64,000 nt of DNA. Source: Branchiostoma lanceolatum (Eukaryota > Chordata > Leptocardii > Amphioxiformes > Branchiostomatidae). The position numbers and the translations under genes are program-made. The number at the start of each line of letters is the position of its first letter. Position 1 is the first letter of the stretch. Positions 1 to 64,000 of this stretch are shown piece by piece. The notes below the pieces were generated by a model. The model did not search any database and had not been told where the DNA came from. It saw only the letters and a list, made by a program, of their open reading frames with translations. The stretch spans positions 11,785,501 through 11,849,500 of the forward strand of contig NC_089726.1 in assembly GCF_035083965.1 (NCBI RefSeq), given 5' to 3'.

Positions 1-874
1 CCAGTACGATTTCCGCACCAATATTGGGTGTGGTGGACTAGGGAATGTCCAATGGTGACTAGAGTTGTTGATCTCGTATCGTACAGTGGTGTATTCAACT
101 GGACCATGACTTACAGAAATGACTCGGATGTTTTATCTAGATGTACTGGCGGCTCTACTAGTCGCGTCTACAAGAAGTTGAAAGAAACGAACATTTCTCC
201 CGACAAGGACTATACCGTGGGAAAGAAATATTTAGCGGTGTGGTTCGTGAGCAATTGTTACAAATATCTCCCTCGTTTTGCGTACGGGATGGAACTAATG
301 AAACACATAAGTGTGGATGTGTTCGGCAAATGTGGGAGGGCTGTGTGTGCAAAAAAAGATTTCGATTGCTCGAACGGCATCATTAAACAATACAAGTTCT
401 ACTTGTCCTTCGAAAGCTACAAATGTAAGGAGTACATTTAATACAGAGAAATTTTGGAGGAACGCCATTGGGAATGACGTTGTGCCAGTAGTACTTGGAG
501 CGGTGAAGACTGAATATGAGAGATTCGTTCCTCCTGGTTCTTTTATTCATGTAAATGACTTCGAGACGCCCAAGGCCTTAGCAGATTACTTAAAGATCCT
601 TGATAAAGATAAAGAGATGTACCATCAGTACTTCAGATGGAGGACCCAACCTCCAAAGAGTGCATTTCCCGAGGATTACGACGGGATGTGCAATTTATGT
701 CGGAAGCTTCAGCAGGTGGGCCCAACAGAGAGGAAAGTGTACACCGACCTGGATAGATGGTGGAGAGGGGAGGACTATGAGTTCTGTGAACCTATTGTGC
801 TCGTGGAGAATGCATATGGAGACCCCAGGAATCTAGTTCGTTTACACAAGGAGGTTATAACCTCCTTGGTTTAA
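1..874 (+). pseudogene. alpha-1,3-fucosyltransferase (GT10), 3' part, frame-broken
   Basis: Golgi type II enzymes of glycosyltransferase family 10 move fucose from GDP-fucose to N-acetylglucosamine in glycans. The window opens inside the coding sequence. Frame 1 carries the family signature FNWTMTYRNDSDV (nt 94-132), then the GDP-fucose-binding region ending YKFYLSFES..CKEYI. The conserved continuation TEKFWRNA lies in the next frame (from nt 443), so the reading frame shifts at about nt 439-442, where four extra bases create a stop. The second frame runs to the stop at 872-874 with a normal C-terminal region (DLDRWW). No intron is visible, as is common for this family. The last codons lie in a 22-bp palindrome of a dispersed repeat. 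It may be a young pseudogene or a sequencing error in a live gene; the rest of the frame is well preserved, so I cannot decide. Family assignment is firm; linkage type (1,3 or 1,4) is not. Confidence 0.85.
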
Positions 875-936
875 ACAAGTAGCGTTTCTTTTATCCTGAT
901 AAACCAAGGAGGCTATATAACCTCCTTGGATAAACC
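847..936. repeat. paired CCAAGGAGGTTAT palindromes
   Basis: A perfect 22-bp palindrome (CAAGGAGG-TTATAA-CCTCCTTG) at 847-868 is followed 35 bp later by an imperfect one (904-929) with the same CCAAGGAGG/CCTCCTTGG arms. A third hairpin with the same GAGGTTAT core is at 40556-40584, and a half copy sits near 20030. This looks like a short dispersed hairpin element. The first copy supplies the last codons of the fucosyltransferase reading frame. Confidence 0.7.
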
Positions 937-1154
937 AATAGCATCCTAATTTTGATCCTTTGGGTGTTCTCTAGTAGATGTGTAGCACAAATACATGTAC
1001 ATGTAGGTAAAGATTGACTTCATTATGAGGGTCTGTCATACAAGACCGGTGTTGTAAAATATCGTCCGGCAGTCAGAAAATGTTACGACCTTTCACCCTA
1101 ATATCTGCTTGGAGATTAAGTAAAACCATATCATTTTTGAATGGGCATAGTAAC

Positions 1155-1265
1155 TACTCCCCAAGCAGAGTTTCGGCTCAGGATTGGATTTGACGTCATT
1201 TTTTTGGGCCAAACGCCTAAAAAGACATCAAAAAAAGCCGGAGCCGGACCTCTGCTTGGAGAGTA
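1155..1265. mobile_element. short MITE with CCAAGCAGAG ends
   Basis: Inverted termini TACTCCCCAAGCAGAG (1155-1170) and CTCTGCTTGGAGAGTA (1250-1265) enclose about 80 bp. A further right-end-like copy (TCTGCTTGGAGA) lies at 1104-1115, suggesting a second, broken copy beside it. The termini resemble those of the foldback element at 17667-17853. There is no coding capacity. Confidence 0.6.
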
Positions 1266-1568
1266 AGTAAAACATGATCTTTAATGTGTTGCTTTGTATA
1301 TGGGTGATACAAAATGTTCTGATTGTACGCTTATTCTCATCGGGCAGATCGCACGTTAATATCTGTCATAACATTGTAAGTTTGTTCTTGATTTTATCAG
1401 TGATAAATATCATCTCATAATAAGCTTCAATTTAATCTCAGTTTTTAAATTTCTCTTTTATGACAATCTCTAACATAATCTTAAAGTGCCTAGTAAATAA
1501 ACATTGAAATGCATAATTTTGTCGGCAAATCTTTAGTAGGGACTTATCAACCTATGATTAATTAATGG

Positions 1569-1620
1569 ACTGAAGGCACAGACTTAGGGTTGTTCAGGGT
1601 AAGTCTGTGCTTTCAGTTCT
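1569..1620. repeat. hairpin with 18-bp arms
   Basis: ACTGAAGGCACAGACTTA and its near-exact reverse complement TAAGTCTGTGCTTTCAGT flank a short loop. One mismatch is seen in 18 pairs. No gene is attached; it is probably a transposon end or a decayed foldback element. Confidence 0.5.
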
Positions 1621-1812
1621 TACAACCAATGTCAACGCTCAAAACAAATGATGAATAAACATTAAAGTGGTGCCACAGCGTAATGATTCCACTTTATTTA
1701 GGCTTCACAAGCCACATGGCAGAGCCGGTTCAAGTTGAATCTATGTATAAATGTTACTGCTGATATGAACCATTCCAGGCCTATAACAAACGAGTGTTGT
1801 CATTGGTTGTAA
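1619..1812. mobile_element. putative MITE, CTTACAACCAATG termini
   Basis: CTTACAACCAATGTCAAC at 1619-1636 has its reverse complement (17 of 18) at 1795-1812. The 158 bp between hold no reading frame. The size and termini suggest a non-autonomous DNA transposon, but no clear target duplication was found. Confidence 0.4.
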
Positions 1813-2512
1813 GTAACGCACATGGTTGCAATGTTAACACGATAACCAAACTTCGCAGGCCAAATGGCCTTGTGTACCCCCCCCCCCCCCTACTTTGCCC
1901 CTGACGGGGTTATTCGGTGGTATTAAAGGGCAAGTTGAAGTTGAAGTGATCGTGAAGAAGTTTTCCTTTTCCATCTATTGTATAATAGATATGACGCATT
2001 TGCACATGAATAATGTCTAAACAGCTGAAGCAAAACTCTTCTCCCTTCTAACCCGCATCAAAATCATGAAAAATCCATTCATAAGTTATACTCCTGCAAA
2101 GTTCCCAACAAAAACACCCCTGAAGTTTAAGAACAAGCTGCTAGGGGGCCTAAACCTATACCAATTTTTCAACGCCATTAGGTATCTGCCAATGAAAGAT
2201 CAAGACCAAAGCATGTCTAGAGCAAAGGATACAGAAACAGGATTTTACGTTGCAAGGAAAGCTGCCGGAAAGCCCCAAATTTACCTACATACCAAATATC
2301 ATCACAATTCATAGCTTCTTAACTTATGCGGAAACATATCAGACACACACACCGTCACACAACATCAAGATTTTGTTGATTCTAAAGGCTATAGCATTCA
2401 TGAACTTTTTTTTAAATATGATATAAAGTAGGGCTTTCAAGACTATCTTGTAAGTAATGCACCCCTGCTGCGGAGATGGCCTCTTCCACGTACCCGAAAT
2501 CGAGGCTCTTCT

Positions 2513-2523
2513 TGCGCATGCGT
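2513..2523. promoter_or_regulatory. NRF-1-type site upstream of ATP5F1C
   Basis: TGCGCATGCGT lies about 40 bp before the ATG of ATP5F1C. It fits the palindromic NRF-1 core (YGCGCAYGCGCR) except for the last base. NRF-1 is a known activator of nuclear genes for oxidative phosphorylation, so the position makes sense. Binding is inferred. Confidence 0.5.
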
Positions 2524-2555
2524 CGTGGGTGAGGGACGAACACCGGTCGGCAGCC

Positions 2556-5500
2556 ATGTTGTCCCGTACAGCGCTTTTCGTGCCAACATGGTAAGAAAAT
2601 TGCAATATTTAGACAGAAAATGATTTTCTAAGTAGCTGAGTAAGGAGCTAATGTCGCTTTAGAGATAACTGAAGAAAGTATTAGCCGCGACATGTCGCAA
2701 ATAATCGCCCTTATCCATGGTCATTCCGGGGAGGGCAGACCAACATGGCGCCGTTTCTTTAGAGGTCACATGCAAGGAAAGAAAACTATACGCTTCAGTA
2801 CAGACATAACTCCCTATTAAAAGGGAAATAGCCTTTTTACGATTTCTCAAGTCAAGGGATAGATTTCCCTGTGGTCCTGAAAACCGTTTCTGGTGGGGAC
2901 ATGAAGAAAATATCCACGTTTAACCCCGAAAGCTGACCGACTTTATACCTTGGCCTCGATTAGTCGATATATATATTTTATGACATTTGGGAGAGGCAAA
3001 AAAAAATCTGTTTTATTGAAATGTTGGAGCTGCACTTCGTCCATTCATCACCAGGGTCATGCTGGGCATCTTTTTCGTCAGCAAATGATTTACAGTTATG
3101 GAATTGAAATATGTTTTGACTTTCCATATCAAACAAATTATGTATCACTATCAGTGCAGATTGTGGAAATGGCAAAAAATACCTGTCCACAGGAAGAGCA
3201 GTGTGTATTGCCAGCTTTAGTGTTTTTTGTAGCATAAAGTTAACTATAATGTTATTTTTTGCCATAAGTCCTTACCATCTTGTTCTTTTTTTTTCTTGCA
3301 GCACGCAAGTGCGTGGTATGGCAACACTGAAAGAAAGTAAGTTTTCATCATCTTTCTGCCGAACGGCAGACATTAAAACATTTTGATGATAAAGGAATTT
3401 TTGATTTCACTAGATCAATTTGTATGATATCACTAGCTGTTAGTTATACATGTATTTGAATTCAATGGTCATAACGTGTAACTGTTACTCTGTCATGTTC
3501 TTCAGTTTCACACTGTTAGGGTTACAACTACCAGTCTAATTGCAATTTGTCAGCCTTTTTCACAGCTACTTAATTATATGTTTATTGGTGTATTGATGTA
3601 GATATTTTTTTCTTAATCAGTTCGGAACAGACTAAAGTCTGTGAAGAATGTACAAAAGATCACCCAGTCCATGAAGATGGTGTCAGCAGCCAAGTATGCC
3701 AGGGCGGAGAGAGAACTCAAGCCTTCTCGGCCATACGGAACCGGTGCTGCCGGTTCGTTAGAACATTACTCTTCCCAGCATGCTTGACATATAACATTTT
3801 AAGAATTTTAGATATACGTGTACAAGTTTTAGAGACAAATACATGTAGGTATAGCCTGTTGACTCTGACAACAAATATTGTATAATTTGTTTGTAAGATT
3901 TGTAGATTCAACCTTATACCTAATTGTCAAGTCAAATTTTAAAAGCTTGACCTTATTTAAAGCAGTGTTTTAGTAAGAATTTTAGATATACGTGTACAAG
4001 TTTTAGAGACAAATACATGTAGGTATAGCCTGTTGACTCTGACAACAAATATTGTATAATTTGTTTGTAAGATTTGTAGATTCAACCTTATACCTAATTG
4101 TCAAGTCAAATTTTAAAAGCTTGACCTTATTTAAAGCAGTGTTTAAGTATTTCACTGTTTTGTTGTTGTTTTACTAATAGATAAGTAAATGTGGACACAA
4201 TTGTAGATTACTGCGATTCTATGATCTAATGATCGCACATTTTCCCAGCTTTCTATGATAAGGTGGATATAGAACAGGACAGAGAGAAGCCCAGGCACCT
4301 GCTGGTGACAATTGGCAGCGACCGTGGTCTGTGTGGGGCCATGAACTCCAACATCAACAAGCTGCTGAAGAACTATGTCAAGGACAACGCTGACAAGGAG
4401 ATCAAGTTTGTTACACTGGGAGACAAGGCCAGGCAAGCCCTGTACAAGTAAGTGTTATCATTACTTATTTGGTTTCAACTATATGTTTAACAGTCTGAGT
4501 GACTCTGAGAGTGCATACACATTGTAAGGTTGCATTGTATCGAATGGTATTAATACACAAAGTTGTTAGGGCCTGGAGGCCTATTTGAACTTCTCATGAG
4601 CTTCTCATGAATAAAGGTTCACACAAACAAAGTGTGCCTAAGATTACATTCTTCTCTATATGTCAGTCTGCAACATAAATGATGTTAAGTACACAAGACA
4701 TTTTCTTCAGGTGGTTGCCCTGTTATGTTTGTAGTAACATTGGTCATATTGTTTGTTGTGGTAAGTAATAACTTTGTCTTTTTTTCTTCTGAATGCTGGA
4801 TAAAATAAAGTCATTCATTATTTACCTTGTTGCCAAATTTCTGCGCCCTTTTCCTGCAGGACGCACTCAGAGTATTTCATGATGACCTATAGTAACTTCG
4901 GACGGCAGCCTGCCACCTTTTCTGATGCTGCGGAGGTAGCAGAGGCCGTCATCAACAGTGGCTACGAGTTTGATGTAGGAGAGATCTACTTCAACGAGTT
5001 CAAGTAAGAAGAAACGCCTGTAAAGCAGCTGCCGAATTTAGTGTGTTGTCCACACTCATTAATCACACTTCTCACCACTGTGACATAGATGTGATATATA
5101 CCACATACAGAAGAAGCTTTATATTAGCTATACATTAGCTATAGATTCATCTGTAGATTCCAGCGGAATAAGATGACCCAAAGAACAGGTCTAGTTTACC
5201 ATGAGACAAGATACTGTGCAGTATTAAATCTCATGATTGATTCCTTGTGTTTTTGCATAAGTTTTGTTAGTAAGACATTCAAAACAAAATGTAGAATATT
5301 TTTGTTTCCATTGCAGGTCTGTTGTGTCGTATAACTTGCGTCCCTTGCCACTGCACTCCCTAGAAAGTGTGTCAGAAGCAGGTAAGAGTCCGTCAGACCA
5401 ACCTTCTTTGGTCTATACTAGTGCTGAAGTGTTATTTGAATAGCACAGATGCTAATCCCAGTATACTAAGATTATTAAGAAAGAATGAAAAGAAAATCTT

Positions 5501-7015
5501 GCACAAAGTAAGATCCTATGCTGTCCATGACTATGACATTAGGTATGATATCCTGATAAAAACACCAATTTTCCTTACTACTGTGTAACTAACTCTTACA
5601 GTGTACCTTACTTGACGTAAATTTGCATCTATTGAAAGGTTGTTGATTCAAAAATCGATTGGGGATAGAAGTCAGAGATATACGGAATGTTTGTTTTGTG
5701 TTTCAGACTCCCTGGCTGTGTACGACAGCTTGGATGCGGAAGTGATCCGCAGCTACCAGGAGTACCAGCTGGCCAGCGTGCTGTACGCCTGCATGAAGGA
5801 GACCAACTGCAGCGAGCACAGCGCCAGAATGACTGCCATGGACAGTGCAACAAAGAACGCAGGTATGATACCAGGAGTAAATGCTATCAAAAGTCTACAA
5901 AGTGTACAAGTCATGGAGAACCAGTCAACTAGAAATCACTGTTCGATAGTGCTGTATTTCTCTGTGATCATTCAATTAAACAATGCATTTGAATTATGAA
6001 CTGCATCTTCAGATGTTATCACAGCTTGTCAAGATCTACTTGGTAATTTTGACATATACAAGGGTACATCTTGGTTGCAGGTCATGGGTTATGATAATGG
6101 TTTTGTTTATCTGTTAAGAATGGTATAGTTATGAAGTCTATTGAAAGCTCTGACTATTACCAGGGGAAATGATTGACACACTGACAATGCAGTTCAACCG
6201 TAAACGTCAGGCGGAGATCACCAAAGAGCTGATAGATATTGTTGTTGGAGCCCAGGCTCAGGACGAGTGAGTACGAGTAGACTGTCAACAGTGAACGCTG
6301 GGTACAATCCTTGACATTTCAATGCATCTCAACCACTGGTTGAAGGCTTAAACCAGTCCTGATTGGGAAAGTTTTTGGAAACAGATTGCAGTTGTTGTTT
6401 TTTCCTTGAAAACCACTGAGATCAAGTAACATTTATGTGGTCTTGTGGGTGATTTCCTATACTTATTGCAACAAAAATATATTGGTCCAAACATCCACCA
6501 GAAGGCAAATCTACCAAGCAAGGATTTAACCCTTGTAGCTCTATGGCAGTCTACTAATATGTACACATTCAGCTTGGTCCAATGCTGAGGTGGCAGCCAG
6601 TTGCTTTTAGGTGGCAAAGCACTACTGACCTGTAGAGAAACACAATGCTACTGCTTGTAGCAGGATCAGCTGTAAGGTACACAGGTATATCAAGTCTGGT
6701 AGGTGGACATGGGTTCTATTACCAAGGGTAAACGCTAGTTGCCGTGCTAGGAAGGTTGAATAAAGATCAACAATCAATCTTTAGCTTTAGGAAACATGGG
6801 CTGATATGAGCATATGTGCAGTCACCTATTTCAAACTTTGGTGGGCTTGTTGTAGGCTCCAGCTTTGCAAGTTTAGATGCCTGTTTTCACTGACAAACTT
6901 TTTTTGTGTTTCAGGGGAAATGATTGACAAGCTGACACTGACCTTCAACCGCACCCGCCAGGCCGTCATCACCAGAGAGTTGATTGAGATCATTTCTGGT
7001 GCTGCTGCTCTGTAG
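2556..7015 (+). CDS. ATP5F1C: ATP synthase subunit gamma, mitochondrial
   Basis: This is the central rotor shaft of F1-ATPase in the mitochondrial matrix, which turns inside the alpha3beta3 head to drive ATP synthesis. Exons: 2556-2590, 3302-3336, 3621-3752, 4249-4447, 4860-5003, 5317-5381, 5707-5862, then either 6164-6270 or 6915-7015. All have GT-AG borders and matching phases. The protein is 288 aa with the distal last exon, the usual family length. It starts with a short targeting peptide ([11 protein letters not shown]), then [37 protein letters not shown] and [12 protein letters not shown], and ends in [18 protein letters not shown], all hallmarks of mitochondrial gamma. The ATG was chosen because it opens the targeting peptide and sits just after an NRF-1-like site. 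Intron 3 carries a 174-bp tandem duplication. The duplicated terminal exon is the notable feature (separate entries). Confidence 0.96.
3801..4148 (+). repeat. 174-bp tandem duplication in ATP5F1C intron 3
   Basis: The sequence starting AAGAATTTTAGATATACG at 3801 repeats at 3975 and is almost base-perfect to the end of both copies. Such identity means a very recent duplication or an assembly artefact. It changes no exon. Confidence 0.9.
6164..6270 (+). CDS. ATP5F1C: ATP5F1C alternative last exon, proximal copy
   Basis: Preceded by an AG with a weak pyrimidine tract and in the same phase as the distal exon, this exon encodes [20 protein letters not shown], then [15 protein letters not shown] and a TGA stop. 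It aligns end to end with the canonical last exon but differs at about a third of residues, ends in an acidic tail, and changes NRTRQAV to NRKRQAE. An intact frame, intact acceptor and conserved core argue against a decayed duplicate. Its use would give a 290-aa gamma with a different rotor tip. The stop overlaps a perfect GTGAGT donor (6266-6271); splicing from it into the distal exon would add only three residues (GND) before a stop. An AATAAA lies at 6759-6764. Confidence 0.8.
6759..6764 (+). terminator. poly(A) signal between the two ATP5F1C last exons
   Basis: AATAAA lies about 490 bp after the proximal stop and before the distal acceptor. It would allow transcripts ending in the proximal exon to be cleaved before the distal one. 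It sits in sequence that could be the tail of a dispersed repeat, so its use is unproven. Confidence 0.45.
6915..7015 (+). CDS. ATP5F1C: ATP5F1C canonical last exon, distal copy
   Basis: It has a strong pyrimidine tract and acceptor (TTTTTTTGTGTTTCAG). It encodes [20 protein letters not shown], then [13 protein letters not shown] and a stop, nearly identical to vertebrate gamma. It is presumably the constitutive form. ATTAAA at 7082-7087 and AATAAA at 7434-7439 follow. Confidence 0.95.
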
Positions 7016-8716
7016 AAAACGTGTGTGTGTCCTCTCTGCTTTCCCTGGAGGTTCCCCCCTCTTTCTTCTTAGATTTCCACTATTAAAGTCCCCTTCTCCA
7101 TTATAGTCATGCTACAGAAGATATTACTGTTGCAGAAACTAAGTCTTGTATACCACCTTAATGCATCAAATCAAAACTATGGTCATCTGGAGTTGACATG
7201 AGGTTTCATTATCATGTATTCCTAGATAGCATTATAACATGCACATTGTTGCAAAGATATGACATAGATGTCCAGTAGTATCAGAGGGGGATGAATCTTG
7301 TGATGGGAGGCAGGGATTAAGTATTTTGTCAGTTTGCCAGTTCAACCTGGAAGATTTTGAATAGTAAAACTTTGAAAGACATAACTGATGTTTGCCTGGT
7401 ATGTGGGTTCCACATCTGGCTGGCCATACATTCAATAAACTGTTCTGTGTGGGATTATTTGAGTCAGAGGCTTTCTTCATTAGTAATGTATCCTACTTTT
7501 AAGTCACTTAAGAATGTGTGTATCTTTGGGTGTTTTATAAAGAAAGACACAAATTAAAAAGTTTTTAAATGACCAAGTTGCCGAACTCTGCAGAGATGAC
7601 ACATTTTTCAAATGAATAACATAACACAGTCTTTAAACAATGACAGAGGTTTAATTCCGTTTGAAAATTTAGACAGGAATATTATCTAGGCACAAATTGT
7701 AAGGTGTTTTTGAGCTGATTTCTTGTAATCTGATTTATAACAATATACTTGGTGCACTTGACACCTCACATCTAAATTGACAAACCAGATCTGATTGGTT
7801 TAGAGACAGCCAACGTCTCAAGATGTATTTCTGGGAATTTACTTTTTTCTTGACTTTCTAACTGCATTAACCTCTCTGCTGCCTAATCCCATAACCAATA
7901 CAACTTTGGTGCCAAATGGCTTGTATCCATCCCTTGGAGCAAACAAGCTAAACTGGATTAGGCAACAATAGGGTAGCTTCATAACCAAGAATATTTGCAC
8001 ACTGCTTGTTACTTGAAATATATGGTTGAATGCTACTTTTACTGATTATCCAAATCAGAACATACATAATTTTTATATGACAAAAAACATTGTAAACTTC
8101 TTCCTTACCATACAAAGCTTGTCCTAGGCTGACCTGTGTAAAATCTTGGTCCATTTTGATCATATTATCCTTTTACAAAAATTACATTCTTAGTACATGA
8201 AATAGATTCAAAATTACTTACTAATAGGCATCAGATTATAAAAACTGTTGTGTAAAAATGAGAAAAATGGTGAATCATCATCAGGAAATGACACTTGTCT
8301 GGGTAACATACATATGTATGAACATAGCTGGTTGATTCGAGAAAATTTGAAATTTCGTCACCTCAACATTTTGAATATATCGGTTGACAGTATATAGCAG
8401 TTGTAAGATAGCAACTGTAAATTTTTCTTAGCAGGGGGGTCACTTCTAGACTACCCAAATTGGCACTTTCTTTTCAGTGTAAAACCTCGCCTCCACAGCT
8501 TGTTGTATGGCTGTTGTTTTTGCTGTTTTCTAACAGCAAGAAATCGGAAAAGGATTAAAAAGCCAGTGTACCAGCCACAGAGTTTGCTTTGGAGGCTCAT
8601 AAGAGTTAAGATTTACAATCCCTTACACAGAAACGTTCCTATCTTTTCTACATATCCGACAGGATGGTAAGTTGTGCTGTCAAGGCAATGCTGAAGAAAT
8701 GCCTGGACTGTGGCAT
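7016..8716. other. 3' flanks between two converging genes
   Basis: This holds the ATP5F1C 3' UTR and the downstream flank of SSUH2, which converge. No coding sequence, tRNA or clear transposon was seen. I found no canonical AATAAA on the minus strand for SSUH2 here, so its 3' end is undefined. Confidence 0.5.
7434..7439 (+). terminator. poly(A) signal for ATP5F1C
   Basis: AATAAA lies about 420 bp after the distal stop and is followed by a GT-rich stretch. An earlier ATTAAA at 7082-7087 is a weaker alternative. Confidence 0.55.
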
Positions 8717-11700
8717 CTACAGAATGTTGCAGCCCCAGCAACACTTCTGTGGGTAGTCAGGGGCGTGGACCTTGTGTTCAAACCCGTACACAAAGAAGTT
8801 GTAGGGCTGTTCCTTCCAGTTGTAGGTCGCCTCGGCTACAGGGATGATCCTCACCTGGTGACGCTGTAAGAACATGTCATATTACAGAAGTCAGTATTCG
8901 TATGATAATAAGAAAAAGACAAAACTGTAATATTGTTAGCTTGATTTTGGTCCTACTTTATCCATAGTCAAAGACAAACATAAGTTGAACAGGGGGTTAG
9001 AGTTGCCCATGTTATATCAATTACACATACAGAAGAATGTCTTCTCTATCATTAAGTAACTTTGTCCTACCTGCAGGATCAAGCGTTCGGTTGGGAAGGC
9101 AGTGCTGTGCCTCTGCACCAGGTTCTGAGAGGCGTTGTTGATTTCTGCCTCGGGGAAGTGGTTTATGGGCCATACCTGGGAGGAAACAATGGTGAAGTTG
9201 ACTGCACTGTGTTATGTAGTTGAGAATAGTTGTAGATACAGAGGGGCATCTGTTGTCATATGTCAAGTCAAAGGCTTGTAGGTCTTTGGATACTAGTTGT
9301 GCTACCCATCTTAGTTTTCACCAATAACGTCTATCAAGCTTTCAATAGACTTAGTAAAGACTATTTAGAGGAGCTTGGAATATATTTACCCTTGGATATT
9401 CCTCCTTGAATGCCACCTGCCCACTCACTCCCCTGATGAGCTCATCAGGCAAAGCTGTCCGCTCAACTATGTGGTCTTCCACGTGGTTGGTCCTACATTT
9501 TGACATGTGTTGGAGTCGGACTTTTAAAACTAAAACAACAAACTACTGTGCCAAAAAAAAGGGATATCAAACAGATGTAAAAGACCTTGTTGCAACTTTT
9601 AAAAGTACTATCTGATATCATATGTACCAAATGTATATTACCATTTGATGGTGAGTTTGATGTAGCACTTGAGTTGGCCCTGGGCACCACACGTGGGGCA
9701 GGGGATCTGACCCAGCCCATGGCACTGGTGGCACCTGAAACAGGAGGGTGAGGAGACCTCAGTAACTAATGCCAAGGACATTGGTAATGCTTATTTGTAA
9801 TAGCACATTACAGGGTTTTCTTATTTGTAATAGCACATTACAGGGTTTTCTATCTGTCCTTAAGGATGTACATTGTACTTGTACTGTAAACTTCCATACC
9901 CAAAAGTATAACTTGGAACCTTTTATTGATTTATCCTAGAAATTCAATTTTAGAGCAGTGCTAATCACCCATGTGAAATTAGGCCTTGGTTCCTGTTTAA
10001 TGGGTAACATCATACACCTGCCACAGTGAGATTTGTTTACTGGTTTTAGGAAAGAGGAGCTCTCCATTGGTCTTATTGTGCTATATTGTAACAAAATATA
10101 CAAAACCGTCTACTTCTAAATGGTTGTTCATATTCTCTCGTCATTTTTCAGTTGTTATTCATCTTGGAAGGGTAATGCAATTAAGTTCAATAATTGATTG
10201 GGCATCAGAAGGAACAATTAAGTTAAATATCTAGAGTTGTAAGTGGGTGACTTACTGCCTCCTGCCTGACCCGTGGCACCAGGTGCAGGACCTGTGGTGA
10301 TGGTGGCCGTCCTCGTACACCGTGGTGCGGCCGCTGCCGTGGCAGTGGTGACAGTGGCTCTGGTACGTACAGCAAACAATGTGTGAGTCAGGAATTATCA
10401 CAACTTACTGCCTTCTTCCTCAGTTGTTACAACAGGTGCAGCACTCAAAAGCTTGTTGGTAAATGCTTCACATTGTTGTGTACAGAAGTAGAATATAGAA
10501 TCTTTATAAAGTGCAGCAATCCTGTGTGTTGAATCCGTCTCATAAAATATTGTTTGACTGCAACAATTGTACAATGATGATTGTAGACATAAGCTATTGA
10601 TGCCAGAATCATGCAATGTGATTAGTTCATTCACACATCCTAATACATGTATGTCTTAGATTAACTTTAAGCCCCATATGATATACATTTAAGGTTGACA
10701 TCTGGAAAGACCAAGGCACTTACAGTTCCAGTTGCATGGCAGTGGTGGCAAGGCTTCCTCCCCAGTCCAAGACAGGTGTGACATGGCTGGGAAACATAAA
10801 ATGTAACACCTTAACCAAGGAAATCATGCCCACCAAATAATTCAAATTGAATGTTAAAATGAGACCAGAATGGTTGTATCTGCAGCAGATGCCAGCTCAC
10901 CTTGACAGAGGCTGTATGTGGCACCTCCACCTCTTGTGTGAAGTTCTGGAACATGGCGGGAGCCTGCGCCTGGATGTCCCACGCTCCCGGGGCGGGGCCG
11001 TTCATGGGTCCATCGATGGGCTGGCCTGGAAAACAAGTCATACCAAACCTGATGTAAATCTATGAATCACAAAAACAACTTCAGTAACTTTTAATAAGGC
11101 AGATTTCACAAGTTGCCTAAAACAAAAGTGCAGTGCTTACCGGTGAAAGGTTCATAAGCCCAGGCAGTTGACCTGCCCTCAGAAAAAGTTTCCAATGTGT
11201 ACTGAAAAGATAGATGGAGATTTCATCAGCACGAATTGATCATTGAACATTCAACATCACATGATGAAATTACAGTTCATCACAACATCACCACAACTTA
11301 CCACAAAGCCAGCTCAAAAATGGAAAATAAAACCTCCTTTTTTTGAGGGTCAAATCACAAATCACTTTTGTTGATTGTGGTTGCTAAAAGGGAATTCATG
11401 TACCTTGAAAATATCACAACATTTTCAAATCTTACATGGAATGCACTTGAAGGTACAATGTCTGTGAACTTGAGTTCTTGAGCAGGTGTCTTCCCATAGC
11501 AGCACTGTTCTGCTACGTACTGCCCCAGGGCCTCGCGGGCATCCTCCTCTGTGATACCTGGCAGTCTGAACATTATCACAAAATAGACAAACACACGATC
11601 ACAAATGACAGTAAAAAAAGGGTTGTAAATACGATTTCACCGAGGTATGGTTGAAAGAATGCATAACTTCAAAGTACTGCCTATAAACCCTCTATTTGCA

Positions 11701-14700
11701 GGGTGTTCATAGATGTATGTGAATCAAACCTCACCTGATCAGTGTATCTGATAGACATGTTTCCATAGTAATTACAAAGTCAGTGAAACATGATGCAGTA
11801 GCAAGATGGTGGCAGGGCAAGGAATATGTTGTGATCTGCAGAGTAAATCATGTGACTAACACATCCGGTAGACAGTAAACCAGGATATAGATATGTAGGG
11901 GCATGGTGACATACATGCAAGCTGGCAAATGTTGATAGTAAATTATAGAGTGGAACAATGTAAATATTCTAAGGGCAATAGTTCAGCTAACCCCCAAAAA
12001 TTGTCTGTAAACAGCGTCAAAAGCAACACCCAGGAAGACCTTCTGGACTGTTGTGTACATTTACAAAGTCAAAATAACATCAAAGTCCCTGAGTTGTAAC
12101 CTTTCCTGGGTTGTGCCTTCGAATACCCTGCACTGAATATGGCTGTAAAGTTAGAATTTATTCTCTGTGAAATCATGGAGCTACTAATTTACTTTGTTTA
12201 ACTATTTTGAGGTTCACGTGGGGCACAAAGTCCACCTGTACTTGTGGCTTTGTAAAGATGTATGGCTTTTACATGTTGCTTCACACAACATCCATACTCA
12301 CTGTGGCAGACTGTTCCTCTCCGGGGGCTGCCTCTGGGTCTCCTCATAGCTGGGTGGGGGCAGTGGAGGGGCTGGGGAAGACACATGAGGGTATTAATGT
12401 GTGAAACTGCATTAGATTTACTAGTCACAGGTAATTTTCATACTAACTGTTATTACTGTTACGTTGATGTTTTTTCACTGTAGTCACAGTTACGATGTGG
12501 TCTATTAACGTTTCAGATAGTAACATCTGTGAGAGTGAGAGAGAAGCATACTTATTTTTTTTCTGTATGCACAATAGTTAGTGTGTTACGTTATGTCCTT
12601 ACCTGACCCAAAGCCAACCCCCTCGTACCCAGAGATGCTGTCCATCTTGTCGACCGATGGTGCGGAGGGCTCCGCAGCTGCTGCTGCAGGGGGTCCCCCA
12701 CCCTGCTGGTATCCCGCAGGGGGCGGCTGTCCTGGTGCAAAACCAACCTGGGGGGGTGGACCCCCTGGTGCAGGGTACCCCCCTGGCTGGCCCTGAGGGG
12801 GGTACCCTGGCTGACCTTGAGGAGGGTACCCTGGTTGTCCTTGAGGGGGGTACCCTGGTTGTCCTTGTTGACCATAGGATTGCTGGGGGCTGGAAGAGAT
12901 GATAGACTGTTCAAGGCAACTTATGTAGTAAAAGAGCATGGGAAAAATAAGTGGGACCTTAAAGGAAGAACGTAAGACATGATGTAGGAGTAAAAAAGTA
13001 TTTTTCTAATGTTGATACATGTATGTACAAAAGAGATTAAATGAAAGAAACTTAATTATTATCAACCAAATTATTGTTAATTTGAAGGTATCTGAGGCCT
13101 ACAAGTAGTTGGTGAAAAGGCCTTTAGTGCACTTAATGAAACATACTTCCTGCAGATATTAAAGAAATATATCATTACTTGTCCTTCGAACTAAAAAAAG
13201 GACCTTGCTGCAGGCTGTTAGAAGTGTGTGTTTACCGTTAAACACACAAAAACTGTTGGGGTCCAATACATATTAACTACACAACAGTCCAAAGGCCTTG
13301 AAATGGTCGCAACGTTCAAAATACGCCCTCCACGAGTCGCCAGGGCTAGCAAGACTTGAATACGAGTGCTGATTCTTATACCCGAAGAAGGGAGGCAATG
13401 CTTAGCCTTAGCTTGATTTGTGGTGCAGTATTAACATTCCGTCACCTCCACTTCCTCATTAATATAACTCAGATCCCCACAATTTCACGCCCTATTTCAA
13501 GGACAGCCAGCTACATGTCTACTGGAACCCTGCGGGGATATATGTCAATATCACGTATCTAATCCTTCCTGGCATGCGATCAAAACTCTCAACATTTCTG
13601 AAGTACAGACGTGCGTTTGATATCTCAGCACAACTCACTTTGCCCCCAACAGTGGTTTCCGCTCTCCCTGGTCCGCCATGTCTCCTGCCTCCCTGCCTTA
13701 GCGCTACACCTGTCGCAGTACTCTAACCTGAACAGGTATACTAGTAGTCGCCACCGCTAAATCATGGCCTGCGCCAGGTTCGGGTCTGCCTTTTTACCGG
13801 AATGCCCCGGAATGCCCTTTTTACACCGGAATGCCCATAAAGGAGGGTGAATTCTACCGGAATACACCATTCTTTGATGAGTAAACATCACAGGTTGCTG
13901 TATTTCGGCATGAAATGATATGTTTATGGCCCAGGGAACGAGAAATCACTAGAAATTAGTGATGGCCTTGGCGTCGGCTCCCCCGCCTGTCGCCATGTTT
14001 GTTTCTATTGCGGATTACAATGTTTGTTTAGCGAGAAATGCACAAAAAGGAGGTGAAATGTCGCAAATAAAGTATGCTTTGGTAAGTTAACATCGCAGGT
14101 TGTTATACTTTGGCACAAGATAACGTATACGTGACCCTGGCCATGGGAACTAGACATTACCGGGCGATCCCGGCCGGTCGCGTCGCTAAAGAAGCATATC
14201 GGAATATTAATAAACAATATGGTGGACTTTGTTGAATAAGGGAGCGTCCAGTCTTTGAGGTAATAATCTAAAGGAATCTCTCAACCTTCACATGTGCGCT
14301 TTCACATTTCACATTCACACCAATCCGACGCCGGTAGCGTGGATTTTGCCCGTTTGAGGTGAACTTGGTAAATTTGGTCTTTGAATTCCTCCGACTGTCT
14401 GGTCCGTTCTCTTTTCAATTAGCAGCGCGATGCTTTTCGCTAGCATACGAACTCGAAATTGTAGCATAGCTGCTTATTTCTTGTGGAATGTACTGTATAT
14501 TCTAAAATTCCGTTGCTTTCTATGTTGTTTCCGTCGGTCAAACGTTCTAAATTGTTACTTATTTTCGCGCGTTAGTAAATCTGCCTAAGGCACTATTGTA
14601 ATTCATTCATTATCTCCCCTGCGCCCTCCATTGTAATATCTACATTATACTTGTTAGTTGATCACCGACATACATAGGCAATATTTGCGTTATAATCAAT

Positions 14701-17421
14701 GTGGTACGCGTGCGCCCAATGGCCTTCAAGCGGTAAACTTGCGACCGCTTTGAATTTCTAATTTGTATCAGTGAACTGTATCTGTTCAACATCTGTTTTG
14801 TTGTGACCTATACTTAGCCCAGTTTGGCAAAAATGTGCAATAAAGGTCTTCTTCTTTCTTCTTTATCCCTCACTTAGGAGAGCCAAGGAGAGCATAGCTT
14901 CATGACACTTATTAAAAATATCATAAACATATCGCCCGGTAATGTCTCTAAGTTCCCAGGATATACGTTATTTCATGCCCAAATACAGCAACCTGCAATG
15001 TTAACTTGCCAAAGCATACTGTATTTCCGAAATTTCACCTCTTTTTATATGTATATCTCACCGTGACCCCACCAAACAAACACTGTAATCCGCAATAAAA
15101 ACAAACATGGCGACTGATGGGGGCGCCGACGCCGATGCCGATGGTCATCATTAATTTCTAGTGATTTCTCGTTCCCTGGGGCATAAATATATCATTTCAT
15201 GCCAAAATACAGCAACCTGTGATGTTAACTCATCAAAGAATGGTGTATTCCGGTAGAATTCACCCTCCTTTATGGGCATTCCAGGGCATTCCGGTGTAAA
15301 AAGGGCATTCCGGGGCATTCCGGTAAAAAGACAGACCGGCGACCAGGTTCTACTTTGACCCGCAAAGGTTCACACGGCCCACGTGATGTTGAGTCGACCG
15401 GACCCGCCCCCCGAGAGGTTATTACAGGGCAGTTTCCTTCCTGTTACAACTGTCTCTCTACCCTGCGGATCGAGAGGGCCCGAGAGCCCAACGTACGGGT
15501 GGGCGTGGTCAGAAGTATTTCAGGAAATTGCACAAGGATTACACAACTCCTTAGGAAATTGCACAAGGATTGCACAATTCCGCTTCACTAGCCTGTACTA
15601 AGTTTTAGCTTACAGCATGTGACAGGGCAGCGTGGGCGGAGGAAGTTTACATCTTGATAACCAGCCCTACCCCCCAGTAGTTATGTACAGTACATGGCGT
15701 TTCCTTCCTGTTGTTCAACCGCTTTAATATCTGAGCAAAAAAAGGCGGGAAATAAAAAATATCCTGTCTCAAACTTTTGCAACATGTTGGCGCTATAGTG
15801 CTAGTGAATTAATTAGAATGCGTTATTATCCGAGATCAAAAATGTTTTACTGCAATCTAGAATCCAGATCAAAGTTCATGTGTTAAGTTTAAATGGTGAT
15901 ATATTAGCAAAGATGTGACGCTATCATGTTTTTTTATTTATTTCAGTCCGCTATAAAACATAGTCTACCTTAGTATTACATGGAAGACTTAGGTCACTCG
16001 AAGAGCAGTACATTCCAATGTAGGTACACGTGGCTGTCACTTATTGATTTAACAAAATACTTGCAAATATTTGAGATGTTTTAATGCGGATGGTAAGTTG
16101 TACCAAGCTGCTATTTGTTGACAATAATTCTTATGATGAAATGACAATTATTCCAGTAGAACAGCAAGTTGTACGACGTGTATGACGTTGTTCGCTTTAT
16201 TACGGCGCAGACTAAACGTATACTTAGCATTACTTACGGAACACCATTATTAGGAATATCAATATTTAAACTTTCAAGTGCAAGTGCTCTAAAAGGAGCC
16301 AAGTGCCCCGTTTTTTGGGTAAATGTTGTGATTAAATAGAGTTCTCAGAAACTAACACGCACACAACTTCTGCTTAACGAAAAACTAACCTCCTGTTCAG
16401 GATGTGCCAAACGTCTGGTTCGTGCAAAGTAGGGTTTAGCACCAATCAAAACCGAGCTATGGACGTCAGAATTCTTAAATGACATGATCCGATAGTGTGA
16501 TAAAGGAAAAGTATTTTTTTTCAATTCTTTTACTCTTATCTATGAGAAGACAATTACCTTTTTTAGTAATCTAAATGATAGGAAGAATTTTAAAGCTGTT
16601 GTCAATTTGTCTTGACCTCGGTGTCACTTTTGCCTTTATCATGAAACTGTTCGCACGGAACTGATATAAGAACACGTCATGTTGGCTGATTAGTAGTTTT
16701 ATGGATCAACATGCGACATACTTTTGTAGGGTTAACTTTAATGTTTCATATCAGGGCAGCTGGTCTTGTACCTAGAGTCGTCTGTCTCACCCGACAGGTA
16801 CGTTCATCTCTCCGGTTGAAACGCAAAGTCACCTAACAGCGCGGAATGAGATTATCATATCAGATCACATGCCGGATATGAAATACCAGGGGAGCAAAAA
16901 CATATACAGCCTGAAAGATAGCGCGACTGGCCCACATCACACCGTTGGTCAAAGCATTCGAGCTTTAGGGCGAAGATCTGAGACTTGCGCCGTAATTTTC
17001 AAGACCAAAATGCCATCCCAGCGCAAGTGATTGCATTGTAATATCGTAAAAAGGCCTACATAGCGAGCAGAGCCGGGGAATTACAAATTGTGTATGCAGT
17101 GGCCACTCAGAATTTGTTTACCAAACATTGCGATAGTAGGCACTTAACACAATCCTGTGTGACTTGCACGGCGTACGCACTGCACCTATGTGGATATAAC
17201 TGCCTGATGATCAGACAATCTGTGGATCACGGTATGTCAGACAGTCGATGTTAGCATGCCACTCAACCTTGAAATGCCGTCTGTTCGAGTACCCTGACCC
17301 TAGTCAGTCCACCCCCCTCCCCCTTAAGTTTCAGTTACCTGGGCTGTGGATATCCACCGTACTGCTGTTGAGGCTGATACTGCCCCTGGACCTGCACACC
17401 GACCATCCGCGGGTCCGCCAT
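8717..17421 (-). CDS. SSUH2: SSUH2 (ssu-2 homologue), DnaJ-type zinc-finger protein
   Basis: Exons in coding order: 17339-17421 (1a) or 13639-13679 (1b); 12603-12889; 12302-12371; 11436-11565; 11141-11201; 10901-11025; 10724-10786; 10256-10359; 9642-9734; 9390-9492; 9071-9175; 8717-8863. The proteins are 456 or 442 aa. Exon 2 encodes a Pro/Gly/Gln-rich region with GQPGYPP repeats. The core (PGITEEDAREALGQYV, WDIQAQAPAMFQ) matches the SSUH2 family. Exons 7-9 encode six CxxCxGxG-like motifs (CHTCLGLG, CHHCHATG, CHHCHGSG, CTWCHGSG, CHQCHGLG, CPTCGAQG), like the zinc region of DnaJ/Hsp40. The C terminus FVYGFEHKVHAPDYP, then CCWGC, is the family's conserved end. Mammalian SSUH2 is linked to tooth development; the biochemical role is poorly known, and no J domain is present. 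Identification is firm; exon 1 choice is inferred. Confidence 0.93.
9791..9850. repeat. two tandem 30-bp units in an SSUH2 intron
   Basis: TTATTTGTAATAGCACATTA followed by CAGGGTTTTC occurs twice without a gap. It is intronic and probably a recent slippage event. Confidence 0.9.
13639..13679 (-). CDS. SSUH2: SSUH2 alternative first exon 1b
   Basis: ATG begins MADQGERKPLLGA and runs to a GTGAGT donor with two bases left over, exactly the phase required by exon 2. The 1a exon also starts with MAD and leaves two bases. Two such matches by chance are unlikely, so this is probably an internal promoter with its own N terminus. The N terminus would lack the Gln/Tyr-rich start of 1a. Confidence 0.65.
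13781..15340. mobile_element. long-inverted-repeat (foldback) DNA transposon, non-autonomous
   Basis: The left arm (about 13781-14190) starts with GGTCTGCCTTTTTACCGGAA and contains repeated CCGGAATGCCC blocks. Its reverse complement forms the right arm (about 14930-15340), so the termini are about 400 bp. Imperfect copies of GCG(A)CCAGGTT at 13771-13780 and 15339-15349 look like a target duplication of 8-10 bp. Each arm contains two diverged copies of one module about 190 bp apart (near 13886 and 14080 on the left, 14990 and 15210 on the right). The 700-bp centre has no transposase frame; it ends in CAATAAAGGTCTTCTTC-type sequence, which may be a LINE tail. The element lies in SSUH2 intron 1 between exons 1a and 1b. 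Confidence 0.8.
15522..15582. repeat. two tandem ~30-bp units, AGGAAATTGCACAAGGATT
   Basis: AGGAAATTGCACAAGGATTA and AGGAAATTGCACAAGGATTG occur in tandem within SSUH2 intron 1. No function is suggested. Confidence 0.8.
17339..17421 (-). CDS. SSUH2: SSUH2 first exon 1a
   Basis: ATG opens MADPRMVGVQVQGQYQPQQQ, then YGGYPQP, and splices at a GTAACT donor in phase with exon 2, whose start (SPQQSYGQQGQ) continues the same Gln/Tyr/Pro composition. That continuity supports it as the main start. Confidence 0.8.
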
Positions 17422-18739
17422 GTCTGCTAGTCGGAACCACCACGCCTTCCTCCTCTACTGTTAGCCTGGTTTCGGAGGGTGGGATGGGTCGGAATGTAGC
17501 CCGGACTGCACGGGTACGGAGAAGTACGAAGTTGTTTATGGGAAGTACTACTTCACGCCGCCAGGAGAGTTAACAGTTGACCTCTCGGGGTGACAGGTTG
17601 ACCTGAGGCGTGTTAACTTTCACAGGTGGTTTAATGAGTCTGATCGCGCAACTTGTTGAATGGAAGTATTCTCCAAGCAGGGGTTTCGGTCGGGGGTATT
17701 TATGAATGGCCTCGATTTTTAACCTCTTCCTCCCTTCATGCCACTGAGAAAGTATCGGTGCGTTCCGTGACAGAGGTGAAGGGAGGAAGACGTTAAAATC
17801 GCGGCCACTACTAGAACACCTCCCCCCCGACCGAAACCCCTTCTTGGATGATAGAACGGGAGGGACAACGGGAGGAAGTGAAAGTTGTAACAACCGAGAG
17901 TGGTTTCCAATGAATAGATAAGTATGACGACCACTGAGGCTTTTGAAGATCTTGCGTAATGATTCATGTGAGGACAAGGTTGCTGCTGACTTTATTGGAT
18001 CTGGTGGGGCTTGGACAGTTTCGGCAGGAGGAACTGTAGAGGTAGAAGCGACAGATACCGTATCAAAAGACAAATTCGAAAGTCAAGTTGATTACTTTGC
18101 ACTGCTTCAGGCTGTATAAAGACTGGAAAAAGGCAGATGAAGACTCTAAAAGTAATGAGTCTGTAACAATAAAATTATCAATTCTCTCCAAAGACAATGA
18201 AAGGGATAGATACAAATAGGGATGAAAACGTTTATCTTAAATGGCCATCAATAAACATGCAGTTGTGCAGCGTAAGGCAGCAGCGCCACCTGCCGAGAGT
18301 TACTTTTCTGCAATGGTCACCGACTAACTCGAAGGCTGAGCTGCAGGAAGAAGATCTACGTCCGTATAGTATACGTAACCGACATTAACACAGGGAGATC
18401 TCCAATCTCCCTTGTTGGTTAGATATCAGTGGAATATATGTAGAATCTATAATGTTCAGTTTTATACCTGTTCCAACATTAGTCACGACAGCTGTGCACC
18501 CCTCACCAGTCCGATTATCTGCACTAAACCTGTTGCTGCGCTTTTACGCGTAAGTGGAGGAGTCTTCTAGCGAAAAGGCAAAGAAAGACAATAGCCCCAT
18601 TGTCGGTATAGTGTTCGTGAAGTGAATGCTGGTGACACTGCTTTTAACCCGTACAAGGATTTTGAACCGCGAAACATTTTAAACTCCCTTTTCGAGATTT
18701 TAAGACATAGAGGGAATGGTATAACACGAGCGAACATGT
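17422..18739. other. region upstream of SSUH2 exon 1a
   Basis: This is presumably the SSUH2 promoter and 5' UTR near 17430, then a foldback MITE at 17667-17853. The rest is unremarkable AT-rich DNA with no supported exon. Confidence 0.5.
17667..17853. mobile_element. foldback MITE, GGGGTTTCGGTCGGGGG termini
   Basis: The 30-bp ends TATTCTCCAAGCA, then GGGGTTTCGGTCGGGGG and their inverse are followed by inner arms that also pair: TTTTTAACCTCTTCCTCCCT on the left matches the reverse complement of 17770-17800. Nearly the whole 187 bp therefore folds on itself. A single related arm lies at 62936-63015. A reading frame of 167 codons crosses it on the minus strand but is a by-product of the palindrome. 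Confidence 0.75.
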
Positions 18740-18748
18740 TATTACCTC

Positions 18749-18898
18749 GTCCCCATGGTGACACAGATCAAACACGCCATTCTTAATATGCAGCTTCCTC
18801 GTTGCCATGGTAACGCAGATCAGAGGTATGACCGTGGCATTTGCAGGACGTAAACTGGCTCTTTTGTCATGGCGGAGGCAGTGGCGTTACCTAGCAAC
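18749..18898. promoter_or_regulatory. cluster of three RFX X-box motifs
   Basis: GTCCCCATGGTGAC (18749-18762), GTTGCCATGGTAAC (18801-18814) and GTTACCTAGCAAC (18886-18898) all fit the RFX X-box (RYYRCC, 1-3 bases, GGYRAC-type half site). The second and third are near-ideal. X-boxes mark promoters of ciliary genes in animals. They surround the start of the small gene candidate at 18869 and lie between SSUH2 and a Tctex1 dynein light chain. Binding is inferred from sequence only. Confidence 0.7.
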
Positions 18899-19211
18899 AA
18901 GGGTGCTGGGTGAGTAAAGGTCAGGCTAGGATCTTGGTAATGGATTTGGCCCTAATACAATATACAGGATTTCTTTGTCGTCATGTACTTCACACCACTG
19001 ATTGATTTTCTTATTATGTTATAGTTCTGTTCAATCACCATCCGCTAGGAAGAAGATAAATTTGAATATTGAACATTTGAGAAAGAAAAGAGAAACATTG
19101 GCCCTGTGCACCGGTATTGAAATTATATGTAGCTTTAGATCAATATTACATACCTATCTTTTTTCTGATGAAAAGTGTTCTACTTGGAAGAGAGTATGTA
19201 TTTACATGTAA
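18869..19211 (+). CDS. unrecognised small gene candidate, two exons
   Basis: ATG at 18869 encodes MAEAVALPSNKGA and ends at a good GTGAGT donor (18910). An acceptor at 19023-19024 continues in frame as GSVQSPSARKKINLNIEHLR, then KKRETLALCTG. The frame stays open to a stop at 19209-19211 (about 75 aa), or may splice on from a GTATGT at 19194 in phase 0. I do not recognise the protein. The start is embedded in three RFX motifs, so a ciliary role is a reasonable guess. It could also be a non-coding first exon; support is phase, splice signals and promoter context only. Confidence 0.4.
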
Positions 19212-19600
19212 CGTATGTATTTGGAAGCTGACGTTGGAAGCTGGGAAGTAATTTTAATTCTACCCCTACCCCACCATCGTCAATGATCAGTCCCTAGCTG
19301 ACCATAAAATGAAGAACGGCCCAACCAATTTTGATTTACAAGCTAATAACTTACATCCAGTTCATTCCATAGTTTTGTGGACTTCACTTCGGAAGTAGAC
19401 CAGACGTCTAATTTGGCTGCATTATGTACATTATACATGCACACATATTCATTACTTCTGCCATCTGGCCACTTCGCACCGACATCGTGGTAAATTGGAA
19501 ACTACTGTTTTTATCATCAAAGGTATGGGGATTGGGGAAGCACAGGATATCAGAAAACCGCTATGTCATATAACAACCACAGTGTAGAACTACACTAACT

Positions 19601-19639
<39 letters not shown>

Positions 19640-21250
19640 CAGTATTACCATAAATAAAGGACAAATTTGAGAAAAAAAGGATTTCACACTAATAAAGAAG
19701 GGAATCAAACGTGTTATGCCTATCAGCATTATGCACTCTGCAAAAGATAAGAAAACAAATAATCTCATCACTCTTGCCTTGGGTAAATGTTTAGTTTTTA
19801 CCATACTGATAATCGCCAGAGCAAACCCGTATCAACTAAAAAGGCTCCCTTGGTGTCCGCGGGCTAACTATAAAGGAATTAGAGCCCTTTCCCTTGTTGA
19901 TGAAGAGATTGTCCCGACTCAGGTTACCTGTATTGTGTGAGCGAACCGCCATACAAACACTGAAAACCTGGTGGTATTAGAAGGTTAGGTTGGTCAGCAA
20001 TTGACGTAACCGTTGTTATAACAAGGAGGTTTAAAATAACTGTCGTGACTGTACATCTATTTGATTCAAGATGTACACGATAACGTCATTTGCGTTTTTT
20101 CAGCTTTTTGTACCTTGTTCACAATGTAGGTACTGCTTTAAAATGGATGTTGCAACTTTGAGATTATCCCATCGACAAAAGCAGTATTATTTAGTATTTC
20201 CTTTTTCAAATGATGAGAATTCCAAGACACGTCTGTGATGACAGATGAAAGCAAAAATTGATCAAGGGGCAGTGAAAGTTAAATAAGAAAGGAGGGAAGG
20301 AAGAGGAAACACAAAGAAAAGTCTTAAACGCGCCAGGACATGCTAGAAACAAAGCACGTACAGTCTGGACGTCGTGTTTTGCTCTGTGTTCTCAGTGCGT
20401 TTCTGCATGTGTGACACGTCCTGTGGTCTGGGTTTGTTGTGCCAGGGTGTACCATGTGAGTGGGCACATTTCCACCGACATAACAATGTCACATACAGGA
20501 GTTTTAAGCACCAGTTTCACTTCTCTAACACGTTTGTCGCCTCATTTCTATAGTACTTTATGTCAGATCCGATCAGTTCTTATTAAGATACCCGAAACAC
20601 CTTAATAACCTCCCATAACTCCATTGACAGCCACCCTCGAGTCAAAATAAAGGACTCTTAAGATTGTCCTCGGCTCTTAGTTTCCATGGCGGTTGATCGA
20701 TCTCGATTAGTTTTGGTCTCAGCTAATCCTCCACGCTTTATGTTTGGAGACCTGTGAGTGGCCAAACAAGGCCCCCTTCACGCTCTTGAATATTCATAGC
20801 CATGTTTTCAGACCTTTCTCGCCATTGGCTGTCCGAATTCTTTTGCGCTTTACTTGCGCTCTTATTGTTTGTGACATGGTACATAAATATGCTTTTAGCT
20901 TATCTGTGTGGTTCTTGTGTTGCGGGTTACATGTGTAGAGTCACCAGTTCGGGCGGACGTGAGTGACGTGTCAAACAGAGTAGGGTAATGAAAATATTGT
21001 CTTTTCTGCCCGGCTGTTGTTGGATACCTCCACAGGTGGGTGGAACGATTGCACAACTCTGGTGTGGCTCGTGGCGTGTGAACAGAACAGTGCAGGCGGA
21101 CTACATGGCCGGTTGCATGGTTCGTTAACTGCAACAGAGCGCCACTCCGAGGTAAACACATTTACCTGTAATTGATGACTTTTTCAGTCAGCTAACGGCT
21201 CTTTTCGGATTAATGCGTTAGTTACGAGCGAATTCGAAAGAGGAGAGAAA
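19212..21250. other. intergenic before the Tctex1 gene
   Basis: No coding exon is supported. It contains a (TA)n run at about 19604-19635 and otherwise AT-rich unique-looking DNA. The last few hundred bases are presumably the Tctex1 gene promoter; no TATA box or clear X-box was found there. Confidence 0.5.
19604..19635. repeat. (TA)16 microsatellite
   Basis: A pure TA dinucleotide run with no functional context. Confidence 0.95.
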
Positions 21251-22057
21251 ATGAGCAAGGCAAATTTAGCGAAGCGGGCGAGTCGGCACGACTTGGTCGG
21301 CGGCGGCGGCGGCGGCGGCGGCTCGGGCAAGCCGAAGCAGATGACCCGGCGGCAGCCGTCGCTGGCCTCCCTGGGCAGACGAGACACCAGCAGTAGTTTC
21401 GGGACTGGTAAAGATGAGACAGCGAAGGTGGACAGTCGTCGTCTGTATCAGCAACAGGAGATAGACAAGGGAGAGATACACATGACCATCGCGGGCGTGT
21501 CCGGAGCGGGGAAGGCTTCGCAAGAAGCCACGCCGCCCTCACCCGTCAACCTCCGCAGTCTCATGGTCACCAAACGGCTGGCCATGAACTTCAAGAGGAT
21601 GGCGGCGCAGAGGGTGGCGGATAAGAAAGGTGCGAGTTACCTGGCCCACACGGACCGGCCGTGGAGGCCGCAGCACCCGCGCCCGCCAGAGGAGGACGAG
21701 CCGGAGCAAGAACACACGTATCAACTCGGCCCTGTCTCCAAATTCTTCTCGGGACGCGCCGAGAAAGCGCTATCAGAACTGTTAGAGGAGAGGCTGTGTG
21801 ATTACGAATACAACTCTGGCACGGCCGGACTGATAACCAAGAACTTATGCGAGGAGGCAAAGCAGAGGATGAAGGAATTCCTACCGCCCAGGTATAAACT
21901 TATCAGCGTGGCAAACATAGGGGAGCGCCACTCTCAGGACATACGGGTGGCGTCCCGCTGCGCATGGGACCCGAGTGTCGACACCTTCGCGTCCTCCACG
22001 TTTGAGAACGGCAGCGTGTTCTGCGTGGCGACGGTGTATGCCGTGTACATGGAATAG
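21251..22057 (+). CDS. Tctex1-domain dynein light chain (DYNLT4/TCTEX1D4-like)
   Basis: A single-exon gene of 268 codons. Residues about 155-268 form a Tctex1/DYNLT domain: YQLGPVSKFFSGRAEKAL, CDYEYNSGTAGLITKNLCEE, PPRYKLISVANIG, ASRCAWDPSVD and the closing VFCVATVYAVYME. The family dimerises and links cargo or inner parts of axonemal and cytoplasmic dyneins. The N-terminal half is low-complexity, with eight glycines (residues 17-24, a GGC repeat) and basic, Ser-rich stretches. Mammalian TCTEX1D4 also has a long N-terminal extension and a single coding exon, so that is the nearest match; DYNLT5 is an alternative. The start sits in GAAAATGA, is the first ATG, and is followed by continuous coding composition. 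Confidence 0.9.
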   Translation: MSKANLAKRASRHDLVGGGGGGGGSGKPKQMTRRQPSLASLGRRDTSSSFGTGKDETAKVDSRRLYQQQEIDKGEIHMTIAGVSGAGKASQEATPPSPVNLRSLMVTKRLAMNFKRMAAQRVADKKGASYLAHTDRPWRPQHPRPPEEDEPEQEHTYQLGPVSKFFSGRAEKALSELLEERLCDYEYNSGTAGLITKNLCEEAKQRMKEFLPPRYKLISVANIGERHSQDIRVASRCAWDPSVDTFASSTFENGSVFCVATVYAVYME

Positions 22058-25000
22058 AGCTGATACTATTGACTACATACCATGGATCAAAAGGCGTGCG
22101 ACGCACATGACTGACATGTTCTCCTAAATATGTTTTACCAAACGCTTCTTAAGTGAGTTGTTGTGCCTCATACAAATGGCCAGTCGACTTATCGCGGCAT
22201 CCGGGCGTTCAGTGAGGCAACCGTCAACAAACAGGTGAGACGGGACAATACCTGGGATTTGTCCCCCTTGACTTACCATTGCTTACCAGGACAACCTGAA
22301 TGTCAGAGCGGCTGAGCCAAGTGAACACCGTGACAACAGCTGAAGGTGTGTGACAAGAAAAACGCTCGGCATGATTGATTGTACACGTACCAAAACATCG
22401 CCGCATACCTCCGACTCTACAGGCACTATTATCCCAGTATTGCTTACCCATGTTCCAGTATAAAGCTAGCACAGTTAGTCAGTTCAGGGTCATGTACATC
22501 TGCAGCTACAGAGAAGAGGAATTCACGGTCACCGACGTTCACACAGTACAGTTGTGTTTCTACAGGTGTTAGTGTGTGTACCGTGTAGCAGCTATACAGG
22601 TATGGCACCCAGGCTCTTAGTTGTAACAGTTGACGGGATTAGGGGATTAGTTGAAAGTTACCTCTAATACTTACCGTATTACTGTCTGAGTTATAATGGG
22701 GGTTAGAAGTTAGACGTCAGGGCATGTACAGTCCTTCCAATGTGACGTTGACACGGGTGGCTTCGTCTTTGTGGGAGGGCGAGTATTTTTGAGTGTACAG
22801 GAAAAATATTTGCAGTAGAAACTGTTGATTCAAACACAACGTGCCTACAGTGGTGGCAAGTAGCCGGAGCTAGGGTACCCTACAGTTTGTGAAAGTGTCC
22901 AATAATTGTCAAGTCTCAATTCAAGGGCTTCAGAGCCATTTAGAGACCTAGAAGGGGAAGGAGATCACAGAAACCGACACGGAAAGGGTTGTATTTGTAT
23001 AGGGAAAGTACACTTCATGTATCCGCAATCGTTCCTCGGCATTGATTTATTATTGTCGTCTTAAGAAAGAGCAGTCTCCAACTTGACTGACGCATTTGTT
23101 GTGCTTGGAAATTTGAAATCGTTGAAAGCGAGGGCAAGGCACGTAGAGTGGCGACAGGCGTCACACGCGGGACAGGTGCGCTTATGGACGGCATGTTCAC
23201 CACTGATTACTGAAAGGGAGTTGCCGACAACTTGCCATCGGAACGACGTACAACTCGAGAAATGTTCAGCAGGAAAGAGACAGCCACGACAACACGAAGC
23301 AGGATCTAATATAACATGTATATATACTATAGAGACAGTCTTATAAGATACATACAACAAATATTTTGCAGCAGTTTTAAAGACAGGTATAGTGTACACG
23401 TTTTCGTGGAGATCATAGAAGCGGCTTGTTAAACTGTATCAAAGAATAAAACTCTGGTCCAAATAAAGACTAATTTTCTTGACTAAAGATAAGCGAACTG
23501 TCGCCAGCTGAGATTTGGTGCTATGTGTGGCGACACGGAGCGAGTGACGTAATACTAGGCACGGTACATTTGCACTGTCCACAATGTGGTTTGCGACTCT
23601 GGACGGACTCAAGATTGATCGGTACAAATATAGTCCTGACATAGTGAGGAATTGGAATATTTAGATCATTAATCTCCCAGGGGAAAGGACATTATCTCTC
23701 TATGTGCCACAAGGCAAATTCCCTTTCACATAATTACTTCAGCAAACGAAGACTTGTTTCGGGCGAAGTAATGTGTTTATTGTGGTGCTTTTGTTTACCA
23801 GCAAACAATTTACTCAAAAACATGACTATTATTCCAGTGGATAATCTTTTCCCCCTAATTTTCACATGTTTATATTGTTGTCATGGCACAACCTGCTGTT
23901 TTAAAAGTTGTGTTGCATATAATTAACGTTACATCGTGACATAAGTGCTGACCCAACAGGTAAACAATCATGCCTTAATCCTTGAAATACAGAATGTGAT
24001 TACAGGCGCCCGTAGGATTTCTTCAGTTCTCGTTACAAAAACATATCAGATACAAATCTCATAGTAATGTTTTCTCTTACTTTCTATACCGTGTTTCTAT
24101 TTAAGGATTGTAGACATGTAATTAAAAAGTAGAATAACAAGTCTTAAGTATCTTGTGACGTAGATTCCAGCGATATACAATAGCTCCCTATAGCCCCGCG
24201 ATATACGACGACGACAGAGTTAAGATAGAATGAGCCCACGGGATTTTTTATGGAGCAAAAAAACTTTCCGTGTCAAATGAGCAGGAAAACACCTGTGCGC
24301 CAGGTAATCCTATGCTTGCACACCCCCCTGAGGTAGGAAAGTGGTTTCGAGTGCACTTAATCACACCGCATGGTCTCCTAGATGTTGTTCAGCTCCGCCA
24401 TTGCGGCTATTACCCCCTTTGTGCGCGGCCCAATACTACACGGCGTGTTAGTTTTACACTGCGCGAACCTCAATAGAACCCCGGATTAAAGGGGTAGCCG
24501 TGGGTCCGTGATGACGCAAAGAAAAGGTTAGGGCAACACGGACTATTGACCACTCCGGGTGGCTGTTTGCGAGCTGTCAGACCACACAATGTAGAATGTT
24601 TGCAGGACGAACTGATCAAATCTGCAATAATGAGCGCTCAAAACTCTTGGTGTCATCAGATGTAAAAGTCTCAGTTATAGCATTGTCGGTAGATTATTTG
24701 ATGTTCGAAGTTTTATAATAAATGACATAACCTTCGAAAACTGGGTCGGATTCGAAAGACATTGTCTGCTTGTGATATGTATGTCGTGTGTTTGGTCGTG
24801 TTTCTCTACCATACTATATCACCGAACGTTATTGAAAGATAGACATCGAAAAATTATACGTTGGAATATCAAATGCGTCCTTTATAGCGACAATATTCCT
24901 TAATGGTCAAGCATATATAGTGTTGTGTTTTGTTGCTATGCCAATATGTCAAATTGACAAATCTGAAGTCTAATCAGACAGCCACATGACAACGCCATCG

Positions 25001-25173
25001 GCCATACCGTGTTCTATTTTCCAGCCAGTGCTTCCTCTATCCTGGAACAAAAAGAACCCTGGGCCCTGGATTATAAGGATTACTTCAGGATTAGTATTGC
25101 CTCCTTGACTGACGTAAATGAAATTATAGAAATGAGGTCGTGATATATCCTTTTCTGGAATATGAAACTACAG

Positions 25174-25263
25174 CCTGCCACGGTTGAGAACTGGGTTACT
25201 TATCATAGCCAAGCTCAGAACTAGGTTACTCATATTTGCCACGGTTGAGAACTGGGTTATGCA
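25174..25263. repeat. three tandem ~36-bp units (GAGAACTGGGTTAC)
   Basis: GCCACGGTTGAGAACTGGGT recurs, with a more diverged unit between (GCCAAGCTCAGAACTAGGTT). It is short and intergenic. Confidence 0.75.
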
Positions 25264-25662
25264 AATTAACTAAATGCGGAGTATCAGTAGAAGATAAGCT
25301 AATTTCAGCATTTTTCTGACATTATCTTCTTATCATCAAGACTTATGGTATGGATTTATTTGGATATGACATTCAAAACTCCGCATGTGGTCGATAGGAC
25401 TATCTTAATGGATATGCATTATGATAAGCATAAACCTTAAACAAAACGTAGAACATTTAAACTCCAAATGGAATTTTGAAGGGTTTCATAACGTTGTCCC
25501 TCTTAGTCTTTGAAAATGGTAAAGACTTCGTTATATAGAAGTTGAGTCGACATGTGTAAAATGATTATAACGTTTCTGTCAAGTCTACGTTTTAGAAAAC
25601 CACCTGCTCTTACAGGTACATGCAGCTATACAGGAGACTGGTAAATGTGTACCACACAATCA

Positions 25663-25668
25663 TTTATT
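25663..25668 (-). terminator. poly(A) signal of the Rieske oxygenase gene
   Basis: AATAAA on the minus strand about 95 bp after the stop codon, a normal spacing. Confidence 0.6.
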
Positions 25669-25760
25669 TAGTTGTCAGACAGTAGGGAAAAGCGTGTACA
25701 AATGTGTCAGACTTTGAAAAACGTTCATTCGGACTTAAAGACACAGATAATGCGTCATTT

Positions 25761-28613
25761 TCACGTCTCAAGTCCCTTTCTGAGCTCCGTCCCCAGGAAG
25801 ACGTGAAACATGTGTACACCATGTTCTATGGTGGGCAGGTACCGCCCTACGTCATAGGCAGAGGACGACAGTCCCTTCTGTACACTCTCACAGATGCCAT
25901 TATCCTCCTTCTGGACCTGGTCACTGTCCTTCAAACTCGTCTCCACAAACCCCGCCAGCTCCTTGTCGCTGGTGTTCTTGACGAAGTCTTCCTCTAAGAA
26001 GTAGTCCATGACTATCCGTGTCCGGTCGGCGGCCAGGGGGAGGAGCAGGTTCGTGTCCAGCCACGGGCCGTAGCGGTTAACGGCGAGGTTCGGGAAGACG
26101 TTTGCTACGATGTACCCCGCCTGGCCGTAACGCTGGCCCTCTGTAGACTGCTCGTTGTCCTTCACTCCTAGACCGGTCTGGTGGAAGAAAAACGGTATAA
26201 AAAAGGTAAGAGTTTTGAATGAATGTCAATACATTTATATAGCATTCGTGTACTATCTATGACGTTACATATTCATAAATCAAATGTCATCGAGATAGTT
26301 ATTTCGCGAATACATACTATAATGGTGAAGAGTATCAGAGGTATTCGTAATTTATGTCTGTAGATGTCCAATACTGAAGAATGAATGTGGGTATGAACAA
26401 TAAGTTTCTATCCAACATTCCGTACCATTTTGCTGTATAGTTCGGTTGCTTCCACCTTGGTGGAGGGCAAGTCTACGATCTTGGCCAGATATTTGTGAAC
26501 ATACTCCACATGTGAATTGTGGTCCTGTGCATTCTCCACCAATAATTTCCAGTTACACCTGTAGGCACAGATACTATAATTCAGTGCATCTAGACAAAGT
26601 AACAGGTAGCAATATGGTATAACATGTAATGACAATCCAAGCAACATTAAATACAGACGCGCCCCCAATCTTCTGAATTTGGTACTGCAAGTCACGCAAC
26701 GAAGCTGTACAGCATACATGTACAACAGACAGTGAGAGAGTTGTAGTATTAGTGGAAGGGCGCTACATATTGTTACATCCCATTGATATTCAACTTGAAG
26801 AGATATACATGGATCTTGCAAGTAGAAATAGTGTTTAAGTGAGCCAAACCTTTCGATTACTAACGATTATAGTATCAATACTTGTTAATGAAACGTAATC
26901 AACATTTAACGCACTTGGTGTCATAAACGCGCCGACAAATGTGCCTCATCCCATGTGCGAAGCCCCGAGTGTCGAGTTGCTGTAGTAACGGTGACGTTAT
27001 CCCCTCGAAGTCTCCCCTGCCGTCTCCCTCCAGCTGCATCAGCACTACCGGGCCCCACGTCCTCACCGCTACGGGCTTCAGGCCGTTCTCTCGCGCAGAG
27101 AAGTTCTTTATGCCGCGGAGCCGCAGAGCTTTCGACAACCTGTGGATGGAAGTAGGGCTTGATTACAAACAACGACGACGACAATATGCTAACAACAAAC
27201 AAACAACCAAACGAACAAGTAAACAGAAGAAGAATTGAGGAAAAGGGAATCTCAGTTGTACCGCATGTATACGACAAACGGACTGATCTAACAAAGACGT
27301 TTTGTGAGCCACTTTATTTCAACTAGGCCACCATTTACCAATCGTCCAATCATCATTGGTCTAATTTCAGTACAAAGAGAATGAGAAGTGTCTAACCTGC
27401 CGTCCAGCCTGTATGTCCATCCATGGTAGCAGCAGGTGAAGAGTTGAGCCTGCCCCTCCTCCTGCTGCACCACGATGTTAGCCCGATGGCGGCACACGTT
27501 ATAGAAGGCCCGCAGCTGGTCAGAGTGGTCTCGCACCACCACAAACGGGTCATTTCCAAGTACACCTATGAGGAAATACTAGTAAACGAGATTTGTATAG
27601 ATGGATCATGGCCAAAAATGTTCCGGCCATCCGAGAAGGAATGCGTGCATTTTAAACAAGACTACTAAAGGTCTTGCTACATATCTGTCTACGTAGTCAT
27701 GGATCCAACGTGGCATTGTTCTTTTTGTCATGATAAAGTTATCATTCTTGTGGCATTATTTCTACAAACCTGTGAAGAACTGTCCAGGTCTCGCTACTTG
27801 ATCAGCCACGCCCACGGCTACCCAGTTCCGCCGGAACACCGTTCTCATTTCCAGGTCGTACAGACGTTCATCTGTGTACCTGCAACAACATTTCCCTTTA
27901 ACTTGAAAATTGACGATTAAAAAACTTCAATCCAATGATGGAACCCTGACGTAAGACTAAGTTTAGTTCTTGTTCAAAAGTGCCATCTAGCGGCATAGTT
28001 TGAATGTGCAGCACACAACTAACTTCGAACCCTGACCCGAGGAGCAGTTTGTTGTTTTCACTGACGAATGTGACGATGTATGCATGCATGGTTATATTCA
28101 GACTGACAACGACGAGGTACAACCAAGGCACACAATTTTAGTCAACCAGTAGCATTGTGTACGTTTGCTGTGTGCTACATGATCTCCGTTCGTGGCAGAA
28201 AATAACCCCCTCTTGCAAAATGTTCTTTACCCCGCCATCTTGTAGGGTAAACAGTGGCTTTATCATGTGTAAAAAGGTCCCCATGCTTACAGTTGCGTTA
28301 TAGGAGTGATCGTCTTTTATTTCAAAAGCTGCTTATATTGTCCTGTTTTAAAAATCAGGAGAAGATATTATGGTCGCTGTCGGGAAGTTGAGCTATATTT
28401 TCCTTACCAGCTAGCAGGAGGCGTGGTGGCTTCGTCAATAGGGGTTTCCAAACAGAACTTGTGAACCTCCGTGGTCACAGAGGAACCCGTGGTGGACAGA
28501 GGCTTGGTGAACACCTGTAGGAAGGGTGTCAAGACTGGAGGAAGACGTTTCACGAAAGTACTGCCAATTCTGTACAACCCTGCCATGATGGCACGGTCCC
28601 CGGACAGAGTCAT
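25761..28613 (-). CDS. Rieske non-heme iron oxygenase, choline-monooxygenase-like, mitochondrial-type N terminus
   Basis: Exons in coding order: 28408-28613, 27770-27879, 27397-27565, 26915-27139, 26426-26558, 25761-26177; 419 aa. The first exon encodes a basic, amphipathic start (MAGLYRIGSTFVKRLPP), which suggests mitochondrial import. The Rieske centre is C130-x-H132 and C150-x2-H153 (CRHR, CCYHGWTY). The catalytic iron motif is ENAQDHNSHVEYVH, with D249 as the bridging residue and H253 and H258 as ligands; the third ligand is probably the Asp in QKEDNGICES. The Ring_hydroxyl_A C-terminal half includes ANVFPNLAVNRYGPW and SSSAYDVGRYLP. The layout and motifs resemble plant choline monooxygenase, which makes betaine aldehyde from choline. 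Most animals use choline dehydrogenase instead, so the substrate here is uncertain. It is not of the Neverland or CMAH type. Confidence 0.9.
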
Positions 28614-29379
28614 TATGTTCTAGTTATTGGGCTGTGATTCTGATATCTGACGCTAGAAGGTGCTGTCTTTGGTGTAAGTGGGTTTCGGCAACGGTACCAG
28701 TCCTATGAAATAATTATTTTCCTGGGTAAATGTTGGTCAGAATTGTCCAGTTTTCTGCTAGGGAGGGCAGAAGAATGTGAATTTAAAAAATCTGGCCAAA
28801 ATAGGTGATTTTTGTCATGTTTTGATCTCGGATTGACCTTTGAACCCTTTTCTTATGGTTGGACTGATATATTAGGAGGGGGGGGGGATCCTGGTCTCGT
28901 CTGAAACTTCTGTCTTTAGCTCGTTAGAATGCTGGAGTTGAACTGCTGCGTTTTTTTTACCTAAAGCAACCTGACAAATCCAGCTTTGCAGGGGTGGTAA
29001 AGATTTGAGGTTTGAAATGTAGATACATGTGTTTTCAAGTGATTGTTTTTGATGGCTTAACCATGTGTGGCATAGGAAAGTCCATTTGGAGGTCCCTCAC
29101 CCTACGTGGGAAAATGACGCAAGATAACGAAAATAGAGTTAACGTTATACATCTAACAAATCAGATGGTTATTTTTTCTACATCTTTCTGTTGAAATATT
29201 GCATGCTTGTCTCCCACCTTAAAGATTAATATTAGATTCGTGACTGCCACTGGCTTGTTACAATTCCCGTATTTGGCATCCACTTACTGATTATATAGTG
29301 CAAGTGCATAACTACCAGAAATCATCACTTTAACCTATCACAAATAACTCAACTCAATGGTTTATCATTGTAAAGCAGA

Positions 29380-29385
29380 TTTATT
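29380..29385 (-). terminator. poly(A) signal of PEBP gene
   Basis: AATAAA (minus strand) about 180 bp after the PEBP stop codon. Confidence 0.6.
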
Positions 29386-29547
29386 GATGCATTTGCATGT
29401 CGACGTCCTACATCGAGGTTTAAAACAAAACCTTTTTGTCATTAAACGAAAGCGTAAAATATCATTTCGTTTACCACATAAGTTAACAACAGAATAATGT
29501 TAGCCTGTTATGATTATACACTAGCTCGGATATCTTTACAAAGTTCT

Positions 29548-29561
29548 GTTGCCATGGTTAC
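29548..29561. promoter_or_regulatory. X-box-like palindrome just past the PEBP stop
   Basis: GTTGCCATGGTTAC fits an RFX X-box with one weak half. It lies two bases downstream of the PEBP stop codon, which is an odd place for a promoter element, so it may be chance. Confidence 0.3.
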
Positions 29562-29563
29562 GG

Positions 29564-31128
29564 TTAGAAGCCTAGTTGTTTGTGGAGGATGGGCACGTAG
29601 TCGTCATACTGGGACTGGAACAGGTTTCCCGCCACGGGCGCGCCCAGGTTGTACTTCTTGGCGAAGTCACGAGCGCTAAACTTCCCCCTGGAAAGGGAAA
29701 AAAAACGACTGTAAGATACACTTAGACTTAGTGATGAACATGTCATCTCTTGTCTTCATGATTTCACGAGAAAAATATTTCACGATAATTGAATAACAAA
29801 GCACTATGTTAGGACCTGACTGAAGTAGAGAAAAGACATGTTATGTTTACCTGTGTTCCCCGGAGGTGTTGGTAAGTTTGGGCTCGCTGTCACAAGAGAT
29901 CTTACCGGGCTGCTTGTACACCAGATAGACGTAACGGTGCAGGCCTGGGGTGGAAAGAGGTGAAGTAAATTTAGTGTATGACACTTCAGTATGCAATCAA
30001 TGTCTACTAGTTAACGTTATATATATATAGCTATATGATGTTGAAACTTGAATTGAAAATTCTATCGCACAAAGACATACAAGCTTTCTCAATGCCCTGT
30101 TCTGTATCCTCAGACATTGAACTTACCTGTGTCCTTAGGTGGCCCCGCCCCAACGAACTGAGACAGCTCCTCACCCTTACTGACGTCATTTCCGGGGATG
30201 TTGGCCACCAGCCAATGGTGCCACTCTCTGTATTCCGGGTTGGCACGGCTGGGCGCGTCAGGATCTGAAACCGTCAAAGTCATCGCACAGTTAGGCAAAG
30301 CTGTGTTACTGCATGTCTTGACTGAGAAGAGGGCTAGAGCGTCATCGAAACTGAAACTCTACCACGCAGATGACTGAGAAGTCACAAGACAAGCCTGAAG
30401 AAAGAGGAACTCAATATGCAGTTGACTCGCATGATACTTTCACTTCGAACCTTAATGCTGGCGACTTTTACCACCCTTCCCCCAACAGACATCCCCCATT
30501 CTGTCTCATACTGTCACTCCCAGCTTTTTGCCCAATCTATTCTGCTGTCATCCTCCCTCATTCCTCTGTGACCACTAACGTTAGCTTTCCCATTCTGCTG
30601 TTCAATTCCCCCTATCTTCTCTCACATGCAATTCTTCCAACACTACCAGCCCTTCTAGTCAATTTATAAACGGGCGAGGGGAGGTAACGCTACCCACCTG
30701 TTAGAATGAGAGTGTAGAACGCTCCCGGTTCGCTGTCCCACTTCAGAACCGTGGGCTTGTCCTTCACCTACGATATACAGAAAGAAAAAACCTGTATCAC
30801 AATTCAGCGTTCTTCAATTCTAAGCAATGGTGTCGTGTTTTACAATGCAAGGACTCAAGTGCAGTATCACATTTGAATCGAAAGGAAACAATCTCGTACC
30901 TGGGTTGGAGTCAGCTCGTTCCCAAGGTCCACCGTCTGCCCTCCATACTGAACCTGTTAAAAGAAACTTGCTCGGTCAGTCAGAAATCCCCACCGGTACA
31001 ATTTACAAAAATGTTTGCAACCAGTAAGTCAACATGTACTTGATTAGTATATATAGTCATTTTCCTACCTCCAAAACGCCCTTCGGTGCCGCGTCTATCA
31101 CATCTGGTACTACACCGTGCTTCTCCAT
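29564..31128 (-). CDS. phosphatidylethanolamine-binding protein (PEBP/RKIP family)
   Basis: Exons in coding order: 31069-31128, 30900-30953, 30698-30767, 30127-30264, 29851-29944, 29564-29687; 179 aa, close to human PEBP1 (187 aa). The ligand-binding signatures are [23 protein letters not shown] and [12 protein letters not shown], and the C terminus [17 protein letters not shown] is family-typical. The protein has no signal peptide, so it is presumably cytosolic. PEBPs bind phospholipid head groups and can act on kinase signalling; which role holds here is unknown. All introns are GT-AG and the phases agree. Confidence 0.95.
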
Positions 31129-32826
31129 TGTCTCAGTGTGAGCGGTAGGTACTGGTTAGACTTCTGGTCGTGGGTTTGTCAAGACTAAGCACAGGTCGGA
31201 AATTGAACTCCTTAAAAAGCTGTCTGCTTCATCACGTGATCAGCTAGGCGAATCAGAGATCGTTGTATGTCCAGGCCGTCGGTTGGTCAGCCTGACAAAG
31301 AGCTGATCTCATACTGGAAACCACCTTGTCATTTCCTTGTGATGCAATCCTTCACCTAGCGACGAAAGCCGCGTGGCAAAGTGGGGTACAGCTGTCATTA
31401 GCCAGCTGGCTTCACAAGTACGGGTTTCTTTCCGTTCCAAGAAGGGAGTTGATATGGCACAACATTTCCTCTTCCGAGAACTGGTTTCGAGTATGTCATA
31501 GTACGTGTCTGGGCAGAGCACCCTCGAACAGTCGTGCATGAAAGAATTGATTTTGTCAAGTATTATTTTTGATCAAATGACCGAAACTGTGAAGCCATTA
31601 CACTCGGTCACAAGAGAGTCTTGTGAGTCCTTGAGACCACTTAAATGAGGTCATTTATCTGCTCGTTTTAGATCTTTGTAACTTTGCAGGCTAGGTTGCG
31701 TCTGGGTGTAACCCAATATAACCGACTGTATTCGTCAGGATTCTAGTTTCAATCAGACTTCTTTGGGACTGAAAGAACAGTTGAAATTTACCAAATAGAA
31801 TGTGTATTTTGCAAGGAAATTGAACATTAGATGATTGTCGACGGAAAAAAAAGCAACTGGGGCCCAAAGACTTCTCCGGTAGTCTAACTCCTCGGAAAAA
31901 TTGTTCATCGCTGTTTTACTAGTATAAAGCGTCTGCTATTTATTTCAGACATGACGGAGACTGAACCCAGTCAATTTTAGGGGACTGCAACACGGATCAC
32001 TAGGTCACCACTATCAGACACATTTACGTCTCTATAGTTCACAAGTTGGTAGTAAGAATATATCATTCAAAAACATCAATCCCCATTACAAATGGCACAC
32101 GACCTCCCATTGGCTGACGCCGACGAAAAGCAATCTAGGGCGAAGAATAGAGATAGAGATGTGCTGAGAGAGGGGTGCGGCTGAGCGTGCTCCGTATATG
32201 CTCCCACTACTGTACATCTAGCCAATTATGGATCAGAACATTCAATAAGATTCATCCATTGTAATTTTTACATGCGTTTATTTAGTCCTTGAATCATTGA
32301 CATAATACATATAGCATGACGATCATAAACCTTTATAGGACCATTCGCAGGACCAACATATTACTTGTAGTAAGGAAATGATAACTGTTATCAATGTCAG
32401 TTACGGAAAAGATGTACAGTTGCTGATATGAATGCTTTTATTGTACCTCAAACAACGCTCCAATAACAAACAGTATTTATGTCTACTTTAACCTTTCTAC
32501 AAGTCTGATCATGTTCTTATTTTACAAGTAAAGCCTAAAAATATACCATCATTCAGTCATGTATGCCGATTGCTGAGTTAGGAAGCATGGTATTACCAAG
32601 AAAACGACGCAACCGTCACTAGAACTAAGGGATGAATAGATGCAACCTTCACCTCACTGGTATTGTCACTGAAGTAACGTATAATCTATCCTTATAACAT
32701 AGGGTACAGATATATTCAGTATTTACACTTCACAGCCGCTATAGCCATAAGCTCTTTTTGTAAAAGCTTTTACGTACGCCAGCGGGTGTTCAATTTCATT
32801 TGTTTCTCTCTGAGACGACTATGATT
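31129..32826. other. intergenic between PEBP and the downstream fusion gene
   Basis: No exon seen. Contains the PEBP promoter side and the 3' UTR of the fusion gene, with minus-strand AATAAA at 32437-32442 and 32277-32282. Confidence 0.5.
32437..32442 (-). terminator. poly(A) signal candidate, fusion gene A
   Basis: AATAAA (minus) about 390 bp after the stop; a second at 32277-32282. Which is used cannot be told. Confidence 0.4.
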
Positions 32827-35800
32827 TTAAGATTTTAAGTTCAGGAGATTGGTAGTTGAGAATGCTAGAGAGTTAGCCGTATCATCGGTACCACCGACGA
32901 CCGCCACCTGCGGGGAAGCGCCGATGTCCGAGTCGTCGTCCTGGGCATGCGCCACGACTCCCGCCAGGCCTGACGCGACGTCCCGGACGACGTCGACGCG
33001 AGTTCGCGCCGCGTTGGTGGACCCGTAGTGACGGCGTGGGGTGCTGTTGTTACGTCTTCCCGCCGAACCGCTTCTGCCGTGACGCCGACGAACGGAGTCG
33101 AAGATACCGATGACTTGTGCCCTGGGCACGATGCCGACCCGAAAGAAGCCGAGCTCACCCTCGTCAATCTTCGCACAGTTCACGACCGTCGAGGCGACGT
33201 TCTCGGGTGATGGCCCATCACACAGTACTCCGTCCACCTACGGGTTAATGACAACAAAACCACAGGAGTCTTTATTGATGAATTGCGCAAGAGCACAAAC
33301 ACTTTCTCTGGAAAAAATGACGCTTTTTGCCTTTTCTGTTCTTCACTGCTGTATTTGTGAGCCTGAAGTAAAAATAATGTACAAATAGAAAGTTGCAATA
33401 ATAACTTTTTGCACTCACGTTGTCTCCGAGCTTGGCCCGCACCTGCGAGTGGTGCGTGGTGTCTGCCTCCCCGGACGGGTTAGCGGAGGTCACGGCGATC
33501 GGCCCCACCAGGTCAATCAGGTGGGTGGCGACCGTGCAGTCTGGGATGCGGATGGCGATGCTCTCAGGGGTGCCGATGTAGCGGGCGGAGTCTCCCAGCC
33601 CAAACCTGTCCAGCCACGGACCTGGAAGGCACAAATAGTAGTTCTCAACAATAGGAGGCAATGTGTCCTAGACGATAAAAGACTCGTTGTATTACCGAAA
33701 AATTCTTGGATTATCCATGAACACCTGTTATAGATTTAATTCACGTTAACTTTGGAAACTATCTATATGGGGTTTACATGGAAACGTACCTCTCTTGATA
33801 ACGAGGCTGATGGAGGACGGCCACACCTCCTTCATGAAGTCCCACAGGAGCGGTCCGAACTCCTCCCTGGCTAGCTCCAGCTGACTCAACTGTAACAAAG
33901 GAGATCGAACTTTATTTAGTAAGTGTTTCTTCCCTATTCAGCAATCATATGATAACGTTTTGTTAATCATGTTTGATACATCTACAAAGACCCGAAATGC
34001 CTGTGCTCACCTGTGAGATCCATATGGACATGGGTCTCTCCTCCGCTTGTTTCTTGGTGCGGTAGGCCCTCTCCACGGCGGCAGGACGGTTACAGGCCGC
34101 CACCAGCACGTACACGGTGTCTGTCGGCATGCCGCAGATCCCGCCGTCTTTCATCAGTTCTGTAAGACATGACGGGTACAGGTCATGAACAAAGGTTCTA
34201 AAGTGTCGCTGTCTTACAAAAACGCATCTTCTACAAATGTAATTCAAAAGACACTGACTAAACGATAACAATTTAGCTGCAAATCAAGAAAAGAAAAACG
34301 ATGTACCAACCTGCGATTTGTTTGACACCATTTGCCTTCCTGGCGTCCGCCATGACACACCCCTGTTCCCCACCCCTGTCGCTGCGCCCCCTCCCCAGGG
34401 TCAGGAGCGGGCTCCCCAGGGACATCACCTCCTCCCCACACATACCGTTCAGCAGGTGCACACAGAAACAGTACACGCACACCGCGCCAAACACACACAT
34501 CACCACCAGTTCAAAGTACTGACTAGTCTGGACGCCTAGCGCGTCTAACAGGAACAGCACACAAACCACCTCAAACACCACGGACAGGACAAACCACGCC
34601 TTGTTGATCACCACAGACAAGAAGATGACAAACAAATTGAAGAGAAGAAAAGATGCGGCTCCTGCCGCCACACCGAGGCCTTCACTGCCTCTATAGACTC
34701 CAGAGTACCTGACAGACCCCCACAACAGCCACATCATGCTGTACACCATGAACGCCGTGCTCTCGAACGTCTTCCCGCGGGAGAAGCTGATGGTTCCCGC
34801 CACAAACTGGATGACTCCTCCCGGCACGATCACCCAGGGGAGGACCAGAGACTTGTTCCCGGTAGACAACAGTGCCACAGCTAGAGCTGTCACGGCATTG
34901 GATAGAAATCCCAGCGTGTCCGCGCTGGCGTACTTCGAGTAGCCGAGAATTTCGTTTGACGTGGAAACATTATCAGTGGTTGAGCTGGACGGTAAACTCT
35001 CATAGCCCTGCCGAGCACATCGGCAGCGGGAGAAGAGCCCTCGCAACGACTCCTGGGGTAGAAGACTCCTCCCGACGGGTACTAGAGTTCTCCGAAAAGC
35101 AGAGTTCAGCGCCAAAGCAAACGTACAGTAAAGGGAGATCAACAGTAACAAAATACTGGCAATACCGAGATAGGTACTGTTCAATCCTGTAGTGGGAAGG
35201 GAAAGGACCAGAATGGCAAAGCAGAGGTTGTAGACCACATCAGAGATGGTTTGGGTGAAGGAAAGAAGGAAGAAGACAAGGAAGATGAGAACGAGAATGG
35301 ATGAAGCTAGGAAAGGAGGTGCCAGCTCGGCCTTCCCCCACAGCGTACTGAGGAAGCCATAGGTTATTCCCAGCCAGAATGTGCTGGACAAGGAGAACAC
35401 AGCCCCGTGGAACACGTCCTCTCGTCTGAAGGACACAACAGAAACCAGTAGCTGGGCAAGGCCCGCTAGCGCCATCCACGGCGTTGCCTGATTAACAGAA
35501 CGGGTAGCGCCTACGAAGAACAGCGCTAGTACACAGGTAGGAATCATATTCATAGTATATGCAAACGACAGGACATCGTTCTTGACGACTTGGTCATCTT
35601 CTTCGTCTGTCTCTTGTCTTTTATTTCTCATACCAGGCAGACTTACACCGTTACCTGTGCAGTGCGACACTGTCAAACCAACGACGTAGTAAAGCCCCAG
35701 TAACACAGGCAGTGCCTGATAGCAGGCTGCGCCCCATCTTCCCGCCGGATAGAACAAGGCTACAATCTCCATAACCATGGAAAAACTAAGCAGAAAACAG

Positions 35801-36435
35801 ATCCAGCTGACAATGCTACTCTCTTTCGTAGCCGCGATCCCCAGAAAAAGGGTGAGGAACAGAAAGACGCCATAGCCTGGGAGCAGGCCGTCTCTACGGT
35901 TGTCCAGGGATAAGATGTCTAACACCTCCAGGATTTTGGCGGACCCCAGGGAGCCCCAGAGTACCGACAGGGACAGGTACAGGGTGGTCAGGGTGTGGCA
36001 TCGTCCACGGAGCAGTCGGACACCTGTAAAGGCACAGATGCAAATGGAGTGAAAGAACTACATGTGACTGATCGATACTAAGAAGCTAATGATAACACAG
36101 CAAATATTCAAACATCTATCAAATAACCCTTATCTGGTGACAGCGACTGGGAAGTCCCCGAAGAGTTTGTACTGAAAGGGACATAACTAAGCAATGTTTC
36201 CAACTGTGACCCAGGACCACCCAGATGCGTTATGTGTCTTACCTGCGGAAAACTGCAGCAGGCCCGTGATGACCAGTACAGTCCCGGTGATGAGGCTGTT
36301 GGGCGCCGCTACAGTCAGGTCCAGACTGAAATTGTGGGCGGCCAACACCAGGCTACCCAACACCACTCCCGACATGCCCTGCACGCGGGGACCCACGGGA
36401 ACGGCCGTGACCCTGCCGTTGTTTCGAGTAGGCAT
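32827..36435 (-). CDS. fusion protein A: three SatP/YaaH-like membrane repeats plus YrdC domain
   Basis: Exons in coding order: 36243-36435, 34311-36023, 34011-34159, 33790-33889, 33419-33621, 32827-33237; 922 aa. Three repeats of about 170 residues (near 18-186, 214-385, 431-600) each have about six membrane segments. They echo the acetate/succinate channel family GPR1/FUN34/YaaH (SatP): GLAQLLVSVVSFRREDVFHG, STFWLGI and FRRTLVPVG in repeat 2, TLGFLSNAV and GGVIQFVAGTISFSRGKTFE in repeat 3. Residues about 628-830 form a YrdC/TsaC domain (PTDTVY at 647-652, GPIAVTSANPSGE, ASTVVN). The large exon 2 runs unbroken from the membrane repeats into the first YrdC residues (ANGVKQIA), so the fusion is real. 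The KxR motif reads KKQ. The last 90 residues are Arg/Ser-rich. Function unknown; proposals are inference. Confidence 0.85.
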
Positions 36436-36589
36436 CTGTTGTACAACATATACATGGTATCAGAAGACTATCTACCGAACGTACAAAGTCTGGCTATATA
36501 CGCAGCATGTTGTCATTCTTCAAACAGAGAAAAATCGAATCCGATGTCAATTGTGAATCATGCGGGATTTAGTTTGGTGGGACTGAATT

Positions 36590-36660
36590 AGCCTGGGCAC
36601 CGTCCTTGTTGGTCCCCATACTCGCTCACTCACAAACTAACTAGGATGGCACCCAGGCTA
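36590..36660. mobile_element. 71-bp hairpin element, AGCCTGGGTGCCATCCT ends
   Basis: AGCCTGGGCACCGTCCT at the left pairs with AGGATGGCACCCAGGCT at the right with three mismatches. A related end is near 22603. It is a very short MITE or hairpin. Confidence 0.5.
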
Positions 36661-37055
36661 CTTCTGAATTAGAATTACAATCTTTGTGCCAGAACAGGAC
36701 ATGTAGTAGGCCATCTTGGCCATATTTTGCGTGAAACACCACAAAAGTAGTAGCTCGGTTTTGCTGTGGGTTTGCTGAACAAGAGGCCAAGTCGAAAATT
36801 ACAATATACATACCCAACCTTCCCTGTTGACGTAGCAAATTTAACATAAATCATATACAAGATAGGCATGGGCATGTTCCTGTTTGTAGTCGCCAGTCTT
36901 CAGAAAATTGAGACCGTGCGCATTTGAGATCTTATGCCATTGAATTTGTCTCACCTTGAAGACGAAGTCACCTTTTCGACACGTCTGGCGTAGCTCTTGG
37001 TGGAATGACACTATACCAGAGGTAGGGCCGGGCTGTGTGTGTTATGCCAAAAACA

Positions 37056-37310
37056 CCGTGACACAGAATAATAACTGACGGGGAAGTCCAATGACCTACG
37101 GTGTTTTCCTCAACTTAGTTCGTGTTTCACCATCTTGTGATCGAAACCAAACATGCGCTGTCCATAAATACGCCCGGCTGTTGAGCATGTGCCAAGTGCG
37201 GCTCTTTCACTTTTGAGAGGCCTTCTCAGAACCGTGAAAGGGGAAGTGAAACTCTGGGGGAGTAAGATAAGGTATTACAACATAGTCAGCAGAAAATCAC
37301 GAGGTATTTT
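37056..37310. repeat. dispersed repeat, copy 1
   Basis: Segments such as CTGACGGGGAAGTCC, GGTGTTTTCCT and AAATCACGAG recur in the same order at 39222-39420, inside the last intron of fusion gene B. It is non-coding and diverged. Confidence 0.55.
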
Positions 37311-37502
37311 TGTAAATAGGCATGTCATAACAAATTGTTTGCTTTAGTCAGTCGTTTGCAGTATATCCAAAGGCAAACCTGTAAATATGGTGTGTCTATC
37401 AGACAGCACTTTCGACTTCGACATAAGGTCGGGTTCATGTATACAAGAATTATATCCCGTCTACAGTTTCCAAATGTTGTGTCGGAAAATACATCGTATG
37501 TA

Positions 37503-37742
37503 AAGCCCCTGTCACACTTGTGCATATATACAAGTCCGCATGGGTTGCGTATTAACATGTTTTTGTTTTAGGTCAAGTTTGCAGCCGAATAAGTAATTTC
37601 TTAGGTTCGATCACTAGGCTGCACAACGGTGGGTCAAAGTAGAAAACAACTTTTTCCCCGCAAACCTTACTTAAACCCAAAAAAATGTCAATGCGCAACT
37701 CACGCGCACTTGAATATATGCACAAGTGTGACAGGGCCCTAA
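37503..37742. mobile_element. MITE with GCCCCTGTCACACTTGTGC termini, TAA flanks
   Basis: The left end GCCCCTGTCACACTTGTGCA then TATATACAAGT has its reverse complement at about 37690-37738. The inner arm (GGGTTGCGTATTAACATG) pairs too, giving arms of about 60 bp. TAA flanks both sides, the target duplication typical of PIF/Harbinger elements. No transposase. Confidence 0.6.
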
Positions 37743-38379
37743 CGGACGAAATTCTGATGCAAGGTTGACCAAACATCCAACAGAAACCGTGATGAATTCT
37801 ATAGTAACTACAAGACGACAACTCCTGTACATGACTGATAATTAACATTGCAGCTGAGGTACCATGTTAGTCTAGGGTTAAAAGGTGCTGGTTGACTTTG
37901 CCACTAGTTATTGATGAATATAAAAACGATTCCTCAGCCAGGCTGATCGTCAGGAGTCCCGCGTATGCACATCACGTGCAGTGCTTTATTAGACCGTTAA
38001 ATGTTTAAAGTCGTCAGACAAAAAAGGGATAAACCAGTAATGATGGTAAGGGATGTACACAGATCTACAGATCTACCTTTGGGCCAACAGCTCGAGCAAC
38101 GACATTTCTTCACTGTTTGTATTTGTATTAAAGACACTAAAGATTTGAGAATACTTTTGTGTGTGTTTGATTATACCATTCCAGAAAGGAACAGGCAACG
38201 AATGTGGTTTTCAGCATGTTGTAATATGTCTGCAGCGTGTTTGGCCCATAGTCAAGAGCTCGAGCTTTATGAATACGCTTTTATGTTAGGTCATGTGTGT
38301 ATTTGTATTGTGTTTGATTTTGACCATAAGGACCAACGGAAATAATTAAAGCTACCACACAATTTCAAATGTAACATAC

Positions 38380-38385
38380 TTTATT
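38380..38385 (-). terminator. poly(A) signal candidate, fusion gene B
   Basis: AATAAA on the minus strand about 415 bp after the fusion gene B stop codon. Confidence 0.45.
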
Positions 38386-38799
38386 CTATTGTGACAAAAT
38401 GACAAATTCAACAAGGTTGCAGCAAGACTTTCATTGCGACAGGTAACTTGTGATGATATGTATAAATAATTATTTATATAATATAAAACGCCAGTGTTCT
38501 ATAACATAAAGCACACGTATACAAAAACTGTCATAACATAAGGTACATAAAATACCGATGTGCAGTTTTTTTACTATTCATTACAATCAACATGACACCG
38601 ATATATACGTAAACACCAATCTTGACGACATATTCTTCAAGATGAGTGACCGTGGAACTTACATGCACAAACTAGCCTATCGGCTTGGCTAACCACCAAA
38701 TAACACACAATTAGTCACCTTCCTTCAGGGCACAATACAAATTTATAAATATTTCTAAACAGCTACAAGAATATGTCCTAATCTTCAGGCTCGTTCTAT

Positions 38800-41700
38800 C
38801 TAACTGGAGTTGATGGACGCTTCGAACTGCGCATGCTCGACCGCTTCCTTGGCCTGTGCGAAGAGCTGCTCCACCCGTTCCCGAGGAGTGCAGCCCACCC
38901 TGAAGAACGAGATGCCGACTGGAACGGGAGGGAAAACAACAGTTAGTACAGCATAACCATTAACGGGTGGTTTAGGCAGCATCTTATTGGTGTCATTAGA
39001 CTCGGTAATGCGTGACAGCAAAACAGCTCTTGCTCAAAGCAAAATGTTGATACAGCAATACAGCCCTTCTATTGAGTCATATACTAGTAATGGTGCAAAC
39101 CACACAAAACACTTACCAAACACTGATATTTGTTTGCTAACATATGTACAGCCTTGAAGGCAAAAGATCTTAAGATACGATACAACTGACAATGTCAGCA
39201 CTATGCATAGATTGGGTTACCGTAAATACTGTGACACATAATCATAACCGACGGGGAACTCCGCTGTACGTAGGTGTTTTCCTTAAGTTCGCTAATGCTT
39301 CAACGACTTGTGACCGAAAGTAAACATACCCAGTTAATATTATAAAACACACGAGATTTAGGGCTTCTAAGAACCGTCTAAAGGGGAAGTACAGATCACG
39401 TAAAAATCACGAGATGCCCTTGTGCCAAAAAAACGCCTACAACGTATTGATTTTCCTTGATAGATTTGGCGCCCACCTTCGTCTATCTTCATGCAGTTGA
39501 CGACGGTGGACGCGACCAGCTCGTTGGAGGGTCCGTCGCACAGCATGCCGTCTATCTTGTCTCCCAGGGAGGACAGCACCATGTCGTGATGGGTGGAGTC
39601 AGGCTCCCCGCTCGGGTTAGCTGACGTGATGCCAAGGGGTCCTGTGGGTATTCAAAGAACCAACTTGATTCCAACCTCTGTGATATGACAGCAACATTTC
39701 ACTTTCAGACTACATGTTATTTTTTCACTCTTAGAAAGCAGGTAACCCATGCTTTTCACAAAGGTAAAGCCATGTTCTCATTCTATACATTAAGAAACTT
39801 TTATTAGATGCCATGAAAGCTTGTTCGACTATTTCACCCCCTCCCCACTGCTGTACCCACCTGTCATGGACACCAGGTGGGCGGTGGCCGTGCTGTCAGG
39901 TACCCGGATGCAGATGCTGTCACTCGTGCCGATGTAACTCACAGCATCACCCAGACCTGCACATGCGCATATTATGAGATATCATTTGTAAGCAGTAGCA
40001 GCATGAAGTGCTGACAAATAATTTACATAAAGGTATGCTTGCTTGTGCCTTGAAACTAGGGACTGTCTATAGCACATATACAATACATCATGTGCTGTTA
40101 TCATATAAAGAGGTTTCCTATATGTATCTCTTCAATGGAGAACCTACCGAGGTTGGCGAGCCATTCGCCTTTGGGCACCACGCAGCTGATGCCGCCGGGG
40201 TAACAGCGGCGCATGAAGTCCCACAGCAGCGGGCTGAAGTCAGGCCCTGCCGCCTCCAGCTGACCCAGGTGGGAGATACACACACAGATAGGCTTCTCAG
40301 CGGGGCGACTCTGGGTGGGCAGGGTGTGTAATGGCTGATGTTAGTATAGAGTTCAACTTCAACCTTTGGGCACAACGCACCGTATGTACACGGCGTACCA
40401 AAAAGGGCATGTGTACTTGTGATATCAAGAAACAAACTTTTTCTAATGTCATCTTGTGGTTGAAACAAAAGGTGTGATTATGGATAAAGGTTGGGACTAC
40501 CTTGGAGGATGTGCATCTCAGTCACTTTTAGGAAAGGATGCCTTTGAGGCTTAGACCAGGGAGGTTATTAAAATAACCTCCTTGCTTAGACCAAGGGTAC
40601 TTGTATCATCGGTGCATCTCACCTTGACGTGGTAGATACGTTTGATGGCCTCTGGATGTTTACAGGAGGCGGCCAGGGCGTACACGGTGTCGGTGGGGAT
40701 GCCGCACACCCCGCCAGCGTCCAGGACATCCGCGATGGTCCGCAGCCCACTCGTCTTCTTGGAGGAGGGCGTGGGGATGGTCAGCTGGCCGGTACCGGGG
40801 TCATCCTCGGTGTCAATGTTTATCTGTGTGTGTGAAGAGAATGGAATAAACATTGGCATTCATATATTGCTGATAAAATTGTGATTATATCCACCAGCTC
40901 TCGGAACAAATCTCTTCCTTTCTTAGTAACTCTCTCTACCCAATTCATTCATTCATTCCTTCCTTTCCTCCTCCCTTAACCCCTCTTTCCCCATTGCTAT
41001 ATTTCAATTACAGGTAAGGTATGAATTGTACTGAGAACATTGGCGTTATTACTCGTCAAAAGAACTTTATGATACAACCACAGGTGAAGACACGGTACTA
41101 AAGACGTACCTGCCAGATAGGACCGCGCCCCGGTAACACGTCCACACCTATCACCGCCGCCAGGAGTGCCGCTCCCGCCCCGTACAGGCACACCACCCCG
41201 AGCAGACCCAGGAACGCCTCCGCTAGATGGGAGGGGAGCTTGTCCAGGGTGAAGAGCAGCAGGCAGACCTGTACAACCTCCATCAGCACTGTGGTCACCA
41301 ACCATATCTGGAGGAAACAGTGTGTGATGACCAGTCAGTATGACAGCTGTATATTGTATATAACACATTGAGAATATGTAGTAGGGACCGTGTAAGACGC
41401 ATTTCTCAAAAGTGGTTGAAAGATGATATGGTCATGTATGAAAATGTCATAAGTTTTGGAATTAATGTATGACTAGATCACCACACAAATCGCTTCTTTA
41501 CCTTGCTTACAAAACACGAGGACACCATGCTGCCAAGGTTGATGACCATTAGGACGATTACCCCGACTAGCAGGCTGTCTTGATGATCGCCTAGCGGGTT
41601 GTTTTGGAAAATGTATCCTGAAAAACGAAATGAATTGAAAGTATAAGACATTAAAATTGTTCCCTGTGCTCGATAAGATATTATGTATCACAAAGAAAAC

Positions 41701-43859
41701 AATAAAAAAATTCTAAATCCTCAAAACGTCACAATTAATTATAAACCAACAGGGCAAGTGGCATCTTTAAGAACAAGTGTCGTACCTGAGAACCTCACGA
41801 GTGTCCAGACCCCCCACATCAAGGCACTTGCTATGTACACCATCCCGGCTGGCTTTGCAGTCTTCTTGACCTTCAGTGACAGCAATGCAGACAGCAGCTG
41901 TACCAGAATCCCAGCTCCAACAATCCAGGCCATGTGCACAGCAGCTATGCCGACAGCATTGCCGGACAGCGCTGCCCAAGCCGCGACAGCATTACTGAGA
42001 AAAGCCAGGGTGTCGGAACTACCCTCCCTGCACACGTCGTCTGCGTCCTTCGCACTGCTGGTCTCGCGGGCTGGTCGGCAACATCTAACCTTCTTAAAAC
42101 CTTCACGGAGTGTTGTCATGGCGACCAACCGTGAGCCAACCCACATGATGGGCTTCTCCGCGACGGAGTTGATGAGGTTTGCGAAGGAGGAGTACAGAGA
42201 GAGGACGGACAGAGCGGCGCACAGGGCGCCTACAGCGTACTTAGCTCCCGCTAGGGGGATCACAGAGAACCACGCCACGGACAGTAGAGCGAAGACCAGG
42301 TTGTTGACTAGTGTCACTTTGTCCTTGGTGAGTGAGACCAGGACAAGGAGTACGAATGTAGGAAGGAAAGCCCACGTGCCTAGCAGAGGGGACCGAACAT
42401 CATGGTTTCCACCTGTCAGACTGTGGGCGGCTAACCCCGCGGCCTGGCAGAGCCAGAACGTAGCCTGAGAACCGAACATGATGCAGTGAAAGGCGTCATT
42501 CCGTAAGAAGGAGTAGTAAGAGGCGATGATGAGAGAAACCAAGGCGAGACCAACCCATGGTGTGGCGGCGGGAAAAGACACGGTAAAACCGAGGTAGTGG
42601 AAAGCAAAGATGGCGGCTACAGGGACGTTACTGAGATACCCTAGTCCCATGGGCTCGGCGTATTTGGTGTTTTTCTTTTTCTCTTCTTCCTTTGATCTGT
42701 TTTGTGATGTGCCGGCCCTTGTGCCAAACAGTAACACGTTGAACGGTGCGTTACCAAAACCCGGGATAACCCATCGCTGGAAAACCCCCTTCAGCAGTAA
42801 TGCTGTAGCCCCGTACAGAGCTATTAGAACTAAAACAATTTCTAAAGCGAAAGCTACTTTCTTTCCCCAGCCGTAGTACAGCCCAACAGTTTCAAAGGAA
42901 AGCAATATAGCGGCAGTGAGGGCGACAGGTGGCATGATGTAGTTGGTGGTTGCTGACGTCACAGATAACACTAGGGCTACGCATGCGTACGAGACTAGGC
43001 CAGGGAGGGTTGCGCTGATGACGGCCGCGGTAGACGAAGTGGCTTCCAGGATCCTCAAAACCCCCATGCTGCTCCAGAGGGCGGCGAAGGTGACGAAGGC
43101 GGTGGCGGCCAGGTGGTCGTACTTTCGGAAACTGAGCAGGCCGGCAACTAGTTGGACGAACCCGCCGATAACTATCAGGTGTACACCTGCATTGGACGGA
43201 GGGACACAACATAGGACAACGTTTAACACACGCAATGAACAACGCATGAAGAACATTTACACAGTCTGTATCGGTTATGATTCTTTGCATGGAAATTTGA
43301 CATACAAAAGAAAAGGGTTGAACACAGGTCAGGCGAGTTGCGACGGTCATTCTGACAGGCGACTAGTTAGTCATTTACACATGGTCACAGTTTTCAGTTA
43401 TGGGCTGTACACAGCACTTGCAATTGGCAGTTACTTAGTTGCACATAAAACATAGTATTGTTAAAATAAAGCCAGGCACTGGTTGAAAGAGGGGAATTAT
43501 AGATTACTTTCTGTCAATGAAAAGCGGTGATTCCCCTTTACAAACGCAAGCCAGTACACGTCCTACGAAACTAAAACTACTTCGATATATTGAGTCTACA
43601 CACTCCATGATTAAGTCCAAACGTTGTATTGATTCTTTCACGCTTGTGATCATGAACTGTTACAGTATGCAAACAAAAGCGTGCGGCTACGTCCTACACA
43701 CGACTGACCTGTGATGACCGTGCCGGCCACGGTCTGCTCGGCGGGGTCTATCATGTTCCCCACCGCCGCGAGGAAGGCCGACAGTACGTTAGCCAGGAAG
43801 CCCAACACTCCCGGCTCGCTGTAGAACACGGCCGCGAACTCCTTCTCTTCCCAACCCAT
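38800..43859 (-). CDS. fusion protein B: three SatP/YaaH-like membrane repeats plus YrdC domain
   Basis: Exons in coding order: 43709-43859, 41786-43186, 41502-41617, 41110-41307, 40623-40823, 40148-40310, 39861-39956, 39477-39641, 38800-38918; 869 aa. It is the upstream tandem paralogue of protein A, in the same orientation. Repeat 1 starts VLGFLANVLSAFLAAVGN and has GGFVQLVAGLLSFRKYDHLA; repeat 2 starts MGLGYLSNVPVAAIFAF; repeat 3 starts TLAFLSNAVAAWAALSGN. Together about 18 membrane helices reach residue 620. The YrdC domain (about 645-850) has PTDTVYAL, an intact KxR motif (K689-S690-R691, SRPAEKP), ITSANPSGE, STVVN and a FFRVG close. YrdC/TsaC enzymes make threonylcarbamoyl-AMP from threonine, bicarbonate and ATP for tRNA t6A. 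Whether this one does is unknown. No mitochondrial presequence is seen. Confidence 0.87.
39222..39420. repeat. dispersed repeat, copy 2 (intron of fusion gene B)
   Basis: Diverged direct copy of 37056-37310, sharing CCGACGGGGAA, AGGTGTTTTCCT and AAAATCACGAGAT in order. Confidence 0.5.
40556..40584. repeat. GAGGTTATT hairpin in a fusion gene B intron
   Basis: GGGAGGTTATTAAAATAACC, then TCC, has the same arms as the palindromes at 847-929. It is an intronic copy of that hairpin family. Confidence 0.55.
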
Positions 43860-44445
43860 CGCAACCGGCTAGGGAGGAAATAATATTAAGTCATTAAAGA
43901 TTCGACGGAAAGCAGTTATTTCTGACTGTTGTTTATGGAGCAAAAAGAGCAAACACTATCTGGAGCCGAAACGGTCTGTCGACCACATGCTTACTCGTAC
44001 TTAACAACGTTCAGTGGAAATTCCATAAACTGTTGACTAATTCTATCAATGCTGCCCCATTCAACATCACAATTTCTTTTATACAACCGGAAAGATCGTC
44101 CATTTCTTTGATCAGCGTGAGAATTGCGCCGTTGAACATGTCTGATAGGTAAACCGGTATCAGCGAAAACTAGATATGTTACATTAGATATTAAACGAAC
44201 CCACCTGTACTTCAGTTGAACAGGTGTGTTCTTTCTCGTCTATCGTTGACTTCCCGACGATTCACAGTGGTCGCTATCTGGAGTGTCTTACAACTTGTAA
44301 AGAGACAACACGCTTCGACTCTAGCTTTGAGTGTGACGGGCGAAACTATGACACAGGCGCTTGTGGGGGTTTTGTTACCGCCTGACCAGAATTAGAAGTG
44401 AGGTCATGTAGTCATGGGGACGCCGCACTGAGCTAACTTTGGGTT

Positions 44446-44841
44446 TGTCACCTGGTGACATATGATTATGCTAAGGTCGACATATGATATTTCCGGGTGT
44501 GGGTCAGGCATATCCTTCTTGGTCTTTGTACAGGTGGTGACATAGGGGAAACCCACCTTCACATATGTTGATGTTTGCTTCCTTGTCAGCAAAGGGTAGA
44601 CGTAGTTGAGAGTTCGCTCTTGTTTAAACCAAACCCAGTATTCCTTTGCAACGTGTCAAATACAAAAGCGCAAAATGCAGTCTGACATACACGCAACTGC
44701 CATGTATGAACAAGTTGCTATATATATTGTACCTGTTACAATTGTCGCACAACAAAGTTCTTCTACTGTAGTACATACCTGTGTGAATAATCTGATCATT
44801 TTCTCAGAGGTGGACAGGTAAACACTACGTCACCTGGTGAC
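44446..44841. repeat. two E-box-centred palindromes
   Basis: TGTCACCTGGTGACA at 44446-44460 and GTCACCTGGTGAC at 44829-44841, each followed within 10 bp by TTATGATT or TATGATTA. Each holds CACCTG on both strands. They may be regulatory E-boxes or paired ends of a decayed element. Confidence 0.4.
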
Positions 44842-45896
44842 ACGTCTTATGATTCTTCCTTGATTTTCTTCCCTGTGACGTTTGTTTGTAATTGTGTGTA
44901 TATTGCTGGGAAAAAAGTGAGTCTACTTGTTGTCACGCACACACGTCACTCATCATGACGTGTGTGTGTGTCTTTATCTGTATTTCAGGGAAAAAAGTGA
45001 GTCTTCTTATTGTCATTCCTTCTGACGTACAGTGTGGTTTGATCTTCAAATGAGCCAGGTAAATATAACCGCCACACCTTGAGATGTTCATATGTCTTTA
45101 CTTCCTTCCGTACGCTATCTATTTTGGGCACTTTCGTCCCTCCCTGTGACGCATGAGGAAATGTCTCACAGTAAAAACGTGAGCACGTAACTCGATTATT
45201 AAGTAACCAAGTAACCAACGCCTTCTCCGGTTCGATCTAGTCAATCCAAGTGTAAATTTCTGTCCAGAACTTTAACAAAGAAAGACATGAAAAGTTAAAG
45301 CAAATGGTCATATGTTGGATCTAGGATGGCAGCAGATGAATTCGATATTTTGCGTATGGCAAAAAAATACAGCAAGTCTGAGCATGTATGTCCCACCCTG
45401 ACGTGAAAAAAAGCATGTGACTACTCATACCCCACACAATCAGAGAGGGCACACGGTTTCGATCAGCTGAGTCTCTCGAGACCTGCTTATGAGAAAGTTT
45501 CAGTTTCAGACGGAAGTTGTGATGTGCAGACGAGAGGCAATATCCATAGACGCTGTGAAATGAGGTGCTGTTTTTTCAGTACAGGACGGCATATTCGTCT
45601 GTAATTATATCGACTACAGGAGAAATCGCGCGTGGCCCCATGAAACACAGGGATATCGACGGAAAGGAGAGGGGCTTGCCCTGACAAACAATGACAAATT
45701 AAATCAGGTGGCTTCTCGGTATGCTGCATGTAACCTGTAACAACACAGCGTTGACACGCGCCGTTCATTAGACACCGCTGACTGAAATGCACCAATCACA
45801 GACCTTCTCACGTACTCCTACCAGCTAACTGCGCATGTGCAGCAGCATATGATTATCACAGGAAAGGGTTTCAGAAGATGATGTCACTTTGTCTTG

Positions 45897-45910
45897 GTAA
45901 CCATGGTAAC
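45897..45910. promoter_or_regulatory. X-box-like motif upstream of ACOD1
   Basis: GTAACCATGGTAAC, 163 bp before the ACOD1 start codon, has one perfect RFX half site and one weaker one. A role is only suggested. Confidence 0.4.
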
Positions 45911-46072
45911 GTGTGGGGGAAACTTTCTGACAATAGAAGTTGGCTCCTAAATATAGCAATGATCGCAGTGTTCTGCGATATAAATACTGTTCATGTCGCC
46001 ACTGTACAAAGCCTTTTAGACATCCACGCCGCTAGTTACGTTTCGTTTACTTCTGAACATTGTGTTACAAAA

Positions 46073-49000
46073 ATGGCCAGATTTCTGAATCTTAGGGCAA
46101 GTGCTGTTAAATATATGGTGAGCGTGTTTTTACTCCACGTGCAGTAGCGTGTTCTTGATTTTATTTTGGTCAGGAAAATACTGGACAATCTGTTATATTT
46201 GTCTCGTAGCACTAATAAAATGTTCCTAGCCCTGTATGTGGTTCTAATGATTTGTATTTGACTTGAACTTGCCCACAGCTGACGGATTGCCGGGGTTTCA
46301 CCACGGCCTCGGACGGCGCCGGAACACTTCAGCAGAGATGGGCGCCCGCTGGCCGGCCGGGCAGGGCGCTGGCCGTCCCCATGGTGGGGGAGCGGGTCAT
46401 GCACGGATTCCCCGCACCAGCGCCAGTCGGTAAGGATGCAGATCCTTTATTCTCTTCAGCTTGAAATTGTACAATGAATTTTGCTGTTGTAGTTGACTTT
46501 TCTGATATAACAATGTGAACGGGACCGTCCAGAGTGTAAGAATTTGGTGTTGGTGGGGTGCTAGGTTTGTTTTCACACGTCTGAACTTTATTTATTTCCC
46601 GTTAGACCCTGACACGAACAGTGAGGGCGCCACGGCGCACACGGCAGACTATGTAGCCAGCACGTCCTTCTCGGACCTGTCCCCGGTGGTACTCCGCAGG
46701 TGTAAGAGGATGATCCTGGACACCCTGGGGGTCACGGTGGTCGGCTCCACTACCGAGGTGGCCGGCATGGTGGCGGCGTACAGTCTGGCGCAGCAGGTGG
46801 GGAAAAACTTAGAATATACATGTATGAAAATATGGCTAAGCAAGTTTTCTAGAATGATGTGAATGATCGGTCAGTATAGGGTTATCAGAGGTCAAGAGCT
46901 ATTGTAGTTCAGTTTCAGACGCCATAAACTGTTAGTGGTGCGTCTACGATCTATTGAGGTACCTTTGACGACATAATTTACAAAACACTCATGCCTGGAC
47001 TTATATTTTTTTCCGCAGGGCGTTAGACCAGAGCCCGCAGGCTCTTGTGCTCTGCTGGGGCGGAAGGACCGTTCCACGTCCGCGCCGCTCGCCGCCTTCG
47101 CTAACGGAGTCAGCGCGCACTCCATGGACTTCGACGACACCTGGCACCCGGCCACGCACCCCAGCGCGCCGGTGCTGGCGTCTCTCCTGGCGCTGACCGA
47201 TCTCCTGCGACCCGTCAGCACGGTCAGCGGGCGGGAACTACTCCAGGCCTTCGCCGTGGGGATAGAGGTACAGGGCCGGCTGCTCAGGACCTCGGCACAG
47301 GCCAAGAACATCCCATGGAGGTAGGACGAGTGTTTTTGTGTAGTCAACTTTTTGTATGCGATAATTATCAACCCATCTGAAGTGTATACTTATTCATGAA
47401 CCTTAATATGTGCACGATAAGGTATCAACAAATGTTTAATTTCAAGTGTGTGACATTTTATGATCTATAGCTATTGTAAGGACTAATACATTGACGCTTG
47501 AAAATGGACACGTCCCTTTTTTTTCTTTTTTTTTTACGGACAAACGTCATTCTATTCTATTTCGTGTTTAACATGTTACGTTTGTCACAAGTTTTCTATG
47601 AGGAAACTGTGGTAAGCCGTGATATACTAGTACTTGGCTTATGTGTTCCCTTTGTGTTTGGAAGGTTCCATCCGCCCGCAGTGGTGGGGGTGATGGGTAG
47701 CGCCGCTGCGTGTGCCAAACTGCTTCAACATGATCCGACCCTCGTCCGAAATGCCCTGTCTGCTGCTGCATCGTATGCAGGTAAGCTGTCAACAATTACA
47801 CGGTTTAGGATTTGACTTTGGGCCTTTAGATTTGTACGTCAGCGTGAAGCTGCAACAGTGGGTAAAAAGGTAAAGGTAGTTCCATAGCCCTCTTGAGGCC
47901 GTAACGGCAGTGGATGGTTATCCACAGTAAGACCCATTTTACACTGGGTGGAGTGAGGACGTCCTGTAAAGTGCCTTTCCCAAGGGCACAAGATCGATAA
48001 CATGGCAGGATTAGGACCCAGGACCTCTGGGTTCTGGATCAAACACCCTGCCGTTACGCCATACGACCGACCACACGACAAAAAGAGAACGTGTGTAATT
48101 GTGTTTGAATTGTGGTTAGGACCAGGCTTCCGCATAATGCTTCCTGTTCATTGCCAACCCATTAATAAGAAGTCAACCGTAAATATGTCAGATTGTAACG
48201 TTGTAAAACACAAACAAGAACATCTTTGACATTTTCCCATCCCAGGCGCTCCGATGGCGAACGCTGGTACCACGGCCAAGCCGCTGCACGCCGGGAACGC
48301 GGCGCGGTTCGGCCTGGAGGCGGCCCTCCTGGCGTCCGCGGGGATGAAAGGGAACCCCCACATCTTAGACATGCGGAGCGGGTTCGGCGCCTTCTTCGAC
48401 GACTTCGTCCCCGAGACGTTGCAGGACTTCAACGGGGGACATCTGCTTGACAAACAGGTGAGGGCTCATAGCTGTGCTCTGTCTTTGTAGCTTAAGCTGA
48501 GTAGCGTTTGTTACCAAAGCGTCGTCGAGGCAAATTTTAACCCAGAAAAATATGCTTGTGTATTTTTGGAAGCCATACAGAGCGCCATTGAAACTATCGT
48601 GCGGGCATTCTCTTCCACTGAGCAGAAAATACGCAACTGTGACGTTTTGATACTAATGACAATTGTGGAATTTCAGGACGTGGCGATCAAGCGCTTCCCG
48701 GCACACCTGGGCACACACTGGGCCTCGGACGCCGCCGCCGAGGTGCGCGGGAAGCTGGCGCGTCACGACGGGACTGTAGACACCGACGGGATCCGCCAGG
48801 TGGTCGTCCATGCGCCCAAGTAAGTCACTGGTCCATAGACTTGTCCTCAGTCATCAGGGCAAGCTTTACAATCTTTGCTTTCCTTTCAGAAATTATGCTA
48901 TACATTTATTTGTAAGGGAGTAAAAAAAAGCACAGCCTGTCCAAGATATACACGAGTAAACATGACTAAACTTCAGTATTTCTTGACAGATGTGGTTACG

Positions 49001-49431
49001 TGAATCGCCCCATCCCGAAGTGCGAACACGAGGCTCGCCACTCCTTCCAGTTCAACGTCTGCACCACCCTGCTGGATGGGACGGTCAGCCGGCAGTCCTT
49101 CGGGCCCAACCTGCTGCATCGCCCCGAGCTCAGGAGCCTTCTCCGCCGCACGGACATCCGGCATCCCCCCGATAACGTCAAGTGCTTCGAGACCATGTAC
49201 GTGGACGTCGAGGTGCGGCTGCGTGACGGGACCGTCGTGACGTCACGCTGTACGGAGCCGTACGGCCACTGGAGACGCCCGCTGAGACAGGACGACGTCG
49301 TCGCCAAGTTTAGAGACAACGCCGAGCCAGCGCTGCCGAGTAGTGTAGTACAGGAGTGCGTAGATAAGGTAGAGAACCTAGAGAACATGAGGGACTGTTC
49401 AGAACTGACAGACATGTTGAGTCGTCCCTGA
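46073..49431 (+). CDS. ACOD1: cis-aconitate decarboxylase (immunoresponsive gene 1)
   Basis: Exons: 46073-46117, 46279-46429, 46606-46796, 47019-47320, 47665-47780, 48246-48457, 48677-48819, 48990-49431; 533 aa. It belongs to the MmgE/PrpD family and matches vertebrate ACOD1 through its length: FANGVSAHSMDFDDTWHPAT, RFHPPAVVG, AKPLHAGNAARFGLEAA, DVAIKRFPAHLGTHW, EHEARHSFQF and PYGHWRRPL. The residues known to shape the human active site are kept (Asp/Thr/His of DDTWHPATH near 168-176, His232 of FHPP, Lys280 and His283 of KPLH). The enzyme decarboxylates cis-aconitate to itaconate, an antibacterial and immune-regulating metabolite. A 65-residue N-terminal extension (MARFLNLRASAVKYM and on), longer than in mammals, looks like a mitochondrial presequence. 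Intron 5 carries a SINE. Confidence 0.94.
47859..48066 (-). mobile_element. tRNA-derived SINE in ACOD1 intron 5
   Basis: Read on the minus strand it begins TGGCGTAACGGCAGGGTG (A box at 48061-48051) and has a B-box-like GGTCCTAATCC (48018-48008), as in a tRNA-like head. A body follows with TTGTGCCCTTGGGAAAGGCA and a CCTCACTCCACCCAG block. I recall such a body from SINEs with conserved central domains in many marine animals, but this was not checked. It is diverged and non-coding. Confidence 0.65.
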
Positions 49432-49975
49432 ATTAACCACATTGTGTCCATGAACGTAGAGCTTGGGCGTGTATAGTTACAATATAGCACGTGAAACGTG
49501 AACTATCATTCTAATCATTAAGTGTGTATATATTAACTAGGACGCCGCGTACTGTCTAAGACATTGTGGGAAGTACCTGTTACAGACTGGGAATCAGTAT
49601 CACTATAATGTGTAAGCTTAAAACGAATTTAACGAATTTATAACGAGAAAGTATTCTAGCTTCAAATAGGATGTGCTTCGACAACATTGCTGAATTGATA
49701 TTTATTGATAATCTTGCCATGTTATGGAGATCATGTACAAATATTTATAAGTATTACCCGTGTAAGCTTAATCTATTAAGAAATGTTTAGTTGCAATGAT
49801 CAGTAAAGTAGCATATATCGGCATGCTTTATTTCAATGGTTGATACGTGAAACACGCTAGCAAAGTGCAACTGTGTCATCGACTTACAAGAACAGTACTA
49901 AGATATTTGTGATTGTGCAACCCACAAGTTTTTATTTATCAACATGTATATTTATATGAGGAACAATACTTGATA

Positions 49976-49981
49976 AATAAA
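49976..49981 (+). terminator. poly(A) signal candidate for ACOD1
   Basis: AATAAA 545 bp after the ACOD1 stop. Confidence 0.45.
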
Positions 49982-50689
49982 TCTATATTGCGTCCAAATT
50001 GTGCTGATGTTGCCTGAGTCACTAGACTGGAAATTAGATGTAGTGAATGGTTTTCAAGCAACAGTCACAGTTTGTATACACGACAAGTTCAAGTAAACTT
50101 GTTTCTACTACTTTATTTGAGAAGATCAAACACTCGATAACTCATTAGAAAGGAGTATAACCCCATCAATGTCCTTTCATCGGAGTAAAGAAAAAGGAAA
50201 GTCTGTTCCAGCGAACTGAGAAGACTGATCCACAGTGTTTTGAGGAGTTAATTAGAAATCAGCCCTTTTTTTCAGTGTTTGTAAGGCATGGTTTGCTGTG
50301 TTCAGTGAACCGGTATCCCCTCCGGAGCTCCAGGCTGTAGCCACGAACCATTTTACAAATCTTTTGTTATCTCTAAATCACCGTGGACGATGAGTACACA
50401 GTACAAAATCATATACCGTGGTGTACGTGTCTGGCCAAGGTAACGAGACGAAAGGCTTGCCAGAAACCTCGATGTCACAAAGCCTATTTTACAAGATGGA
50501 TACAGCTGTCTGAGGTGATCGACTTCGAAAATAAACTGAAGAAACTTAAATGGTTGGGGAAGTTTGCACACCTGTGTTAACTTGTTACTAGTATACTGTT
50601 AATGATCTAGCTACGTCACAGAAATAGTTCCCTTCTCATTGACTTCACAATCAGACGTACGTGTGTATGCATAAATACGACTGGGTCTG

Positions 50690-51060
50690 AAACACGTAGA
50701 AACACTTTTCCAGGTAAAGGAAGAAAAACGTTTGTATCCTTGTGAATCTGCTATCATGATTTCCGGCACAGGTCTATATTCACATCAAGACGAAATTGGC
50801 TCCCACAAGTTTTACAGGTAGACCTAAATATGGCACGATTTGAAACACCTAGGCAAATTTTTCCAAGTACAGGAAGAGGGAAGTTTTCAACATTTTCAAG
50901 TGAAGTTTTGTCCTTTGCACACGTTGATAAGTGATCTGAAGGCGTCGTTGACCGACACAATAGCTCTGTAATTAGCTGTATGCCCAATTGTACAGGTATG
51001 TCTAAATATGGCCCGGTTTGAAACAACTAGACAGATTTTTCCTGGTAAAGGAAGAGAAAA
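50690..51060. repeat. three degenerate tandem units
   Basis: Units close with TTTTTCCAAGTACAGGAAGA-like sequence near 50705, 50858 and 51033, each preceded by a TCTGAAACAC or TTTGAAACA(C/A) stretch. Period is about 150-175 bp. A related unit recurs near 53180. Confidence 0.55.
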
Positions 51061-51489
51061 GTTTGCAGCCTTCTTAAGTTGACGTATTGTGCTTAGCACG
51101 CGTCATCAACAACTGAAGTGTGTAGTTTTCCCGTAGGCTGGTCGTTGATTTGATACCCACGTTTCCTTGTTGTACCTATAGGTCTAGGCTTGTCCAAATA
51201 TACGTGTTCATGTTAAAGCACTCAAGGGTCATGTTAAAACACCCAAGAAGATGGCTTTTGTCTCGCTGGCTTCACCAGCCAGAGCGCCGGTGGCTGCACT
51301 AGTAATCTTCTCTTGCTATGGACTGGCCGCAATAGGGTCATTGACCGCATCAGTATATGTATGTATGTGTGTGTGAGTGCGGTTCTTCTGCAACTAAAGA
51401 ATGGGAAAAGTGGAAAGTCTTATCACCATGGAGGGGACAGGTTTCAATAGAACGAACTGACAAATGTAGCCATCTCATATCCTCATATC

Positions 51490-51900
51490 CCAGGTTTAAG
51501 ATATTTGTGAAGTAGCATGTTTAGAATGTTACTTCCTTAAGGGTGGATCAAGGAAAAATCCACCGAGTGAAGACTCCCATGGTGACGTGTGAGATGGAAT
51601 GTTACTTCCTTAAGGATGAGCCGAGGTAAAATCCACAAGTGATGATGAAGGCAATCTCTGTGAAGTGTGAGATGGTCGCTGCTTCAGTGCTCTGGTTGAT
51701 ATGTGAAACACGCTATCAAAGTTTAACTGTGTCATTTTAGTCATTGAAACTGAACTAAGACATTTTGTGATTGTACAAGCCACATATTTGTATTCATCAA
51801 CATGTACGATGATGTTTTATACTGAATCGTGCTGATGGTGCCTGAGTTATGATACTGAGTATTTGAGGTACCGTGAGAGATGACCCATGCATATGGCGTG
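51490..51900 (+). repeat. duplicated block, copy 1 (copy 2 at 53425-53885)
   Basis: GGAATGTTACTTCCTTAAGG through GAAACACGCTATCAAAGTTT to CATATGGCGTGACAATAT and CAGTCGAGACGAGAAAG is present in both copies in the same order, and long stretches are identical. Flanking pieces at 50845-50985 and 53160-53305 also match, so the duplicated unit is over 1 kb with gaps. Confidence 0.8.
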
Positions 51901-52189
51901 ACAATATTCCTGCGTCAGTCGAGACGAGAAAGGAAAAACATAAACAAACAAACAAGCCCTGCCTGGAATTTACAAATACCACTTCGCTCGACTTCACCGT
52001 TTGATCAAGACCAGAACACGAGACCATCAATCAAAGATGATTTCTGTCACAAAGCAAGGACACTTACTTAGTGGGCATTAGTATCACTACAATGTGTAAG
52101 CTGCTGTGGATAAACAAAACAAATCCCTTAACAAATTTACGACAACAAAGTATTCTAGCTCCAAACAAGCACTGCAACAAATCACCGCG

Positions 52190-52990
52190 CGAGCGCGAAA
52201 ATAAACGCTGCGTGTCACGCGGTTTTAACTAGTCTCAAACTTCAGTAAAGGCTATTACTTGACGTTCTGCATACCATGAGAGGTACACGAGAAGTCAACG
52301 GAGGCATAGTTTTAACGTCCAGTCCTGTCATTGCAATGTCATTATCACGATGACCTCACATTTGCTCCTGTAGATTGCTAAAGCTGTGCATGCGCATTTG
52401 AAGTATATCGAGCACGAGGCAGGTAGCTTGAACTTTGTGACATTGGGAGGCACTGCGGGAAATTAATCTTTTAACAGAGATTGCATCTGGTGATAGAGTT
52501 TGTTTGTTGACAGTAAAAACAGACACAAACATACCCTACCAAAAATGTGCAAATACCACTTCACTCGACCTCGCCGTTTTACTGAGACTAAACACGAAGC
52601 CAACAATGAAGGTCAGTGTATTCTGTTACAAAGTAAAATTTATTGTTTGCAATGATGAAAAGTGCAGGGCAAAATTCAATAACGATTTCTAAAGACACGG
52701 TTCCCTGAAATGTAACATGTGTTGAGTATCGCAGGGCAGAACCCAGTAGATTTACAATAGATCGTGACACCAAGAGCGAGGTATTCACACCTCCCTACAT
52801 GCCCAGCCGGCGCCCTACATGCTGAAACACGCACTTTGTAATTCTGTAAGAAACCGCTGGAACTTGACCACACATCCTGTGGGCAGTGGAATAGGATTTT
52901 GAACTGACGTGACGTCAGAGTGCTACAGCTTGTGCTAGGCACGAGCCAGAGACTTGACACGTTTCTTGTCACACAGCATCATGAAACACC
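52190..52990 (+). repeat. ~800-bp duplicated segment, copy 1 (copy 2 at 58395-59185)
   Basis: From GGTTTTAACTAGTCTCAAAC to CATCATGAAACACCTGAGGA the order and most bases match the second copy. I judge identity at roughly 85-90 percent by eye. No long frame is shared. An inner piece (AAATACCACTTC.CTCGAC.TC) occurs a third time at about 51955-52062. Confidence 0.8.
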
Positions 52991-53424
52991 TGAGGAAACG
53001 GGAAACAGGAAGGAAGAGAAAAGTTTGTATCCTCGTAAATCTGCTATTATGATTTCGCACATGTCGATAATTCACCTGAAGAAGTAATTGACTCCCACAA
53101 TAGTTTTGCTCAATTTTACAGGTATGCCTAGATATGGCACGATTTGAAAAACCTACATGTATTTGAAACACCTAGGCAGATTTTTCCAAGTAAAGCAAGA
53201 GGAAAGCTTGCAACATTTTTAAGTGAAGTTTTGTCCTTTGCACACGTTGATAAGTGATCTGAAGCCGTGATTGACCGGCACAGTAGCTCTGTAATTAGCT
53301 GTAGCCTGTAACCTTGACCTCATGTACAGTATGTGTGTGTGTGAGTGCGGTTCTCCTACAACTAAAGAATGGGAAAAGGGAAAAGTCTAATCACCATGGA
53401 GATAAGAACGAATTGAATCCCATA

Positions 53425-53885
53425 TCCCGACGTTTAAGATATTTGTGATTTACCATGTTAAGAATGTTACTTTAAGGGTGGGTGAAGGAAAAATCCCCCG
53501 AGTGAAGACTCCCATGGTGACGTGTGAGATGGAATGTTACTTCCTTAAGGATGAGCCGAGGTAAAATCCACAAGTGATGATGAAGGCAATCTCTGTGAAG
53601 TGTGAGATGGTCGCTGCTTCAGTGCTCTGGTTGATATGTGAAACACGCTATCAAAGTTTAACTGTGTCATTTTAAATACAAGAACAGAACTAAGATATTC
53701 TGTGATTGTACAAGCCACTGGTTTTTATTCATCAACATGTATACTTTTTGAGGAACATCCAGACTTAAATCAGTCTATCGATACTGGCTGACATACTGAG
53801 TATCCAATGTACCGTGAGAGATCCATGCATATGGCGTGACAATATCCCTAGATCCTGCGTCAGTCGAGACGAGAAAGCAAAAACA
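53425..53885 (+). repeat. duplicated block, copy 2
   Basis: Direct copy of 51490-51900; see that entry. Over 100 bases from GGAATGTTACTTCCTTAAGG onward are unchanged, so the duplication or a conversion is recent. Confidence 0.8.
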
Positions 53886-55088
53886 GAAAAAACCTAGAGC
53901 CTTCTGAGGCCGATTTTGCCCTATTACAAACTTAGCCATTGGAGATTAAAACTGAGCTGAGTTCTTTTCTGTTCTAATATAAGGCCACATCTATACTATG
54001 GATGACATCAGCGCGCTCATTTCGCAAGTTTCTAAAAAAATTCAATGTATTTTTTTTCGCTTAAAAGTTCAACTTAGAGCATTCTGAGACCGTTTTTACC
54101 CTAAAAAAATGAAAATTAGCTGTTTTGCCCTAAAGGGGCTCATTTTAGACGTGGAATACGTTACAAAGTTGTTTTCCACGTTTCCGCTCGAAATCCACAA
54201 GTTTGTAAATGGATGGATTGGTCGATTTGGTGGTATGTGTTGCATTGCAGGTGTTATTTCTGTAATGGAATTAGGAAACGCGGGGATGATTGAGGGACGA
54301 AGTAATTAGAGTGCGTCATTCTTGACATTTGGAGAAAACGTGTTATGGCGGAGGGATTTGGGACAGAAGCAGGAGAGGAGTCTGTTGTTGTTCTTTTATA
54401 ACGTCCAAAAGGGTGAAGATAACTCGGGTGAGTGAGCGTCCCGTGTGCCAGAAGTGATTCTTGTGGATCATTTGTAATTCGGGGGGCCCTGGGTTATGGA
54501 CTTTGGCTTTTCGTTTTGTAAACCTGCGTGTTTCGTCAAAAGTGGAACTAATGGTTGTTTACGTGTTTTAGATGTCGTTAGATATTAGACTGGATTTACA
54601 CAGGATATATTATGGCGGTGTTTCAAACTTTGAAAGAGCGTTACTGGAGCTAGTGTCAAGTGTTTTTTTTTAAATCTGGTAAATAGGTTGGGAGATGTTT
54701 GTACATGGGAAGTCTTGAGTTATACACGTCAGTGGTAGATAATAGGAATTCCATATTTCTGACTTATGTTACGTACAATGACGTTAACATCATCATACAG
54801 CAAGTGTACAAATCAGGACATAATTTTCATTGTTTATGAGACTATAATTGGCGATGGTATGAGGCTGTTGAATTCTAGTTTTTGAATAGTCCAATGACCT
54901 CCAGAAAAGGAAATAGTCCATATTGTCTGGCCTTGGTTCTGAAAGATGCCGCTTGTGTTCTTCGCTTCAGTAAGTAGGTTTAGAAGCAAAATGGTGATGT
55001 TCTAATGATGAACCTCGGGTTACATCTAATGGCACTCAAATCTAATGTTACTGGAATCAGAAAAATACTTACTGGAATAAGAAGAAAA

Positions 55089-56287
55089 CTACCAACTGTC
55101 AAATGACTTTGGTTTTCTCCTCTCTTCCTCTGGAATAAGGGCCATACTTTTCTTATACTGTAAATACTTGCACAAAACACAGCTACCTGCCAACATGCTA
55201 AACACTACAAATCCTGCAGCGACCGCGAGAATGATTTTTACGGAGTAGGCGTCCACTTGCGCTACGACATAAACACAGTCGGGCACGATGGTGTCGGCAC
55301 AGATGAACAGCCCTGTGTCCGCCATGCTGAAGTCTCTGATCTGCAGGACACCATCATGCTGTACACTCATTCTGACGTCGCTTCCGTTCGAACCTGGAAT
55401 TGGGTTGAGAAAATAGATCGTTTCATATTGTGGCTCGCTAAGAATATGAGGCCTGTTCACTAAACATTTCCCTGACACACGTCAATGTATGATGATACAT
55501 GTCTCTATAAGTCACATGTCTATTTTCATTTCTGAGCTCTGAACCCTTGTCCTGCTGGCAAATATTTACTATACACTCTCCCTGTGCTGGGAATTTTAGA
55601 CCCTGAAAAATAGGTACTGCTTGAACTTTGCTCCTTTATAGTTACTCCTCTCCCAAGTAACCCTATAATGCTAAACATGCATTAATAAAAATCATAATAC
55701 GCCCCCCAAAAGCATGCTTAGGACGCTATTCTACCCGTTGCTTGGTCTCCGCTTGATGAATATGAAAAGCGTTAATAAGACTAACGGTATCAAACGAGAG
55801 TCATGAACTAAATGTAACAAAAGAGGGAATAACCTGCTGTGATGTTTTCTCTTGACGGAAGGTACCAGACCATACTAGGCTGTGATGACCCAGTCACGTC
55901 ACAAGAGATACGTAACGTTGTCTCCGTCTGTACAATCAAGTCCAGCACCCGGACAGGTCCATTTCCCGGCAGCTGCAGATGTCTCGAACCCGATCTTTTC
56001 CACCTTTCTATAGACATCTTGTTTGGAGCAAGGGCCTTCAAATGTAGAATGCGGGATGCAGCCTTATTCTGTGCAATTTCTTCTTCTTTGATGAGCGGCT
56101 TATCAACTTTCAACAAGCTGTCGCCCTGGAGCTGACCACCCGATTTGCGTAGAGGGTGTTCATTTTGTGGTGCCGTGGTCTCGCTGCTTGCAAACGGAAA
56201 TTCTTTGCCGTGGCAACCGCCGCCACTAGGGACGACTAACACGAACAGGCCCAGAAGGGCGATGTTGACAAATGTCACTCTCTCCAT
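55089..56287 (-). CDS. single-Ig-domain type I membrane protein, unrecognised
   Basis: Exons in coding order: 55834-56287 and 55089-55393; 252 aa. The start MERVTFVNIALLGLFVLVV is a clear signal peptide (an in-frame upstream Met at 56455 would bury it, so I chose 56287). A Lys/Glu-rich linker of about 80 residues precedes one Ig fold: Cys129 (LRISCDV), Trp141 (SMVWYL), then DTGLFIC with Cys183. An intron splits the fold at phase 1. There are N-glycosylation sites (NIT, NGS). The membrane helix is about residues 204-225, and the 27-residue tail is charged with no obvious ITIM/ITAM. It may be a lineage-specific cell-surface receptor or adhesion protein; I do not recognise an orthologue. Confidence 0.8.
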
Positions 56288-57954
56288 TTTGTCCTCTAGA
56301 GTCAACGATACTGTGATTTCGCTCCGGACCTCTAAAGTTTTTGTTGCAGCCACTCTCACAAAGATTTTTGAATATGTTATTAATGTGAACTTGTGCACCG
56401 CGCTATTCCGACACACTGGCGACACAGGAAGCCTTATCGTGACACTGATAAACAAAAATTAATCTCTACTCAGACCGTTTTGGACTTTAATTTAATCGTA
56501 CATTCTATTTGCCACAGCAGTGGCGGAATTAAGCACGGGGTTTCCTAGGCAGGCTGCCACAGTGCTTGACAAATGAGTCCATTATCTGCCATTTATTAAG
56601 AGCGGCTCCGGAGAGACCGGTCAATTTGGGTACTTGTTTCCACTTCGCGTTCCTACATTGTGAGTGAACGTTATTAACATTTTGGTCATTAAGTCATCCG
56701 TTGTTGATAGGCGGGGTCAAAGTTTGCCGGGCGTGAAACAATATTATCACATAGCTAGATGGCGTCGACCAATCAGAAGCCTCCATTGCCCATGCGTTAT
56801 GGGGCCATAACACACCCGTGTTATAACACACCACTTATTCCATTTTGTAGAGGGGGTGTCTTTTTGATGAATCTTTTACTTACCCTTGTTTAGAAAAACT
56901 TTTTTTCGCAAAATTCACAAAATCATCTTAGAATACGTGAAAAAAATGAACAAATTTTAATTTAAGTGAAATCTAAACGAGAGGACTAAAACAACATTTT
57001 TCACACCCCTACCGAGAGAGTGGAACCGTCCGCAAACGATAGTTGTTGCAAATTTTTCGGGCATCATCACCCGTCCCACAGTTTTACGTCGAGGAACTGA
57101 CAGACGCCGACTTAGAGTCAGTTTTCGGGTCATGGGAAGTTGGGGAAGACGCCCAGGAACATGCTTCAGCAGTTGAGAGGCAAGGAAGCTGACGAGTGTG
57201 ACCAACAAGAAGCAGCAGGCACACAGAGTCCCCTCCCCACTCATAACATTGTATTTCCCGAAGTAGCAAATCTTGGCAGACAAAGAAATCGCCCATGAAA
57301 CCTCCTACGTTTCTACCCAAGAGGACCCGAGGCCGGTATGTTCACGTTTCTGAGGGGTTTTACCTGGCGAAAATTTAATTATTGCCGGCAAAGTGCACGT
57401 GATGTTGCCTTGTTCAAAACAAAGGCCCCCCTCCCCAGGGCGAACACGTAACTTCCCCAAACCGATGTGTTGGCATCGAAAGAATTACGGTCAAAATCGC
57501 CAAATTCTTACAGGTTTGTACCTACAATGATCTCGGCTCGATATGTGTACGCTTCTGTGAGATTTCTTTTCCGGCTTGAGCAATAATCATCCGGGGAAAC
57601 TACAAGCAAAGGGGAGGTAAACATGCACGATTCTTACCACACCTAGGCGTCTAACAACCCGTCAATTTATAACCGTGTGGGCTGCCGCTCGAAGACAAGT
57701 CACCGCTTGTTTACATTGGATTATATGAAGATCATATGGCAATATGTACAATGGATTGATTTTACATGTATAGTATTAAATAAAGAATCTATGTATTATA
57801 CAGAAATTTGTCTCTCTTATATGGGTCAGTTTAGATAGGCTATGTGATAATAACGTTAATGACCCGCTTCGCTCACTCGGTGGTTTTATTCGGTGGTTAT
57901 AGCACATGACCAGGCGTTATGACACCGTATACACCTCGGGGCGGGTCATTAACC

Positions 57955-58355
57955 CTTAAATAATAACTTTATTGCACAACAACTGTACAAGGTACAAAGT
58001 ATGGCATTCACTGGTACATAGATAACATTCTATTAGGCTAATTAGTCTGTCTTATAAAGTATGGTGTAGTAGCATGGGATGACAATGGGATTTTACAATC
58101 ATTGCAGGAGTTTCTAACATCTAGACATTCTTTGATATACTTCCAAATGTATACCATGCATGGGTTGTCACATTTCATTATGTACTTAAATTTGCTATTC
58201 AAGTCCATTGAGATAAATCCTGGTAGATCCGACGATAGCATTGAGTATAGTGAATTACGTACATCAAAATATTTGGGACATACAATCAAAAAGTGATGTT
58301 CGTCTTCAACTACCTCTGGACAAAATGGACAAACCATATTTATTGATAATCTTGG
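57955..58355 (-). mobile_element. LINE (non-LTR retrotransposon) 3' fragment
   Basis: A minus-strand frame (58038-58361) reads RPRLSINMVCPFCPEVVEDE then HHFLIVCPKYFDVRNSLYS, the Cys/His tail found after the reverse transcriptase domain in many LINEs. The 3' UTR ends GTTGTGCAATAAAGTTATT at about 57960. The rest of the element is missing (5' truncation, as is usual). The clade was not determined. Confidence 0.75.
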
Positions 58356-58394
58356 CCGCACGAATTAACAAATCACCACGCGAGCTGGAATTAA

Positions 58395-59185
58395 CAAATC
58401 AACACGCGAAATAAACGCCGCGTGTCTCGTGGTTTTAACTAGTCTCAAACTTCAGTAAAGCTCACTATATGCATGAAGGGCCCATGAGAGGTTCACGAGA
58501 AGTCAAAGGAGGAATAGTTTTAACGCTCCTTCATTGCGATGTTGTTATCACGATGACCTCACGTTTTCTTCTGTACAGATGCTTAAAGGCTGTGCATGCG
58601 CATTTGAAGTATATCGAGCACGAGGTAGGTAGTTTGAACTTTGTGACATTGGGAGGCACCGCGGGAAATTAATCTTTTAACAGAGATTGGATCCGGTGAG
58701 TTTGTTGACAGTAAAAACAGAAACAAACATGCCCTACCAAAAATGTACAAATACCACTTCACTCGACCTCGCCGTTTTGTTGAGACAAAACACGAAGCCA
58801 TCATCAATAAAGGTCGATGCATTTTGTCACAAAGTAAAGGCATTTCTTATTTGCTATGATGAGAAGTGCAGAGCAAAATTTAAAGACACGGTTCACTAAA
58901 ATGTAACATGTGTTGAGTATCGCTGGGCAGAACCCTGTAGATTTACAATAGATCGTGACATCAAGTGCGAGGTATTCACACCTCCCTACATGCCCAGCCC
59001 TGAACACCGTACTCCAGAATTAAGTCTGTTAGAAACCGCTGGAACTTGACCACATATCCTGTGGGCAGTGGCAGAGAATTTTGAACTGATGTGACGTCAG
59101 AGTGGTACAGCCTGTGCTAGGCACGAGCCAGAGACTTGACACGTTTCTTGTCACACAGCATCATGAAACACCTGAGGAAACGGAA
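58395..59185 (+). repeat. ~800-bp duplicated segment, copy 2
   Basis: Direct-orientation copy of 52190-52990, 6.2 kb away. It abuts the truncated end of a LINE fragment. The 5.4 kb between the copies holds an Ig-domain gene, not a transposon coding region. Confidence 0.8.
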
Positions 59186-61708
59186 AGGAAACGCCCCGCC
59201 ATGTGGAAGGTGTCACCCGGATCCTTTTTCTCGGTTTTGACAAAAGCATAACTTAACGTTAGGAGTGACTGTAATATCAAGGAGTCATCTCCATCTTTCT
59301 CATACTAATATTGGTACAGAGAGCTACTCAAGGCCATCTCTTTACAGTTCACAAATCTGACCTGAAAGAACTGCCTAATATATAATCTTTGATCAAGATT
59401 TGTCTACTTTACGTAGAATATTCTAAGGAAATATGCACAGTAGACTGAAGATCACTTGCTGATTGAAGATTTGCCGACAGGTAGTGGGACATTTTCACTT
59501 CAATGTCTTTTTAATGGTTCAACTTGGTGATATTGATGATTGCTTGTTTAGCTGTTCATCGCGCTATGTACTTATAAAAAGAAAAGGCGTCCGTAGTTAT
59601 ATGCACATATCACCTTCGAGTGAATGAATTATGTCTGTTGGCCGGTAAACCTTTTTACCTTTTTATTTGAACATTGATAAAGTATAGCTTTCTAATCGGC
59701 GGGGCATCGCGGTTTAAGTCTGTTGGTAAATGGCATGACCTCAGCAGCCAGGGATGCAGTAGATAATTATATAAGTAGATGATTATTATTGTATATCATC
59801 TATCTTCATGTCCATATCACGTGAATTCAAACTATCTGACTTGTAACTGCGGTGTTGTAAATTGTGCAGAATAACACCTTACACAGAACGCGACCACAGA
59901 ACAAGGCACAGAGGCAGTCGTACCTGACATAAAGTCTATTGTTCTACTTGAGGAAATGACCGACAGGTCAACCCAGCGTCTCATTTCCTTGAGGGGTCTT
60001 TGACGTGTCGGACAAAAACTTTGTCTGGACACGTCAAAGGAGTTATTTGATCTGCTGCGAGTTAATCATAGGACTAAAGCAGCTCCTTATGGCGGAAAGG
60101 CTTTGTCCGTCCCGCACTAATACAAAACTTTTCCACGTAAAGGAAACGGAAAGTGTATATTTTAAGCTGACTGTCATGTAAAACAAAGTGTTCATCGATA
60201 AATGACGTACATCGCCCAACACGACACTTTTCCCTGCAGATACACGTGCATTCGTGCATATCCTTGTCATGTAAAAGTATGGAGCATGAAAGGGGTTACT
60301 CGAGTTCAGTAAGTGACAAACCGACACGCCCAATGTTATATCAAACGTACAAGATGAAACTTTTGCATGAAAATGGATATGAACCTTCTGTTCTTTTAAG
60401 GATGTATTTTAGGGTAATATAAGGCTAGATGTCCCAATGTTGAATGAACAGTGAGTATTATTTCAATAAAAGTTTATTTTCTTCAGAAATATTGCGAGAG
60501 AGACATGTTAAGAACACCGGGTGACGGTCAGGGAGTGGCGCCCCTGCCCTCTGAGGAGCCAGGGGACAGAGAACACCGGACACAAAACACAAATACTAGT
60601 AGACTGCGAGCAACCAGTGCCCAAATTGACCTTGACCAAGATACTGCGCCGTAGCCCTCAGCATGATGAGGTTGAGCACATAATCACAAGAAGAACTGTA
60701 ACCGTAGCTATGGACACTGTCCAAGTTTACCATCAATGTCTATCAAAGAACGATATAAATCTAGACGACAAACTTTCTTCCATCTAAAAGTCGAAGATGC
60801 CATCCTGACTGAACGTAACTAATTGATTTGAATGTGAAAATTAAAGTTCATTTTTTCTGTTCGGTGAGAAACATGTCCCATATGGAGTTATAATTACGAT
60901 AAGCTCACACGCAAATCAGCCGTCCCTGTGCCGCTCCCGAACTGTACATGTTACAACTTGTTACCCAGGAAATCATGGTTCACAGTAAGGTCTTTAGCCT
61001 CTAGCTTGATAATGCAAACTTAATAGTCCATGGAAAATGACGTACAATGGGCCGCAAAGGTCTTCACCATGTAAAGTTAAGGAAACGTCCTTTCGCAGGT
61101 GCTTTCCTACGTCAATGAGATTTCCTTTACTCGGAAAAACTGCTCCTGGACAATTAAGCCGCCAACCTATATTACAAAGGCCATGCCGAGCATAGCAGGT
61201 GAGGTAATGGAAAGGATCATCCTTCAAAACCTTTCTTCTACTTAGCTTCCGTTAGTATTTCTTGAAGTCAGTCTTTGTGCTGTATTCTTTAAGACGCTGT
61301 CATGCGATACTTCTCAGCTGTTGATTTAGTGTACGGAAACGCAACCAAGTGGGCGAGATGAGGCGTATGATACATGTGATCGAAACCATTGCATCATGCA
61401 TAAACATGCCACCACAACATACATCACGCGCTTTGCCAGGGAAACCCATGACTCACGGGTTCGAGGCATTTCCGTGTGCGCAGCAGAGGGCATGTCTACA
61501 CCCCATGTCTAAAAATAAACCTTTGTCATGTCCAATAACTAAGTTACACCGCCATGTGACCGTATCACATCCTCACGTCACAAATATCCCCTCAAATCGC
61601 TTAAATACTCCCGAAACTTCCTGATAATATACAGCAGACTGCTGACACCGCTAAGCTATCGTCCTTAAGTCGCACGTTTGTAACGCAGTGCAGAACAGAT
61701 CGACCAAG

Positions 61709-63307
61709 ATGCCCGAGACGAAGACAGACTACGGCGGGTTCTTCGAGGAGAACGGGTACCTTCCCGGCGTGACCGTGCTGGAGGGGGAGGACTTGGCGGC
61801 GCTTAGGAGGAACTTCGACGACCTCGAGAGCAAGATCGGTGGGTGCATGGTTTTGTTCTCCCCCATTTTTGCTATGACTATTTTCTAGAATATTGAAGGC
61901 ACTAGAAGTTAAAACGAGAGACTTAGATTTTCTATTAGCATTAAACACAAAATGCCTCAACATACCACCAAGTGAAAACTTTTAAAATCGTGTTATAGAT
62001 GTTTTCTAAATCCAGTCCTTCCCCCTACGGCCTACAGGTAAGGAGAATGCCCAGTACTCCCTACACAACGCCCACATGCAGCACGAGTTCGCCATGCAGG
62101 CCGCGGCCCACCCCACCGTGGTGGCCGTGCTGAGGGACATCCTGGGTCCCGACGTCTTCCTGTTGGACTCCCGCTTCATCTGCAAGTACCCCGTCAGCCA
62201 GCTCTCCGGGGCGAACCCTGACGTCGAGCCGTACGTGGCATGGCACCAGGACATTCGGTAAGCACGGGCAAAACCCTTTCGATTTCAAGTGCCTGGAAAA
62301 CGACTATTCACAGAACGTTTACACGTTGACATGTACTAACAGACATGTATACACGTACGTGTGCAGGTACTGGGGAGTGGACGGCGGGCCGGTCGTGTCC
62401 GTGTGGCTGGCCATAGACGACGCTGACGCCGAGAACGGAGCGGTTTTCTTCATACCAGGTAAGAGCCGTGGGGTAACTTTCCCACGACATATTTATATAC
62501 CACTTATGCATTTATGACTCAATTTAAGCGCGGTTCTAGATCGACAAGGATCTGTATGCTACAATGCCAATGAAGTATAGATTTTTTTGTCCGCGTTTCA
62601 GCCACTGAGGTCTTATGTAGTTTTGCTTGTTGTGTTCGTAGGAAGTCACAAAGATGGTCTACAAGAACACGGCAGTGCACAGAAGGAAGGGAACATGCTG
62701 ACCTCCAACCAGGAAATCCCCGCGGAGCTAGTAGACGAGTCCAAGAAAGTGCTGTGCCCTCTCAAGGTGTGTAGTTTTACCATTTGAAACAGAACACTAG
62801 ACAACTGTAGAAATTGTTGGTTGTATCGCGGAAGTAAAAACGAAACACTGCTACAAATATGGCAAAACCGTAATTGTAAAGCCGTTTATTTCGTGGTTAT
62901 AAATTTCCACTCAATGTTTTGTGAAGACTTTTCTTATTCTCTAAGCAAAGGTTTCGGTCGGGGGTGGGGGTTGCTGGGAGTGGCTGCCAGTTCTTTCGTC
63001 TGCCTCCTACCTATTCTTCGGTTAAGTGTCAGTCAAAATATAACAAAGAAGGTCTCAGATAAAAAAAAGTCAGAACTTGCCAGTTTGAATAATGTTGGTA
63101 ACGTGGTTTCTTCCTATCCTGCAGGCGGGGCAGATGTCCCTACACCACGGGCTGACGGTCCACGCCAGCGAGCCGAACCGCTCCAGCCGGCGGCGCTGCG
63201 GCTTCGTGCTGCGGTACGTCCCGACCTGCGCCTACCCGTCAGACGACCCGGACCGGCCCCGCACCTTCCCCGCCACCGTCCTCGTCAGCGGCGAGAACAA
63301 GGAGTGA
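61709..63307 (+). CDS. phytanoyl-CoA dioxygenase (PhyH) family protein
   Basis: Exons: 61709-61838, 62038-62257, 62367-62458, 62642-62766, 63125-63307; 249 aa. PhyH enzymes are Fe(II)/2-oxoglutarate oxygenases. The iron site is visible as H113-x-D115 (AWHQDIRYWG) and a distal His202 (LTVHASEPNRSS); Arg213, 11 residues on, is placed to hold 2-oxoglutarate. Other family stretches are YGGFFEENGYLPG, SVWLAIDDADAENGAVFFIP and RCGFVLRYVP. There is no targeting peptide, and the C terminus (GENKE) is not a PTS1 signal, so it is probably cytosolic and unlike peroxisomal PHYH. The substrate is unknown. The ATG at 61709 is the first in frame. Intron 4 carries half of a MITE. Confidence 0.92.
62936..63015. 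mobile_element. solo arm of the GGTTTCGGTCGGGGG MITE
   Basis: TATTCTCTAAGCAAAGGTTT, then CGGTCGGGGG, followed by a diverged inner arm, matches one half of the foldback element at 17667-17853. The mirror half is absent. It lies in intron 4 of the PhyH gene. Confidence 0.6.
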
Positions 63308-64000
63308 TACTTCACGGACAAGGCGCCTGGCTTCTTCCAGAAAGCCGCGTGAAGTCATCCCGAGTTAAGGTTGAATAATCGGACGAATTACCATCGTCAT
63401 TTTTGAATTTTGTCTTGCCAGTAACAAAACTTTGTCGCAGTTCCATTTTCACTGCTTAAATGTTAATTAACACAGTAATAATAAATTGTTATCATATTTC
63501 GAGTCGTGTAACCTTGACGTTGAAAGAAAACGTTGTGCACTTTTTTAAACGTCATTCGTATGTCTTATCGTTTCTATATCTATTTTGAAAATATTTATCT
63601 TGATATTTATCTGCACTGAGATTATATCTAGCATGGTACATGCCCTATACTCGAAAACATTTCTTGGCCTTGTCGCATTCTTTCGAATGAATAATGCTCT
63701 GTGAATTAAGAGGTACTATTTTGTAATCTGTGTTCTGTTTGTGGTTAACTTTCCAAAGGTTCAGCTCAATAAATGTTACAGAAATAGAATTTTACTTGCT
63801 GCTTTACTTTTTGTATCCCTCGACAACTTATACATTAACATGTATTATAAGAAAAAGACAGCCATGAATTATTAGTCAGATCTACTACGACACAGGTTTG
63901 TTTTAGCGAGGTGGCATTCCTAATTATAACCTGTAGGACAAGACATGCCCCGCGGCGTCTTCGTCTCCCACCGAAAGCCTCTGATCCGTAGCAGAAACAA
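63308..64000. other. 3' UTR and flank of the PhyH gene
   Basis: AT-rich 3' UTR to about 63790, then flank. No other gene seen before the window ends. Confidence 0.5.
63768..63773 (+). terminator. poly(A) signal of the PhyH gene
   Basis: AATAAA about 460 bp after the stop codon. Confidence 0.6.

Follow-up and report, generated by a model that had tools for sequence, protein, structure and literature searches.

Tandem lancelet genes joining three SatP-like membrane units to a YrdC domain lie beside an ACOD1 gene and may encode a carboxylate channel tied to itaconate

Two tandem genes of the lancelet Branchiostoma lanceolatum, genes A and B, each encode a chain of three SatP-like six-helix membrane units followed by a YrdC domain, and the next gene after B encodes a predicted cis-aconitate decarboxylase (ACOD1/IRG1). 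This neighbor is the best clue to the substrate of the fusion proteins, and its adjacency suggests that they serve itaconate. In our analysis the fusion is a putative transport protein, a carboxylate channel tied to itaconate with a cytosolic YrdC domain; we give this reading a probability of slightly under one half. The window was 64,000 nucleotides long (GCF_035083965.1, contig NC_089726.1, positions 11,785,501 to 11,849,500), and the positions below are counted from its first letter.

Gene A (32827..36435, reverse strand) encodes 922 residues in six exons (36435-36243, 36023-34311, 34159-34011, 33889-33790, 33621-33419, and 33237-32827). Its second exon (34311..36023) carries the bulk of the membrane part and reaches into the YrdC fold, of which it encodes strand 1 and the larger part of helix 1. 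The YrdC domain of gene A, located by Pfam, alignment, and the AlphaFold model, has approximate outer limits of 33060..34355, introns included. Gene B (38800..43859, reverse strand) encodes 869 residues in nine exons (43859-43709, 43186-41786, 41617-41502, 41307-41110, 40823-40623, 40310-40148, 39956-39861, 39641-39477, and 38918-38800). Its membrane-YrdC join is interrupted by a phase-0 intron (41110/40823), and its YrdC domain lies within 38803..40778, again as approximate limits with introns. All 13 introns of the two splice models are GT-AG and in frame.

AlphaFold models of the relatives P0001 (for gene B) and P0121 (96% identical, for gene A) contain 18 long membrane helices and then a YrdC fold. 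P0001 is the deposited B. lanceolatum protein matching gene B; it is listed at 100% and has at least three substitutions in the alignments. An earlier note, made from the letters of this DNA, had described 18 helices in three SatP-like units before YrdC in both genes, gene B as a second copy of the same order, and the long gene A exon as a sign that the fusion is not a model error. The splice models, Pfam, AlphaFold, Foldseek, and profile comparisons together bear out these statements. The 119 further relatives of gene B among the best 120 of 293 matches are 854-984 residues long, with coverage of at least 98% in most and PF01300 in all. Six clusters (P0008, P0022, P0025, P0042, P0050, and P0119) are full-length fusions of 859-887 residues on contigs of only 2.9-3.5 kb and so probably represent spliced transcripts that cross the join. 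A gene-model error was ruled out by the single gene A exon across the join, the canonical introns, and the many relatives with equal length and order. One A-type product (P0134, 594 residues) stops near the start of YrdC.

Profile searches gave PF01300 (YrdC) in both genes (E 1.2e-32 in A and 6.3e-34 in B), whereas PF01184 (Gpr1/Fun34/YaaH) was found in gene A (E 3.7e-6, 27.2 bits, cut-off 25) and gene B stayed under the cut-off with 17.0 bits. Foldseek matched the models to SatP with target-normalised TM-scores of 0.78-0.79 (B) and 0.72-0.75 (A) at modest E-values (3e-3 to 4e-2), and, at the level of residue ranges, SatP was aligned with the first unit of gene B. Unit 3 of gene A matched 5ys3 by sequence (E 1e-4). 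In profile comparisons, the units matched one another with probabilities of 97% (1-2), 96% (1-3), and 98% (2-3) over 164-167 columns, and each matched SatP with 62-78%, against 0.2% for a YrdC control; therefore, all three units appear to be kin. The loop charges of gene B (29 K+R versus 3) place YrdC on the cytosolic side, and in the A-type P0121 the signal is weak (net −1 versus −2; K+R 22 versus 5).

Relatives were collected by a search with gene B (best 120 of 293) and by a search with gene A and four molluscs, the latter of poor reach, with no mollusc among the 14 returned. In the tree, which is midpoint-rooted and carries long-branch warnings, gene B groups with molluscs (99/95) and then with vertebrates (100/100), and gene A groups with the teleost.4-type (100/100). 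The family thus has two anciently separated types, A-type and B-type, represented in the lancelet by gene A and gene B.

The ACOD1 gene (46073..49431, forward strand) encodes 533 residues in eight exons (46073-46117, 46279-46429, 46606-46796, 47019-47320, 47665-47780, 48246-48457, 48677-48819, and 48990-49431). It lies head-to-head with gene B, and the 2,213 bases between the two start codons (43860..46072) may possibly form a shared control region. The product matches six PDB chains of cis-aconitate decarboxylase, which we take to be those of mouse and human, with E-values of 2e-136 to 1e-133, and it contains the N and C domains of MmgE/PrpD (PF03972 and PF19305). The seven active-site positions checked (D93, T97, H103, H159, K207, H277, and Y318, each one higher in the numbering of the PDB chain used) are all conserved. 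As judged from its sequence, the protein is a predicted cis-aconitate decarboxylase that would make itaconate. The ACOD1 reaction releases CO2.

The association extends beyond lancelets. Vertebrates have an irg1l copy of the decarboxylase gene besides the ACOD1 copy. A fusion gene shares a contig with an irg1l-clade gene in seven of nine testable vertebrate species and with an ACOD1-clade gene in none of 13 (Fisher P 2e-4); here a shared contig means an equal size of the longest contig between cluster representatives, read by eye from the lists (the counts alone were scripted), and is not the same as adjacency. The clusters may pool several species or homeologs, such as the Xenopus pair named S and L. 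Among the misses, the mismatches in Tachysurus and Scyliorhinus may reflect two assemblies, Physella has scaffolds of about 0.1 Mb, and the fusion gene of Ascaphus lies on a 0.18-Mb scaffold. Geotrypetes and Lepisosteus, which are in both lists, were left out because the ACOD side gives no contig size. In invertebrates, four of five share a contig between the fusion gene and ACOD1/irg1l, and the two genes of the snail Bradybaena carry the tags 02334 and 02338. Birds carry the fusion, and the seven bird ACODs among the 120 listed of 1094 ACOD1 relatives (P0137, P0138, P0141, P0142, P0144, P0145, and P0148) are all of the ACOD1 clade, none being irg1l; therefore, the fusion and irg1l need not co-occur.

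Expression points in the same direction. Of six papers naming the zebrafish si:ch211-153b23 genes, four co-list irg1l and two do not. In Table 2 of PMC8877790, the genes.4,.3, and.5 correlate with irg1l at r = 0.90, 0.88, and 0.86; of these,.3 and.4, and not.5, are assigned to the fusion family, by name. The three are in irg1l's top five of 62 genes, and the best gene outside the top five reaches r 0.62, in a table of preselected responding genes over 18 conditions that are not independent. The table has 66 genes; tfr1b, hbbe1.2, and fkbp5 contain missing or ND values and were excluded, so that 63 including irg1l entered the comparison. Linked genes can also be co-expressed through a neighbor effect. 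In the open-licence literature, we found no paper joining the Ato-YrdC fusion family with itaconate, which in mammals is moved by other carriers. For YrdC together with itaconate, this literature yielded a single review, on amino acids in tumours, and a review on carriers in the production of acids (PMC7419537) reportedly covers both itaconate and SatP.

The same observations bear on a rival explanation, that the fusion is a carboxylate channel for short-chain acids such as acetate, with ACOD1 as no more than an old chromosomal neighbor. Whole chromosome groups can remain linked for long times without selection, and enhancers can be common to linked genes. In addition, PMC13316224 and PMC9409672 give acetate, lactate, and succinate as known substrates of SatP and Ato proteins. 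However, we consider this explanation doubtful: the lancelet genes are head-to-head at 2.2 kb, the snail locus tags are four apart, the linkage is kept by the irg1l copy and not by ACOD1, and the fusion genes are co-induced with irg1l in inflammation.

The YrdC domains of the two types differ in their catalytic site. Foldseek matched both models to Sua5/TsaC. Gene B has an intact KxR...SxN ATP motif, all seven ATP- and threonine-site residues, and a TsaC-type threonine signature. Among the 120 listed B-type relatives (best 120 of 293), K56, R58, S143, N145, S181, and R195 are kept in all, and position 33 is Thr in 114 and Ser in six. Yeast Sua5 requires these residues for TC-AMP synthesis (PMC10321239). 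In gene A the motif is broken (KxQ), and the KxR arginine is absent from each of the 13 A-type relatives examined (Q in 12, H in one), although the threonine-site residues are kept. With its complete ATP and threonine site, B could be the substrate-fed synthase imagined in the earlier note, which is disfavored for A. The conserved B-type site would also suit a membrane-anchored TC-AMP synthase for tRNA t6A, with the SatP units as an anchor or a bicarbonate feed. We regard this as unlikely. It does not account for the A-type site, infection-type induction would be odd for a housekeeping step, and we found no placental or marsupial fusion among the 127 named of 134 listed relatives, while the t6A of such mammals is kept by the stand-alone YRDC.

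The pore has also changed. The constriction Phe and Tyr are residues that we take to be F17 and Y72 of SatP. The SatP sequence has F, Y, and L at the constriction places with a numbering offset of two. The constriction Leu is given as L131 in PMC9409672. In the 120 listed first repeats of the B-type (best 120 of 293), the Phe is replaced by Asn throughout, and the AceTr signature NPAPLGL is lost by an N to E change. The Phe position is Asn, Asp, or Ser in most repeats; at the Tyr position, 40 of 49 first repeats have Phe or Tyr, 28 of 49 second repeats have His, and 39 of 49 third repeats have Tyr, and the Leu position is variable in a gapped alignment. Because NPAPLGL is not kept, the pore may be non-conducting or may carry another substrate. 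SatP is a succinate-acetate carrier, and a relaxed constriction in Ato1 or SatP lets succinate in, as described in PMC13316224 and PMC9409672. A transceptor or sensor, in which a degenerate non-conducting pore leaves the units to bind carboxylate and YrdC to relay the signal, would fit these replacements and the A-type site with its threonine residues but without its ATP-site arginine, yet it is improbable, as animals from molluscs to vertebrates have kept all three six-helix units complete and polar Asn or Asp at the constriction should widen the pore rather than plug it, by analogy with Ato1 F98A (PMC13316224).

For the itaconate-linked channel, a mechanism can be proposed. Two chains would assemble into a ring of six units resembling the SatP hexamer, as Ghasemi et al. 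propose in PMC13316224; the two might be an A and B pair. The ring would pass small carboxylates, and its physiological job, judged from the linked ACOD1/irg1l, would involve itaconate or one of its near C4-C6 relatives, which might leave the producing cell or enter a compartment by this route. Binding of ATP, threonine, and bicarbonate to the YrdC domain may control the channel; alternatively, in the B-type, an acyl-adenylate may still be made. A wider scenario is more tentative. In it, ACOD1/irg1l and a linked channel-enzyme built from an A-type and a B-type Ato3-YrdC chain would have formed a dedicated itaconate module since at least the mollusc-chordate ancestor, the channel-enzyme exporting itaconate and sensing or using threonine, ATP, and bicarbonate, and placentals and marsupials would have lost the linked pair and come to use other carriers.

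The Ato-YrdC fusion family is widespread in animals and newly described, and in the open-licence literature we found neither a tested function nor a transport assay of any member. Linkage and co-induction with the itaconate enzyme give it a concrete candidate job. The new elements are the ACOD1 adjacency, the irg1l linkage and co-listing, the A and B types with differing catalytic sites, and the replaced constriction Phe. Should the proposal hold, zebrafish, frogs, snails, and lancelets would possess an ancient transport partner dedicated to itaconate immunity, one hidden from work on mouse and human, and tRNA modification would not be the only role of the YrdC fold.

Compared with bacterial SatP and yeast Ato1 (AceTr, PF01184), the lancelet proteins have three units per chain with NPAPLGL and the constriction Phe replaced, and gene B falls under the PF01184 cut-off. 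They differ from TsaC/Sua5 threonylcarbamoyl-AMP synthases (PF01300) in being joined to a membrane channel and in having no SUA5 domain, and the A-type differs further by KxQ or KxH. The N-terminus of lancelet ACOD1 is about 70 residues longer than in the ACOD1/IRG1 chains of the PDB and is possibly a mitochondrial presequence. The closest system is the ATO and Sua5/YciO/YrdC fusion of Ghasemi et al. (iScience, June 2026, PMC13316224), which shares with the lancelet proteins a length of about 900 residues and three Gpr1/Fun34/YaaH units followed by one C-terminal YrdC; the statement of the earlier note that no protein of this architecture had been described therefore fails. That paper describes triple-Ato fusions, of function not known, in every major vertebrate lineage except mammals, and it regards protostome sequences that fall within the vertebrate clade as possibly transferred genes. 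In contrast, the relatives listed here (best 120 of 293) include a platypus copy and eight PF01300-bearing mollusc copies. A transfer from vertebrates to molluscs is not supported, since the seven molluscs in our midpoint-rooted tree, with its long-branch warnings, lie outside the vertebrates. Relative to that description, the linkage with ACOD1 is new.

Genes A (32827..36435, minus strand, 922 aa) and B (38800..43859, minus strand, 869 aa) lie in tandem within the window and encode proteins with three SatP-like six-helix membrane units and a C-terminal YrdC/TsaC domain. B adjoins, head-to-head, a cis-aconitate decarboxylase gene (ACOD1; from 46073, plus strand), which is complete with 8 exons and 533 aa; the start codons are 2,213 bases apart. 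The ACOD1 protein contains PF03972 and PF19305 and matches six PDB chains named cis-aconitate decarboxylase (E 2e-136 to 1e-133). At seven positions, which we take to be the active site, it agrees with 120/120 relatives among the matches listed (best 120 of 1094). An N-terminal extension of ~70 residues relative to the PDB chains (46073-46620, plus strand) is possibly a mitochondrial presequence, but the case is weak because residues 1-40 include 5 K+R and 2 D+E. According to the available text of PMC13307414, the product of ACOD1 is itaconate, an antibacterial and signalling acid.

A second search for relatives, with gene A and four molluscs as the query, yielded seven Branchiostoma A-type clusters besides P0121 (96% identical to A), together with five teleost sequences (840-872 aa), of which one bears the name si:ch211-153b23.4. 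The tree separates an A-type (lancelet A and the five teleosts) from a B-type (lancelet B, molluscs, and vertebrates) with support of 100/100, and on this sequence evidence they are two ancient types. The synthesis of TC-AMP requires T33, K56, R58, S143, N145, S181, and R195 of Pa-Sua5 (PMC10321239, available text). Among the 120 B-type matches listed, the last six are kept in 120/120; position 33 has T in 114 matches and S in the other 6, and the TsaC signature position has T in 116 and S in the other 4. The A-type keeps six of the seven; R58 is replaced by Q in 12/13 relatives and by H in 1/13, and one of the 13 has M in place of the signature Thr. Gene A of the window itself has Q at R58. 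Only the B-type therefore looks catalytically complete, and the A-type looks disabled for ATP chemistry. The names of zebrafish si:ch211-153b23.3 and.4 suggest a pair like lancelet A and B. A third B. lanceolatum fusion gene outside the window (P0124) is 80% identical to A, and its contig has the same length as those of P0121 and P0001, the deposited counterpart of B. In B. belcheri, B carries locus tag 036810, A carries 036820, and a gene close to P0124 in the tree carries 036770; these suggest that the cluster extends beyond the window. An A-type product of 594 aa (P0134), on a 5.1-kb contig, ends close to the YrdC start; it may reflect intron retention or be a membrane-only form.

Among the best 120 of 1094 ACOD relatives, the vertebrate sequences form two clades: ACOD1, with at least 47 members that include the three mammals and seven birds identified by name, and irg1l, with at least 57. 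Contigs were compared for species present in both this list and the fusion lists. An irg1l copy shares a contig with a fusion gene in 7/9 species among the matches listed (Gasterosteus, Pseudophryne, Acipenser ruthenus, Bombina, Paramormyrops, Xenopus laevis, and Toxotes; not Tachysurus or Scyliorhinus), whereas an ACOD1 copy does so in 0/13 (Protopterus, Anomaloglossus, Leptodactylus, Ascaphus, Pelodytes, Rhinophrynus, Mixophyes, Gastrophryne, Pseudophryne, Discoglossus, Bombina, Arapaima, and Amia; Fisher P 2e-4). Pseudophryne and Bombina, found in both comparisons, serve as their own controls. Among the invertebrate matches listed, 4/5 share a contig: B. floridae, Lymnaea (317-kb scaffold), Biomphalaria, and Bradybaena (locus tags 02334 and 02338), but not Physella, whose scaffolds are short. 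A shared contig is not adjacency, which is seen only in the lancelet window and nearly so in Bradybaena. Conserved linkage of the fusion gene with irg1l is supported.

Co-induction of the fusion-cluster genes with irg1l is also supported; cluster gene.5 is not known to be a fusion. In the available parts of six studies naming a si:ch211-153b23 gene, irg1l is co-listed in four, all on zebrafish: the top-50 heatmap of Shigella-infected larvae (irg1l,.4, and.5, without.3), a nanoparticle study with an inflammatory module whose five leading hubs are irg1l,.3,.5, noxo1a, and zgc:100868, a list of five genes upregulated at one PFOS dose (irg1l,.4, and.5 among them), and a toxicology table (PMC8877790 Table 2). 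It is absent from the gene lists seen of a zebrafish stim2 loss study and a stickleback DNA methylation study. We computed correlations of irg1l with 62 other genes over 18 conditions from PMC8877790 Table 2, a selected set of responding genes; the best five were sult5a1 (0.91),.4 (0.90), si:ch211-207n23.2 (0.90),.3 (0.88), and.5 (0.86), the sixth reached 0.62, and the first 54 genes had a median of -0.07. Co-expression of neighbour genes can be of passive origin. In the same table, sult5a1 and si:ch211-207n23.2 track irg1l as closely as the fusion-cluster genes; the Shigella top-50 heatmap likewise contains sult5a1, as well as the PhyH-like zgc:174917. The window contains a complete five-exon gene of the PhyH (phytanoyl-CoA dioxygenase-like) family (61709-63307, plus strand), whose likeness to zgc:174917 is at the family level. 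Pieces of genes for a family 10 fucosyltransferase (311-874, plus), a Tctex-1 family protein (21179-22057, plus), a Rieske domain (27288-27578, minus), and a phosphatidylethanolamine-binding protein (30110-30358, minus) also lie in the window.

Pore residues were located by gapless alignment from the NPAPLGL motif in all 120 listed B-type matches and in the A-type; the pattern had first appeared on 49 rows. SatP Phe17 is the Phe of the FLY constriction. In the 120 B-type matches, its position is Asn in 120/120 first repeats, Asp (96), Asn (16), Ser (6), Glu (1), or a gap (1) in the second, and Asn (113) or Ser (7) in the third; Glu replaces the Asn of NPAPLGL in 120/120 first repeats. The A-type has Val/Ile, Asn (one gap), and Asn/Ser at the Phe17 position of the three repeats. 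These changes would fit a wider, polar pore, because in Ato1 the substitutions F98A and L219A loosen the constriction and let succinate through (PMC13316224, available text). The same changes break the AceTr family signature, so conduction is only a prediction. Loop charges (29 K+R inside vs 3 outside) put the YrdC domain of B on the cytosolic side; for P0121 the count is 22 vs 5, and net charge is uninformative.

The architecture and fold, the division into two types, and the adjacency of ACOD1 in the window are established. We give slightly less than even odds (about 0.48) that the fusion protein is a carboxylate channel with a job tied to itaconate. Its chains would assemble into a ring and pass carboxylates, with itaconate as the putative substrate, and the YrdC domain might act as a gate or an enzyme. 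Mammals move itaconate via MCT1/4, ABCG2, and SLC13A3 (PMC13307414, available text), so a dedicated channel is unnecessary in principle.

The earlier note knew of no described protein with this architecture. However, the available text of Ghasemi et al. (iScience, 22 June 2026; PMC13316224) already reports vertebrate proteins of ~900 aa with three Gpr1/Fun34/YaaH units and a C-terminal Sua5/YrdC domain, and suggests for them a SatP-like six-unit ring from two chains; the architecture is therefore not new. Among the matches listed (best 120 of 293), the domain order of B recurs in sharks, lampreys, ray-finned fish, lungfish, amphibians, reptiles, birds, platypus, and molluscs. Two points of that account, as far as its text is available, need amending: its statement "except mammals", since the platypus sequence (P0120) is a mammalian copy, and its treatment of protostome copies in the vertebrate clade as possible gene transfer, since at least 8 molluscs among the matches listed have the YrdC-bearing form, and the seven in the tree, which is subject to long-branch warnings, fall outside the vertebrate clade.
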